Positions 1 to 50,018 of a stretch of 50,018 bases of DNA are shown one piece after another (the first letter of the stretch is position 1; each line of letters starts with the position of its first letter). This DNA is from an uncultured Methanomicrobiales archaeon. GTDB lineage: Archaea > Halobacteriota > Methanomicrobia > Methanomicrobiales > Methanospirillaceae. The translations under genes and the position numbers were made by a program. Below the pieces are notes generated by a model that did not search any database, was not told where the DNA came from, and worked only from the letters and a program-made list of their open reading frames with translations. Location: positions 1 through 50,018 of the forward strand of contig CAIYHQ010000101.1 of the NCBI GenBank assembly GCA_903926075.1, written 5' to 3'.

Positions 1-1
1 G

Positions 2-2317
2 GATATAATTAACAGAAGCTCCTTTATGGTCTTTACAACAAACCCAATGTACAAGGAATTTGACTTCAAAAAAAATCTTCCTGATTTTTCAGATTATCTT
101 ATGTCAATTATAGAGAAAGAAGGTTATTTTCCAGAAAGAGTTGTTCAGGAGTATTTTACGGGAAATCTCACTAAATTCGCCTATATGCCCACATATGACC
201 ACATGTACGTGTTTCAGATTGACATATCCGCTGAAGAATTCAGAACACAAAGGAGCAAATTAAAATATCAGGATGCAATTAAGGACATCCAACTCTTCAA
301 CCCAAATCTCCAGTCGGCACGGATATTTACATCCGCGAAGCGTCTTGTAGGTAATAAAAGTTTTACTCCTTCACCGGAATTATCTTTGATTCTTGACAGG
401 TTGTTTAAAGAAAAAAAGAATATTGAAATAATTAACGGTGAGACCGGGGAGAAAACCCGGTATCTCTATATTGACCTCTTTGATAAGAATTATTCAGGGG
501 ATATGAGCCTTGTCACTGAACTGGTTTATGACTCATCAAAGCAAAAGGAAAATACCACAAATTTACTTATTCTACATGGATTAATTACAGCAATTGCACT
601 TTTTGTTTGTCTAATTGCTGCAATATTTGTGTCCCGAAGACTTACCCGGCCAATTGAACAAATAGTTGAAGATGTCAATATCATTGCAAAAGGCGATCTT
701 GACCATAAAATAAGGTTTACAATAGGGAGAGAATTTGCAGTTCTTGAAGAAAGTATCAATACTATGGTATTATCATTAAAAGATACCATAAAACGTCTAA
801 AAGAGCTTGAGTTGGTCATCAATAAAAGTCCGGCTATTGCATTTGTCTGGAAACCCGAAGAAAACTGGCCAATCGAATTTGTTTCAGATAATATCAGTAT
901 TCTTGGGTACAAACCTGAAGACTTCACAGTTAGAGAAATGAACTATTCAATGCTGGTTCATCCTGATGATCTACAAAAATTAAATGAAGAAATAAAAAGT
1001 TATACTGAAGCAGGAGTCAAAGAATACACCCAGGAATACCGACTTATTACACGTACAGGTGTAACTATGTGGGTAGAAGACCGGACATGGGTACGCACGG
1101 ATAATATGAATAATGTACTTGGGTACCAGGGTGTGGTTATCGACATTTCAGAACGTAAAGCAGCTGAAATTGCATTAGAAATGAGCGAAATACGCCTGAA
1201 AGCGATTATTGATGTAATACCTGATATTATTCTTGTAGTGAATGAAGATGGGTTGTATCTGGATGTTATGACTTCACACCCTGAGTTACTGTTTAAACCA
1301 CCTGATGAATTAAAAGGAAGACTAATTCAGAATATAATCCCAAAAAATGAAGCAAATCTTATCTGTGATGCAATTGAAAAAGCAATTGAAACTGAAGAAG
1401 TCCAGTCTGTTGATTATAAACTGAGTACACCAGCCGGTATCAAATGGTTTGAGGGAAAGGTAACCCTTTCAAAGGAAATTATTGGGGGTAAAAAGATTCT
1501 GGTCTGTTTTATCCGTGATATCACACAACGTAAACAAATTGAGAAAGAGATCCAGGATCTCAATCTGAAACTTGAACAGAGAGTAAAGGAAAGAACAAAA
1601 GATCTTGAGATCGCGAACAAAGACCTTGAATCATTCAGTTATTCGGTTTCACATGATCTTCGTGCACCTTTACGTTCAATAGACGGATATATAGGAATAA
1701 TTTTTGAAGATCATATTGAAGATATCGACCTTGAAGTAAAACATTATCTTGAACGGTGTCGTGAAAATGCCGATAGAATGTCAAATCTTATCGATGATCT
1801 TTTAACTTTCTCAAGGACAAGCAGGCATATTTCTCTTGAAAAAAGGACAATTTCACCTGTAAAAATTGTAAATGAGATAAAAAAAGAGTTTATAAATGAG
1901 ATCAGTTCAAGAAACATTGAGTTTATCATTGAAGAAATGCCCGACTGTATGGCTGATCTAGTTCTTTTAAATCAGGTTTATGTTAACCTGATCTCAAACG
2001 CCGTGAAATTTACACGAAAGACAGAAAAGCCAAAAATAACAGTGGGAGCAATTACCGATGGTCAGGTCCCGGTGTATTTTGTCGAAGATAATGGAGATGG
2101 TTTTGACATGAAATATATCGATAAGCTTTTTATTGTTTTTCAGCGTCTCCATTCACAGGATCAGTTTGAAGGGACCGGTGTTGGGCTTGCAATTGTTGAC
2201 CGGATTATTAAAAGGCATGGTGGCCGAATCTGGGCAACATCCGAACTTGAAAAAGGGGCAAAATTTTACTTTACGCTTGAACCAGAGAAGGAGTTAGACG
2301 AAAATGGAGAAAAGTAA
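2..2317 (+). CDS. Membrane PAS sensor histidine kinase (5' end outside window)
   Basis: This is the C-terminal part of a membrane-bound sensor kinase. The frame is open to the window edge, and the Met at base 26 lies inside the sensor domain, so it is probably not the true start. Counting from that Met: an outer Cache-like sensor half to ~180, a membrane helix ~183-203, HAMP ~204-256 (RRLTRPIEQ), PAS ~265-385, a second PAS ~390-505, a short coiled coil, HisKA with phospho-acceptor H543 in SHDLRAPL, and an HATPase domain with N-box near 655, D-box EDNGDGFD near 690 and G-box GTGVGLAIV at ~716. All catalytic boxes are intact, so it should autophosphorylate. It has no receiver; the next gene starts 14 bases before its stop and supplies one, so the two probably form a relay. 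The ligand is unknown. Confidence 0.9.
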   Translation, partial: DIINRSSFMVFTTNPMYKEFDFKKNLPDFSDYLMSIIEKEGYFPERVVQEYFTGNLTKFAYMPTYDHMYVFQIDISAEEFRTQRSKLKYQDAIKDIQLFNPNLQSARIFTSAKRLVGNKSFTPSPELSLILDRLFKEKKNIEIINGETGEKTRYLYIDLFDKNYSGDMSLVTELVYDSSKQKENTTNLLILHGLITAIALFVCLIAAIFVSRRLTRPIEQIVEDVNIIAKGDLDHKIRFTIGREFAVLEESINTMVLSLKDTIKRLKELELVINKSPAIAFVWKPEENWPIEFVSDNISILGYKPEDFTVREMNYSMLVHPDDLQKLNEEIKSYTEAGVKEYTQEYRLITRTGVTMWVEDRTWVRTDNMNNVLGYQGVVIDISERKAAEIALEMSEIRLKAIIDVIPDIILVVNEDGLYLDVMTSHPELLFKPPDELKGRLIQNIIPKNEANLICDAIEKAIETEEVQSVDYKLSTPAGIKWFEGKVTLSKEIIGGKKILVCFIRDITQRKQIEKEIQDLNLKLEQRVKERTKDLEIANKDLESFSYSVSHDLRAPLRSIDGYIGIIFEDHIEDIDLEVKHYLERCRENADRMSNLIDDLLTFSRTSRHISLEKRTISPVKIVNEIKKEFINEISSRNIEFIIEEMPDCMADLVLLNQVYVNLISNAVKFTRKTEKPKITVGAITDGQVPVYFVEDNGDGFDMKYIDKLFIVFQRLHSQDQFEGTGVGLAIVDRIIKRHGGRIWATSELEKGAKFYFTLEPEKELDENGEK

Positions 2318-3773
2318 TAACTCGGCCAATATCGGAAACAATAAAAATAAGTCTCTCCGGCTCCTTCTTGTCGAAGATTCGGAAGATGACGCATTTCTTC
2401 TTATAAGGACTATAAAAAAGGCTGGTTATGATCTAATTGTAGAAAGAGTCTTCACCCGGGAGGATATGGAAAAAAGTCTAGCTGGTAATTCATGGGACCT
2501 GATAATATCAGATTACCAGATGCCACAATTCAGTGGTTCAGAAGCCTTGTCACTTGCAAAAACATTTAACATCGATATCCCGTTCATTATAGTCTCTGGA
2601 AAGATAGGTGAAGATGTAGCAGTTGATTCAATGCGGGCAGGAGCCCAGGACTATGTATTGAAGGACAACCTGTCCAGGTTAATCCCTGCAATTGAAAGAG
2701 AGATAGCTGACTCACAAATGCGAATTGAACGAAAGGAGGCAATTATTGCGAGAGAAGAAAGCGAGAGTAAATATCACTTACTTGTTGAAACTGTTCCTGT
2801 GGGTGTATTCCAATGGATTCTTACCAATGATGAAGGTCTCGCATTTGCCAATTCTGCCCTTTACCATATGTTAGGATATTCCTCGCTCGAAGAGTTCAAA
2901 TCCATTTATATAAACTCGCTATTTATAGAAAAAGAATCGAGAGATCTTTTTTTTAATATTATAAAAGAGCAGAAAATAATTCATGGACTTGAAATTCAGC
3001 TTCGCTGTAAAGATGATTCAAAGATTTGGACCCGGATAAATGCTACAATTACTGAAGAAAGTGGAAAAAAATGGATAGATGGAATAATTGAAGATATTAC
3101 AGATAAAAAAGATAATGAAAAAGCCCTGGGCAGAGCAAATAAAAAACTAGCATTGCTTCACGATATAACAACAAACGATATTGAAAAGCATCTTTTTACG
3201 ATAAGTGGATACACCACACTGCTCAAAACGAGAATTACTGACGGACCCAACCGTCCTTTCATTGAAAATTTACTAAGGTCACTCTTCACCCTTCAGCAGA
3301 ATATCGAGTTTGCAAAGAATTATAGCGATATGGGTATCAATTTACCAAGATGGCAGAAAGTTAATGATGTTGCATTGTTTGCAATTTCGCATCTCGATTT
3401 TCTTCCGGTTGAAAAAAGTTTTACATTGGGTAGTCTTGAGGTATATGCTGACCCGCTCTTTGAGAAAGCCCTTTATAATATTTTTGATAATATTCTGAAA
3501 CATGGAGAAGAGATAAAGAAAGTGGAAATGACTTATGAAGTTATGGAGGACAAAGTCATAATCACTATTCTCGATAATGGTATGGGGGTCCCACCTGAAG
3601 ATAAAGAGCGGATTTTTATGAAAGACCCGGACAAAAAGAAACACCGGAGTCTCTTTCTTACAAGGGAAATTCTACATATAACAGGAATAAAAATTCTGGA
3701 CTCCGGAACTTACACCAAAGGAGCAAAATTTGAGATGATAATTCCTGAAGGAATGTTTAGGATTTTTGATTGA
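2304..3773 (+). CDS. Receiver-PAS protein with degenerate histidine-kinase module
   Basis: A soluble 489-residue signalling protein. Residues ~18-135 are a receiver with acidic pocket VEDSEDD and phospho-acceptor D70 (ISDYQMP). A PAS domain covers ~155-275, followed by the dimerisation and ATPase region usual in methanogen PAS kinases. In the three related kinases of this window the H-box reads TRHDI; here it is TTNDI, so the acceptor His is N291. The ATPase G-box GFG is replaced by HRS just before LFLTREIL, while the D-box LDNGMGVP (~423) is kept. What is seen is loss of the acceptor and of the ATP-lid glycines; the inference is a pseudokinase acting as output or scaffold for the upstream kinase, whose gene it overlaps by 14 bases. 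It ends 91 bases before a binding-protein lipoprotein gene on the same strand. Confidence 0.85.
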   Translation: MEKSNNSANIGNNKNKSLRLLLVEDSEDDAFLLIRTIKKAGYDLIVERVFTREDMEKSLAGNSWDLIISDYQMPQFSGSEALSLAKTFNIDIPFIIVSGKIGEDVAVDSMRAGAQDYVLKDNLSRLIPAIEREIADSQMRIERKEAIIAREESESKYHLLVETVPVGVFQWILTNDEGLAFANSALYHMLGYSSLEEFKSIYINSLFIEKESRDLFFNIIKEQKIIHGLEIQLRCKDDSKIWTRINATITEESGKKWIDGIIEDITDKKDNEKALGRANKKLALLHDITTNDIEKHLFTISGYTTLLKTRITDGPNRPFIENLLRSLFTLQQNIEFAKNYSDMGINLPRWQKVNDVALFAISHLDFLPVEKSFTLGSLEVYADPLFEKALYNIFDNILKHGEEIKKVEMTYEVMEDKVIITILDNGMGVPPEDKERIFMKDPDKKKHRSLFLTREILHITGIKILDSGTYTKGAKFEMIIPEGMFRIFD

Positions 3774-3864
3774 ATTAAGGGCAGGTTAATTGATAAAGTA
3801 TGGGGCCTTCTCCCTTTTTAGAGTGAGTTTGGCCCCTAATCTTGCAAGAAAAAAAGTGATTACC

Positions 3865-5028
3865 ATGAAAAATGAAATGACTTATGGAATATTTCTTCTC
3901 TGTATTGTATTGCTAATGTTGTTTTTCAGTGGTTGCGTCAGCAATAATAATCCTGCACAACCTGTTGTTAATCCTGTTGAAACTTTAGCAACGGTTTCTG
4001 CTCTGGCCACTCCTGTACAAGTGTTAAGTACTGAAATCCCCACTGCAAATGTTACAGTGAATGCGACAGTCCCGGTAAACGCAATAGTTCCGTTAAATGT
4101 TACACCAGAGATAACTCCGGCTGCTCCGGTTGTATCGATTGATAAGAAAAATCTCCTTATTGTGACAACTGATTCATTTGCTGGCACAGTTGATGAATTA
4201 CAGAAAGCATTTGCTGCCCAGAACCCCGATGTTCTCGTCACTGTAATCACTGTTCCTGAAAGGAAAATATTGGATAACATTACTCTTCTGAAAAAAAGTG
4301 ATATAATTATCGGTTTTGAACCAAATACCGGGTCTAAATTAACTGGTGAAAACATCATTAACAAAACTGATATTATTACAGGAGACTCTGTTGTCCTTGC
4401 ATGGGATGGGACAAAAAACAGTGTTGAACCATTGAATGCAAATGACTGGTACTATTCGCTCTTTAAAAAAGGAGTAAAGTTAGTTATTCTAAATCCACAA
4501 AATGATCAACTAGGGGCGGAAGCACTTAGTGCTGTACACCTCTCTGACCGCTATTATGGCCTTTCACAGATATTCCCTACCTTAATTGGAAGAGAAAGCC
4601 AGATACTTAAGACAATGTCTGCAAATATTTACACAATTAATGTGACATTCCCTTTCAGCACTGGTACAAAACTAATATTTGCAAGCTCAAGGCCTGATGC
4701 TGTTGCATTCATTAAAAATGGATCAGCCCGGTATGGAATTCTATCAAGGAGCGTTGCAGAACAAAACGGACTTACTTATTTATCCCTCCCTCCGGAGATC
4801 GATTTATCCAACCTGTCTCTCGCGAAAATTTACAATACTGTGGCTATCAGGTATTTTGCAGGAACTAAAGGAAAAGAGACCGTCCAACCAATGGAATATG
4901 AGTTTTCATTCCCTGTTGAACACGAAATTACAGAACAAGCCACTAATTTCGGTAACTTCGTTATGGCAGAGAATGGCCAGGGGATTCTAAAATCCCTGGG
5001 CTACAATTCAACCTCTTCATCTACCTAA
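3865..5028 (+). CDS. ModA/WtpA-like substrate-binding lipoprotein
   Basis: A 387-residue exported lipoprotein. The start is ATG 3865, preceded by a GTGAT ribosome site; an in-frame TTG at 3790 would put 25 extra residues before the signal peptide and is less likely. Signal peptide with lipobox FSGC (C24), then a Thr/Pro/Val-rich spacer to ~90. The rest follows the type II periplasmic-binding fold of the WtpA/ModA tungstate-molybdate family: KNLLIVTTDSFAGTVDELQKA at the first lobe, NDWYYSLFK and NPQNDQLGAEA in the middle, and a YLSLPPEIDLSNL-type segment near the end. No ATPase or permease lies next to it; it sits behind two signalling genes, so it may present a ligand to a sensor or to a transporter encoded elsewhere. 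Family assignment rests on residue patterns and the ligand is not proven. Confidence 0.68.
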   Translation: MKNEMTYGIFLLCIVLLMLFFSGCVSNNNPAQPVVNPVETLATVSALATPVQVLSTEIPTANVTVNATVPVNAIVPLNVTPEITPAAPVVSIDKKNLLIVTTDSFAGTVDELQKAFAAQNPDVLVTVITVPERKILDNITLLKKSDIIIGFEPNTGSKLTGENIINKTDIITGDSVVLAWDGTKNSVEPLNANDWYYSLFKKGVKLVILNPQNDQLGAEALSAVHLSDRYYGLSQIFPTLIGRESQILKTMSANIYTINVTFPFSTGTKLIFASSRPDAVAFIKNGSARYGILSRSVAEQNGLTYLSLPPEIDLSNLSLAKIYNTVAIRYFAGTKGKETVQPMEYEFSFPVEHEITEQATNFGNFVMAENGQGILKSLGYNSTSSST

Positions 5029-5029
5029 C

Positions 5030-5037
5030 TTTTTTTT
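5030..5037 (+). terminator. Poly-T terminator after lipoprotein gene
   Basis: A run of eight T starts two bases after the stop of the lipoprotein gene, in the narrow gap between two convergent genes. Runs of T without a strong hairpin are the usual archaeal termination signal. Confidence 0.55.
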
Positions 5038-5042
5038 AATTT

Positions 5043-7613
5043 CTATTCAGAATTTGGAATTATCCGGTACGAATTTTGAGGTACTGTTATCTCAAACCTG
5101 CAACCTTTTTTATAAATACCAGTCTCATGGATGGTCATCCCTGTTATAGAAAGGATCTCACGGGTAAGAAAGAGGCCAAACCCTGTATTTTTTCCGTGTC
5201 CACTATCAAATATCCTGTTCTTCTCTTTATCGGGTATCCCTTCGCCGTCATCTTCACAAAGTATAACGAGATTGTCTTCATTTGTTTCAATCCGGAACTG
5301 TATCTTTGTTGCTCCCTTTGAATGCCTGATGCTGTTATCAATAAGATTGTAGAATACTTTTTCAAGAAGTGGGTCGCCAAATATGCTTACGTTTTGACAG
5401 TCTACAATTAGGCTAATCTCTTCCAGGTCTGCTATTTCTGAAGCACGCCGTATTGTAACTGTTAAATCCTGCCATTCCGGGGATCTGACTCCGATGTTCT
5501 GGTAGTCCCTTGTAAAGGTTATCTGCCTCTGGATAACGAGAGCTGAGTCCTTCTCTTTTTTTACAAGATCAAGGAGAAACGGATCACTCACAGATTCTCC
5601 GACAACTGTGATATAACCGAGTAAGCGGGTAAGTTCATTGTTTATATCGTGGCGGGTAACCTGTGCAAGTAGATTTAGGCGTTTATTTGCCTGTTTCAGT
5701 GCATCTTCGGTAAGTTTTCTCTCTGTAATATCTCTTGAGATCCCTATTAATCCCTGGATGATTCCATCACTATCCCTTAAAGGAACTTTAGTGAAATGAA
5801 GAACTTTTGGAATTTTGTTAATTATAAATGTGCGTTCTCCTTCAATTACTTCACCTTCAAGGACACGCTCGTCAATCGCTTTCATTTCTTCACCGATAGG
5901 GTGGCCGTATACCGTAAGAACATCTCTATGAATGATAAGAGAGAGAGGAATTCCTAGCAATCTCTCAGTTGCTTCGTTAGCATCGATAAACCGGAGATTT
6001 TTATCCTGAATATATATTGCATCCCTTGCTGTACGGAATATTGTGCGATACCTCTCTTCACTCTCCTTTAAAGCAGATTCTATTCGGATTCTTATGATAA
6101 TATGAGTTATCTGGCTTGCAATGCTCTCGAGAGCCAGTCGTGATTCGCGTGGTATTGCCTCAATTGAGTGGGAGGCCATAAGAAATGTCCCGATAACCCA
6201 TCCTTCATGAAGAAGTGGTATAATAGCGATTGAAAGAATATCCTCCTCTTTAAGTCCGATTATCTCTTTTTCCCAACCTTTTGCCTTGCTATAATATGGA
6301 TAACCGTCACGTACAAGCCTCGCCTGTCGTGTTTCAGAAGAAAAGTGTGAAAGTTCTTTTTGCTTTTCTTCCTTGAAACCCGATGAAAAAACCAGATTTA
6401 AATCCCAGGTTGCCGGGTCCATAAGGTATACACAACCACAATCCATACCGGAAGCCCTAATAGCTGCCTGAATAGAAAGTGACAGGGCCTGGTCCAGGTC
6501 GCTTACCGCTCCAAGTAAAATTCCAAGGTCACGCTGGAGAAGCAGGTGCGAAGTAACTTCCCCTTTCTCAGAAACTTCTCTGCATACGCCTCGAAATCCG
6601 ATAAAATTTCCAAAGTCATCTGATATTACTGTTGCACTAGTCTCCAGGTTTATCATTTCCCCTTTCTTATGGACAATTTTCATATCGATAAGCAGGAAAC
6701 TTTCGTGATCATCGATGAGTTCTTCAAAAATTGGTTCGATACGGAGTCTATCGTCGGGCAGAATCAAGTCCAGTAGAGATCGCCCTAAAAGTTCTTCTGA
6801 TTCATATCCAATTAATTCTCCCGTGTTTTCACTTACAGATTGAAAATTACCCTGCTTGTCAAGTGTCCAGAGAAAACGGCGCGATGATTTGAAGAGTTCA
6901 TTCAATGGAGGGCCATTGTTAAAGTGGTCCGAGAGTAGGTTCCATTTATTGTAATCCTCTATTGAATGGTTTGTTAAAGCCCGGTTTCCATTTGAAAAGA
7001 ATTTAGAACCAGAACTTATTATTTCTTCACTTGTTTCTATGACTGTGTCCAGGCTATATTCGGGTTGAATCTGAACCGGATTTTTATTCTCTTCAAAGAG
7101 TATTATTGCCCCGGGCCTTGAATTAGGAAAGACAATGGATAAGCATCGAATTTTATAGGGGAATTTGTCGCCGTTATTAAAAATTTCAATCTCGAACTCA
7201 TATGAAGTCCCTGACAATGCCTTAAGTATCCCCTCCTCAAATTCTTCAGCAGCATCCTTATAAAACTGGGTAAACCGGATAGTGTTCTCAATAAGGTCCT
7301 CCCGCTTCATCTGTGTTAATTCCAGGAATTTTGAGTTGAGATCCTGGACAATACCTTCTTCATCAATTATAACGATTGCAGATGGCAGAAGTTCAAGCAT
7401 CTGGGTAACAGGGAGACGTTTTGTTGCTGTAAAGATCTTTGCCCTGCCATAATTTTTCACTTCGGCCTGACCTGAATGCACAAGGGAAGCAAGGTATTTA
7501 GCTGCAGAAATTCTGTTTATTGGAACTTTACGGGATATCTCTTCGATAGAGAGTCCTCTTGGATGAGCGTGCAGAATTTTTTGAATTGTGGCAAGAGGTC
7601 CTTCGGTTGACAT
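5043..7613 (-). CDS. HTH-PAS-PAS-GAF-PAS sensor histidine kinase
   Basis: An 856-residue soluble kinase with a DNA-binding head. Residues ~1-65 form a winged helix (LSIEEISRKVPINRISAAKYLASL, then a basic wing AEVKNYGRAKIF). Then PAS ~70-170, a linker, PAS ~235-355, GAF ~355-520 (CGCVYLMDPATWDL), PAS ~525-640, H-box LAQVTRHDINNEL with acceptor H655, and an HATPase with D-box CEDDGEGIP and G-box NTGFGLFLTREIL, all intact. There is no membrane helix and no receiver. A kinase that can bind DNA itself could act on promoters directly or bring phosphotransfer to DNA. It is convergent with the lipoprotein gene. Its upstream side is the duplicated small-RNA region; an AT-rich TATA-like stretch at 7689-7700 could be its promoter on this strand. 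Confidence 0.88.
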   Translation of the reverse strand: MSTEGPLATIQKILHAHPRGLSIEEISRKVPINRISAAKYLASLVHSGQAEVKNYGRAKIFTATKRLPVTQMLELLPSAIVIIDEEGIVQDLNSKFLELTQMKREDLIENTIRFTQFYKDAAEEFEEGILKALSGTSYEFEIEIFNNGDKFPYKIRCLSIVFPNSRPGAIILFEENKNPVQIQPEYSLDTVIETSEEIISSGSKFFSNGNRALTNHSIEDYNKWNLLSDHFNNGPPLNELFKSSRRFLWTLDKQGNFQSVSENTGELIGYESEELLGRSLLDLILPDDRLRIEPIFEELIDDHESFLLIDMKIVHKKGEMINLETSATVISDDFGNFIGFRGVCREVSEKGEVTSHLLLQRDLGILLGAVSDLDQALSLSIQAAIRASGMDCGCVYLMDPATWDLNLVFSSGFKEEKQKELSHFSSETRQARLVRDGYPYYSKAKGWEKEIIGLKEEDILSIAIIPLLHEGWVIGTFLMASHSIEAIPRESRLALESIASQITHIIIRIRIESALKESEERYRTIFRTARDAIYIQDKNLRFIDANEATERLLGIPLSLIIHRDVLTVYGHPIGEEMKAIDERVLEGEVIEGERTFIINKIPKVLHFTKVPLRDSDGIIQGLIGISRDITERKLTEDALKQANKRLNLLAQVTRHDINNELTRLLGYITVVGESVSDPFLLDLVKKEKDSALVIQRQITFTRDYQNIGVRSPEWQDLTVTIRRASEIADLEEISLIVDCQNVSIFGDPLLEKVFYNLIDNSIRHSKGATKIQFRIETNEDNLVILCEDDGEGIPDKEKNRIFDSGHGKNTGFGLFLTREILSITGMTIHETGIYKKGCRFEITVPQNSYRIIPNSE

Positions 7614-7735
7614 TTTTCATCTCGATATTTTCAATTCTGTATTCTCAGTTGAGACGAAAACGTATATTCTATATTGATGTGTTTGAAGTGATATATAATA
7701 ATGTGTAACACTATCCTATACTATTATTATATGCC

Positions 7736-7743
7736 ATTATATA
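7736..7743 (+). promoter_or_regulatory. TATA box of putative small RNA 1
   Basis: ATTATATA lies about 25 bases before the proposed RNA start near 7764, the usual archaeal box A distance. The same box is kept in the second copy at 8010-8017. No ribosome site or good start codon follows. Confidence 0.5.
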
Positions 7744-7763
7744 TTTACAAATAAATAAATATG

Positions 7764-7894
7764 CGGAAAGACAATTTAGAAAATAGAAGTTACTCATTCA
7801 ATAACATTACCCCACACTAATAATAGATGGCCACCTACCCCCTATCGGCCTGATACAATGTGTAACTTCTTTCCAGACACGTTCTTTTTTTTTT
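7764..7894 (+). ncRNA. Putative small RNA, copy 1
   Basis: Proposed ~125-130 nt RNA from just downstream of the TATA box to a run of ten T (7885-7894). Inverted arms GAAGTTAC (7786-7793) and GTAACTTC (7862-7869) would close a stem around an open region carrying CCACCTACCCCC (7831-7842). CCACCT is complementary to an AGGTGG-type ribosome-binding site. A 19-codon ORF starts at 7761, but indels break that frame in copy 2, so conservation favours RNA over protein. The role is inferred from pattern only. Confidence 0.5.
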
Positions 7895-8009
7895 ACGTAT
7901 CATATTGCTTTTTCATTTTTTATAATATAGCAGTTTGGGAGATTATTAAAAAACCCAGTCAATGATATACAATGTTGAATATCACAATCTACTATTATTA
8001 TAATATATC

Positions 8010-8017
8010 ATTATATA
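8010..8017 (+). promoter_or_regulatory. TATA box of putative small RNA 2
   Basis: ATTATATA equivalent to the box of copy 1, again about 25 bases before the proposed start near 8038. Confidence 0.48.
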
Positions 8018-8037
8018 ACAACAAATGAATAAATATA

Positions 8038-8173
8038 GGTGGTGAGAATATAGATGTAGAAGTTACCATTCAATACAATAACCCCCACATTATGAATATA
8101 CGACCACCTACCCCCCTACAGGTCAATTATTCAAAAAATGCGTAACTTCCTTCAAGACACGTTCAATTTTTTT
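8038..8173 (+). ncRNA. Putative small RNA, copy 2
   Basis: Second copy of the unit: arms GAAGTTAC (8059-8066) and GTAACTTC (8142-8149), the invariant CCACCTACCCCC at 8104-8115, AGACACGTTC, then T-runs at 8167-8173 and 8176-8181. Near its 5' end it carries AGGTGG (8038-8043), which could pair internally with CCACCT; copy 1 lacks this, so the two RNAs may differ in how exposed the C-rich motif is. Confidence 0.48.
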
Positions 8174-8204
8174 AATTTTTTCTCTTTTAATTGAAATGAT
8201 ATTA

Positions 8205-9071
8205 TTATAATATTTCTTTCAGGAGTTGTGGGATTTCAGATGGTTTTTGTGCAACTGGTGCATTAAGACGCCTAAGCCTTTCAATTTTTGAACGTGCATC
8301 ACCCTCTCCGCCTTCAATGATGGCACCTGCATGCCCCATGCGTTTCTCTTCCGGAGCACTTACTCCTGCAATATATGCTACAAGCGGGATCTCTGTCGAG
8401 CGGACTCCCTCCTCCTCAAGGTTCCCTCCCACCTCACCGATAATTACAACAGCATCGGTCTCTTTGTCGTCTTCAAAATGTGCAAGAACATCTGTAAATG
8501 TCTGTCCAATGACCGGGTCTCCGCCAATTCCAATAACTGTGCTCTGTCCGAAACCAGCTTTTGAAAGCAGGTCCACAACTTCATAAGTGAGAGTCCCGCT
8601 TCTTGAAATTACCCCTATATTTCCTTTGGTAAAGAGCTGACTAGGCATAATACCGAGTTTTATTTCACCTGGGGAAAGAAGACCAGGGCAGTTTGGCCCA
8701 ATAACCTCGCAATCATAAAGTTTTGCATATGCAACGGCTTTCATTACATCATGGACCGGGATATGTTCAGTAATTGCAACGACACAGTCAATTCCTGCTT
8801 CAGCAGATTCCATAATTGATTCGCAAGCTGCCTTTGCAGGAACAAAAAGAACAGCTTTTGTGGCACTAACTTCTGTCAGGGCTTCTTTTATAGTATTATA
8901 CACAGGAACGCCATGAACTTCCTGCCCTCCTTTTCCAGGTGTAACTCCGGCAACGACCCCTTTGCCGCCAACCGACTGAGCATATTCATTCATAAGCCTG
9001 ATATGAAACGCTCCCTGGTTCCCGGTTGCACCTGTAACTATAACTCCGTCAGTTCGTGAGCCGTAAATCAT
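8205..9071 (-). CDS. sucD: Succinate-CoA ligase, alpha subunit
   Basis: Alpha subunit (288 aa) of ADP/GDP-forming succinyl-CoA synthetase, interconverting succinate and succinyl-CoA with ATP or GTP. It carries the CoA-binding Rossmann motif VTGATGNQGAFH at the N-terminus, GPNCPGLLSPGE, and the phospho-histidine motif MGHAGAII with H247. The start is set by the ATGA overlap with sucC (bases 9068-9071) and an AGGTGG ribosome site just upstream; an in-frame ATG at 9086 would add five residues from inside sucC and cover that site. It is the last gene of the fumarase-kor-suc operon. In a methanogen it most likely runs toward succinyl-CoA, feeding KorABCD. The tandem small-RNA units follow on its 3' side. 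Confidence 0.95.
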   Translation of the reverse strand: MIYGSRTDGVIVTGATGNQGAFHIRLMNEYAQSVGGKGVVAGVTPGKGGQEVHGVPVYNTIKEALTEVSATKAVLFVPAKAACESIMESAEAGIDCVVAITEHIPVHDVMKAVAYAKLYDCEVIGPNCPGLLSPGEIKLGIMPSQLFTKGNIGVISRSGTLTYEVVDLLSKAGFGQSTVIGIGGDPVIGQTFTDVLAHFEDDKETDAVVIIGEVGGNLEEEGVRSTEIPLVAYIAGVSAPEEKRMGHAGAIIEGGEGDARSKIERLRRLNAPVAQKPSEIPQLLKEIL

Positions 9072-10153
9072 TTTACCACCTGGCAAGCCCTTTGAATCGC
9101 TTCTTCCATCGTGGAGACCATTTCGTAACCCTGAGATTCAAGGATAATTTTTCCCTCTTTTTCATTGGTCCCTGCAAGTCTGACAATAATATGTGGAGCA
9201 ACATTTGCAGCAATAATACCTTTTGCTACTTCGTCACAGCGTGTAATTCCGCCGAGCAGGTTTACAACAACTACTTTTACGGATGGGTCGGAAGCAACAA
9301 GTCTAAGTGCATGGGCTACTCTCTCCTGGTCCGCTCCGCCTCCTACATCCAGAAAATTTGCAGCTTTTTCTCCAGAATATTCTATAAGATCAAGTGTTGC
9401 CATTGTCAGCCCTGCGCCATTGCCGATGACACCAATTGAACCTTTTAATTCAACATATGAGAAGCCGTGAATGAGAGCGGTTCTCTCTCTCTCTGTCAGG
9501 TCACGATTGACTGTAATTCCCTGACGTGCGAGTGAATTGTCGTCAATTATCAGTTTAGCGTCGGCAGCATAAATTCCGCTTTCTGTAAGGACCAATGGAT
9601 TTATTTCTGCGAGAATTGCATCCTTCTCGACAAATACCCTGAACAGCGCATTAATGACCGGCCCTATCTCTTTTTGGGCACCTCTAAGTAAAGACCGTAA
9701 TATGAAATCAGGTACATTTTGAAGTAATGGAGTAATTCGCGCTTTGCGGAGTGCATGTGGATTTTTTTGGGCGGTTACCTCTATTTCAACACCACCTTCA
9801 TCTGTGAATATAATTACAGGTGACTTTTCTTTACGGTCGACAATTATTGAGCAGTAATACTCCTTTTTAATCTCAAGAGCTTCCTCAACAAGAACAGAAT
9901 TAACTGATCGTCCCTTAATTGAACGTGAAAAGAGATCTGTAATATCTTTTAATGCCCGTTCTTTATCAGTTATGATAATTCCGCCTGCTTTACCACGTCC
10001 TCCTACATCGACCTGAGCTTTAAGCACTATTTTTTCAGGGAGTGATGGAAGTGCATCTTCAAGTTCCTGGATTGATTTAACAAGAATACCTTTTGGAACA
10101 GGAACACCATAAGCTTTTAGAATATTTTTAGCTTCGAACTCGAGAAACTTCAT
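9068..10153 (-). CDS. sucC: Succinate-CoA ligase, beta subunit
   Basis: Beta subunit (361 aa), which provides the ATP-grasp nucleotide site and joins SucD in the active enzyme. Visible: KAQVDVGGRGKAGG in the ATP-grasp lobe, LVEEALEIKKEYY, metal and substrate-site segment INPLVLTESG, and the C-terminal CoA-ligase lobe with IGNGAGLTMATLD and FLDVGGGAD. An AGGAGGAT ribosome site precedes the ATG. It starts three bases after the korC stop and overlaps sucD by four bases, so translation is probably coupled. The length is slightly short of the usual bacterial SucC (~388) but typical of archaeal forms. Confidence 0.95.
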   Translation of the reverse strand: MKFLEFEAKNILKAYGVPVPKGILVKSIQELEDALPSLPEKIVLKAQVDVGGRGKAGGIIITDKERALKDITDLFSRSIKGRSVNSVLVEEALEIKKEYYCSIIVDRKEKSPVIIFTDEGGVEIEVTAQKNPHALRKARITPLLQNVPDFILRSLLRGAQKEIGPVINALFRVFVEKDAILAEINPLVLTESGIYAADAKLIIDDNSLARQGITVNRDLTERERTALIHGFSYVELKGSIGVIGNGAGLTMATLDLIEYSGEKAANFLDVGGGADQERVAHALRLVASDPSVKVVVVNLLGGITRCDEVAKGIIAANVAPHIIVRLAGTNEKEGKIILESQGYEMVSTMEEAIQRACQVVK

Positions 10154-10156
10154 TAA

Positions 10157-10684
10157 CTATCCTCCTGCGAGGGTGAAACCCAGTTTCATTGCACTGAGAT
10201 TCAGTTCTTCAGTACCTTTTGGAACACTGTCGAGAATTGCTTTTTCAAGTGCATCTGGTGTAACAATTTTCGTGACTTTGACTAGTGCCCCAAGCATCAC
10301 GATGTTCGCGACAATATCCCGCTTAAAGACCCTTCTAGCTTCAGTAGTTGCAGGAATTAGCACATGCGGTGTTCCAGGCCGCGAATAAACAAGTGAAGAG
10401 TCTATAAGCATCATTGAATTCTCCTTTGCACCTTTCCCGTACTTTAAAAACCCCTCTTCTGACATGATGACAAAGATATCGGGCTCTCTGACTTTTGGAT
10501 AAAGAATGGGGATGGAATCGATGATTACAGCACTCATTGAAGCTCCACCCCGTGCTTCAGGTCCATAGACCTGGGTCTGAACTGCAAAAATTTTGTCATA
10601 CATAACTGCAGCACGACCGATAATAACTGCAGAGAGCATTATTCCCTGTCCGCCAAAACCGGATAACCTCAATTCGTGTCTCAT
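10157..10684 (-). CDS. korC: 2-oxoglutarate:ferredoxin oxidoreductase, gamma subunit
   Basis: Gamma subunit (175 aa) of the four-subunit 2-oxoacid:ferredoxin oxidoreductase that carboxylates succinyl-CoA to 2-oxoglutarate using reduced ferredoxin. It opens with the family motif LSGFGGQGIMLSA, then QVYGPEARGGASMSAVI. It overlaps korB by four bases (ATGA). The assignment as KOR rather than pyruvate or indolepyruvate oxidoreductase comes from the separate subunits in order D-A-B-C and from its place between fumarase and succinyl-CoA synthetase genes. Confidence 0.92.
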   Translation of the reverse strand: MRHELRLSGFGGQGIMLSAVIIGRAAVMYDKIFAVQTQVYGPEARGGASMSAVIIDSIPILYPKVREPDIFVIMSEEGFLKYGKGAKENSMMLIDSSLVYSRPGTPHVLIPATTEARRVFKRDIVANIVMLGALVKVTKIVTPDALEKAILDSVPKGTEELNLSAMKLGFTLAGG

Positions 10685-11469
10685 TTCCTGACTCCCATTG
10701 CGGGAAGTGAACGTTTTACTATCTCACCAAGGATTATGGTATCCTCTGGTAATTCATTTCCTTCCTCGCGCAACCTGTCGGCTTTCTGCTTTAAAACAGA
10801 ATGGGTTTTCATATAGTCTATCTGGTCTGTGACAGAGCGGTACTTGTTGCGGCGCCCGTAATTCGTCGGGCATTGGACTAGCACTTCAATAAAAGCAAGA
10901 CCTTTGGTAGAAAGGCCGCTAAATATCGCCTTTGTGAGCTCTTTAACATGAAATCCAGTCCAGCGGGCGACATAATTGGCCCCTGCAGCCTTTGCGAGTT
11001 CAGTGAGGTCAAATGCTGGTTCTACTGAACCAAAAGGAGTTGTTGTGGATAATTTCCCCATAGGGGTCGTAGGGCTCCCCTGTCCCCCGGTCATTCCATA
11101 GATCTGGTTATTCATGCAGATGACTGTAAGGTCGATATTTCTCCTGCATGCATGAATAAAATGATTTCCTCCAATCGCAGCAAGGTCACCGTCGCCAGTA
11201 ATAACAACCACATTAAGTGAGGGGTCAGCAAGTTTTACACCTGTTGCAAAAGCTATCGCGCGTCCATGTGTCGTATGCAGTGAGTCAGTGAGAACATATC
11301 CGGGTGCACGCGAAGAACACCCGATTCCGGAGACAAAAACTGTATTCGCGCGCTGCCACCCGATCTCATCAACGGCAGCCAGTGTACAGTTTACTACAGT
11401 TCCATTTCCGCAGCCTGCACACCATATATGGGGCAGCCGGTCTTTCCTGAGCCAATCATCTCCGCTCAT
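10681..11469 (-). CDS. korB: 2-oxoglutarate:ferredoxin oxidoreductase, beta subunit
   Basis: Thiamine-diphosphate-binding beta subunit (262 aa). Visible: cysteine motif WCAGCGNG (residues 16-23), the TPP motif GDGD at 92-95 followed by N120-N121 (CMNNQIYGMTGGQ), and PTTPMGKLSTTTPFG. The short length fits the four-subunit type with a separate ferredoxin. ATGA overlaps join it to korA upstream and korC downstream. Confidence 0.94.
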   Translation of the reverse strand: MSGDDWLRKDRLPHIWCAGCGNGTVVNCTLAAVDEIGWQRANTVFVSGIGCSSRAPGYVLTDSLHTTHGRAIAFATGVKLADPSLNVVVITGDGDLAAIGGNHFIHACRRNIDLTVICMNNQIYGMTGGQGSPTTPMGKLSTTTPFGSVEPAFDLTELAKAAGANYVARWTGFHVKELTKAIFSGLSTKGLAFIEVLVQCPTNYGRRNKYRSVTDQIDYMKTHSVLKQKADRLREEGNELPEDTIILGEIVKRSLPAMGVRK

Positions 11470-12566
11470 AAGTACCTCTCTGTGATTTCCCAGAGTTCCT
11501 GGGGCAAGTGGAGATTGCCTCCAATTTTTGGAATTGAGATTACTGGTATCCGGGTATGCCGTTCAATCTCGCGTGAGATCTGTCCCAGGTTTAATTCAGG
11601 AAAAAGAAAAACTTCTGCGTTTGGAAATTGTGAAAGGCATCTCTCTCCGAAAGGCCAGACAGTCTTTAAACGGAGGTGACCTATCTGTGCCTCCGGATGA
11701 TCATGGAGCATCTGCTCTACTGCTCTTGCTGGTGCACCATATGAAATAAAAACAACTTTGGAGTCAGTATTTATGGTTTCAAACAGGGATATCTCGTCCC
11801 GCACAGACTCAACTTTGTTAAAAAGTCTTGTGACCAGTTTCTCATGCATCTCAGGGTTTGTTGTGCAGGGATAACCCCGGTCATCATGGGTCAGTCCGGT
11901 CACATGCACTGCATAACCTTTTCCAAAGGTTGGAAATCCGGGTATAAGGTCACAACCTGCCCTGAAAGGATGTGTCGGATCAATAACAGGTTTTCTTTCG
12001 CTTAACTGGACTTTATCCGGGACCTCTATCCTCTCTCTCATGTGGCCGATTATTTCATCAGCCATTATGAATACCGGGACCCTGTAAATATCCGCGAGAT
12101 TAAAAGCATGGACCGTGAGGCTGTACATCTCTTCAACGCTTGCAGGGACAAGTGCAATAGGACTGATATCACCATGCGAACCATACCTGCACTGGAGCAT
12201 ATCTCCCTGGCCTGCCATTGTGGGCTGGCCAGTGCTCGGTCCACCGCGTTGAATGTTTACAATAACGCAGGGCGTTTCAGTCATAAGGGCAAACCCGATG
12301 TTTTCCATCATGAGTGAAAAACCCGGGCCGCTCGTTGCGGTCATAGCCCTTTTACCCGCCCACGAAGCTCCGATTACCGACGCAATACCGCCTATCTCAT
12401 CCTCCATCTGTACAAATACGCCACCCGCTTTTGGTAGACTACGGGCCATATGCTCTGCTATTTCGGTTGAAGGAGTGATAGGATACCCCCCGAAAAAACG
12501 GCACCCTGCAGCAAGAGCACCCTCAGCACAGGCAGTATTACCCTGCCAGAACTCGACTCTGCTCAA
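11466..12566 (-). CDS. korA: 2-oxoglutarate:ferredoxin oxidoreductase, alpha subunit
   Basis: Alpha subunit (366 aa), binding the pyrimidine half of TPP and the oxoacid. Conserved segments: FWQGNTACAEGALAAGCRFFGGYPITPSTEI in pieces near the N-terminus, MEDEIGGIASVIGASWAGKRAMTATSGPG in the PYR domain, and a transketolase C-like domain near the end (VFISYGAPARAVEQM, LKTVWPF). It overlaps korD and korB by four bases each. Confidence 0.94.
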   Translation of the reverse strand: MSRVEFWQGNTACAEGALAAGCRFFGGYPITPSTEIAEHMARSLPKAGGVFVQMEDEIGGIASVIGASWAGKRAMTATSGPGFSLMMENIGFALMTETPCVIVNIQRGGPSTGQPTMAGQGDMLQCRYGSHGDISPIALVPASVEEMYSLTVHAFNLADIYRVPVFIMADEIIGHMRERIEVPDKVQLSERKPVIDPTHPFRAGCDLIPGFPTFGKGYAVHVTGLTHDDRGYPCTTNPEMHEKLVTRLFNKVESVRDEISLFETINTDSKVVFISYGAPARAVEQMLHDHPEAQIGHLRLKTVWPFGERCLSQFPNAEVFLFPELNLGQISREIERHTRIPVISIPKIGGNLHLPQELWEITERYL

Positions 12567-12835
12567 TCTTCAACCACCACCCTGTGTGGCTCATAGACCT
12601 CTTCATTTACCCAGTTGATCGCCTGATCTGGGCAGATCATCTGGCACATTCCACAAAGGGTTCTTCCATAGATCTTCTGAAGCCTGCAGTTTGTACACCT
12701 TTCGGGTCTATCAGTAACAGGAACGAGTATACCTTTGCGGTTTGCGATTGTACCAGGTTTGAATATCCGGTATGGGCATACTAGGGTACAGAGATTGCAA
12801 CCCTTGCACCGGACTTCATCAATTACCAGTCTCAT
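12563..12835 (-). CDS. korD: 2-oxoglutarate:ferredoxin oxidoreductase, delta (ferredoxin) subunit
   Basis: A 90-residue 2[4Fe-4S] ferredoxin-type subunit that passes electrons between free ferredoxin and KorAB. Motif CKGCNLCTLVCP near the N-terminus; a second cluster is built from CTNC, a spacer, and CGMCQMICP. The frame is open 37 codons further upstream, but those lie inside the fumarase beta gene; the Met of MRLVIDEVRCKGC is the sensible start. It overlaps fumarase beta by 17 bases and korA by four. Confidence 0.92.
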   Translation of the reverse strand: MRLVIDEVRCKGCNLCTLVCPYRIFKPGTIANRKGILVPVTDRPERCTNCRLQKIYGRTLCGMCQMICPDQAINWVNEEVYEPHRVVVED

Positions 12836-13382
12836 CTGCCTTTTTAGTACTCCACCTTTCAAGGAATTGAGACTTTGCCTTTTCACCCACATCATAAAAG
12901 AGATCGTTTCCTTCTGAATCGATGGCAACGACAAGTGGAAGATCATCCAGAATTATTTCCCATACAGCTTCAGCCATTCCAAGGTCGCTGTAATGGACTC
13001 CTGTGCATTTCATACGGGCTGCTGCGAGCGCAGCGCAGCCCCCTGTATAAGCAAGATATATTGCTCTCCCTTTTATCTGGGTCAGGAACTCCCCGCTCAT
13101 CCCGCCTTTTCCAATAAACGCTCTCACCCCGGCATCAATAAGAAAACCTGATAGTGAATTCATTCTTGCAGATGTTGTTGGTCCAGCGGCAATGACTTTT
13201 CCATCCTTTATTACCGGGCCGCAATGGTAGATAACAGCTCCAACCGGAGGGAAAGGAATTCCTTTCTCTTTCATCTTTATGTGTGCCTCATCTCTTGCAG
13301 TATAAACAGTCCCTGAAAGGAGGATACTATCACCGGCTTTCAGCTTTTTTATTTCCTCACCAAGGGGGGTTGTAAGTTTCAT
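12819..13382 (-). CDS. Fumarate hydratase class I, beta subunit
   Basis: Beta subunit (187 aa) of the two-subunit, iron-sulfur class I fumarase (malate to fumarate in the reductive direction). Visible: LLSGTVYTARDEAHIKM, a FPPVGAVIYHCGPV-type segment, GPTTSARMNSL, IGKGGMSGEF and the metal/substrate region AYTGGCAALAA. The start overlaps the alpha-subunit stop as ATGA (13379-13382), with GAGG just upstream; a longer in-frame ATG at 13460 lies inside the alpha gene and is rejected. An L(+)-tartrate dehydratase is the alternative in this family, but the neighbours favour fumarase. Confidence 0.9.
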   Translation of the reverse strand: MKLTTPLGEEIKKLKAGDSILLSGTVYTARDEAHIKMKEKGIPFPPVGAVIYHCGPVIKDGKVIAAGPTTSARMNSLSGFLIDAGVRAFIGKGGMSGEFLTQIKGRAIYLAYTGGCAALAAARMKCTGVHYSDLGMAEAVWEIILDDLPLVVAIDSEGNDLFYDVGEKAKSQFLERWSTKKADETGN

Positions 13383-14221
13383 AACCGGACCTCGCGGGAA
13401 GCACGCCTGGATGCCCAGCATTGGATATTCACTGCGACCGGAAGCGATGCGGTATGACAACCGGCTGTCCTGACTTTCACTGCAAGAGCGGTTATTGTAC
13501 CTCCAAGGCCCATGGGCCCGATTCCAAGAGCATTTACTGCATCACAGATCTCTAATTCAAATAAAGTCATACTGGAAATTGGCATGAGAAGAGCTTCTTT
13601 TGCGAGAGCTGGTGCAGTGTCAAATGTGCCACCTATTCCCACACCAAGGATAACGGGAGGGCAGGGTCTTGAACCAGCGATGAGCATTGTCTCGACTACA
13701 AAACGGGTAATATTGTTCTTGTCTGAAGGAAGGAGCATTCCTATTCTTGATACGTTTTCAGACCCTGCACCTTTTGGCAATACTGTTATGGATAATTTAT
13801 TACCGGGTTTAACATGTACCGGCGGCATATTATCCCCTGTATTATCCCCTGAATTGACGCGGGAGATTGGGTCCACAAGGTTTGGCCTGAGTGGAACACT
13901 TGAAGTGGCTTCCCTCACTGCCCTGTATATTGCATCGATAATTGATTGGGAAAAAGGAACCGTATCAGGGAGGGTTAGGTAAATCACTGGGATGCCTGTA
14001 TCCTGGCAGAGTGGGACCCTTAATGACTCGGCCATCCTGATATTTTCAAGAATATTTTTCAGTTCTCCTCTTCCGACCGGACTAAATTCACGGATCGAAG
14101 CTTCGCGTATTGAATTTTTCACGTCATCCGGAAGCACTATCATTGCTTCTTCAATCGCTTCAAGGGTGAGGGCCTGTATCTTCTCTATGAGATCAGGTGA
14201 AACATTCTTATTTTCTGTCAT
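13379..14221 (-). CDS. Fumarate hydratase class I, alpha subunit
   Basis: Catalytic alpha subunit (280 aa) with the [4Fe-4S] cluster. Candidate ligands: C72 in PLCQDTGIP, the Cys in SRPCPPVILGVGIGG and the Cys in TAGCHTASLP. The motif NSGDNTGDNMPP contains a repeated GDN and is encoded by a perfect 12-base tandem duplication (13828-13851); the family normally has a single NTGDN. First gene of the eight-gene operon. The start codon has no clear ribosome site: the sequence before it is AT- and T-rich, so an unled or short-leader mRNA is possible. It is separated from rpl10e by 83 bases without a gene. Confidence 0.92.
   Translation of the reverse strand: MTENKNVSPDLIEKIQALTLEAIEEAMIVLPDDVKNSIREASIREFSPVGRGELKNILENIRMAESLRVPLCQDTGIPVIYLTLPDTVPFSQSIIDAIYRAVREATSSVPLRPNLVDPISRVNSGDNTGDNMPPVHVKPGNKLSITVLPKGAGSENVSRIGMLLPSDKNNITRFVVETMLIAGSRPCPPVILGVGIGGTFDTAPALAKEALLMPISSMTLFELEICDAVNALGIGPMGLGGTITALAVKVRTAGCHTASLPVAVNIQCWASRRASREVRL
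13828..13851 (-). repeat. Perfect 12-bp tandem duplication in fumarase alpha gene
   Basis: TATTATCCCCTG (plus strand) occurs twice in direct succession and adds four in-frame residues, making GDNTGDN at the conserved substrate-site motif. Confidence 0.85.
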
Positions 14222-14304
14222 TTTTCAAAAAAAGAATAATTTTTGTTTATGCAACAATCGATACCTGAAAAGAGATATTGGGAGAAGATCTCCATAATCG
14301 CTTC

Positions 14305-14817
14305 CTAGTTAACTGTACATTCGTCTATCTTGATATGCGAGGGTGATGGGAGTTTATGGCTGCCATTCCGAAGGGCAAACTTTGCTTTGTCAATGTACTG
14401 CGATGACGTGTAGACTGAGAATATCTTTTGTGAAGGCCGCACACGTGCTGCAGTCCCTACGGCTTTTCCAAAGGCAAGCCTCATCCCTTCAGATACACGG
14501 TCTGCACCCGCTCCCGTCGCCTGTTTATTCTCCCGCAGTACCTGGTGGGGGAATACACGAATTTTAAAATGAAAATTCATTCTCCCGATCTCTTTGATCA
14601 GGCGTCTGTTGATACTCATTCTCGCTGCTTCAAGTGCTGAGTGGCGAATTTGACATGCCTCTTCCACTACCAGACTAATATCAAGCGGGAAATTCTCACT
14701 CAGGTTTCCCATATCGAACTGGGTAATTTTACTGCCTGGTATACCGCCCATGTATTTTTTGCGGGTATATGCCTTCTTTGAAATGTTCCTATACATTTTG
14801 CCCGGCTTTCTGACCAT
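14305..14817 (-). CDS. rpl10e: Ribosomal protein L10e (uL16 family)
   Basis: 170-residue large-subunit protein of the archaeal/eukaryotic L10e family, which binds near the tRNA and central protuberance sites. Recognised by [10 protein letters not shown], a [12 protein letters not shown] segment, [40 protein letters not shown] and a [14 protein letters not shown]-type end. Length and start are standard, with an AGGAG site seven bases before ATG. It lies 63 bases behind the ABC ATPase gene and may be read from its own promoter in that gap. Confidence 0.97.
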
Positions 14818-14880
14818 GATTACAAACTCCTATGTGATATCTGTGCTTTATTAAGTCGTGATATCTGCTGATAAATCTTG

Positions 14881-15636
14881 TCAGTCCTTCTTTGCCTGAT
14901 CTATAAGACTGAGGACATACTTTCTTAGAGCTCCGAAAGTTGGTTCAGTGCGCTCGCGTGGACGTGGAAGATCAACACTTATAATTTCCCGTATTCTCCC
15001 TGGCCTTGCTGTGAGGACAATTATCCGATCAGCGAGAAAAAGGGCTTCATCAACGCTGTGAGTCACAAAGAGGATTGTTTTTTTTGTTTTGTTCCAAATC
15101 TCAAGGATTTCAGTCTGGAGAAGGTTGCGGGTCTGCGCATCAAGCGCACCAAATGGTTCATCCATAAGAAGTACAGCTGGTTCCACCGCGAGCGCCCGTG
15201 CAACTGCCACCCTCTGGCGCATACCACCTGAAAGTTCGTGTGGGAAATTTGTCCGAAAAGAACTCAGCCCTACAAGTTCTATGTATTCATCGGCTTTTGC
15301 ACGGCGTTTTTCGGGGGGTATATTCCTGACTTCCAGTCCGAATTCAACGTTGTCTGTAACGTTTCTCCAGGGAAAGAGTGAATAGTCCTGGAATATCATT
15401 ACGAGGTTTTCATTGGGACCATGCACCTCTTCGTTGTTCATCTTTACCCGTCCCTGGGTAGGTTCTTCAAGGCCTGCAATTATCCGGAGCAGGGTTGTCT
15501 TTCCACATCCGGAAGGGCCCAGGATACAAATAAACTCGCCCTCCATCACCTCAAGTGAGATCTCACAGAGCGCATTTACCGCTTCTCCTCCCTCGCTTTC
15601 AAATCTGCGCGAAAGTTTTTCGATTAATAAGTTCAT
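14881..15636 (-). CDS. ABC transporter ATPase, nitrate/sulfonate/taurine type
   Basis: 251-residue ATP-binding subunit of the SsuB/TauB type. Walker A GPSGCGKT at 40-47, Q-loop FQDYSLFPW, signature LSGGMRQRVAVARAL, Walker B LLMDEPFGALD, and H-loop FVTHSVDEA. It overlaps the permease gene by four bases and would dimerise to drive uptake through it. The substrate is not decided by the ATPase. Confidence 0.93.
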   Translation of the reverse strand: MNLLIEKLSRRFESEGGEAVNALCEISLEVMEGEFICILGPSGCGKTTLLRIIAGLEEPTQGRVKMNNEEVHGPNENLVMIFQDYSLFPWRNVTDNVEFGLEVRNIPPEKRRAKADEYIELVGLSSFRTNFPHELSGGMRQRVAVARALAVEPAVLLMDEPFGALDAQTRNLLQTEILEIWNKTKKTILFVTHSVDEALFLADRIIVLTARPGRIREIISVDLPRPRERTEPTFGALRKYVLSLIDQAKKD

Positions 15637-16415
15637 CTGTCGAGTTCCCTCCAGCTGAACTTCCTTCTTTCGACTTCTTTGAAGAATGTATCAAAGATAA
15701 GACCGATTAACCCAATAATTACCATACCGGCGATGATGACCTGTACCTGTCCCCAGTTGTATGCGTACATTATGAGATATCCAAGACCTGAATTTGTTCC
15801 AGGTAGCATTTCTGCAGCAACAACACACATCCATGCAATTCCAAATCCTACCCTGAGACCGGTCCACATAGTGGGTGCTGATCCCGGCAGCACGACTTTC
15901 TTCAGGATATGCCATTCAGAAGCACCGAGGTTTGTCGCAGCTTCAATCCAGGTACGTTTCACTCCTTTGACACCATCCATTGTGTTGAGAAGGATAGGAA
16001 AGAAAGCACCAAGTGCAATAAGGAAGGCCATTGAGGTTATTCCAATTTTAAACCAGGCAAGAGAGAGCGGGACCCAGGCCAGGGGAGGTACAGGCCTGAT
16101 TAGCTGGATAGTCACATCAAAAAAGTCATGGACAGTCTCACGCCTACCCATCATAATTCCAAGAGGTATTGCAACGAGGGCGGCAACGAGAAAACCAATA
16201 AGGACCCTTGTTATGCTGATGGCAGCATTTCCAATGAGTCCTCCGCTGCCTAGAATATCGGCAGTTGGCGTTAAAAGGACAAGTAGTATCGATTCAATTT
16301 TCGGAAGGATAAATTCATTGTTAATTAAGTAAGCGAGAGCTTCCCAGGTTATGATTATAATGAGGGGGAGGATTATCCGGATAAGAGTTTTTTTACAACA
16401 GATACTCTTACCCAT
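15633..16415 (-). CDS. ABC transporter permease, nitrate/sulfonate/taurine type
   Basis: 260-residue inner-membrane permease with about six membrane helices of the SsuC/TauC type. The EAA coupling loop reads EAATNLGASEWHILKKVVLPGSAP in shape, contacting the ATPase. First helix near residues 11-30. Between it and the binding-protein gene is an 87-base gap that contains a possible relic of the binding-protein reading frame. Confidence 0.92.
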   Translation of the reverse strand: MGKSICCKKTLIRIILPLIIIITWEALAYLINNEFILPKIESILLVLLTPTADILGSGGLIGNAAISITRVLIGFLVAALVAIPLGIMMGRRETVHDFFDVTIQLIRPVPPLAWVPLSLAWFKIGITSMAFLIALGAFFPILLNTMDGVKGVKRTWIEAATNLGASEWHILKKVVLPGSAPTMWTGLRVGFGIAWMCVVAAEMLPGTNSGLGYLIMYAYNWGQVQVIIAGMVIIGLIGLIFDTFFKEVERRKFSWRELDR

Positions 16416-16502
16416 CGTTCTTGCACTCCATTGAAATCAGGGCCGGCATGAAAAATCCTTATAGATCTCTCATGCGCCCGGTTTAACTTCTTCGATCAGA
16501 GT

Positions 16503-17837
16503 TCAGGAGACTTCTTTGAGATCAAACCCGTTTTCTTCCAGGAATATGCGAAGCATTACATCCTGAATCGAACCTTTTCCTGGAGTTGCAATTATCAGGG
16601 GTTTTCCCTCGTCCGAACGCTGTTTAGCCCAGTCGATAAAGCTTTTCCAGTCATTTGCAGGTGAAGAAGCGGATGCAACGATTCCTGATCCTTCGTTCTG
16701 GACTGGCTGTATGACTTTAATTTTTGTGCCTTTGTCGATAGCAGAAATGACAGGCGGAATCCCGGCATATGCCATCTGTATTCCGTTTTGTGCAGCGAGT
16801 GTCATAAGTTGCGGCCCCGCGTCCGCCGAGATAAGTCTGATGTTGGCAATATTGTCGCCATTCACAATTAGCTCGACAACATCCGGTCTTGAAGCGGTTG
16901 GGTCAACAGGCTTCAGGGCAATGTGGTACTTGTCATTGAAGTACTGCCAGTTTTTAATTGCGACGAATAACGGCGTGTCATGGTCAGACATAAGATATCC
17001 AAGGCTAACCTGTTTTTCAACCTTATTCGGTGTTGTGATGTAACCCTTTTCGACCATGGCCTTTGCACTTTCGTATGGCTTGAAATTGAAGATCATTGCA
17101 TCACGTTCCTCGGGTGATGCGTTCTTTACAGCACCTCCGATATACCCCAGTTCTGCCTCAGTCTCTATGAATTTCCTTGAGCCGTTCATCCAGTCTGGTG
17201 ATGGATCTGATGAGAACCTGATTGTCGGCAGTGATTCTTTCAGCACATCTATTGGGGCAACCTGAGTTTTCCCATATGTGAAGTTCATCTTTCCTACAAG
17301 CCAGTCAGCCGCAATTGCAGCAGATTCATTAGTATTGTTTGAGACGTAATCGTCAGAAACAATAAAGAGGGCATCCATTGCTGTGACAAAGTCCGGGTTT
17401 GAGCTGATGATATCGTCAGTTGCAGAAATAACATCACAGGGATGGTTTTTCCAGGAGCCTGCAGGGGGGAGGTCACCTGAATAAACTATGACTTTTCCAA
17501 TATTTGCGAGCTTTGCGACCTCAACAAACGGCTGCCAGGCGATGTATCCATCTATCTGTCCGTCCGCAAGAAGCATTGGCATTGGGCCGACGCCCTTTGA
17601 AAGTAGAATATTTACAGTTGGTTTTGAACCAGAGGCAGTCATAGCCTGGGTTGCCTGTAACGCTGTTGTATTGTTATTAGCAGCAGTAACGGTAACCGGT
17701 ACATTTAACTCTGGTGTTGCCGTTTTTGTCGGAACACTTGAAGTTGCAGCACCAGAGGGCTGTTGTGTGCAGCCTGCTATTGCAAGAGCAATAACAACAC
17801 ACAAAACAAGAGATGTTGTCAGAAGTATAGTCCTCAT
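16503..17837 (-). CDS. ABC substrate-binding lipoprotein with swapped lobes
   Basis: 444-residue lipoprotein: signal peptide with lipobox IAGC (C23), a Thr/Ala linker to ~70, then two parts in unusual order. Residues ~72-235 match the second half of SsuA/NMT1-type binding proteins (GPMPMLLADGQIDGYIAWQPF, GKVIVYSGDLPP, HPC). Residues ~275-444 match the first half (VSLGYLMSDHDTPLFVAIKNW, MAYAGIPPVISA, IIATPGKGSIQDVMLRIFLEENG) and stop where the join to the second half would be. Past the stop, the same frame would continue TLIEEVKPGA before another stop (16470-16502). The protein thus looks like a circular permutation of a normal binding protein. All the needed pieces are present, so it is probably functional with the downstream permease and ATPase. 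Substrate unknown (sulfonate, nitrate, pyrimidine or bicarbonate types are all possible). Confidence 0.85.
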   Translation of the reverse strand: MRTILLTTSLVLCVVIALAIAGCTQQPSGAATSSVPTKTATPELNVPVTVTAANNNTTALQATQAMTASGSKPTVNILLSKGVGPMPMLLADGQIDGYIAWQPFVEVAKLANIGKVIVYSGDLPPAGSWKNHPCDVISATDDIISSNPDFVTAMDALFIVSDDYVSNNTNESAAIAADWLVGKMNFTYGKTQVAPIDVLKESLPTIRFSSDPSPDWMNGSRKFIETEAELGYIGGAVKNASPEERDAMIFNFKPYESAKAMVEKGYITTPNKVEKQVSLGYLMSDHDTPLFVAIKNWQYFNDKYHIALKPVDPTASRPDVVELIVNGDNIANIRLISADAGPQLMTLAAQNGIQMAYAGIPPVISAIDKGTKIKVIQPVQNEGSGIVASASSPANDWKSFIDWAKQRSDEGKPLIIATPGKGSIQDVMLRIFLEENGFDLKEVS

Positions 17838-18049
17838 ATGCTATTATTATTACTTGGTTATCTATAAAAAGAGTATTTTTGTGGCTTATATTAACCTTTA
17901 AAGGTAAATTTTATTGATAAAGTTGATTTATTAGATACTTTTTTTCTGTTTCGCACTAATTTCAACAGGTAAATTTTAATTTCGGGTAACGGGATGTATC
18001 TGACATACGGTTAATGTGCATTTGAATTGAATATAGTAGGGATAAAACT

Positions 18050-19528
18050 GTGCAAACCGATCCTATCCGGACAGCAAGGCTAAGTGGAACAAGAAGCGGC
18101 AATGTGGAGGCTTTTCTTTCTTCCATGGTTGCAGATACTGAGATAGCTACTGCTGATCTGCTTGTAGATATGGCCCACCTGCTAATGCTTGTCAAGGTTG
18201 GCTTAATACCCTCTGAACCGGCAAAACAACTAATGGAAGTTCTTGTTCATTTCCATAATACCGGTCTACCCGAATCAGTGTTTAATCCGGCATATGAAGA
18301 TATTCATGCAGGAATTGAAGCTGCTTTAACCAAGGAAACAGGTCCGCAAATCGCAGGGAGGCTTCACATGGGCAGGTCGAGAAATGATGAAGTTGCAACC
18401 TGTATCCATATCCGATTAAAAGAAAAAATAATTTTAATTCTGTCTGAATTACTTGCAGTGCGTAAAGCGCTTCTTTATCAGGTCAGACTTTCATGTGAAG
18501 TTATATTGCCGGGTTTTACACATCTTCAGTACGCCCAGCCTACAACTCTTGGTCACTACCTCCTTGCATATGAGGAGGCATTAACACGTGATTATGCCCG
18601 TTTTTCTGATGCATACAAAAGGACAGACCGTTCTCCGCTTGGATCTTCTGCATTTGCATCAACCGGGTTTAAAATCGACAGGGAGTATACCCGTGAACTT
18701 CTTGGATTTGAAGCGCTTGCCCTTAATACGATGGATGCGGTAGCTGCACGCGATTCACCCCTTGAAGTATTGGGGGCAGCTTCAGTCCTGATGACAACCG
18801 TCAGCCGTCTTTGCGAAGATTTTGTTATCTGGAGTTCAGGTTTTGCCGGATTTATCGAGATTGATGACCTCTATTGTTCAACAAGTTCTGTAATGCCCCA
18901 GAAGAAAAATCCAGACACTGCAGAGATCATGCGTTCAAAATCGGGTTCGGTTTCAGGGGCACTTTTTTCAGCTCTCACTATTGTAAAAGGACTCCCAATG
19001 AGTTATAACCGGGACCTTCAGGAACTGACACCTCATCTCTGGAGGTCAATGAATGATGTGATCTTAAGCCTGAAAATTCTCGCTCCATTGATAGAGAGCA
19101 TAAAATGGAACACTGAAAAAATGGCAGAAGAATGTAAAAAAGGGTATTCTACCGCTACCGAACTTGCGGATACTCTGGTACGTTCATATGATCTTCCATT
19201 CAGGACTGCTCATCATATCGTTGGAAGGGCTGTAAAGATGGGAGATTTGCATCTGTCCACTTTGGACACAGCTTCCAAAGAGGAAGGTACAGGTTCATTA
19301 AGCGGGAGAGGCCTCAACGAATCGATAATAGAGAATTCACTAGATCCTATTACCGGAATTGAGAGGAGAATTCACCCTGGAGCACCTGCACCTGCTGAAG
19401 TCAAAAGGGCTGAGAGTTATGCATCTTCCAGGATTGTAACCGATGAAATTGAAAATAAAAAACGGAGAGAAAAAATGGATGGTATTTTTCCGGGAATATT
19501 AAAAGAAAAAGAGAGGTTATCTATATGA
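18050..19528 (+). CDS. argH: Argininosuccinate lyase
   Basis: 492-residue enzyme splitting argininosuccinate into arginine and fumarate. N-terminal segment GRLHMGRSRNDEVAT, the THLQYAQPTTLGHYL segment with the general acid/base site, and the superfamily signature SSVMPQKKNP at 279-288. The start is GTG with AGGGAT eight bases upstream. It leads a run of plus-strand genes and overlaps gatD by four bases (ATGA). The 212-base gap to the divergent ABC binding-protein gene should hold both promoters, but no clear operator was seen. Confidence 0.95.
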   Translation: MQTDPIRTARLSGTRSGNVEAFLSSMVADTEIATADLLVDMAHLLMLVKVGLIPSEPAKQLMEVLVHFHNTGLPESVFNPAYEDIHAGIEAALTKETGPQIAGRLHMGRSRNDEVATCIHIRLKEKIILILSELLAVRKALLYQVRLSCEVILPGFTHLQYAQPTTLGHYLLAYEEALTRDYARFSDAYKRTDRSPLGSSAFASTGFKIDREYTRELLGFEALALNTMDAVAARDSPLEVLGAASVLMTTVSRLCEDFVIWSSGFAGFIEIDDLYCSTSSVMPQKKNPDTAEIMRSKSGSVSGALFSALTIVKGLPMSYNRDLQELTPHLWRSMNDVILSLKILAPLIESIKWNTEKMAEECKKGYSTATELADTLVRSYDLPFRTAHHIVGRAVKMGDLHLSTLDTASKEEGTGSLSGRGLNESIIENSLDPITGIERRIHPGAPAPAEVKRAESYASSRIVTDEIENKKRREKMDGIFPGILKEKERLSI

Positions 19529-20763
19529 ATCAGACTTTCGAATCTGGTGATCTCATACGATGCCGATGGGGCGGAAAGGATTTTTCAGGGGTATATGTAA
19601 CAGAGCGGGACGGAAGCATTGTAGTCAAACTTTCAAACGGCTATAACATAGGAATCCCGCTTTCAGTCTGTTCTATTGAACAGAAATCGGAAGATACCAA
19701 TATAATTGTGAAAACGATTGAACAGGATAAATCACTCCCTGTCCTTTCAATAATCTCAACCGGTGGTACCATTGCAAGTCGGATTGACTATAGAACCGGT
19801 GCTGTTACAAGTCAGTTCGATGCAGAAGACATAGTCAGGACCATTCCCGGATTAGCCGGAATTGCCCAGTACCGTGCCCGACGTCTTTACAATATCCTCT
19901 CTGAGAACATGACTCCATCCATCTGGCAGGAACTGGCCCGTGAAATATATGACGAGATAAAGGACGGTACCTATGGTGTAATTGTGACTCATGGAACGGA
20001 CACTCTCGCGTATAGTGCATCCGCAGTGAGTTTCATGCTTGATTCACCGGTTCCAATCGTCTTTGTGGGTTCACAGCGTTCAGCGGACAGGCCAAGCAGT
20101 GACAATGTAATGAATGCACTTTGCAGTGCGAAAGCATGCGTAAGCCATCTTGGAGAGGTAGCTGTAGTGATGCACTCGGGGTCATCGGATGACAGGTGTT
20201 CTATTCACCGTGCGACACGGGTGAGAAAGATGCACACCTCGAGGAGGGATGCATTTCAGACTATAAGTGGAGAACCTCTTGGTCATATTGAATATCCCTC
20301 ACTTGAGGTGTCTCTTAACCCGCATACACAACACAGGAATTCAAAAGAACTCTCTCTAAATGATAAAATGGACAAAAATTGTGCACTGCTCTACTTCTAC
20401 CCGGGTATGGACCCATCAGTGATTAAACGGTACGAGGATTGTCATGGGCTCGTAATTGCGGGTACTGGACTTGGACATGTGAATTCAGGACTAATACGCG
20501 AAATCGGGCATTTTATCGGGAACGGAGGCGAAGTTGTCATGACATCCCAGTGTCTCCACGGGCGTGTATGTGACCGTGTTTATGATACAGGCCGTGACCT
20601 TCTCTTGTCAGGGGTCATCGAAGGAGAGGAGATGCTTCCGGAGACCGCCCTTGTTAAACTTATGTGGGTGCTTGGAAATGCAAATGGCCATGAGGAAGTT
20701 AGGTCTTTAATGCAATCGAACCTGAAAGGTGAGTTTCGGATGAGGTCTTTTTATGGATTATGA
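19525..20763 (+). CDS. gatD: Glutamyl-tRNA(Gln) amidotransferase, subunit D
   Basis: 412-residue asparaginase-like subunit that frees ammonia from an amide donor for GatE, making Gln-tRNA(Gln) in archaea. An N-terminal ~70-residue beta domain (GDLIRCRWGGKDFSG) is followed by the L-asparaginase core: TGGTIAS at 79-85 and THGTDT at 155-160, both carrying the catalytic threonines and partners. It overlaps argH by four bases and gatE by eleven. Confidence 0.97.
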   Translation: MNQTFESGDLIRCRWGGKDFSGVYVTERDGSIVVKLSNGYNIGIPLSVCSIEQKSEDTNIIVKTIEQDKSLPVLSIISTGGTIASRIDYRTGAVTSQFDAEDIVRTIPGLAGIAQYRARRLYNILSENMTPSIWQELAREIYDEIKDGTYGVIVTHGTDTLAYSASAVSFMLDSPVPIVFVGSQRSADRPSSDNVMNALCSAKACVSHLGEVAVVMHSGSSDDRCSIHRATRVRKMHTSRRDAFQTISGEPLGHIEYPSLEVSLNPHTQHRNSKELSLNDKMDKNCALLYFYPGMDPSVIKRYEDCHGLVIAGTGLGHVNSGLIREIGHFIGNGGEVVMTSQCLHGRVCDRVYDTGRDLLLSGVIEGEEMLPETALVKLMWVLGNANGHEEVRSLMQSNLKGEFRMRSFYGL

Positions 20764-22600
20764 TTCTCTCGGCCTTATGGCTGGAATTGAGATTCATCAG
20801 CAGCTCGACACCAGGGAGAAACTATTCTGCCACTGTGAAACCCGCCTTCGTGAATCCAGTGAGAGCAACCGGAAGTATTTCAGGTACCTAAGGGCTACTG
20901 AAAGTGAACTAGGTGAAATAGACCGGGCCGCACGTGAAGAGATGAAAATGGAACGGAAGTTTACTTATCATGCATATGACACGACCTGCCTTGTTGAAGA
21001 TGATGAAGAACCTCCAGGTCCCCTGAACCCTGAAGCACTTTCTCTCTGTCTCACTATTGCAAAGGTCTTTGGCATGACTCCTATAGACCAGATCCACATT
21101 ATGCGAAAACTCGTTATTGATGGTTCAAACACAAGCGGTTTTCAGCGAACCGCACTAGTTGCGGTAAATGGCTACCTGCCGTCGGATGGAGATATCGAGA
21201 CTATCTGTCTTGAGGAAGAGGCCTGCCAGAGGATAGAAGGAGATAATTTCTCTCTCGACCGTCTGGGAATACCTCTTGTTGAGATAACAACCGGGCCGTT
21301 CATGAGGACACCTGATGAAGTCCAGGCAACGGCTGCTTACCTGGGAATGGTTCTCAGGTCTACAGGAAAAGTGAAAAGAGGGCTTGGGACAATCAGGCAG
21401 GATATCAACATCTCAATTAAGGACGGTTCCAGGGTTGAAATTAAAGGAGTGCAGGAACTTGACCTGATAAGCGAAGTAGTCAGGCGTGAAATTACACGAC
21501 AGGTCAGCCTGCTTCAGATTCGCGATGAGCTTTTAAGGCGTGGTGCCTCTGTCTCCAGTGAGACAAAAGATGTAACATCCCTCTTAAAAGGAACGAAATC
21601 CGAAGTACTAAAACGTGCGGAACGGATTATTGTAGTAACACTCAAAGGTTTTGGCGGACTTGTAGGAAGTGAGGTACAACCCGGGCGGAGATTTGGAACT
21701 GAACTCTCTGATTATGCGAAGAAATGCGGGGTTGGCGGAATATTTCACACTGACGAACTGCCTGCATACGGAGTAACCGAAGCCGAGGTTCTTTCCATCA
21801 GGAATTTTTGTGAAAGTGAACCCTCTGACTGCCTTGTCCTTGTATCAGGAAATAAAAGAGAAGTTATCTGTGCAGCCCGTCAGGTTATCGACCGTGCGGA
21901 AGCTGCTCTCACATGTGTTCCGGAAGAGACACGCAAAATGCTCCCGTTAGGTAACACCTCGTACATGCGACCACTTCCTGGGGCTGCACGAATGTATCCC
22001 GAGACTGACGTCATTCCGGTAAAAATAAAAAGTGAAGAATGGGGCCGCATTATTATCCCCGAATTACTGGATGTAAAAGCACAAAGATTTGTAACAGCTT
22101 ATGGCCTTGACCCTGCGATAGCCCGTCAGGTTGTCTTCTCTGAATACCTGCCGCTTTTCGAAGCAGGGATAGAGGAAGGAATAAAGCCTGCCATTCTCTC
22201 CCGGACTATAACTTCAACGCTGAAAGAATTGCGACGCGAAGGCGTTTTGATCTCTAACCTTACAAATAGTGATATCATATCGGTATTGAGGGCTGTAGAT
22301 ATTGGTAAGGTAGGAAAAGAGGCTGTACCGGACCTTCTGCTTGCAGTTGCTGAAGGGACAGTTGTTGACGCAGCAATAGAAAAGAGCTCTTCGGGTCTTA
22401 CAAAAGATGACATAAGAGTAATTGTGCGTAAAGTGATTAGTGAGAGAGAGGAATTCATCAGGGAAAAGGGGATGGGATCGCTGGGGCCTGTTATGGGAAT
22501 AGTAATGAAAGAGGTGAGGGGCGCGGTGGACGGAAAGATAATATCTGAAGTCCTCAAGGAAGAGATCACTTCATTCCTTTCAGGAGCTGAGTCTCCCTGA
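20753..22600 (+). CDS. gatE: Glutamyl-tRNA(Gln) amidotransferase, subunit E
   Basis: 615-residue archaeal-type GatB-like kinase/transferase subunit. N-terminal GIEIHQQLDT and KLFCHCETRLRE, then the catalytic cradle with RKLVIDGSNTSGFQRT and GIPLVEITTGP, a GatE-specific AspRS-like insert (GFGGLVGSEV, GGIFHTDELPAYGV), and a helical YqeY-like tRNA-binding tail. Works with GatD as the GatDE complex. Its presence is itself strong evidence that the window is archaeal. Confidence 0.97.
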   Translation: MDYDSLGLMAGIEIHQQLDTREKLFCHCETRLRESSESNRKYFRYLRATESELGEIDRAAREEMKMERKFTYHAYDTTCLVEDDEEPPGPLNPEALSLCLTIAKVFGMTPIDQIHIMRKLVIDGSNTSGFQRTALVAVNGYLPSDGDIETICLEEEACQRIEGDNFSLDRLGIPLVEITTGPFMRTPDEVQATAAYLGMVLRSTGKVKRGLGTIRQDINISIKDGSRVEIKGVQELDLISEVVRREITRQVSLLQIRDELLRRGASVSSETKDVTSLLKGTKSEVLKRAERIIVVTLKGFGGLVGSEVQPGRRFGTELSDYAKKCGVGGIFHTDELPAYGVTEAEVLSIRNFCESEPSDCLVLVSGNKREVICAARQVIDRAEAALTCVPEETRKMLPLGNTSYMRPLPGAARMYPETDVIPVKIKSEEWGRIIIPELLDVKAQRFVTAYGLDPAIARQVVFSEYLPLFEAGIEEGIKPAILSRTITSTLKELRREGVLISNLTNSDIISVLRAVDIGKVGKEAVPDLLLAVAEGTVVDAAIEKSSSGLTKDDIRVIVRKVISEREEFIREKGMGSLGPVMGIVMKEVRGAVDGKIISEVLKEEITSFLSGAESP

Positions 22601-22655
22601 AACAGGCGAATCTTTAAGACTGCTTTATGCTATAAAGGATAAGGAGTTTTATCTC

Positions 22656-22976
22656 ATGGGAAAGACAGGTTCAATTCAATGGCAGCAGGTGAAGGGCGTA
22701 AAAGGCCAGATAAGACTTGTGCCGAGACAGGATGGAGAATATAAAAAGCCAGGGCCGAACCAGCGCTTTAAATCGCTTCACTTCCTGCACAGGCAGGAAG
22801 CCCAGGACCAGAAAATGGGAGGGAGACGTCCATCAGGTGGCCGGGGGGGCCGCAGGCCTTCGCAAGGACGCGGACGTGGCGCAGATCAGGGAAGAGAGAA
22901 TAACTCTCTGAACCGTAGGCGTATGCACAGGCCAAAAGTAGCAATGCTTGGTGCAAAGCAGAAGTCTTCCCGATAA
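22656..22976 (+). CDS. Small basic RG-rich protein, unknown function
   Basis: 106 residues, strongly basic. The first half (GSIQWQQVKGVKGQIRLVPRQ) has no known fold that I recognise; residues ~54-80 are an Arg/Gly-rich tract (GGRRPSGGRGGRRPSQGRGRG) like RGG-box RNA-binding tails, and the end is again basic. A TATA-like stretch and AAGGAG precede the ATG, so it can have its own promoter as well as read-through from gatE, 55 bases upstream. A role in RNA or ribosome binding is an inference from composition and from the tRNA-linked neighbours. Confidence 0.75.
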   Translation: MGKTGSIQWQQVKGVKGQIRLVPRQDGEYKKPGPNQRFKSLHFLHRQEAQDQKMGGRRPSGGRGGRRPSQGRGRGADQGRENNSLNRRRMHRPKVAMLGAKQKSSR

Positions 22977-22980
22977 AAAA

Positions 22981-22986
22981 TTTTTT
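22981..22986 (+). terminator. T-run after RG-rich protein gene
   Basis: A6 followed by T6, then TTC, directly after the stop codon; likely terminator for the argH-gatDE-RG run. Confidence 0.4.
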
Positions 22987-23080
22987 CTTCAGATTAATTT
23001 TTCAGACCTATCCAAATCATGGAAATGGATACCTCAGTTTTTCAGGAATATTTTCCTGTAAGAAAAGCGAAGTACTACTC

Positions 23081-23443
23081 ATGGTTATGGATGTAAAGGC
23101 GGCAGTAATAAACTATCAGTTTGCAGAACGTGCAAAGTCTGAACTTATTCTCTCAAGTCAGCTTATTAACTCATTATCAGGTTTTGCGGAAGGAGAAAGG
23201 CCGGGTGCAAAGAAGATGCTTGTCCTCTTTCTTGAGGGTATCAGGTCAGAGACCGTGTTTGCTGCAAAGAGTACCGGAGAACGTGACTTTCAAAAGGCAG
23301 TAGATTCTCTTTCTCTTGCAATTGGAGGCGTTGAAGGAAATGAATCTGATAGTGCAGTACTGAAAATAGGGGAAGCGGTAAGTTCAATTACAACAATTGC
23401 CCAGAACGCATGGCAGGTCCTGTCCAGTCATAATCTTATATAA
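23081..23443 (+). CDS. Conserved-looking helical protein, unknown function
   Basis: 120 residues, predicted mainly alpha-helical ([19 protein letters not shown]; a C-terminal helix around [15 protein letters not shown]), no signal peptide or cysteine. I do not recognise the family. The ATG at 23081 or the in-frame ATG at 23087 could start it; neither has a strong ribosome site. A 25-codon ORF (23019-23096) overlaps its beginning and could couple translation. It is followed after 20 bases by the UPF0212 gene, which has a clear GGAG site. Confidence 0.7.
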
Positions 23444-23463
23444 ATCAAAAAAAAGGAGTTTCT

Positions 23464-23802
23464 ATGTCGGATTTTCTTGCAATCCTCGAATCAGCGTGGA
23501 TAATTAAGGATGTGTCTTCTATTGATGACGCCATTGGTATAGCAATAAGTGAAGCAGGGAAACGCTTAAATCCTACTGCAAAATATGTTGATGTTGAGAT
23601 AGCTGCAATTAAATGCCCATATTGCCAAAAACAGCTTAATAGTGCCCTGGTTGTTGCTCAGACCGCATTAGTCGGGCTCTCTCTTGAAATTAAAATCTTC
23701 AAAGCTGAATCAAAAGAGCATGCAGAAAGGATAGCTAAGTCAGTAGTAGGAAAAGTGTTACGCGACATTCCGCTCAAAGTGCAGGAAGTGACACTTCTTT
23801 GA
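23464..23802 (+). CDS. UPF0212 (DUF555) family protein
   Basis: 112 residues matching the archaea-only UPF0212 family: an N-terminal VKDV-type strand with [17 protein letters not shown], a CPYC knuckle (C51, C54) in the middle, and [25 protein letters not shown] toward the end. Function unknown; the single CxxC suggests a shared or dimer-formed metal site. Its stop overlaps the TTG start of the next gene. Confidence 0.88.
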
Positions 23803-24683
23803 TACATGTTGTTGGTCATACGGCAATAGACAATATCTGTAAAGTGGAAAGGCTACCTGCCAAAAATTCAAGCATAGGTATTGATACCAGAAAGATCTTA
23901 TTTGGCGGCGGCGCAGCAAATATAGCGGCAGGGATAGCAGTTCTTGGTGGAGAGGTTACCCTTCACTCTGCAGTAGGCGGTGATTTCATAAACAGTGAAT
24001 ATGAGAGCTGGATGGAGAACCTGGGAGTGAAGCGTAATTTTTTTATTGTAAAGGATGCTCACACTGCAACAGCTTTTATGTTCACCGATAAAAATGGGGA
24101 CCAGATCACTTTTTTTGAGTGGGGTGCATCTGTCGCATTTACTGAAAATCGCGCTCCATCTCTTCCTTTTGTCCACATGGCTACGGCTGATCCAGCTTTT
24201 AATGTCCAGGTCGCGGAGAAGAGTGAATTTGCGACTTTTGATCCGGGTCAGGACCTGTACAAGTATTCAAAATCAGATCTTCAGGCAATCCTTGGAAATA
24301 TCCAGATATTATTCTCAAATGAACATGAGATGAAAGGGATGTGTGAAATTCTTGGGAAGACTGTACATGAAATCACAACAAAAGTTCCTGTCACAGTTGT
24401 GACTGAGGGCGGAAATGGCAGTTCGCTTTATTATGATGGGAAAAAAACCCACATCCCAATTGTAAAAGTTACACTGGCCGACCCTACCGGAGCAGGCGAT
24501 GCATACAGGGCAGGGTTTCTTACAGGATATAAAAAAGGGTACAGCCTTCCTGAATGTGCAAAGATAGGTACGGTTACATCCTCATTTGTTGTCGAAAAAG
24601 AGGGTTGCCAGACCAATCTTGCGGACTGGAATACTATGAAAAACAGGTACGAGCAAAACTTTGGACCTTTAAGCGAGTTATAA
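23799..24683 (+). CDS. PfkB-family carbohydrate/nucleoside kinase
   Basis: 294-residue ribokinase-like sugar or nucleoside kinase. N-terminal [10 protein letters not shown] strand, substrate-side [16 protein letters not shown], and the ATP-site signature [13 protein letters not shown] with catalytic base D234. It starts with TTG inside the stop of UPF0212 (TTGA), so translation is coupled. The natural substrate cannot be read from sequence; archaeal members include ADP-dependent sugar, ribose-1-phosphate and nucleoside kinases. Confidence 0.88.
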
Positions 24684-24684
24684 G

Positions 24685-25341
24685 ATGAGTTATGCAGCTC
24701 TTTCATCAGGAGGAAAGGACTCGATCCTTGCAATTCAAAAGGCGTTTGACTCAGACCTGGACGTAAAGTATATTGTAACAGTCCGTCCGAGAAATCCTCA
24801 TTCATATATGTTTCACTCTGCCAACCTGAATGCTGTCCGTCTGATTGCTGAAAATTCTGGTATACAGTATCATGAGATTTATACAGATGGAGAGAAAGAA
24901 GTGGAATTGGATGACCTGCGAAGAGGCCTACATTCTCTTCAGGTGGAAGGGCTTATCACTGGTGCAATTGAGTCAGTTTATCAGCGTGACCGAATAGCTG
25001 CTATTACAAAGGACCTTGGGATACAACTTGTCTCTCCACTATGGCACATGGACCCTCTAAAATTAATGCAGGAGGTGGCATCAAGGTTAAAAGCCCTCAT
25101 TGTTGTTGTTGCGGCAGACGGCCTTGGTGAAGAGTTACTAGGATCGTTAATCAATGAAAGTCTGATTAGTAAGCTACTGAAAATCAGGGAAAAACGGCAT
25201 ATTCATCTGGCTGGTGAGGGTGGGGAGTATGAGAGCCTGACATTATATGCTCCTTTCATGAAGCAGGAGATAGTCCCATTGGATCCTCACATTAAAAGTA
25301 CAGCAGGAAGGAGTGAACTTATCTTCGGGGCGTTTCAGTAA
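24685..25341 (+). CDS. dph6: Dph6-like PP-loop ATP pyrophosphatase (diphthine-ammonia ligase type)
   Basis: 218 residues of the MJ0570/Dph6 family. PP-loop SSGGKDS at residues 7-13 binds ATP; further family landmarks are HSANLNAVRLIAEN, EGLITGAIESVYQRDR, PLWHMDPLKLMQE and the late GEGGEYESLTLYAP. In eukaryotes and archaea Dph6 amidates diphthine on elongation factor 2, the last step of diphthamide synthesis. It starts one base after the PfkB stop and its stop shares a base with the DUF2070 start. Confidence 0.82.
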   Translation: MSYAALSSGGKDSILAIQKAFDSDLDVKYIVTVRPRNPHSYMFHSANLNAVRLIAENSGIQYHEIYTDGEKEVELDDLRRGLHSLQVEGLITGAIESVYQRDRIAAITKDLGIQLVSPLWHMDPLKLMQEVASRLKALIVVVAADGLGEELLGSLINESLISKLLKIREKRHIHLAGEGGEYESLTLYAPFMKQEIVPLDPHIKSTAGRSELIFGAFQ

Positions 25342-27077
25342 TGGCATTCCCGAGCGAAGCAAAGCTTGAAAACCTCTCAAAATACTTATTTGATGCTCCT
25401 GCCTGGCCACGTTCCCTCGGAATTATAATCCTCCTCGGTATAGCGATTGATGTTGCATCGTCGCATTTTGGTGATTATCACCGTTTTTTTGGGACACTTG
25501 AATTTACAATCCCTGCTATTCTCGCCTTTGTCTTAACAAAACCGCTTACAGAACTTACCGGGAGCCAGATGACCTGGAACAGGTCAGGTCTTCTTGCATT
25601 TGCAATGGCAGTCTTTGGAGTTATTATTACTTTCCTCCCGGTTTTTATCGCCCCTTCGCTTTTTGAACTTTTTTTTGCGGTAGGACTTGGTGTAATTTTT
25701 GGACTGAGGCTACTTGTGCTCGTTGCAATTGCGAGTTATCGTGTTGTTTTTATGCTTTTACCTGCCCTCCTTCAGAGTCTCGCAGCAACCGTCTTTGCAG
25801 TTACATTCTTTGGGCCTCAGTTTCTCCTTTTGTCGGTTGTGGCTCATCTTCTCTTTGGTGGAGGTTTTCTACTTTTAATCTGGCTTATTGAAAGGCCACT
25901 TAAAAAATCTTTCAATATCAGGCTCCTTAAATTCCTGAATGCATTTCTCGCACATCTGACTGATGGCTCAAAAAGCCTTGAAGAATTTTTTATAGAGATT
26001 GGTGAGGAGATATATATCCCACAGGTGTCGTTGTTTTTTCGGAGAGTGAATGCAACCCCGGTATTGATAACCGTCCCCAATGTTCATCCCGGCCCAATGG
26101 GTGAGATAGGTGGTGGAAACCTGCCCACCATCCTTGCCAATGCATTTCCAGGAAATGTTATGGTCCCACATGGATGTGCAACTCATGATTTTAACCTTGT
26201 ATCAGAAAAGGAAGGTTTGAAGATAATTGATGCGGTAGAGAAGACCGTCCCGCAGCTCGCGTATACAGCTAAAGCGAGTAAATCACAAAGGTACCAATAT
26301 GGTTCTGTCTCACTACTTGCCCAGCGGTTTGGTGAGGGTGTCCTCCTTATCGGTACGAGGAGTCCCAGTGGGACTGAAGACCTTGAATTCGGGCTCGGAC
26401 TTGCAATTATGTCTGAAGGTCACTCTATAGCCCGCGATATTGCATTTGTTGATGCCCACAACTGTCTCACGGATGACGTGAGATTTGTCAACCCTGGGAC
26501 ACTTATAGGCACAGAATATTTCAATGGCGCAAAAAACGTCTTTTCTGATCTCTCAATATACCAGTCTTGTGAATTTAAAATCGGATATAGTCAGAAATCT
26601 CTTCCATTCACCCGTGAACAGGGAATAGGGGACAATGGAGTCCAGGTCCTTGTAATTGAAACTGGTGACCAGAAGACCGGGTATATACTTATCGATGGCA
26701 ATAACCTAGCACAGGGAGTCCGAGAGGATATCAGGAATGCTGTAATAGGTCTTGTTGATGAGGCTGAAATAATGACCACAGATTCACATGTCGTCAATAC
26801 AACAAGTGGAAAGAACCCGGTTGGCATGAAAATAGCAATAAGTGAATTATTGCCTTTTATTCTTACGACTCTTCGCGAGGCGCTTTCTGAATTAATTATT
26901 GCAGAGGTCGCGTCAAGCACTGCAGCATGTGAAAAAGTCAAGGTTTTTGGCTCTCAGAGGATTGCACAACTTGCTGCTACAGTAAATGCAATTCTTGTTT
27001 ATATTGCACCACTTAGTGTTGCAGTACTTCTTCTCGCGTTTATTCTTTCAATGGCCGCTTTTTTGATAATTGTCTGA
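25341..27077 (+). CDS. DUF2070 integral membrane protein, possible metallo-hydrolase
   Basis: 578 residues. About six membrane helices in residues ~25-205, a soluble domain ~215-535, and two more helices at ~545-575. The soluble domain carries conserved-looking polar motifs: NVHPGPMGEIGGGNLP (H249), PHGCATHD (H277, H282, D283), EGHSIARD (H361), DAHN (D371, H373) and DSH (D481, H483). Such a His/Asp set is what a metal-dependent hydrolase site looks like, but the family has no proven activity that I know of. It overlaps the Dph6-like gene by one base (TAATG) and faces nadE with a four-base gap. Confidence 0.85.
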   Translation: MAFPSEAKLENLSKYLFDAPAWPRSLGIIILLGIAIDVASSHFGDYHRFFGTLEFTIPAILAFVLTKPLTELTGSQMTWNRSGLLAFAMAVFGVIITFLPVFIAPSLFELFFAVGLGVIFGLRLLVLVAIASYRVVFMLLPALLQSLAATVFAVTFFGPQFLLLSVVAHLLFGGGFLLLIWLIERPLKKSFNIRLLKFLNAFLAHLTDGSKSLEEFFIEIGEEIYIPQVSLFFRRVNATPVLITVPNVHPGPMGEIGGGNLPTILANAFPGNVMVPHGCATHDFNLVSEKEGLKIIDAVEKTVPQLAYTAKASKSQRYQYGSVSLLAQRFGEGVLLIGTRSPSGTEDLEFGLGLAIMSEGHSIARDIAFVDAHNCLTDDVRFVNPGTLIGTEYFNGAKNVFSDLSIYQSCEFKIGYSQKSLPFTREQGIGDNGVQVLVIETGDQKTGYILIDGNNLAQGVREDIRNAVIGLVDEAEIMTTDSHVVNTTSGKNPVGMKIAISELLPFILTTLREALSELIIAEVASSTAACEKVKVFGSQRIAQLAATVNAILVYIAPLSVAVLLLAFILSMAAFLIIV

Positions 27078-27081
27078 TCGA

Positions 27082-28731
27082 CTAAAACCAGAACTTTGAC
27101 GCAACCGGCATCCTCCAGCCGGTTCCAAAAGCATGAGATGTTATTTTTATCCCTGGAGCTGCCTGACGCCTTTTAAACTCAGCCTGCTTTACAAGTTTAC
27201 AGACTGAGTAGACGATTTCCTCCGGAAACCCGGCATTTATAATTTCAACGGGCGATGCATGCTCTTCGATATATTGGAATAGAATTGGATCAAGAATATC
27301 GTATGCCGGAAGGGATTCATCATCTCTCTGTCCGGGGCGTAGTTCTGCTGAAGGGGGTTTAAGCAAGACTGATTCTGGTATTATTGATCTGTTATTTGTT
27401 GAATTCAGCCATTTTGCAATCCTGAACACCATTGTTTTTGGAACATCTGATATTACTCCTAGCCCTCCTGACATATCTCCGTAAAGTGTACAGTACCCAA
27501 CTGAAAGTTCTGATTTATTCCCGGTAGTAAGAAGCAGAGATCCGGTTTTATTGGAGATTGCCATAAGCAGAAGTCCGCGTATTCTTGCCTGGATATTCTC
27601 TTCTGCAACACCACTTTCCTGGGTAACAAAAGATTTTGCCAGGCTCCCATAAGCTGCAGCCATCATTGGCCCGATAGGTATAGTGATAGTCCGGATGCCT
27701 AGATTCCCGGCGAGTAACAAAGCGTCTTTTATGCTCTCCTCACTCGTAAAAGGTGAGGGCAGCAGCACACCAAGGACTTTCTCTTTCGTTAAAGCTTCAG
27801 TTGCAATCGCTGCCGTAAGTGAGGAATCAATTCCTCCGGAAAGCCCGAGTATTACATCCCTGAATCCTGTTTTTTTAATATAATCATAGGTTCCAAGGAC
27901 AAGAGCCCTGAAAGCCTCCTCTTCAGGGATAAAGTTGTCTGGAAAAATATCCTGCTCTTCAGTTGTGCTATAATCCAGAGTAAGAATATCCTCAGTAAAA
28001 GCTTTTGCCCTGCCTGTTAATTTGCCGTCAGCATTGAATGAAGAAGAACGGCCGTCAAAGACGAGGTCATCATTTCCTCCGACCATATTTAAAAAGAGGA
28101 CAGGAACATGGTACTTTTGTGCGATAGCTGAAAGAAGCTGCTCTCTTAATTGATGTTTTCCTATTGTGAACGGGGACGCGGATATATTAATAAAACATGA
28201 AATCTCTTCTTTCGCGAGTTCAAATACCGGGTCCTCGTGGTACCTTTTAGCAGGAATTATTCTTTCATCGGTCCAGATATCCTCACAGATTAAGATTCCT
28301 ATCTTCTCACCATTTATTGCTAAAATATGAGGATTCCTGCCTGGCTCAAAGTAGCGCTCCTCATCAAAAACGTCATATGCAGGAAGGAGTGTTTTGTGAA
28401 ATATGTTGCAGATTTTCCCGTCTTTGCACAACACAGCCGAGTTATGAAGCGGCTTTCCTGAGTTTCCCCTGTTTTTTGAAAGTGTGCCAACAAGGACAGG
28501 AGGATATCCTTCCAAATCAAATGCAAGTTTATTTATTGTCCGCTCTGCTTCATTGACAAAATCGTTTATTAAAAGGAGATCTCGTGGAGGGTATCCTGTC
28601 AGGGCAAGTTCAGGTGTGACAATAAGGTCAGGTTCAAAGTCCGCTGCTTTTCTTACAAATTCTTTTATTATCTCTGCATTTCCATGAAGATCTCCGACAA
28701 CAGTATTTATCTGGAGCAGTGAGACCTTCAT
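27082..28731 (-). CDS. nadE: Glutamine-dependent NAD+ synthetase
   Basis: 549-residue two-domain enzyme making NAD+ from deamido-NAD+, ATP and glutamine. The N-terminal nitrilase-type glutaminase has the triad E41 (VTPELALTGYPP), K113 (FHKTLLPAYDVFDE) and C149 (GILICEDIW). The C-terminal synthetase has the PP-loop GLSGGIDSSLTAA near residue 300 and LTTGNKSELSVGYCTLYGDMSGG. Complete and apparently active; single gene with its own promoter. Confidence 0.95.
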   Translation of the reverse strand: MKVSLLQINTVVGDLHGNAEIIKEFVRKAADFEPDLIVTPELALTGYPPRDLLLINDFVNEAERTINKLAFDLEGYPPVLVGTLSKNRGNSGKPLHNSAVLCKDGKICNIFHKTLLPAYDVFDEERYFEPGRNPHILAINGEKIGILICEDIWTDERIIPAKRYHEDPVFELAKEEISCFINISASPFTIGKHQLREQLLSAIAQKYHVPVLFLNMVGGNDDLVFDGRSSSFNADGKLTGRAKAFTEDILTLDYSTTEEQDIFPDNFIPEEEAFRALVLGTYDYIKKTGFRDVILGLSGGIDSSLTAAIATEALTKEKVLGVLLPSPFTSEESIKDALLLAGNLGIRTITIPIGPMMAAAYGSLAKSFVTQESGVAEENIQARIRGLLLMAISNKTGSLLLTTGNKSELSVGYCTLYGDMSGGLGVISDVPKTMVFRIAKWLNSTNNRSIIPESVLLKPPSAELRPGQRDDESLPAYDILDPILFQYIEEHASPVEIINAGFPEEIVYSVCKLVKQAEFKRRQAAPGIKITSHAFGTGWRMPVASKFWF

Positions 28732-28767
28732 CTGAAATTCGTTCTCTCGATAAAATGAAATTTTATA

Positions 28768-28986
28768 TTATTTGTTCATTGCAATAGCATGTGTTTTTGC
28801 GTCTACTGTGTAATTTTTATAATCCTTTAAAAGGTCAAGAGCATTAATTTTCATGTCAACAAGTTCTGAAAAATTAAAGGATTCAAACTTTGTTTCTCCA
28901 CCCTCATCATAGTATACTGCAATTCCGTTTTCCATTTTTTTGACATTAAGAATTGTCTGCATACTATTGGATATTTTTCCAGTCAT
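28768..28986 (-). CDS. Small hypothetical protein
   Basis: 72 residues (or 64 if translated from the second ATG at 28962), acidic/mixed, no signal peptide or known motif (GIAVYYDEGGETKFESFNFSEL). A TATA-like TTTATATG overlaps the first ATG and lies about 29 bases before the second, so a leaderless mRNA starting at the second ATG is the simpler reading. It sits alone between nadE and a kinase gene. Confidence 0.55.
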   Translation of the reverse strand: MTGKISNSMQTILNVKKMENGIAVYYDEGGETKFESFNFSELVDMKINALDLLKDYKNYTVDAKTHAIAMNK

Positions 28987-29049
28987 ATAAATCTATGTTT
29001 TAAACCGCTATTCAACAAGTATTCATCACTTACAATTAACGCAAAGAAG

Positions 29050-31272
29050 TCACTTTGTATTGTTTTTGAACCGGTGACATCCATCAGGGAACGTTAATTC
29101 AAAACGTGCTCCCTCGCCTTGTTTTCCGTTCTCGCATATGCTGATCCCAGTTATATCAAGTATTTCGCGGGAAATGGCCAAACCAAATCCTGTATGCTTT
29201 CCAAAACCACGTTTAAATATATTTTCCTTGTCCTCTAGGGGTATTCCTACACCATCGTCTTCACAGATGATAACCTGACTCGCAGGGGAACTTATTAAGG
29301 AAAACCTTATTTGTGTTATTTTCTCTCCATAACTTATTGAATTGTCGATTAAATTATAGAAAACCTTGGCAATCAATGGATCGGAAAAAACTTCAAATCC
29401 AACATCAATATCGTTTTTTATCAGGACATGTTCAGGTGATGCTTGATTTGCTATATCGCTAACTAGCTTTTGGCAATCTATCCATCCTGGTTCAGTAACA
29501 CCGATCTGCTCGTATTCTTTTGTAAACTGGATCAGTGAAAAAATACGGGTTGCGGTATTTTTTAATTTCCTGAAATATTCATTGATAGCAACTTCCGGCA
29601 GTTCCTCTTCGAGGAGCTGGAGAAATGAATTCTGGACTATAAGCTGATTTTTAATATCATGCCTTGTTATCTGGGAAAGGAGATTTAATTTCCGGTTCGC
29701 CTGTCTGATTGCGTTCTCCATCTTTTTACGCTCTGATATATTCTGGCTCGTACCTTCATGGTACAAAATGTTACCTTCTTCATCTCGGACTATTTTTGCA
29801 TTAAATGAAACCCATACTATTGAACCATCTTTGTGGAGACAGGGAGTTTCAAAATTTTCCAGGACTCCTTCTTTGAGTAAAATACGCTTTGATATTTCTC
29901 TCGCTTTTGGGTCTGCATAGATCTGTGTATCGATATCTGTTATCGACTCTATAAGTTCCTCTGCAGATGAGTAACCCAGTATTTGTGCAGCATAGCTATT
30001 GGCTGACAAAAATCTTCCTTCACGAACCCTATATATTCCTATTACTGCATTTTTTAGTATAGAACGATACTTCTCCCGACTTTCTTTTAGTGCTTCTTCT
30101 ACGTTTACCTGTTCCGTAATGTCCCTAACAACGGCAGTTACACCTGTAAATATCCCTAGTGGATTATGAAGGGGTGATAATTTGGCATCAAACCATCTGG
30201 ACTGACCTATAATTGGTAACTGGTATCTAATCTGTTCAGTACAACCTGTAATTCTAACACGTTCTATCACGTTTTGGAAAACTTCTGCGAGTTCTTTGTT
30301 AAATACTTCATTTACCTGCTTCCCAACAAACTTTTCGGGTGGCAGATATAGGTTTGACCTGGCTGGCTGGTGCGAATCGACGAAAGTATTGTTATTATCA
30401 ATTACAAATACCAGGTCGTCCATTGATGCAAGTGTTGAATAGAACTGGTCTTTATTAACCCTTAGTTGTTCCTCGAGTTTTTCTTCGACCTCTCTTATTG
30501 CTCTCTCGCTCTCCTTTCTGTCAGTTATATCACGGGCAATAGAAAGGGCCACCTTTTTCCCATTAAGAATAAGAACACTTGTACTGATTTCTACCGGAAA
30601 TTTTGTCCCGTCTTTTCTTTGATGAATTGCTTCAAACTTGCCATGTCCTTCATTTTTTATTTTTTCAGTAATCTGAGGAACTTTGAACAGGTGTTCTGGG
30701 GGTACAATATCGATAGGTGACATTTCAAGTAACTCTACCTCTGTGTAGCCCAGACGTTCGCATGCAATGTTATTTACTTTAATATAAGTGCCAGGAGTCC
30801 CGTCAGGCAACAGATTATGCAGGAAAATTCCATCATTTGCCCTTTCGAACATTACCCTGAATAACTCCTCACTCGACTGCAGAGATTCTTCTGCAACTCT
30901 TCTTGAAACTGCGTACTTAACTTTGTTTAAAAGTTCTGCAAACTGGGAAAATGGTTCACCTCCTTTCTGAAGATAAAAGTCAGCTCCATTGTTGATTGCC
31001 TGTATGACAATCTCCTCTCTTCCTTTTCCGGTGAACAAAATAAAAGGAATAAGTCCAAAATGTTTCCTGACTTCGACAAGGAATTGTATCCCGTCCATGT
31101 CAGGCATGTGATAATCTGAAATAATAGCATCAATTTTTTCTGCTTTGAGAAGCTCAAGGGCTGCAGATGCAGTATCTATCGATATTACTGAAAATTCACC
31201 TGATTCCTCAAGGAATATCTTTGCAAGTGCAAGAAGATCAAGTTCATCATCAACATAAAGGATAGATTTTAT
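29050..31272 (-). CDS. Receiver-PAS-PAS-PAS hybrid histidine kinase without a standard start codon
   Basis: The first in-frame Met (31107) is in the middle of a receiver domain, but the frame stays open upstream to a stop at 31322-31324 and encodes the missing part (ILYVDDELDLLALA, then AIISDYHMPDMDG). No ATG, GTG or TTG occurs in that stretch. An ATA at 31272 lies eight bases after GAGGGG and gives phospho-acceptor D53, the normal place, so I set the start there. Then come three PAS domains, H-box ITRHDIKNQL with H538, and an HATPase with D-box CEDDGVGIP and G-box HTGFGLAISREIL, all intact. A rare start codon, a base error or recent 5' damage are all possible. It is divergent from the next kinase, with which it shares a nearly identical PAS domain. 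Confidence 0.75.
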   Translation of the reverse strand: MKSILYVDDELDLLALAKIFLEESGEFSVISIDTASAALELLKAEKIDAIISDYHMPDMDGIQFLVEVRKHFGLIPFILFTGKGREEIVIQAINNGADFYLQKGGEPFSQFAELLNKVKYAVSRRVAEESLQSSEELFRVMFERANDGIFLHNLLPDGTPGTYIKVNNIACERLGYTEVELLEMSPIDIVPPEHLFKVPQITEKIKNEGHGKFEAIHQRKDGTKFPVEISTSVLILNGKKVALSIARDITDRKESERAIREVEEKLEEQLRVNKDQFYSTLASMDDLVFVIDNNNTFVDSHQPARSNLYLPPEKFVGKQVNEVFNKELAEVFQNVIERVRITGCTEQIRYQLPIIGQSRWFDAKLSPLHNPLGIFTGVTAVVRDITEQVNVEEALKESREKYRSILKNAVIGIYRVREGRFLSANSYAAQILGYSSAEELIESITDIDTQIYADPKAREISKRILLKEGVLENFETPCLHKDGSIVWVSFNAKIVRDEEGNILYHEGTSQNISERKKMENAIRQANRKLNLLSQITRHDIKNQLIVQNSFLQLLEEELPEVAINEYFRKLKNTATRIFSLIQFTKEYEQIGVTEPGWIDCQKLVSDIANQASPEHVLIKNDIDVGFEVFSDPLIAKVFYNLIDNSISYGEKITQIRFSLISSPASQVIICEDDGVGIPLEDKENIFKRGFGKHTGFGLAISREILDITGISICENGKQGEGARFELTFPDGCHRFKNNTK

Positions 31273-31480
31273 ATTCTCAACCCCTCGGATAATTAATAAT
31301 TTAATTAAATGTTTGAAATCTATTCAGACTTGTTCAAATAATGTGTGAAATTTTCGAAAATTGAATCTAAATCTCATAAATTTATATTTTTTTTTTTTGC
31401 TTTTATTTGTTAATTAATAAAACCTATTTGAGATCCAAATACATTAATTATAAGAACAAAAAAAATACTATTCTTTCCAT

Positions 31481-34400
31481 GTGGAGCAGGAAAAAAATAT
31501 AGTTAATGAAATCCTGTATCTTCTTAAAAATACAGACCGGCCCCTTAACATTTCTGAAATCGCAATAGCGCTTAATCATGGGAGGCATACCATTGCAAGA
31601 CATCTTGATACTCTTCTCCTGACAGGTAAGGTGTCAATGAGGCAGCATGGTCAGAAAAAAAAATTTTACCCCAGGGATAATTCTCATTCTGATAGTATTA
31701 CCACATTTTCACCATTCATCCAGATAATCTTAAAGGAAAACTACACGATAGAATGGGTGGATAAACAATTTGCGAATATATTAGGTATGACAAGAGAATT
31801 ACTTGTGGGAAAATTAATAGATTCAATTCAGACTGATGTTTTCAATATTGAATCAATAACCAATCACATAAAACGTATTTCCAAAGGCCAATCAGTTATT
31901 TTTGAAGAAATTATAAATTATCAAGGGGAAGAATATTTTTTTGAGTTTGTCCTCGTATTCTTTCCAATTGGGAAAGGTGAACCGTATTTAATACTTACCG
32001 GCAAAGACATTACAAAGAGAACAAGACTGGAACAGGAAATTAAAAAAAGTGAAGAACGTTTTAGGGCTTTAATTAACAACATTCCAGGAATTGTATTCAG
32101 ACTCAATGTCCAGACTAAAAGTTATGTACAATTTAACGAATTATTTCATACATTGACTGGATATACGCCCGAAATTCTCATACCCGGTCTTTTCTCTCCA
32201 ATTGAATCAATAATTCTCGACGAAGATCTTGAGCAAATGACTTCTGGTTATCAACATGCAATCTCACACAAAACAAAATATGAGATTGAATACCGAATAA
32301 AAAATATTAAAGGAGAAATCATTTATTTCCAAGAGTGTGGATCTCCGACATATAATGATAAAGGGGTAGTGGAATTCATTGACGGTGTTATTCTCGATGT
32401 TACAAGCAGAAAAAATTGGGAGAATGAACTTTGGGAGAGCGAGGAGCGTAATCGCTCCCTTATTGAGTCAATTCCAGACCTTCTTTTTCATATTTCTGCT
32501 GATGGAAAAATTCTTGACAGCCAGTTCAATAGAAAAGAATTATTGCTCCTCTCCCCCGAACAGTTTCTAGGTAAAAAAGTAGAAGAAACCCTTCCTAATT
32601 ACCTTTCAGCTTTAACGAGGATTAAAATTAAAGAAACACTTGAAAGCAGGAAATTGCAGATGTATGAATATTCGCTGACCCTGGAGGGCGAATTATTTTA
32701 TTTTGAAACACGAATGATACCTTACAAGGGGAACACCGTGATGGCTATTGTTCGTGACATCACCCCTAAAAAAAATTTAGAACTTGCATTACTTGAGAGC
32801 GAAGCGAAATATCGTTCCATATTTAATAATGCAGTAATGGGGATTTACCGGGTCCGTGAAGGAAGATTTTTATCTGCCAACACCCATGCTGCACAAATCC
32901 TGGGTTATTCATCAGCCGAGGAACTTATTGAGTCGATAACTGATATCGATACGCAAATCTACGCTGACCCAAAAGCAAGACAAATATCAAAACTTATTTT
33001 ACTAAAAGACGGAATCCTGGAAAATTTTGAAACTCCCTGCCTCCATAAAGACGGTTCAATAGTATGGGTTTCATTTAATGCGAGGCTTGTTCGTGATGCA
33101 GAAGGTAACATTTTGTATCATGAAGGTACAAGCCACGATATTAATGAACGTAAAAGAGCCGAAGAAAAAATAATGATCCGTGAAAGAGAATTTATGGAAC
33201 TTGTTGAATTTTCAGTTATTGGTATCTGTAAAATTGCGGCAAACGGAGATATCATTAGTGCAAATGACACCGCAGCACATATTTTAGGCTATAGTTCGTC
33301 CGAGGAATTTATCCAGTCAATAAAAGATGTCAGTACACAACTATATGCGAACCCTGAACAACGAATTGATCTTCTCCGTAAAATCGAAGAAAACGATACT
33401 ATTCAGAACTACAAGATTCCGTCACGGCATAAAGATGGCAGTGTTGTTTCTTGTTCTATAGATATGAAAGTAATTCGGGATAACAAAGGCAATGTCCTTC
33501 ATAAACTTGCATATATTAAGGATATAACAGAACAGGAACTAGCAGAACAGCAATTAAAGGAAAGTGAAGAAAAATATCATAGCCTGTATCAAAATGCAAA
33601 TCTCGGTATTTTCCATTCTAACTTTGATGGAAAACTTACCGATGTAAACCCAGCTCTTGCTAAGATGTTTGGATATAATTCTCCTGAAGAAATGATAACC
33701 TCTATCACAAACATCTCCCAGCAGATCTATTATGAAGCTCCTGAATATGACGTGGTTGCAACCTCCGTATTAAATAATGGAGGATCCATTGAGATAGAAA
33801 ACCGCTATCGTCGCAAAGATGGTACTCTATTACACGGAAAACTGCATTTGCGTATTGTCCCTGATAATCAGGGCAAGCCCAGCCATTACGAAGGGTTTGT
33901 TGAGGATGTCACCGAATCCAGACTATCCGAAGAAGCACTCCGAAAGAGCGAGGAAAAATATCGCACATTGGCGAATTACACTTATGACTGGGAATTCTGG
34001 ATTACTCCTGATGGAAACTATAATTATGTCTCTCCATCCTGTGAAAGAATCACTGGTTATAGTCCTCTAGAGTTTATTCTCGATCCAGATCTCCTGATTA
34101 AAATAACGCATAAAGATGACCGGGACAAAATTGTTTGCCACTTGTCTTCCAAAGAGGTAAATAATATAGAGCATAGCGCTCTTGAATTTCGGATCATAAC
34201 CAAAAACGGGGAAGAACGTTGGATAAGTCATGTATGTCAGCCTATATACAATACTAATGGAGAATACTGCGGGAATCGTGGCAGCAATCGCGACATCACC
34301 GGGCGCAAACGGGCGGAAGAAGTATTGCAGGAGAGTGAAGAGAAACTTAATGCCATGCTGGAATCGATCGCAGATCACATGAGCATGATGGATAAAGATC

Positions 34401-35314
34401 TGAACATTATCTGGGCTAATGAAACGGCCAAAAGATATTTTGGGAAAGACCTCGTTGGCAGAAAGTGTTACGAAGCGTTTCACCAACGACAAAATCCCTG
34501 CGAACCGTGTATAACACTCATGGCATTTCAGGATGGAGAGATTCACAGGCATGAGACCAGCGTGATTGACATACACGGTCAGAGAAAATTTTTCGAATGT
34601 TCAGCAAATGTAGCATTGAAAGACGAAAATTGTAAACCAATTGGAGTGTTGGAGATCTCTAGGGATATCACCGAAAATAAACAAGGGGGGGAATTACTTC
34701 GCCAGGCAAACAAAAAGCTCTCCCTCCTCTCCGGGATTACTCGTCACGATATTAACAATAAGCTGATGGTAATGAATGGGTTACTTAACCTCATGGAAAA
34801 TGAGCAATTAGATCCAATACTTAATGAGTACTTAGATAAACTCTCCACCACAGCTAACAGGATTTCTGACATGATCAAGTTCACGAAAGAATACGAGCAG
34901 ATCGGCATTAATGCCCCATCTTGGCAGGAATGCCACAAAATCGTGGATAATGCTGCAAAGCAAGTCCTGCTCGGGGAGGTCATGGTGGAAAATGATCTAC
35001 CCTTCAATGTTGAGGTATTCGCAGATATTCTAATAGAGAAGGTTTTTTACAATCTGATAGATAACGCTGTTTTTCACGGTGGGAAGATAACTACAATTCG
35101 ATTTTCTATTCAGGAATCAGGTGATAGTCAACTGATCATATGCGAGGATGATGGTGAGGGTGTACCCGCTGAAGATAAGGAGGAGATCTTTGAGCGAGGT
35201 TTTGGGAAGAACTCAGGGTTTGGATTAACCCTTGTAAGGGAGATCCTTGACATCACCGGCATCACTATTCGTGAGAACGGGGGGAACCAGGGAAAGGAGC
35301 ACGGTTTGAGATAA
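31481..35314 (+). CDS. HTH plus eight-PAS sensor histidine kinase, frameshifted at the 3' end
   Basis: 1277 residues, soluble. GTG start. N-terminal winged helix ~1-65 (LNISEIAIALNHGRHTIARHLDTLLL, basic wing), then eight PAS domains: ~75-180, 195-310, 322-430, 440-565, 567-690, 695-815, 820-945, 950-1065. The last has Cys-rich KCYEAF...NPCEPC. The H-box GITRHDINNKL has H1089, followed by HATPase with CEDDGEGVP and NSGFGLTLVREIL. After NQGKE the reading frame slips: restoring one G near 35296-35298 continues as GARFEITVPNGKWHYGSEAS to a stop at 35358, the normal family ending. So the gene has a one-base deletion, or the sequence has an error there; only the last strand of the ATPase domain is lost. 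Confidence 0.85.
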   Translation: MEQEKNIVNEILYLLKNTDRPLNISEIAIALNHGRHTIARHLDTLLLTGKVSMRQHGQKKKFYPRDNSHSDSITTFSPFIQIILKENYTIEWVDKQFANILGMTRELLVGKLIDSIQTDVFNIESITNHIKRISKGQSVIFEEIINYQGEEYFFEFVLVFFPIGKGEPYLILTGKDITKRTRLEQEIKKSEERFRALINNIPGIVFRLNVQTKSYVQFNELFHTLTGYTPEILIPGLFSPIESIILDEDLEQMTSGYQHAISHKTKYEIEYRIKNIKGEIIYFQECGSPTYNDKGVVEFIDGVILDVTSRKNWENELWESEERNRSLIESIPDLLFHISADGKILDSQFNRKELLLLSPEQFLGKKVEETLPNYLSALTRIKIKETLESRKLQMYEYSLTLEGELFYFETRMIPYKGNTVMAIVRDITPKKNLELALLESEAKYRSIFNNAVMGIYRVREGRFLSANTHAAQILGYSSAEELIESITDIDTQIYADPKARQISKLILLKDGILENFETPCLHKDGSIVWVSFNARLVRDAEGNILYHEGTSHDINERKRAEEKIMIREREFMELVEFSVIGICKIAANGDIISANDTAAHILGYSSSEEFIQSIKDVSTQLYANPEQRIDLLRKIEENDTIQNYKIPSRHKDGSVVSCSIDMKVIRDNKGNVLHKLAYIKDITEQELAEQQLKESEEKYHSLYQNANLGIFHSNFDGKLTDVNPALAKMFGYNSPEEMITSITNISQQIYYEAPEYDVVATSVLNNGGSIEIENRYRRKDGTLLHGKLHLRIVPDNQGKPSHYEGFVEDVTESRLSEEALRKSEEKYRTLANYTYDWEFWITPDGNYNYVSPSCERITGYSPLEFILDPDLLIKITHKDDRDKIVCHLSSKEVNNIEHSALEFRIITKNGEERWISHVCQPIYNTNGEYCGNRGSNRDITGRKRAEEVLQESEEKLNAMLESIADHMSMMDKDLNIIWANETAKRYFGKDLVGRKCYEAFHQRQNPCEPCITLMAFQDGEIHRHETSVIDIHGQRKFFECSANVALKDENCKPIGVLEISRDITENKQGGELLRQANKKLSLLSGITRHDINNKLMVMNGLLNLMENEQLDPILNEYLDKLSTTANRISDMIKFTKEYEQIGINAPSWQECHKIVDNAAKQVLLGEVMVENDLPFNVEVFADILIEKVFYNLIDNAVFHGGKITTIRFSIQESGDSQLIICEDDGEGVPAEDKEEIFERGFGKNSGFGLTLVREILDITGITIRENGGNQGKEHGLR

Positions 35315-35358
35315 CAGTGCCTAATGGTAAATGGCATTATGGAAGTGAAGCGAGTTAA

Positions 35359-35596
35359 TTTGCGTTAGATCGCTGCGATCAAACCCTGCTACGCATTGGT
35401 CCTTCTCACAGTTTCAATTATTTTATCTGGTTAACTGCCGGGTTCGCTATGGTTTTGCTTCCCAAAAAAGGATACAAAAACTCATAGAACACCTGTCGAG
35501 AGGAGTAGAAATGATCATCGAGGACAAAGGTAAAGAAGTTATTAGGGTGAGTGTAGGTTAATTCCTTTACCCTATCTCACGAGTTACATAGGAAAA
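35359..35596. other. Gap between kinase and NRPS genes
   Basis: No confident gene. One plus-strand frame is open across the stretch up to a stop near 35562 and ends with SRGVEMIIEDKGKEVIRVSVG; its last 16 codons follow an ATG preceded by GAGGAG. It may be the tail of a lost gene. A GATCGC-T-GCGATC inverted repeat is near 35370. Confidence 0.3.
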
Positions 35597-38500
35597 TTAT
35601 TGCGTCCCCATCTCTATAAGGATGGAATCAAGTCTTTTTATCTTTTCTGAAAGTATCCTTATGAATGCCAGTGCAATATCAGGGTCTTCTTTTATAAATG
35701 TGGTAAGGTCCCTGGAATTTATTGTGTAAAGATAGAGATCTTCAAATGCCTCTACCGTTGTATATGCATCTGAAGTGGTAATACATTCTTCTCCACTAAT
35801 GTCGCCAGGGCCAAGGATGCGAATTGTCCCGGTCCATCCATCAATTGAATGCTTGTACATTTCTGCAAACCCGTTTACGTGGAGAGTTAATTCTTGTACT
35901 GGATTATTTTCTTTTTGGATGGTGTCCCCGGATTTTACAGCAACCGGGACAACAAGCCTTGCAAGGTTCAGGAGGTAATTTTCACTAATGGTACTAAAAG
36001 AAGGGATACTGGCAAGGAACCTGATTCGTTCAGTCATAGCCTTTGTGACAAATTTATTCATCATTGCTGGTTTTGGTACTGACCATGACAGATCGCAGTT
36101 AGAAAGAAGTTCTGAACTAATATCTGAACTCACAATGAATGAAGTACTTCGTACTTCCTGGAGAAGATCGCTCCAGCCCAGATGGAGGAACAGACGGTCA
36201 ATATATTCTGAAAACCCATAAAAACCATATAATTCTGCAATTATATCGATAAACTCAGAAAAAGAAGATCTTCGTAATCTAATGCCAAGGGCCGGGTCAC
36301 TAAGTAGATCTGATAGATGGGCAACATTTGGATTAACAAGGTGAATGGTATGGAATAGAGGGTTGTCCAGTATCTTTCTATTAAAAAGAGAGATAAGATT
36401 TTTACTTGTCTCGTTCACAAATGAAAAGTTTCTCTCATCATACTGGACAGGTACAAGACCAAGATTGATGTAAGCCCGGACCTGCTGGAAAAAGGCATTA
36501 TCTTCTACATTATGCTGAAAATCTCCGGTTTGTGAATCAAATGTGATATTTCCTGCTCTGAAAACTGTTGTGTTAACCCCATCATCGCGTGCAGCATGGA
36601 CAAGTTTCTCTGCTTCAAATTTACTAAGGACATAGGGATTAGTAATTTCCTGTCCAACATCGAAAGTAAATTCAGAGAAAAATATTGAATCCCTATCTGA
36701 AACTATTCCACTGCCAACCGATATTGTAGAAATATAATTAAAGTCTTTAATCTTTTGTAATTTACAGAATTTCAGGAGTTGACTAGTACTCGTAACATTT
36801 GCCTCATAAAAGTCCTGGTAGTCACCAATATGTTTTGTTAATGCTGCGGAATGAATTACAGCGTCAACTGAACATACAAGTTTTTCATAAATCTCTTTTG
36901 ATATGCCCAGGCTTTCCTTTGTCAGATCACCCGCGTATACGGTTACCCGGTTTACAAAGTTTAATAGAAATTCTTCTCCGAAGGTCGCTACCATCCTTTT
37001 TCTGACCCTTTTTATTGCATCCGGGTCATCAGAAGCTCTGGCTATAAGAATAACTGAATAATCTGTCGTTGTAAGCAAGTCACGAAGGAGGTACCCGCCC
37101 AGTGTTCCGGTTACACCGGTTAGTAGTACAGTTCGGTAGTTTCGTCTGGCAGTATAATTAAATGACTCCCATTTTGTATTTTTGTTAATCTTATAGTATT
37201 CTTCCTTTTCCCGGGACACCTCAAAATCCGCCTCTGGAGATATAACGAGGTCTTTAAGGAGTTTTATTCGTTCATTAAACTTAGTCTTACTTGGTTTAAG
37301 GTGGATTGCCTGATCTGCTATCGTCCTATATTCAAATATATCAGATATTGTAACTTCAAAATATTTCTCAAGTTCAACAAGAAGACTAATGGCCCGCAAA
37401 GAATCTGCACCGAGTTCAAAAAAATCGTCAAATATAGATACAAATGGTTCTTTCAGAACTTTCACCCACAATTTAGCAATAAGTTGTTCGGTTTTATTCC
37501 TGGGGGGTTCTTGTTTTCCATGGCAGGATATATGTGTGGGGTCAGGCATTTCAAACGCATGGCGGTCTATTTTCCCATTCCTGTTCAATGGGAACTCAGG
37601 TATATGGACAAACCTTGCAGGGACCATATATTCGGGAATCCGTGTATGCAGGTAAGATCTCAGATCTGATTCGCGTATTGGCTCATCGGCCTCATAATAG
37701 CCACATAAATATTTACCTCCGCCTGAATCATCCCATGCAAGTACTACTGCATTTTTCACTCCATTGATATCTCTCAATGCAGATTCAATCTCTCCGGGTT
37801 CAATTCTGTAACCCCTTATCTTTACCTGGAAATCAATCCTTCCTATAAATTCAAGGCAACCGTCAGAATGGATTCTAACCCGGTCACCAGTACGATACAT
37901 GCGTCCTCCAGGGACAAATGGGTCATTTAGAAACTTTTCTTCAGTTAATTCCGGTCTGTTCCGGTATCCCCTGGCAACACCTTCACCTGCAATATAAAGT
38001 TCTCCAGGAATTCCCAGGGGTACGAGGTTCATCTTTCCATCAAGAACATAGATGCGGGTATTTGCAATTGGGCGTCCAATTGAAGGATTTGTAATAACAG
38101 AACTTATTTCGATGCTTGTTGACGCCATCGTGGTTTCAGATGGTCCGTACTCATTCACTAACTGGTAATTGCCGATTTTATATTTTTTTAACCTGTCTCC
38201 ACCTACGACAAGTCGTTTAAGTTTCCTGTTCTTTGAGACCTCAATAAATTGTTCGGCAAACTGTGTAGGAAAGTGAGCATGGGTGATATTTTGCTCTTCA
38301 AAATATAAATCTAGTTCCTGAGGAGAAAACCTGAGTGTATCAGGGATGATATGGAGTTCTGCTCCAGTTATAAGCGGAGCAAAAATCTGGACTACAGAAA
38401 CGTCAAATGTAAATGAGGCAAACTCTGCACAATTGCTGTCAGAGCCAATCTGGTGCTGTTTAGTGTACCATGAAATAAAATTCACCATCGAATGGTGCTC

Positions 38501-41500
38501 TATCATCACTCCTTTAGGTGTTCCCGTCGAACCTGATGTATAGACAATATATGCCAGATCATTAGGGAAAGGAGTAACCCAGGTTGAAATTCTTTTTAAA
38601 TTGGCGGTTTCCTGACTTAATCTGTCAATAGAGATGTAACATCCATAGTAAAGGTCTTTTTTGGTCTGCAGTGCAGCTTCTTTCCCTATTAAAATCGTTG
38701 CACCTGTATCTCCAAGTATAAACTTAATCCTCTCTTCTGGGTACAGTGGGTCAATTGCTACATATGCAACCCCTGCACGGAGTGCACCAACCATTGCAGC
38801 GATTGTAAGGTAAGACCTCTCTGCAATGATAGCAACAATAAGGTCGGTCTTATCGGAAATATTCCGAATTTTATCCTGAATTTCTCCAGCAATTTGAGCT
38901 GAAATTCTTTCAAGTTCACGATATGATATACTTCCGTCCTCTGCAATAACTGCCTGATATTCAGGATATGCCTGACAAATCGCTGATATTGCTGACGCTA
39001 TTGTTCTATAGGCAGGACGCGGAGTGTTTGTGTCATTGATAGTATTCAATAGAAAATTGCGTTCTTCGTCATCTATTATCGTATATTCTATAATTTTTTT
39101 ATGAGGATCCTCTGTAATTGAACGGAGAAGAGAAAGGAGATGGATTTCTAACAAGCGGATAGTCTCGTCCCTGAAGAGTGATGATCTGTAGTCTATCCTT
39201 ATAATAAGGTTATTTTGCTCTTCCCTGATAGTGATGCTGATATCAAATTTTACCCTTTGAAGGTCATACAAACGTCGTTTTGTCGTGAGACCGGGAACAT
39301 TAAAAGTTTCCATTTCCATGTTCTGAACGATAATATTCAGGTCAATCAATGGATGGCGTCCTACCCCACGATTTTCTGTTACCTTACTATATACACTGGC
39401 AGATGGAAATGGTTCATGGTCATAAAGATCAAAAAGGTCATCCCTGAAGTGCTGGAGGTACGAAAAAAAGGTCTTATCAGGAGAGAAGCGACTTCTTACC
39501 GGTATTGTTTCAACAAACATCCCGACGACAGATTCTGAACCTTCAGGTCCTCTTCCGTTTGTTGTCGTACCAACTACTACATCGTCTTTCTGGGTATATT
39601 TCGAATATAAAAGACTTATAATTCCAGTTAAGGCAGAGTGAAGTGTTGTACTGGATTTATTCACGAGTTCCCGTAGCGATTGAGTTAAATCAGAATCCAG
39701 GACAAATTCTCGAGAACTTCCGATAAAATCCGGAGTGCTGCTACGCGGGTTATCAGTGATAAATTCTCCAGGCTGATACTCATCAAGATAATTGACCCAG
39801 AATGAAACGTTCTTCTCAAGTAATCCCTCGTGTTCAAGTCCCTTCACCCAGGTGGTGTAATCCTTAAACTGGAAAGAAGGGGGCTTCAATTCAGTCCCGG
39901 CATATAGCAGTGAGAGGTCTTTAAGAATTATAGAGATTGAAATTCCATCAGATATTATATGGTGGATATCCAGTAGAAGGATAGCTTGTTCAGGTGCCAA
40001 TTGAAGCAGTTTAGCCTTAAATAAAGGAGATTTACTGAGGTCAAACTTAGAAAAAAAGGATTTTATTGCATTTTCTGTTTCACTTGGACTGACCTCTTCA
40101 TATGTAAGTCGTATTTTCCCTTCACTATCGATAACCTGGACAGGTTCTCCGTTATCAATTGCAAATCTTGTCCTAAGTGCCTCGTGTCTTTCAATAAGAC
40201 TGATAATTGATTTAGCCAACCGTTTTTTATCAAGCTGACCCTGGATATCGATTACTATCGGAATATTATAAGTGGTTCCAATCGTTGGAATTTTTTCAAG
40301 CATGAATAATTGTTTTTGTGACTCTGTTACTGGGTATACATCGGCTTGTTTTGCCGGCACAATAGGTGGAAACACCGGATGTTCTGTTTTTGCAAGAATT
40401 AAAGCAAGACCCCGCGGAGTTTTTAATCTGAAAAAGTCCCTGAGTGGTATGTCACAAGAAAAAAGTCGTTCTAGCTTTGCAATTAAGAGAGCTGCCTTGA
40501 TGGAGTCGCCGCCAATAGAAAAAAAGTCATCTTCAACTCCAACAGGCTTAATTAGAAGTACTTCTTCAAAAGCATTGACTATCTGCTTTTCCTCTACACT
40601 TATAGGAGGGAGGTATTCTCCCCGAACTCGCGTAATATCAGGGTGTGGAAGTTTTTTCCGGTCAATTTTACCGTTTGGGTTTATGGGAAGGTTTTCGAGT
40701 TTTATGAACTGACCCGGAATCATAAATTCCGGAAGTCTTGTTTTCAGGAAATCTGTAATTATCTTATTTTCAAGAGGAGCTCCTGAAGTATAATAACCGC
40801 ATAAAGTTACCCTGCCCAGTTCATCTTTGATATCTATTACTGCCGCTTCAGAAATACCAGGGACTAGGAGGAGAACTTTTTCAACTTCACCAATTTCTAT
40901 CCTGAAACCACGGATTTTAACCTGGCGGTCCATCCTCCCCATATACAGGAGTGAACCGTCTTGTGTCCAGCATGCAAGGTCACCAGTTCTGTATAACCGT
41001 TCTCCGGGAACTACAGGATTATCTGTAAATGCCTGGTTTGTTTTTTCAGCGAGGTTAAGATATCCTCGTGCTAGGCAAGTGCCTGCGATACAGAGTTCTC
41101 CCGCTGCACCAACCGGCTGAAGATTATTCCACCTGTCAAGGATATAAATCCGGCAATTATGAATTGGGTAACCAATTGGAATATTTTCAGATTCTGTCTC
41201 TACCTTTAATGCCGCAACAAGAACCGTGCATTCTGTCGGACCATATCCATTGACGAGTGAATATTTTCTTTTCTTGTAGAATCTGAGTTTCTCCCCACCT
41301 GTATGCAGTACTCTAAGTGAATTGTTGTCTGCAAATTCCATAAACTGCTCACAGAACTGGGTTGTAAAAACTCCAATGCTGATCTTATTCTCTTCATAAT
41401 ATTCATTCAGGTGTTTTAACGAGAGACGGATATCATCATCAATAAGGAATAGTGTGGCTCCCATTATAAGTGTAGGAAAGATTTCAGGTATAGAACTGTC

Positions 41501-43450
41501 AAAACTGAAACTAGCGTGTTTTGCAACATGATCAGCATCCGTGATTTCAGTATACTCAATAAACCAGTGACAAAAATTAACAATAGAGCGGTGCTCAAGT
41601 TGTACCCCTTTTGGGTTTCCTGTTGAACCAGAGGTATAGAGAATGATTGCAAGGTCTGATGGAGAACCCCTCGCTGTATCTCGCGTATATTGGCCGCTAA
41701 ATGTCTCTTTTAATGTGAGATCAATAACAAACGAAACATTAATTGAATTTTCTTTAATGAATGATATAAACCTTGGATTTGAAAGAATAATAGGGCAGGA
41801 ACTGTCCTTTAGAATATACCGGATACGTTCAGCAGGATAATTTGGATCGATAGGAAGAATTACAGCACCTGATTTGAGGATTGCAAGTTGGGCAATGATT
41901 AGGAATGGAGACCGGTCTGCGAGAATTGCAATAAAAACGTCCCGTCCCGCACCATGTTGTACGAGTTTCTCTGCTAAAATTGATGACATTTTGTCAACTT
42001 CAGAATAACTAAATCGGGTATTCTGGTATACAAGTGCGATATTGTCAGGCTGCCGGATTGCCCTTTCGTGAATAAGCTGGTGCAGAGTTGTTTCAGGATA
42101 AGAGTGATAAGTACTATTAAACTCTGAAAGAAGCTCAAACTCTTCACCCGGAGAGAGGAACCTGATTTCAGATATTTTTTTAGGCACACCAGTACAACCC
42201 TCCCTCGCTATCGCTTCAATATGTCCTATCATCCTCTCAATTTGTTTTTGCGAAAAAATGACCGGATTATACAGGACATTTAATATTATAGGGATATTAT
42301 CTCCTTTTCTTCCGGCACGACAAAAAATTGTGAGAGTATTTGCTGATTCTTCAGGGTTGTGAAAAATTGTATGAAGATTTGTACTTGTCTCTTCCGGAAT
42401 ATCCTGGACAAAAGTATAATCAATCAGATTGACACTCTCACCTGTTTGGCGTCTTTTTTCTGCAATGAGTTGCTCATATGGGAAACGTGAGTGAATTTGA
42501 GAGGATTTTAAAGTATCTGTAACCGATTGCAGGACTTCAGAGAAATTTTGTTCTGATTTGCAACTTATAAACAGTGGTACGCTTGCAACAAACATGCCCA
42601 AAACATCTAGCATCTCCTCCGGATACCGGTTCGCAAAAGCAGTCCCGATTATCATCTCCTCATTTCCAGTAATTCGGGAACAATAAATTGAAAAAGCAGA
42701 GAGAAGAATACGGAATGGTGAAACTCTCTCTTTTTCGCCGTATGAATAGACAATATCAGCTAATTCGGGGGAGATCTGGAAAACAAGTCGTTTCCGGTCA
42801 ATATTTTCAGAATGACGAAATGCAAGGTCGACTAGTTCAGGGATATTTTGGGTTTTCTCTAACCAGAACGTTTTGTCTTTTTCGTATTCGGGTGAATTAA
42901 GATACTTCTCTTCATGGCTAACAAAATCTAAAAAATTGTGGGATGGAAAAACAGGGAGAGGTTTTCCTGAAGCAATTGCCTGTAAAGTCTTGCTAAGGCG
43001 AGAAGTTAATAATAAAAATGATGAGCCGTCAAAAATAATGTGATGGGTATTTATAAAGATTGAATGCTCGAGTGGTCCGGTTTCTGCAATATAAACCCGA
43101 CAGAGTGGTCCACCATTAATCATCTCAAATGGCTTATTAGATTCTTTCTTTACCCACTCCTGATATGCACTTTCACCGCCTTCATGTCTGAATTTTAAAA
43201 ATTCTATTGCGATTTGCTCATCTGAAAAAAACAGGACTGGTGTTCCATTCTCAATTGCAATACGCAGAGAAAGCGTTTTTTCGTGTTTCAGGATATATTT
43301 CAGACTGGATTTTATAACCTCGTATGAATACAATTGTTCAAGTTGAACGGTCCTTGGAACGTTCCACATTGCAGTCCCTGGGTTCATGCACTCAACAAGA
43401 TAGATACGTTGTTGGGCATGATTTAATGGAAATAAAGTTTTTTTCATCAT
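35597..43450 (-). CDS. Two-module NRPS with reductase and C-terminal cNMP-binding-type domain
   Basis: A 2617-residue nonribosomal peptide synthetase. Order: C1 (~1-440, HHIIFDG ~139); A1 (~450-935, YTSGSTGNPKG ~606, NGKIDR ~930); T1 (GGDS, S983); C2 (~1040-1470, HHIISDG ~1162); A2 (~1478-1965, YTSGSTGTPKG ~1640); T2 (GADS, S2017); thioester reductase (~2105-2480, TGVTGTLGG, Y2273/K2277 in YVLSK); then ~2497-2617, a Crp/cyclic-nucleotide-binding-like domain (VKSGDTIQKENN, GPGDISGEE, late helix LSEKIKRLDSIL). All core motifs are intact. By family knowledge a reductase end releases a peptide aldehyde or alcohol, and a leading C domain suggests an acyl or peptidyl starter. Fusion to a Crp-like domain is unusual. 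ATG 43450 follows GGGAG. The MFS gene precedes it in the operon; no phosphopantetheinyl transferase is in the window. Confidence 0.92.
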   Translation of the reverse strand: MMKKTLFPLNHAQQRIYLVECMNPGTAMWNVPRTVQLEQLYSYEVIKSSLKYILKHEKTLSLRIAIENGTPVLFFSDEQIAIEFLKFRHEGGESAYQEWVKKESNKPFEMINGGPLCRVYIAETGPLEHSIFINTHHIIFDGSSFLLLTSRLSKTLQAIASGKPLPVFPSHNFLDFVSHEEKYLNSPEYEKDKTFWLEKTQNIPELVDLAFRHSENIDRKRLVFQISPELADIVYSYGEKERVSPFRILLSAFSIYCSRITGNEEMIIGTAFANRYPEEMLDVLGMFVASVPLFISCKSEQNFSEVLQSVTDTLKSSQIHSRFPYEQLIAEKRRQTGESVNLIDYTFVQDIPEETSTNLHTIFHNPEESANTLTIFCRAGRKGDNIPIILNVLYNPVIFSQKQIERMIGHIEAIAREGCTGVPKKISEIRFLSPGEEFELLSEFNSTYHSYPETTLHQLIHERAIRQPDNIALVYQNTRFSYSEVDKMSSILAEKLVQHGAGRDVFIAILADRSPFLIIAQLAILKSGAVILPIDPNYPAERIRYILKDSSCPIILSNPRFISFIKENSINVSFVIDLTLKETFSGQYTRDTARGSPSDLAIILYTSGSTGNPKGVQLEHRSIVNFCHWFIEYTEITDADHVAKHASFSFDSSIPEIFPTLIMGATLFLIDDDIRLSLKHLNEYYEENKISIGVFTTQFCEQFMEFADNNSLRVLHTGGEKLRFYKKRKYSLVNGYGPTECTVLVAALKVETESENIPIGYPIHNCRIYILDRWNNLQPVGAAGELCIAGTCLARGYLNLAEKTNQAFTDNPVVPGERLYRTGDLACWTQDGSLLYMGRMDRQVKIRGFRIEIGEVEKVLLLVPGISEAAVIDIKDELGRVTLCGYYTSGAPLENKIITDFLKTRLPEFMIPGQFIKLENLPINPNGKIDRKKLPHPDITRVRGEYLPPISVEEKQIVNAFEEVLLIKPVGVEDDFFSIGGDSIKAALLIAKLERLFSCDIPLRDFFRLKTPRGLALILAKTEHPVFPPIVPAKQADVYPVTESQKQLFMLEKIPTIGTTYNIPIVIDIQGQLDKKRLAKSIISLIERHEALRTRFAIDNGEPVQVIDSEGKIRLTYEEVSPSETENAIKSFFSKFDLSKSPLFKAKLLQLAPEQAILLLDIHHIISDGISISIILKDLSLLYAGTELKPPSFQFKDYTTWVKGLEHEGLLEKNVSFWVNYLDEYQPGEFITDNPRSSTPDFIGSSREFVLDSDLTQSLRELVNKSSTTLHSALTGIISLLYSKYTQKDDVVVGTTTNGRGPEGSESVVGMFVETIPVRSRFSPDKTFFSYLQHFRDDLFDLYDHEPFPSASVYSKVTENRGVGRHPLIDLNIIVQNMEMETFNVPGLTTKRRLYDLQRVKFDISITIREEQNNLIIRIDYRSSLFRDETIRLLEIHLLSLLRSITEDPHKKIIEYTIIDDEERNFLLNTINDTNTPRPAYRTIASAISAICQAYPEYQAVIAEDGSISYRELERISAQIAGEIQDKIRNISDKTDLIVAIIAERSYLTIAAMVGALRAGVAYVAIDPLYPEERIKFILGDTGATILIGKEAALQTKKDLYYGCYISIDRLSQETANLKRISTWVTPFPNDLAYIVYTSGSTGTPKGVMIEHHSMVNFISWYTKQHQIGSDSNCAEFASFTFDVSVVQIFAPLITGAELHIIPDTLRFSPQELDLYFEEQNITHAHFPTQFAEQFIEVSKNRKLKRLVVGGDRLKKYKIGNYQLVNEYGPSETTMASTSIEISSVITNPSIGRPIANTRIYVLDGKMNLVPLGIPGELYIAGEGVARGYRNRPELTEEKFLNDPFVPGGRMYRTGDRVRIHSDGCLEFIGRIDFQVKIRGYRIEPGEIESALRDINGVKNAVVLAWDDSGGGKYLCGYYEADEPIRESDLRSYLHTRIPEYMVPARFVHIPEFPLNRNGKIDRHAFEMPDPTHISCHGKQEPPRNKTEQLIAKLWVKVLKEPFVSIFDDFFELGADSLRAISLLVELEKYFEVTISDIFEYRTIADQAIHLKPSKTKFNERIKLLKDLVISPEADFEVSREKEEYYKINKNTKWESFNYTARRNYRTVLLTGVTGTLGGYLLRDLLTTTDYSVILIARASDDPDAIKRVRKRMVATFGEEFLLNFVNRVTVYAGDLTKESLGISKEIYEKLVCSVDAVIHSAALTKHIGDYQDFYEANVTSTSQLLKFCKLQKIKDFNYISTISVGSGIVSDRDSIFFSEFTFDVGQEITNPYVLSKFEAEKLVHAARDDGVNTTVFRAGNITFDSQTGDFQHNVEDNAFFQQVRAYINLGLVPVQYDERNFSFVNETSKNLISLFNRKILDNPLFHTIHLVNPNVAHLSDLLSDPALGIRLRRSSFSEFIDIIAELYGFYGFSEYIDRLFLHLGWSDLLQEVRSTSFIVSSDISSELLSNCDLSWSVPKPAMMNKFVTKAMTERIRFLASIPSFSTISENYLLNLARLVVPVAVKSGDTIQKENNPVQELTLHVNGFAEMYKHSIDGWTGTIRILGPGDISGEECITTSDAYTTVEAFEDLYLYTINSRDLTTFIKEDPDIALAFIRILSEKIKRLDSILIEMGTQ

Positions 43451-43510
43451 CAATCTCCCGCGATTAATTAATTACGTCCAGATACCCGTTTTTTACTAAT
43501 CGAAATAAGG

Positions 43511-44908
43511 TTATGATCGTGTTGTAATTTGCTTTTCTTTTGCAATGATGCATGTGAAGAGTCCTAAAATGGCACATATGCAAACAGCAGTCATGGCTAA
43601 ATTAAAATTGGCTGAAAATGTGCTAATCTGGGTTAAATCATTCATATCCTGTCCTGAAGTACCGAAAGATAATATTAAAGCAAATATGCTTATCCCCAAA
43701 ATCCCTCCAATCTGTGAAACCAGTGTTTTTATGGCTGATATTGTCCCGGCATTTGCAATTTTTGCCCTGTTCATAATAAATGCAAGACTTGCAGGTACAA
43801 AGAGTGCTATACCTATCCCAAATAATAGAAAAGAACCGATTATGTAGATATATGTTGTCGAGGCATTAAATCCAAGAAATGAAAGACTTGCAAAGAAACA
43901 AAAGATCATCCCGATAATGCACGGTACCCTTGGATTTGTCTTGTCAGAGAGCCAGCCTGAAACATAAACGAGGCAGATGCTAACAACAGGAGGGATTGCA
44001 AGAAACAATCCGGCTGTTGAAACTGACATACCCTGTATGTTTATGAAAAAAAACGGAAAAAGGAAACTGGTACCCGCGAGTATAATCATATAGAAAAAAA
44101 ATGCAAGAAGGGCGAGATTTAAAATCCGGTCACGAAACACACTAAAATCCAGGAGTGGATGCTTTACCTGGCGTTCACGAATCAGGAAGAGTACAGGTGA
44201 AATAATAGTAATAAGGCATGAAATAAAAAATATCCTGGAATCTTCAGGGCTTGATAGCATGTGAAGAGTGTAAGTTAGTGAACTGAGCATTATTATACTG
44301 AGAAGAACACCAACCCAGTCAATGCTCGCTCCCTGCACTCTTGGATATGGTTTTGTAAGTATTGCACGTGAAATGAGTATACCTATAATTCCGATTGGTA
44401 TATTAACAAAAAAGATCCAGGACCACCCCAGAGTTTCCTGAATAAATCCGCCAATAGGGGATCCTATTGCAAATCCTATCACTGCAAAAAGTCCGTTTAT
44501 CCCATAAGCTCTGCCTCTCCAGTCTTCAGGGATATACCTGATTATAATAACTGCAGAAGTTGAAAAGAGCATTGAAGCTCCTATTCCCTGGATAAACCTG
44601 AAAAGTACTATCTCATAAAGAGACTGGGAGAAGCCACAAAAAAAAGAACCTATTATAAATATTCCGTATCCCGCAGTAAGAAGTGGTTCAGGGCCGAACA
44701 TATCAGAGAGTTTTCCTGATAAGAGGAGAAAAGCTGTTAAAGAAAGAAGATATGCAAGAGTAATAAGTGAAATTTCACTAATTGATGTGTCAAAAGTTTT
44801 TACAAGAGACGGAAGAATGACATTAACAATACTGACATCGATATTAACCATAAAAATAGCAAGAGCACTCGACAAAAGTACTCCCCATCTTGTAATGCGG
44901 TCATTCAT
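43511..44908 (-). CDS. MFS drug-efflux transporter (DHA2, EmrB/QacA-like)
   Basis: 465-residue major-facilitator transporter with about 14 membrane helices. The N-terminus ALAIFMVNIDVSIVNVILPSL and motif A-like GKLSDMFGPEPLL, then RFIQGIGASMLF and the motif-C-like AIGSPIGGFIQ, match the 14-helix proton-driven multidrug efflux group. It lies 60 bases upstream of the NRPS on the same strand, so the two are probably one transcript and it is the likely exporter of the NRPS product, or self-protection. Its first ~25 codons and promoter are duplicated at 46880-47132. Confidence 0.92.
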   Translation of the reverse strand: MNDRITRWGVLLSSALAIFMVNIDVSIVNVILPSLVKTFDTSISEISLITLAYLLSLTAFLLLSGKLSDMFGPEPLLTAGYGIFIIGSFFCGFSQSLYEIVLFRFIQGIGASMLFSTSAVIIIRYIPEDWRGRAYGINGLFAVIGFAIGSPIGGFIQETLGWSWIFFVNIPIGIIGILISRAILTKPYPRVQGASIDWVGVLLSIIMLSSLTYTLHMLSSPEDSRIFFISCLITIISPVLFLIRERQVKHPLLDFSVFRDRILNLALLAFFFYMIILAGTSFLFPFFFINIQGMSVSTAGLFLAIPPVVSICLVYVSGWLSDKTNPRVPCIIGMIFCFFASLSFLGFNASTTYIYIIGSFLLFGIGIALFVPASLAFIMNRAKIANAGTISAIKTLVSQIGGILGISIFALILSFGTSGQDMNDLTQISTFSANFNLAMTAVCICAILGLFTCIIAKEKQITTRS

Positions 44909-45087
44909 ATTGTTCTGCCTTTGAAAGAAGTGGAAGTCTAAATCAGGTTAATTATTCTCTCTTTTAGATGTCCCATGAAACAGATTTCTGTATTGTGATT
45001 TTGTAACTGGATACTTATATGGTTGTTGAGATTGTTTTGAAAATTTTTTCATGTATTTAACTGAAATTTGAAGAGAAAAATATTGAT
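44836..45087. repeat. Direct repeat copy 1: MFS 5' end and promoter
   Basis: Imperfectly repeated at 46880-47132 in the same orientation. It covers codons 1 to ~25 of the MFS gene and about 180 bases upstream. Similarity is high throughout, including AGAGAAAAATATTGAT at the outer end, and stops just before the inverted-repeat element at 45096. Confidence 0.85.
44980..45021 (-). promoter_or_regulatory. Promoter and possible operator of the MFS-NRPS operon
   Basis: On the minus strand a TATA-like CATATAAG (45014-45021) is followed ~25-35 bases later by an interrupted inverted repeat, ACAGA-AA-TCTGT (44980-44991), at the expected transcription start. The TATA and a slightly changed repeat are kept in the second copy (47059-47066; 47024-47035). 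Overlap with the start site is typical of a repressor site. The leader to the MFS start codon is ~70-80 bases. Confidence 0.42.
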
Positions 45088-45095
45088 AAAATGGT

Positions 45096-45328
45096 AACTA
45101 TTCAGCCATTTAAATCCATTCTTTCAACGGGGTCTATTCAATTTATTCCATCAGTTCCTCTTTTCTTCTGGAGAGAGTAATGGGTTAAAAACTGAGTACA
45201 ATTAACATGAAGCCAATGTAGTTTTCCGCTATTTCGACAATTAAGATTTAGTCGGGATTCAAGTCTATAAGATTTAGAAAGATTTTTTCAGGGTATTGAA
45301 AAGAGCGTTGAGACCCGGCTGAATAGTT
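45096..45328. mobile_element. Small element with 12-bp terminal inverted repeats (MITE-like)
   Basis: AACTATTCAGCC (45096-45107) and GGCTGAATAGTT (45317-45328) are perfect inverted repeats; inside both ends TCAACG recurs in inverted order. The 209-base interior has no ORF. No target duplication is obvious. It could be a MITE, or the two ends of a deleted IS. It fills most of the gap between the MFS promoter and hicA. Confidence 0.5.
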
Positions 45329-45443
45329 CGAGTTTTTTAAAGGCATCAATCGAAACACTCAATATGGTAAAGCACACTTTTTATTCAGCGAATATATCTC
45401 TACTGATGAAAAGGAAGCTGATTCAAGGGGAATTCTACACAAC

Positions 45444-45674
45444 ATGAAAACTCTCAAAGGATTAAAAGGGCAGGAAGTGATAAAAGGGTTTTATAAAGCT
45501 GGAGGAGAACCTAGAAAAGGCAAAGGAGATCATATAAATATTAAAATGCCAAATGGCCAATTGATAACCATCCCCATATCTGGTGATGTGAAACTTGGAT
45601 TATTGAAGGCTGCAATACGGAAAGCAGGATTAACAGAAGTAAAATTTCTTAAATACATTGAGGACTTGTCATGA
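45444..45674 (+). CDS. hicA: HicA-type mRNA interferase toxin
   Basis: 76 residues, basic, with the HicA double-stranded-RNA-binding-like fold pattern: GQEVIKGFYKAGGEPRKGKGDHINIKMPNG, with the catalytic-type H30 in GDHINI, then ITIPISGDVKLGLLKAAIRKAGL. HicA toxins cut mRNA when not held by HicB. It overlaps hicB by four bases. The ribosome site is weak. Confidence 0.88.
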   Translation: MKTLKGLKGQEVIKGFYKAGGEPRKGKGDHINIKMPNGQLITIPISGDVKLGLLKAAIRKAGLTEVKFLKYIEDLS

Positions 45675-45901
45675 ATGAATATACTATCATAATTCATCCC
45701 GCTGAAGAAGGGGGGTTCTGGGTAGAAGTTCCGACTCTTCCTGGATGTTTCTCACAAGGCGAATCAATAGAGGAAGCTATGAATAATATCAGGGAGGCAA
45801 TAGAACTTCATATTGAGTGTCTGAAGGAAGAAGACGAGCCAGTGCCTGTAGAAAGTGATCTTATTATTAGTAGAATTCAGGTTAACCCGGTTCAGGCATA
45901 A
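45671..45901 (+). CDS. hicB: HicB-type antitoxin
   Basis: 76 residues with the degenerate RNase H-like HicB fold: YTIIIHPAEEGGFWVEVPTLPGCFSQGESIEEAMNNIREAIELHIE, the standard HicB signature. The short C-terminus has no evident ribbon-helix-helix or HTH domain, so it may neutralise HicA without binding DNA, or be the short archaeal form. Toxin-first order, coupled by ATGA overlap with hicA. Confidence 0.88.
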   Translation: MNEYTIIIHPAEEGGFWVEVPTLPGCFSQGESIEEAMNNIREAIELHIECLKEEDEPVPVESDLIISRIQVNPVQA

Positions 45902-46034
45902 AAGAGCCTACATGAAAGTTAGCTTAAGGACTTGTACCCTAATTCCAATCAGCAATAGTATTACTCACTAGAATTCACAGATTACGGCAAAATAGATACT
46001 TTTATATAATTTTGCGGTTGATGCCGCCGCAAAT

Positions 46035-46880
46035 ATGAACGATATGAAATCCATTTTCATAGAAGGTGAAAATCGTCTGGTGTCATGGAAAGCAAATTTG
46101 CTTTCTGTGGCCATTGTAATGGAAAAAGCACGTAATTCTGGTTACGTGAAGCGGCTGAGAAACTTAATCCCATATATTTATTAATCATATTTGTTTTCGG
46201 TATCAGCAGCCATTCAAAGCCATCATTAGAAGAAATCTTTCGGCGGTACATAGATTTTGATGATACTCTAAATTCCAAAGATAAAATTAAGTACCAAGGT
46301 TTTTTCAACCGTTTTAATAAGGATATGGTAATATTCCTCCGCGAAATGTTAAACTATTATATTAAATTTACGTTTTCGAACTGCTCTGATAAGTTAAAAG
46401 GGCCGGTTCAGGATTTGAAAGATATTTTGATTCAGGATAGCAGTATTATTCGAGTGAGTCAAAAACTTAAAACGGAGTGGCCCGCCCTAAGATCAAATGG
46501 TAAAGCAGCTGGATTAAAAATCCATGCTGTATACAGTACTATTTCTCAATCCCTAAAATCCATTGAAATTTCAGGAGAATGAGTACATGATTCAAAAATG
46601 CTACACCAAACGTGATCAAAATTTTATCTGCATCGTCTCAAGCAAAAAAACAATTCCAAGAAGGAATGCCCTTAAACGAATTTCTCAGATAACGTCCCAA
46701 AACGGATGAGATTGATATTTTATGCACTTTTAGAACCAGGTTCAATCCCGATGGAGGTAAGATAAAAACAATCTATATGAATTTCAGAGTAGTGTGTTTT
46801 TGGGATGAAGAGACGTCTATATGGCATACTTATGTGACGAATCTTCCAAACAAAGTATATCAAGTTGAAGAAATTTACCA
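46035..46880 (+). pseudogene. Decayed IS4-family transposase
   Basis: Pieces of one transposase lie in order but in different frames. 46035-46180 gives AIVMEKARNSGYVKRLRN; a shift near 46167 leads into IFVFGISSHSKPSLEEIF, then RFNKDMVIFLREML and the first DDE aspartate in VQDLKDILIQDSSIIRVSQ-like sequence, ending at a stop at 46582. After a probable internal deletion, FYLHRLKQK appears in another frame (~46625). The last part, VVCFWDEETSIWHTYVTNLPNKVYQVEEIY (~46790-46880), matches the segment before the usual YRxRW motif, which is missing because the copy is cut at 46880 by the duplicated MFS fragment. A TATA box and a TTTGCGG/CCGCAAA hairpin (46011-46033) precede it. Non-functional. Confidence 0.8.
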
Positions 46881-46954
46881 ACATCGACATTTACTATAAA
46901 AATGGCAAGAGCACTTGACAGAAGTACTCCCCATTTTGTAATACGGTCATTCAT
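46880..46954 (-). pseudogene. 5' fragment of an MFS transporter gene
   Basis: Minus-strand reading from ATG 46954 gives MNDRITKWGVLLSSALAIF followed by IVNVDV, nearly the same as the start of the intact MFS at 44908, then runs into the transposase relic. Only ~25 codons remain. Confidence 0.85.
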
Positions 46955-47132
46955 ATTGTTCTGCCTCTTAATGGAGATGAGATCAAAATCGGGTCAAATT
47001 CTCTTTTTTGCATATTCCATGAAACAGATTCCTGTATTGTGATTTTGTTACTGGATCCATATATGGTTATTGAGATTGTTTTGGAAATTTTTTTTATTTA
47101 TTGAACTGAAATTTGAAGAGAAAAATATTGAT
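46880..47132. repeat. Direct repeat copy 2: MFS 5' end and promoter
   Basis: Partner of 44836-45087. Both copies keep the MFS start, the TATA box and the candidate operator. Between them lie the inverted-repeat element, hicAB and the IS4 relic (~1.8 kb). Confidence 0.85.
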
Positions 47133-47191
47133 TAAATAAATGTTTTATGAAATATATTGAAACTTTGTTATATAAACAGTATTAAAAAAAA

Positions 47192-50018
47192 TTAACTATT
47201 GTGGAGACCAAAATCTATCTCTGGATTATTAGGGCTATTTGATAAGTGGTCACTAGTCGGGTTATTACCAGTTGTTACAGTCCAGCCAGACGGCGGTGAA
47301 ATCGAAACTGAGTAATCAGTTTCACCATGATGGAAACAATCTGATTCGTACTTTCCATATCCATCTGTTGTGTAATGATACGTTGTATCTACTTTATGAA
47401 CGGTAATTACAATATCGACCGTGCGACTGGCAATTATAGGTTCGCCTGCATCCCATTTACCATTACTATTTAGATCATTATAGACAACACCCCAAATTCT
47501 CCCTGTAGCCGACTCTGAACAGCTGTCCGGAGCAGGTGGCGATGTAATAATAAATGTCGCTGAGTTCGATGTAGATCCACCAGGATTATGAACTGTAATT
47601 GTACCTGTTCCAGCCGAGGTCAATAAAGTAGAAGGAATTGTTGCAGTGAGTTGTGTGCCACTATTATATGTCGTTGTCAGTGCCGTTGTTCCCCAATAAA
47701 CTGTCGAACCGGATATATAATTCGTTCCGGTAACTGTCATAGTAACTGCGGAACTTCCGGCTGTAGCTGAATTCGGCGATATAGTGGTAATTGTTGGAAT
47801 TGGAGTATTAACTATGAACGTTGCTGCGCCTGATGTGGCGCCACTAGGATTTTTGACAGTAATAGAGAAAGAGCCAGCAGTTGTAAGAAGTGAAGAAGGA
47901 ACTGTGGCAGTAAGGGATGTACTGCTTCCAAAGGTTGTAGTAAGTGGAGTGTTTCCCCAGTATACCACAGCTCCGTTCACATAGTTTGTTCCAGTCACTG
48001 TCATAGAGAAACCTGCTCCGTTTTGTATAGCTGAACTTGGATTAAGGCTCGTTATCGTAGGTAGAGCATTGACTGTGAAAGTTGCTGCGCCTGATGTGGT
48101 ACCACTCGGATTTTTAACAGTAATAGAGAAAGAGCCGGCAGTTGTGAGAAGTGAAGAAGGAACTGTGGCAGTAAGGGATGTACTGCTTCCATAGGTTGTG
48201 GTAAGTGGAGTGTTTCCCCAGTATACTACAGCTCCGTTCACATAGTTTGTTCCAGTCACTGTCATAGAGAAACCTGCTCCGTTCTGTGTAGATGAACTCG
48301 GATTAAGGCTTGTTATTGTTGGATCTGGAGCATTTACCGTAAATGTTGCTGGCCCCGAAGTTCCATTATCAGGGTTTTTGACAGTAATATCGAGGGATCC
48401 GACAGTTGTGAGAAGCGTGGAAGGAACTGTAGCTGTAAGCGATGTACTGCTTCCAAAGGTTGTAGTAAGTGGAGTGTTTCCCCAGTATACCACAGCTCCA
48501 TTCACATAGTTTGTTCCAGTCACTGTCATAGAGAAACCTGCTCCGTTCTGTGTAGCTGAACTCGGATTAAGGCTTGTTATCGTCGGCACACTCTGAGCAC
48601 TTACTGTAAATGTGGCTGGCCCAGAGGTTCCATTATCAGGGTTTTTGACAGTAATATCGAGGGATCCGACAGTTGTGAGAAGTGTGGAAGGAACTGTAGC
48701 TGTAAGCGATGTACTGCTTCCAAAGGTTGTAGTAAGTGGAGTGGTTCCCCAGTATACCACAGCTCCGTTCACATAGTTTGTTCCTGTCACTGTCATAGAG
48801 AAACCTGCTCCGTTCTGTGTAGATGAACTTGGATTAAGGCTTGTTATAGTCGGTAAGGGATTTACCGTAAATGTGGCAGGTACTGAAGTTCCATTATCAG
48901 GATTTTTAACAGTAATATCGAGGGATCCGACAGTTGTGAGAAGCGTGGAAGGAACTGTAGCAGTAAGCAATGTACTGCTACCAAAGGTTGTAGTAAGTGG
49001 AGTGTTTCCCCAATATACCACCGCTCCGTTCACATAGTTTGTTCCAGTCACTGTCATAGAGAAACCTGCTCCGTTCTGTGTGGTTGAACTTGGATTAAGG
49101 CTCGTTATAGTCGGTAAGGGACTTACCGTAAATGTGGCAGGACCTGAAGTTCCATTATCAGGGTTTGTAACAGTAATATCGAATGAGCCGGAAGTGGAAA
49201 GAAGCGAAGCTGGAACTGTAGCTGTAAGCGATGTACTGCTGCCAAAGGTTGTAGTAAGTGGAGTGGTTCCCCAGTATACTTTCGCCCCATCGACAAAATT
49301 TGTACCTGTGACAACCATATCGAATGTTGGTCCATTCTGTGTTGCCGAATTTGGATTGAGGTTAGTTATTGTTGGTCCGGTTGATGAGGTTATTGTGAAT
49401 GGTAGCTGTCCTGATGATCCTCCACCTGGATTTGTAACTGAAACCTGCACTATACCTGGATTTGTAAGATAAGTCTGAGGGATTGTCACAGCTATTGAGG
49501 TGGAAGTTATCGATGTTGGGGTGAGAATAATTCCACCAAAACTGACAGTAGATCCGGGTACAAAACCAGTACCTGTGATTACCATCGTGGTGTCCGGACT
49601 TCCTGCAGGAGCCGTATTTGGATTAAGATTTCCAATGGTGAGACCTCCTGTACCACTACCACCTGCAGATCCCACTCCTCCTACATTTATCCGTGCTATC
49701 AGGATTTCCTGTGTTGCGTCAATAACACGAACTCCTATCGGATAATCGATTGTTGCTATCTCTGAATCAATGATTTTTGAAGGATTATCGACCATCCAGT
49801 AATTACCATCAGTCCCTTTGTAAATATATACTGAATCACCTGCTGCCCACCTGGTACTGTTGAACCTTGTGGGATCCGGATTTGGTGCAACCTTCCACCA
49901 GCCACCACTGGGAGTGTCTATTTCAAAGCGGACTTTTGGAGTCAGGTTTTTGCTTGCAGAAATGTTGTGGAATGTAACATCCCCCCCTCTATTAAAGACA
50001 TTTACCACATTTCCACCA
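47192..50018 (-). CDS. Very large pilin-like surface protein with eight TIG repeats (5' end outside window)
   Basis: At least 941 residues; the frame is open past the window edge, so the GTG at 50008 is not a convincing start. The visible N-terminal part (NVFNRGGDVTFHNI, RFNSTRWAAGDSVYIYKG, IGVRVIDATQEILIARI) resembles the beta domain of archaeal type IV pilin-like proteins, whose hydrophobic helix would lie beyond the edge. Eight IPT/TIG immunoglobulin-like repeats of ~87 residues follow (consensus PTITSLNPSSATQNG... and TGTNYVNGAVVYWG), then an SdrD B-like domain (GVVYNDLNSNGKWDAGEP, DGYGKYES) up to FGLHNS. No sortase signal or membrane helix at the C-terminus. Expected outside the cell as an adhesin or surface fibre, held by the pilin end. 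Confidence 0.85.
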   Translation of the reverse strand, partial: GGNVVNVFNRGGDVTFHNISASKNLTPKVRFEIDTPSGGWWKVAPNPDPTRFNSTRWAAGDSVYIYKGTDGNYWMVDNPSKIIDSEIATIDYPIGVRVIDATQEILIARINVGGVGSAGGSGTGGLTIGNLNPNTAPAGSPDTTMVITGTGFVPGSTVSFGGIILTPTSITSTSIAVTIPQTYLTNPGIVQVSVTNPGGGSSGQLPFTITSSTGPTITNLNPNSATQNGPTFDMVVTGTNFVDGAKVYWGTTPLTTTFGSSTSLTATVPASLLSTSGSFDITVTNPDNGTSGPATFTVSPLPTITSLNPSSTTQNGAGFSMTVTGTNYVNGAVVYWGNTPLTTTFGSSTLLTATVPSTLLTTVGSLDITVKNPDNGTSVPATFTVNPLPTITSLNPSSSTQNGAGFSMTVTGTNYVNGAVVYWGTTPLTTTFGSSTSLTATVPSTLLTTVGSLDITVKNPDNGTSGPATFTVSAQSVPTITSLNPSSATQNGAGFSMTVTGTNYVNGAVVYWGNTPLTTTFGSSTSLTATVPSTLLTTVGSLDITVKNPDNGTSGPATFTVNAPDPTITSLNPSSSTQNGAGFSMTVTGTNYVNGAVVYWGNTPLTTTYGSSTSLTATVPSSLLTTAGSFSITVKNPSGTTSGAATFTVNALPTITSLNPSSAIQNGAGFSMTVTGTNYVNGAVVYWGNTPLTTTFGSSTSLTATVPSSLLTTAGSFSITVKNPSGATSGAATFIVNTPIPTITTISPNSATAGSSAVTMTVTGTNYISGSTVYWGTTALTTTYNSGTQLTATIPSTLLTSAGTGTITVHNPGGSTSNSATFIITSPPAPDSCSESATGRIWGVVYNDLNSNGKWDAGEPIIASRTVDIVITVHKVDTTYHYTTDGYGKYESDCFHHGETDYSVSISPPSGWTVTTGNNPTSDHLSNSPNNPEIDFGLHNS
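47800..49080 (-). repeat. Near-identical DNA repeats coding TIG domains
   Basis: Five consecutive units recur at spacings of 261, 264, 267 and 261 bases (measured at CATAGTTTGTTCC: 47980, 48241, 48505, 48772, 49033). The differences between units are few and mostly clustered, as expected from unequal crossing-over or gene conversion. The outer repeats on either side are more diverged. Confidence 0.9.

Follow-up and report, generated by a model that had tools for sequence, protein, structure and literature searches.

A tandem pair of predicted small RNA genes with C-rich loops beside the fum-kor-suc operon of a Methanomicrobiales archaeon

A duplicated intergenic region downstream of sucD

What is the function, if any, of an AT-rich gap of 591 bp that contains two diverged copies of one sequence? 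The gap adjoins the 5' end of a PAS/GAF histidine kinase gene (5043-7613, minus strand) and the 3' end of sucD (8205-9071, minus strand; succinate-CoA ligase alpha according to NCBIfam), the last gene of the fum-kor-suc operon, in a window of 50,018 nucleotides (contig C101) from a 3.14-Mb Methanomicrobiales genome with a completeness of about 97%. The minus-strand neighbours are fumA, fumB, korD, korA (11466-12566, minus strand; 2-oxoacid:acceptor oxidoreductase alpha), korB, korC, sucC and sucD, of which fumA and fumB, unlike the other operon genes, were assigned by hand-reading. Synteny comparison has shown that relatives carry other genes downstream of sucD. The genus of the host is represented by no second genome in our comparison set, and sister species are absent from it.

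Two further observations concern the window and the assembly. The protein encoded at 3790-5028 is weakly similar to the tungstate-binding WtpA (101 bits against a curated cut-off of 355), with SBP_bac_11 as the only domain found by Pfam. A search of the whole assembly (G000) did not find an archaeal 16S rRNA gene.

Conservation between the two copies

The region is a tandem duplication: copy 1 (7687-7893) and copy 2 (7961-8173) both lie on the plus strand, the repeat unit is about 274 bp long, the offset between the copies is 272-280 bp, and the identity over the aligned unit is approximately 69%. With copy 1 as the query, a BLASTN search of the complete genome identified copy 2 (E = 5e-25) and otherwise no noteworthy match. 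The elements CATTATATA, GAAGTTAC, CCACCTACCCCC, GTAACTTC, AGACACGTTC and a T-run are present on the plus strand in both copies. Conservation falls in blocks: there are seven blocks of at least eight identical columns, namely CATTATATA (TATA box), AATAAATAT, TAGAAGTTAC, CATTCAATA, CCACCTACCCCC, GTAACTTC and AGACACGTTC (before the T-run), and together they hold 67 columns versus 35 expected by permutation (p = 0.0098). These blocks coincide with the parts of a gene, that is, the TATA box, two stem arms, the loop and a 3' box. The description of two copies with these elements given by the first-pass annotation is borne out. The body retains a larger share of its G/C columns (32 of 51) than the promoter half does (10 of 28; p = 0.03).

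The strongest point of the first-pass annotation was the perfect retention of CCACCTACCCCC. This segment is indeed identical in both copies and, with 12 columns, is the longest identical run, but a longest run of this length is what chance produces in copies that are about 69% identical (mean 12.5; permutation p = 0.57), and the point is thus weak on its own. Allowing one mismatch at most, the CCACCTACCCCC pattern occurs in the window only in the two copies (0.1 expected) and in seven places in the genome. The AGACACGUUC box followed by a T-run has exact matches in the genome only twice. We also looked for a third instance of this element; the best additional match is located within an RtcB-like gene and was rejected as due to chance.

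Given the identity of just 69%, the chance length of the longest run and the lack of homologues in relatives (see below), the two copies might represent a decayed duplication of an intergenic region that is now functionless. The clustering of the conserved columns on the TATA box, both arms, the loop and the 3' box, and one compensatory base pair described below, argue against this, and we consider such decay decidedly unlikely.

Predicted promoters, terminators and the lack of a reading frame

In archaea, the distance from the TATA box to the transcription start is usually 26-27 nt, and this spacing was used to predict the starts. In copy 1 the TATA-box-like element (7737-7747, plus strand, within CATTATATATTT and part of the conserved block CATTATATA) predicts a start at approximately 7763-7782; in copy 2 the element CATTATATAAC (8009-8019, plus strand), which is in the same block, predicts a start at approximately 8035-8044. 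The putative RNAs would extend on the plus strand from 7768 to 7893 (sRNA 1, about 115-131 nt) and from 8041 to 8173 (sRNA 2, about 130-139 nt), with lengths that vary with the start chosen. The first ends in a T-run, and in each copy the AGACACGUUC box with its T-run (7875-7893 and 8155-8173), recognized from the copy alignment and the genome pattern count, is the predicted terminator.

Both copies contain short ATG-initiated frames (7858, 35 aa; 8138, 18 aa), which would be compatible with genes for small peptides. These are the only co-aligned ATGs, however, and among the first nine codons of the alignment there are three differences, all of them non-synonymous; moreover, the frames have unequal lengths and lack a ribosome site, and the other frames are broken by indels. 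The copies are non-coding, in agreement with the earlier remark that no reading frame is kept, and peptide genes are extremely unlikely.

Predicted RNA structure

Both copies have the potential to form a common plus-strand structure. It consists of a closing stem of GAAGUUAC and GUAACUUC, with the same letters in both copies (7786-7793 and 7862-7869 in copy 1; 8059-8066 and 8142-8149 in copy 2), an inner CAUU/AAUG extension (CAUU at 7795-7798 in copy 1) and a small hairpin. The latter is GGCC-ACCUACCCCCUAUC-GGCC in the minimum-energy fold of copy 1 (7829-7850) and, according to the alignment and the fold, GACC-ACCUACCCCCCUACA-GGUC in copy 2 (8102-8124), the difference between GGCC/GGCC and GACC/GGUC being one compensatory change from G-C to A-U. 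The folding energy is -16.8 kcal/mol for copy 1 (7783-7896; z = -2.48 relative to shuffled sequences) and -17.2 kcal/mol for copy 2 (8055-8176; z = -3.63).

The small hairpin carries the candidate seed CCACCUACCCCC (7831-7842 and 8104-8115, plus strand), identified by the copy alignment and a pattern search. Its segment ACCUACCCCC is unpaired with a probability of 0.99 for every start tested in copy 1 and for two of the three starts tested in copy 2, and with a probability of 0.70 for the earliest copy 2 start (8035). A second C-rich segment, UUACCCCACA in copy 1 (7807-7816) and ACCCCCACA in copy 2 (8081-8089), is predicted to be single-stranded as well: ACCCC is unpaired with a probability of 0.95 in copy 1 (7809-7813), and of 0.97 with the TATA-predicted start or 0.67 with the earliest start in copy 2. 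The first-pass annotation had noted neither the compensatory change nor ACCCC(C)ACA, the other C-rich segment. Since only two sequences were compared, the structural evidence is suggestive and no more.

Just upstream of the TATA-predicted start of copy 2 there is an AGGTGGT (8037-8043), a perfect complement of ACCACCT in the loop of the same copy, which is missing from copy 1. Transcription from 8035 would let it disturb the fold. It could be a chance occurrence or, if the RNA starts earlier, an element of self-regulation.

The arms in copy 1 belong to an inverted repeat of 14 nt (7785-7798/7857-7870) that is 93% complementary, as might be seen in a MITE-like or other mobile element with GAAGTTAC and GTAACTTC as its ends, and the first-pass annotation had named transposon ends conserved in homologues among the observations that would count against small RNAs. 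The duplicated unit extends far past the arms on both sides, however, and neither BLASTN nor the covariance model found copies other than the tandem two in the 3.14-Mb genome. The arms are therefore not transposon ends, and a mobile origin is largely refuted.

The orientation of the element also has to be considered, as the genes on both sides of the pair are on the minus strand. The copies could belong to the 3' UTR or terminator of the fum-kor-suc operon, or to a region with DNA-binding repeats upstream of the kinase gene, and the minus strand of copy 2 can indeed form a hairpin of 16 pairs, including G-U pairs (8054-8090). This hairpin is not followed by a T-run, the minus-strand folding z-scores are weaker (-1.45 and -2.12), and TATA boxes and T-runs alike have plus-strand orientation, which makes a minus-strand element improbable as an explanation of the pair. 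The hairpin lies downstream of sucD and may be an end structure of the operon.

The joint retention of TATA box, stem, loop and T-run, together with the folding z-scores, the compensatory pair and the absence both of a coding frame and of further transposon-like copies, supports paralogous small RNA genes well, as the first-pass annotation had proposed. Two sibling small RNA genes on the plus strand are thus the likely content of the gap.

Distribution of the pair

No homologue was found by any of our searches. BLASTN of the body against 100 relatives yielded chance-level matches only, and the arm-and-box pattern had a single match in 232 genomes of the order (G007), unrelated and due to chance. 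A covariance model, a kind of check that the first-pass annotation had proposed, identified no homologue in 231 genomes or in the 31 searched with laxer filters; its best match (G006; 21.8 bits, E 0.8) was partial and unconvincing and was dismissed. Pattern scans of GTDB 220 contigs and of viral contigs gave no match; a looser pattern matched viral contigs in 12 places, none of which was confirmed by the covariance model. A search with the 4227 models of Rfam release 15 found nothing in the window at the gathering threshold; within 7600-8300 the highest scores were 22.7 bits for a threshold of 60 and 19.3 for one of 50, both far too low and both for the minus strand.

The tandem pair is hence confined to one genome among those searched, 230 other genomes of the order being without it, a restriction that the first-pass annotation did not contain. 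It follows that independent evolutionary evidence is limited to the two paralogues and one compensatory pair.

Pairing with ribosome-binding regions

The first-pass annotation proposed that the RNAs mask ribosome sites with an anti-Shine-Dalgarno motif. The usual archaeal anti-Shine-Dalgarno sequence is AUCACCUCCU, and the CCACCU of the loop has no more than CACCU in common with it. The C-rich loop pairs better with start regions than with coding sequence (318 pairs, p = 0.0008; 1e-9 for the anti-Shine-Dalgarno control), which makes masking plausible, but of 60 shuffled versions of the loop sequence 33 prefer start regions equally, and a sequence-specific aim is therefore unsupported.

Candidate targets were compared with a background of 328 start regions from 20 stretches (400 kb) of the same genome. 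The best-pairing candidate near the pair is the start region of korA, CACAGGGTGGTGGTTGAAGATTG, where AGGGUGGUGG precedes UUG: its pairing energy is -15.5 to -18.6 kcal/mol, and 1-8 of the 328 background regions are as good or better. For the start of sucD, with AGGUGGU before AUG, 7-19 background regions pair as well or better; both ranks vary with the query used. GGTGG is found in three of the eight start regions of the operon versus nine of the 328 in the background, a comparison made post hoc. Considered as a whole, the operon does not differ significantly from the background in pairing (p 0.06-0.14), and shuffled queries often match the operon pairing of the real query. The match of korC arose from an internal ATG, and this candidate was dropped. 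The nearest suggestive targets are korA, sucD and korD of the adjoining operon, again post hoc.

The AGGTGG site of sucD to which the first-pass annotation pointed is real. GGTGG precedes sucD in 16 of the 42 loci examined, the host species included, and is found at the sucD start also in relatives without the RNA; with such a distribution the motif is no sign of co-evolution. Genome-wide, perfect 9-nt complements (GGTRGGTGG) are not over-represented (23 versus 27 for the reversed pattern), and no clear ribosome site was noticed among those listed. Target prediction with the C-rich segment, another check proposed earlier, thus placed korA and sucD near the top but revealed no specific enrichment in the window, in the genome pattern or in the 328-gene comparison.

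Two groups of genomic sequences were noted in the course of these searches. A dispersed intergenic repeat, CCAAGCGTGTAAGTACTTACGGG.TGGGTGGGTGGAACTGTTCAC...TAACCGACGG, has several copies in the genome (L145, L153 and L158 on contigs C47, C102 and C133, and more on C128), and its G-rich stretch could pair with the loop of the small RNAs. Two paralogous regulator-like genes (L136 and L147, with a LYVDDE... start) carry an antisense AGGTAGGTGGTGAT at an equal position, most likely as shared coding sequence.

The small RNAs might also act by other means, with the C-rich loops binding a protein (one of the KH type, for example, or another that recognizes single-stranded C) or sponging another RNA. 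The extent to which the seed prefers start regions does not exceed what its C content explains, and the genome shows no enrichment of perfect complements. A role as a sponge would also be in keeping with two RNA copies that each hold two C-rich repeats open, and the loop could pair with the G-rich intergenic repeat (GTAAGTACTTACGGGGGTGGGTGG), copies of which occur elsewhere in the genome. On the other hand, korA and sucD rank high for pairing. This mode of action is rather unlikely, albeit the most probable of the alternatives considered here.

By analogy with known systems, masking of ribosome-binding sites appears to be the most likely mode, which we propose with intermediate confidence. An entire unit, from promoter to terminator, would have been duplicated in tandem, giving rise to two sibling non-coding RNA genes. 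Each copy would have a TATA box of its own for plus-strand transcription, which would end at the oligo-T terminator and yield an RNA of about 115-135 nt closed by a stem of 8 bp with four inner base pairs. Two C-rich stretches would stay unpaired: the large loop would expose ACCCC(C)ACA, and that of the small hairpin ACCUACCCCC. By pairing with G-rich ribosome-binding regions of mRNAs they would prevent translation, and the effects of the two copies would be redundant or additive. The first candidate targets would be in the neighbouring fum-kor-suc operon (korA, sucD and perhaps korD); as the specific target, this operon has a low probability. We infer transcription, terminator use, masking and targets from the sequence, and we consider sibling plus-strand RNAs that mask ribosome-binding regions, taken as a whole, about as likely as not.

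Comparison with known sibling RNAs

The nearest described anatomy that we found is that of AbcR1 and AbcR2 of Sinorhizobium meliloti, tandem sibling small RNAs of 121 and 114 nt from one intergenic region, each with two anti-Shine-Dalgarno motifs of which one lies in a hairpin loop; they are described as regulators of metabolism (PMC8844928). The predicted archaeal RNAs, here known from their genes alone, are likewise tandem and homologous, with two C-rich motifs each, one of them looped. The comparison is by description; the archaeal pair matches no Rfam family. In contrast to the archaeal pair, AbcR1 and AbcR2 are bacterial and bound by Hfq, and their motifs CUCCUCCC and UUCCCCUC are purer anti-Shine-Dalgarno sequences than the archaeal CCACCUACCCCC.

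In proposed action and type of host, the nearest system is sRNA41 of Methanosarcina mazei, for which a review proposes masking of the ribosome sites on polycistronic transcripts (PMC5867862). The suggested target of the archaeal pair is also a polycistronic carbon-metabolism operon; this likeness, too, is one of description, not of sequence, and the host of sRNA41 belongs to Methanosarcinales, unlike that of the Methanomicrobiales pair. Furthermore, sRNA41 is known as a single gene. An unpaired C-rich core, UUUCCUCCCU, is shared by the alpha-R8 siblings SisA-D of Caulobacter crescentus and pairs with mRNAs (PMC12559287), which resembles the sharing of such a core by the predicted pair, whereas SisA-D are four bacterial, Hfq-dependent siblings with a sponge RNA, CrfA. 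We do not assign the pair to AbcR or sRNA41; it would work in a similar manner if the inference made above is right.

In a further-reaching and unlikely version of this proposal, the pair would be lineage-specific archaeal tandem small RNAs whose double C-rich loops repress korDABC-sucCD, the neighbouring operon of the reductive TCA branch, by covering the ribosome sites of several cistrons at once, an AbcR-like design that would have arisen in Archaea independently of those in bacteria. Apart from Methanosarcina and haloarchaea, archaea have few known regulatory RNAs. The small RNA pair is currently a good prediction; if true, it would provide a compact test case for control by ribosome-site masking in Methanomicrobiales and for an independent origin of the AbcR-like design in Archaea.

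Follow-up and report, generated by a model that had tools for sequence, protein, structure and literature searches.

The window analysed here is the whole stretch of 50,018 nucleotides from the genome of an uncultured Methanomicrobiales archaeon, a methanogen in which mcrA is present. It carries a gene for a non-ribosomal peptide synthetase (NRPS) that ends in a Crp-type CNB domain, with an efflux gene as its upstream neighbor:

35597..43453, minus strand: NRPS gene, C-A-T-C-A-T-R-CNB, 2618 aa (open reading frame, Pfam and motifs)
42134..43441, minus strand: condensation domain 1, the first domain of the protein (PF00668; HHIIFDG intact)
40634..42133, minus strand: adenylation domain 1 (PF00501; pocket D S P V L T G V L)
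40379..40603, minus strand: carrier domain 1 (PF00550; FFSIGGDSI)
39029..40363, minus strand: condensation domain 2 (PF00668; HHIISDG)
37544..39028, minus strand: adenylation domain 2 (PF00501; pocket D V V H L V E M A)
37274..37513, minus strand: carrier domain 2 (PF00550; FFELGADSL)
36044..37273, minus strand: thioester reductase (PF07993; TGVTGTLG and YVLSK intact)
35600..36043, minus strand: Crp-type CNB/CAP_ED domain with a dimerisation-type C-helix (PF00027 core 35684-35941; non-canonical phosphate-binding cassette, without arginine)
43511..44908, minus strand: MFS (DHA2/EmrB-like) efflux gene (PF07690 and TIGR00711), directly upstream of the NRPS gene

The NRPS reading frame is uninterrupted and opens with TTG, with ATG codons immediately after it; the gene probably starts at position 43450. 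Pfam identifies two Condensation, two AMP-binding and two PP-binding domains, followed by NAD_binding_4 at residues 2111-2341, and the catalytic core motifs are all intact (HHIIFDG, HHIISDG, A3/A7/A10 in both adenylation domains, both carrier serines, TGVTGTLG and YVLSK). This agrees with the first-pass annotation, made from the sequence alone, which had read the gene as an intact C-A-T-C-A-T-reductase assembly line. With C/A/T modules followed by NAD_binding_4 and its Rossmann and YxxxK motifs, the protein belongs to the reductase-terminated NRPSs, and the PDB sequence matches of the reductase are MxaA (4u7w) and the AusA reductase (4f6c). The GC content of the gene (0.397) is near that of the window (0.412). 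On its other side the cassette is adjoined by large multi-PAS histidine kinases (31481-35314 and 29050-31107); the NRPS gene and the gene for the 1277-aa kinase are convergent. A probable surface protein of 938 aa, in which an SdrD_B-like domain accompanies about eight IPT/TIG repeats, is encoded at 47192-50008.

NRPSs are rare in archaea, as had been noted on first reading, but they are known there, for example mru0068 of Methanobrevibacter ruminantium (PMC2812497). For mru0068 and for swol1094 of Syntrophomonas wolfei two C-A-T modules are reported, as in the NRPS described here; the terminal domain of both is called a thioesterase in the text of that report and a thioester reductase in a figure legend. 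Their neighbors are MatE, serine phosphatases and an anti-sigma antagonist, and no CNB domain is reported for them (PMC2812497). A different archaeal reductase NRPS cluster, on contig C107 of genome G001, resembles the mru0068 neighborhood, with MatE-like and HATPase/SpoIIE-like regulators and, by eye, a PPTase-like gene. AusA, the pyrazinone-forming aureusimine/phevalin synthetase (A-T-C-A-T-R, with the AusB PPTase), likewise combines a pair of A-T modules with a reductase at its end. The AusA model NF047350 is the best NCBIfam NRPS model for our protein, although the score of 1293 bits (1472 bits for an orthologue) lies far below the equivalog cut-off of 2500. In contrast to AusA, the archaeal enzyme has an extra N-terminal condensation domain, a CNB tail, an MFS neighbor and an archaeal host.

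Given this organization, the dimodular NRPS would join two residues, and the NAD(P)H-dependent reductase would release a dipeptide aldehyde. The aldehydes that leave reductase NRPSs may go on to form pyrazinones by cyclisation (PMC7586950), and a pyrazinone-like compound could form here in the same way. Alternatively, an acyl-dipeptide aldehyde would be made if the first condensation domain N-acylates, as proposed for mru0068 (PMC2812497). Condensation domain 1 resembles CDA C1 (4jn3) and Txo1, among others, and is possibly an N-acylating starter. The closest solved relative of adenylation domain 1 is the linear gramicidin synthase LgrA. The adenylation pockets were read via motif anchors and are given as pocket residues only. 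The pocket of adenylation domain 2 is identical in all three orthologues and that of adenylation domain 1 varies among them; a reasonable guess is therefore a single product family in which one residue is fixed and the other varies. The MFS protein would then export the product.

The first-pass annotation had also recognized a cNMP-binding beta-roll and helix at the C-terminus, and profile, sequence and structure comparisons all support this assignment. The cNMP_binding profile PF00027 matches residues 2505-2590 with an E-value of 5.8e-9 and 36.2 bits, above the curated cut-off of 27.5. In sequence searches the last ~148 residues of the protein match whole Crp sensor domains including the C-helix (GlxR, E 1.6e-8, query residues 17-145 of 149). 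An AlphaFold model of the tail, built on a 26-row alignment in which most of the other rows are archaeal CNB domains, reached a pLDDT of 89 and a pTM of 0.80 and shows a CAP_ED fold, a beta-roll with flanking helices; its best PDB folds in Foldseek are GlxR and M. tuberculosis CRP (E ~1e-11, TM 0.82-0.87; 0.83-0.87 for GlxR). The tail thus belongs to the CNB/CAP_ED domains. It shares the sensor fold and C-helix of GlxR and CRP but, unlike these, is fused to an NRPS and lacks both the phosphate-binding arginine and a DNA-binding domain: the C-helix forms the very end of the NRPS, whereas Crp/Fnr regulators continue into a helix-turn-helix domain. The tail is a Crp sensor with its dimerisation helix, minus the DNA-binding domain, and it is the only CNB domain in its genome.

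Two other explanations for the fusion were rejected. The tail is not the normal C-terminus of this reductase family, as reductase NRPSs on a Paenibacillus plasmid and in the archaeal genome G001 are without it; nor is it an assembly artefact, as the fusion recurs in a separate genome, G031. The search for other NRPSs that end in this way covered 232 genomes of the order, in which full R-CNB proteins were found in the window's genome, G031 and G225, the latter two from the same methanogen family but another genus. The G031 orthologue (2612 aa) ends in the same tail (PF00027 E 1.6e-12) and is 57% identical end to end and 46% in the tail, a little below most catalytic domains (48-65%). In G225 the reductase ends in the same tail (E 7e-12), with the gene divided between two contig ends. 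Comparison of the tail between the window and G031 gave a pN of 0.36 and a pS of 0.88, with dS saturated, which indicates that the tail is held by selection.

Within the order, PF00027 matches occur in 5 of the 232 genomes, three of them representing this NRPS; the other two, G220 and G054, carry bacterial-looking genes (a kinase-CNB protein and a Crp-like regulator) that may be contaminants or recent transfers. In a sample of 394 genomes across the phylum, CNB domains are found mainly in genomes of another family, in proteins of about 500-620 aa, and none of the remaining matches for which coordinates were listed spanned both the reductase and the tail. A tblastn search of plasmids gave partial, reductase-side matches only, without any plasmid location at which 80% of the R-CNB query was matched, and with the tail alone Crp/Fnr regulators were among the annotated plasmid matches listed. 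Pattern scans of genome contigs and viral contigs returned no relatives, the patterns probably being too specific. No NRPS-CNB fusion was found in the part of the literature covered; the genomes compared were archaeal. A classification of 30 CNB families contains no fusion to an NRPS or thioester reductase and only one archaeal protein (PMC2246266). CNB and catalytic domains do occur in one chain in the mycobacterial acetyltransferase Pat (4ava) and the EAL protein Bd1971 (6hq3), both weak sequence matches to the tail. Reductase NRPSs and CNB-fused enzymes are each known already, and it is their combination that differs; the NRPS-CNB fusion is a real and conserved design that appears not to have been described previously.

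The genomic context is conserved as well. The MFS gene also lies upstream of the NRPS orthologues in G031 and G225; in G031 the gene order is MFS, NRPS-CNB and Sfp-type PPTase, and the two G225 contigs agree with the same three-gene cassette. In the window's genome the only PPTase is of the Sfp type; ancestrally it followed the NRPS gene, and it would activate the carrier domains. It lies on another contig (C23, 1873-2776 including a neighboring decayed NRPS copy), so the proposal of a self-contained make-and-export unit holds for the adjacent NRPS and MFS genes but does not extend to the PPTase. In the broken second NRPS copy, which precedes the C23 PPTase, 102 nt match the NRPS 3' end at 93% identity and 63 nt match the second adenylation region at 89%. 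The MFS gene is likewise duplicated in part: a truncated copy of its 5' portion and upstream region, 81-90% identical, lies at 46876-47137 of the window, 2045 nt upstream of the intact copy; between both copies of the MFS upstream region lies a HicA-HicB-like toxin-antitoxin pair (45444-45901, plus strand). From these remnants of both NRPS and MFS genes, the cassette was probably duplicated, after which one copy decayed; the intact copy keeps the NRPS and MFS genes, with the PPTase surviving from the site of the other.

In the genus of G031 and G225, the single-contig genome G038 keeps an 81-aa CNB fragment beside the PPTase and has lost the rest of the cassette. Together with the broken copy in the window's genome, this would fit a tail that is a functionless leftover of a gene fusion, drifting to loss. 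We consider this hardly credible, as in two genera an intact NRPS always comes with an intact, in-frame tail, in which synonymous change is saturated and the amino acids are conserved.

What the tail might bind is best approached from its phosphate-binding cassette (PBC). The PBC arginine is replaced in all four known copies (window, GEECITTSDAYTTVEA; G031, GLEAIVAANSPFSVEA; G225, GEESLVPADAYSSVEA; G038 remnant, GEEPITSANAYAEGNA) and the cassette is shorter by one residue. The GE dipeptide is retained in three of the four, whereas G031 has GLE, so the PBC glutamate is not invariant. The tail therefore lacks the canonical, arginine-bearing cassette of cAMP-binding CNB domains. No class III cyclase (PF00211) was found in the window's genome. 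It does encode one CYTH protein, a representative of the fold to which class IV adenylate cyclases belong; CYTH proteins are widespread and mostly have other activities, and its presence is no evidence for cAMP synthesis. Canonical control, with cAMP or cGMP binding to the tail and turning the synthetase on or off, has in its favor that the nearest folds and sequences are the cAMP-binding GlxR and M. tuberculosis CRP and that most copies keep the GE dipeptide. We nevertheless regard it as very unlikely, since the phosphate-coordinating arginine is lost throughout, the cassette is shortened, and the genome has neither a detected class III cyclase nor a further CNB protein. The same observations favor a non-cAMP ligand or a dimerisation role. 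Of the nucleotide or small-ligand switch suggested at first reading, the nucleotide part is accordingly weakened and the small-ligand part still fits; nothing in our analysis supports the anchoring role that had been suggested beside it.

Altered cassettes are compatible with ligand binding in other CNB families, for instance haem in CooA and the ligands of chlorophenol sensors (PMC2246266). In the trypanosomatid PKA regulatory subunit (6flo, 6hyi) the phosphate-binding arginine is replaced, as in the tail, and the CNB domains bind purine nucleosides (PMC10959531). The trypanosomatid PKA uses a glutamate at the A202 position, whereas the extra glutamate of the archaeal tails lies one position earlier, so that the two pockets may differ. 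As the CNB domain comes straight after the releasing domain, and as other CNB domains accept non-nucleotide ligands, the tail might sense the NRPS product or hold the reactive aldehyde, for feedback or for channelling towards the exporter. This seems improbable, because the varying pocket of adenylation domain 1 implies that product and sensor would need to co-vary.

The main rival is that the tail is a structural dimerisation or stability module taken from a Crp-family regulator, with no ligand and no regulation. Loss of the arginine in all copies, the variable PBC glutamate and the lower conservation of the tail relative to most catalytic domains all fit such a module. The three intact copies also keep a hydrophobic heptad stripe along the C-helix, seen in 6 of 7 a/d columns (permutation p 0.02), which is compatible with a Crp-type homodimer but could simply reflect helix packing. 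One of the best-kept stretches of the tail, on the other hand, spans the GFAE through VEAFEDL strands (GFAE..K.S.DGW.GTI..LGPGD) and is conserved beyond what a bare scaffold seems to require. We consider a purely structural role unlikely, though a stronger contender than the other alternatives above. A model of the R-CNB didomain, from four sequences only, reached a pLDDT of 39, from which no contact between CNB domain and reductase can be derived.

Our preferred reading, to which we assign a probability of roughly 0.45, is that the tail acts in cis as a dimerising and allosteric module that responds to a non-cAMP ligand and governs how the reductase releases the product, a dipeptide aldehyde or a compound of the pyrazinone type. 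The NRPS would have captured a Crp sensor domain without its DNA-binding domain, and the tail would couple release to a signal carried by a small molecule, for instance one that is hydrophobic or resembles a nucleoside, and perhaps by the product itself; dimerisation and ligand control are both predictions. More tentatively, product release may be gated by this re-purposed sensor in such a way that, with cAMP recognition lost, another intracellular ligand is read; this would amount to allosteric control by a metabolite within the assembly line itself, in a lineage that has hardly any other CNB domains.

Once primed, NRPSs are generally considered constitutively active, and their control is placed at the level of transcription. 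A sensor at the releasing end of the assembly line would, if confirmed, be a direct post-translational switch, and the NRPS-CNB arrangement could serve as a part for engineered NRPSs. It would also show a Crp sensor at work outside transcription in an order with hardly any other CNB domains, and would point to a small-molecule signal or weapon of methanogens, a group with almost no characterized non-ribosomal peptides.
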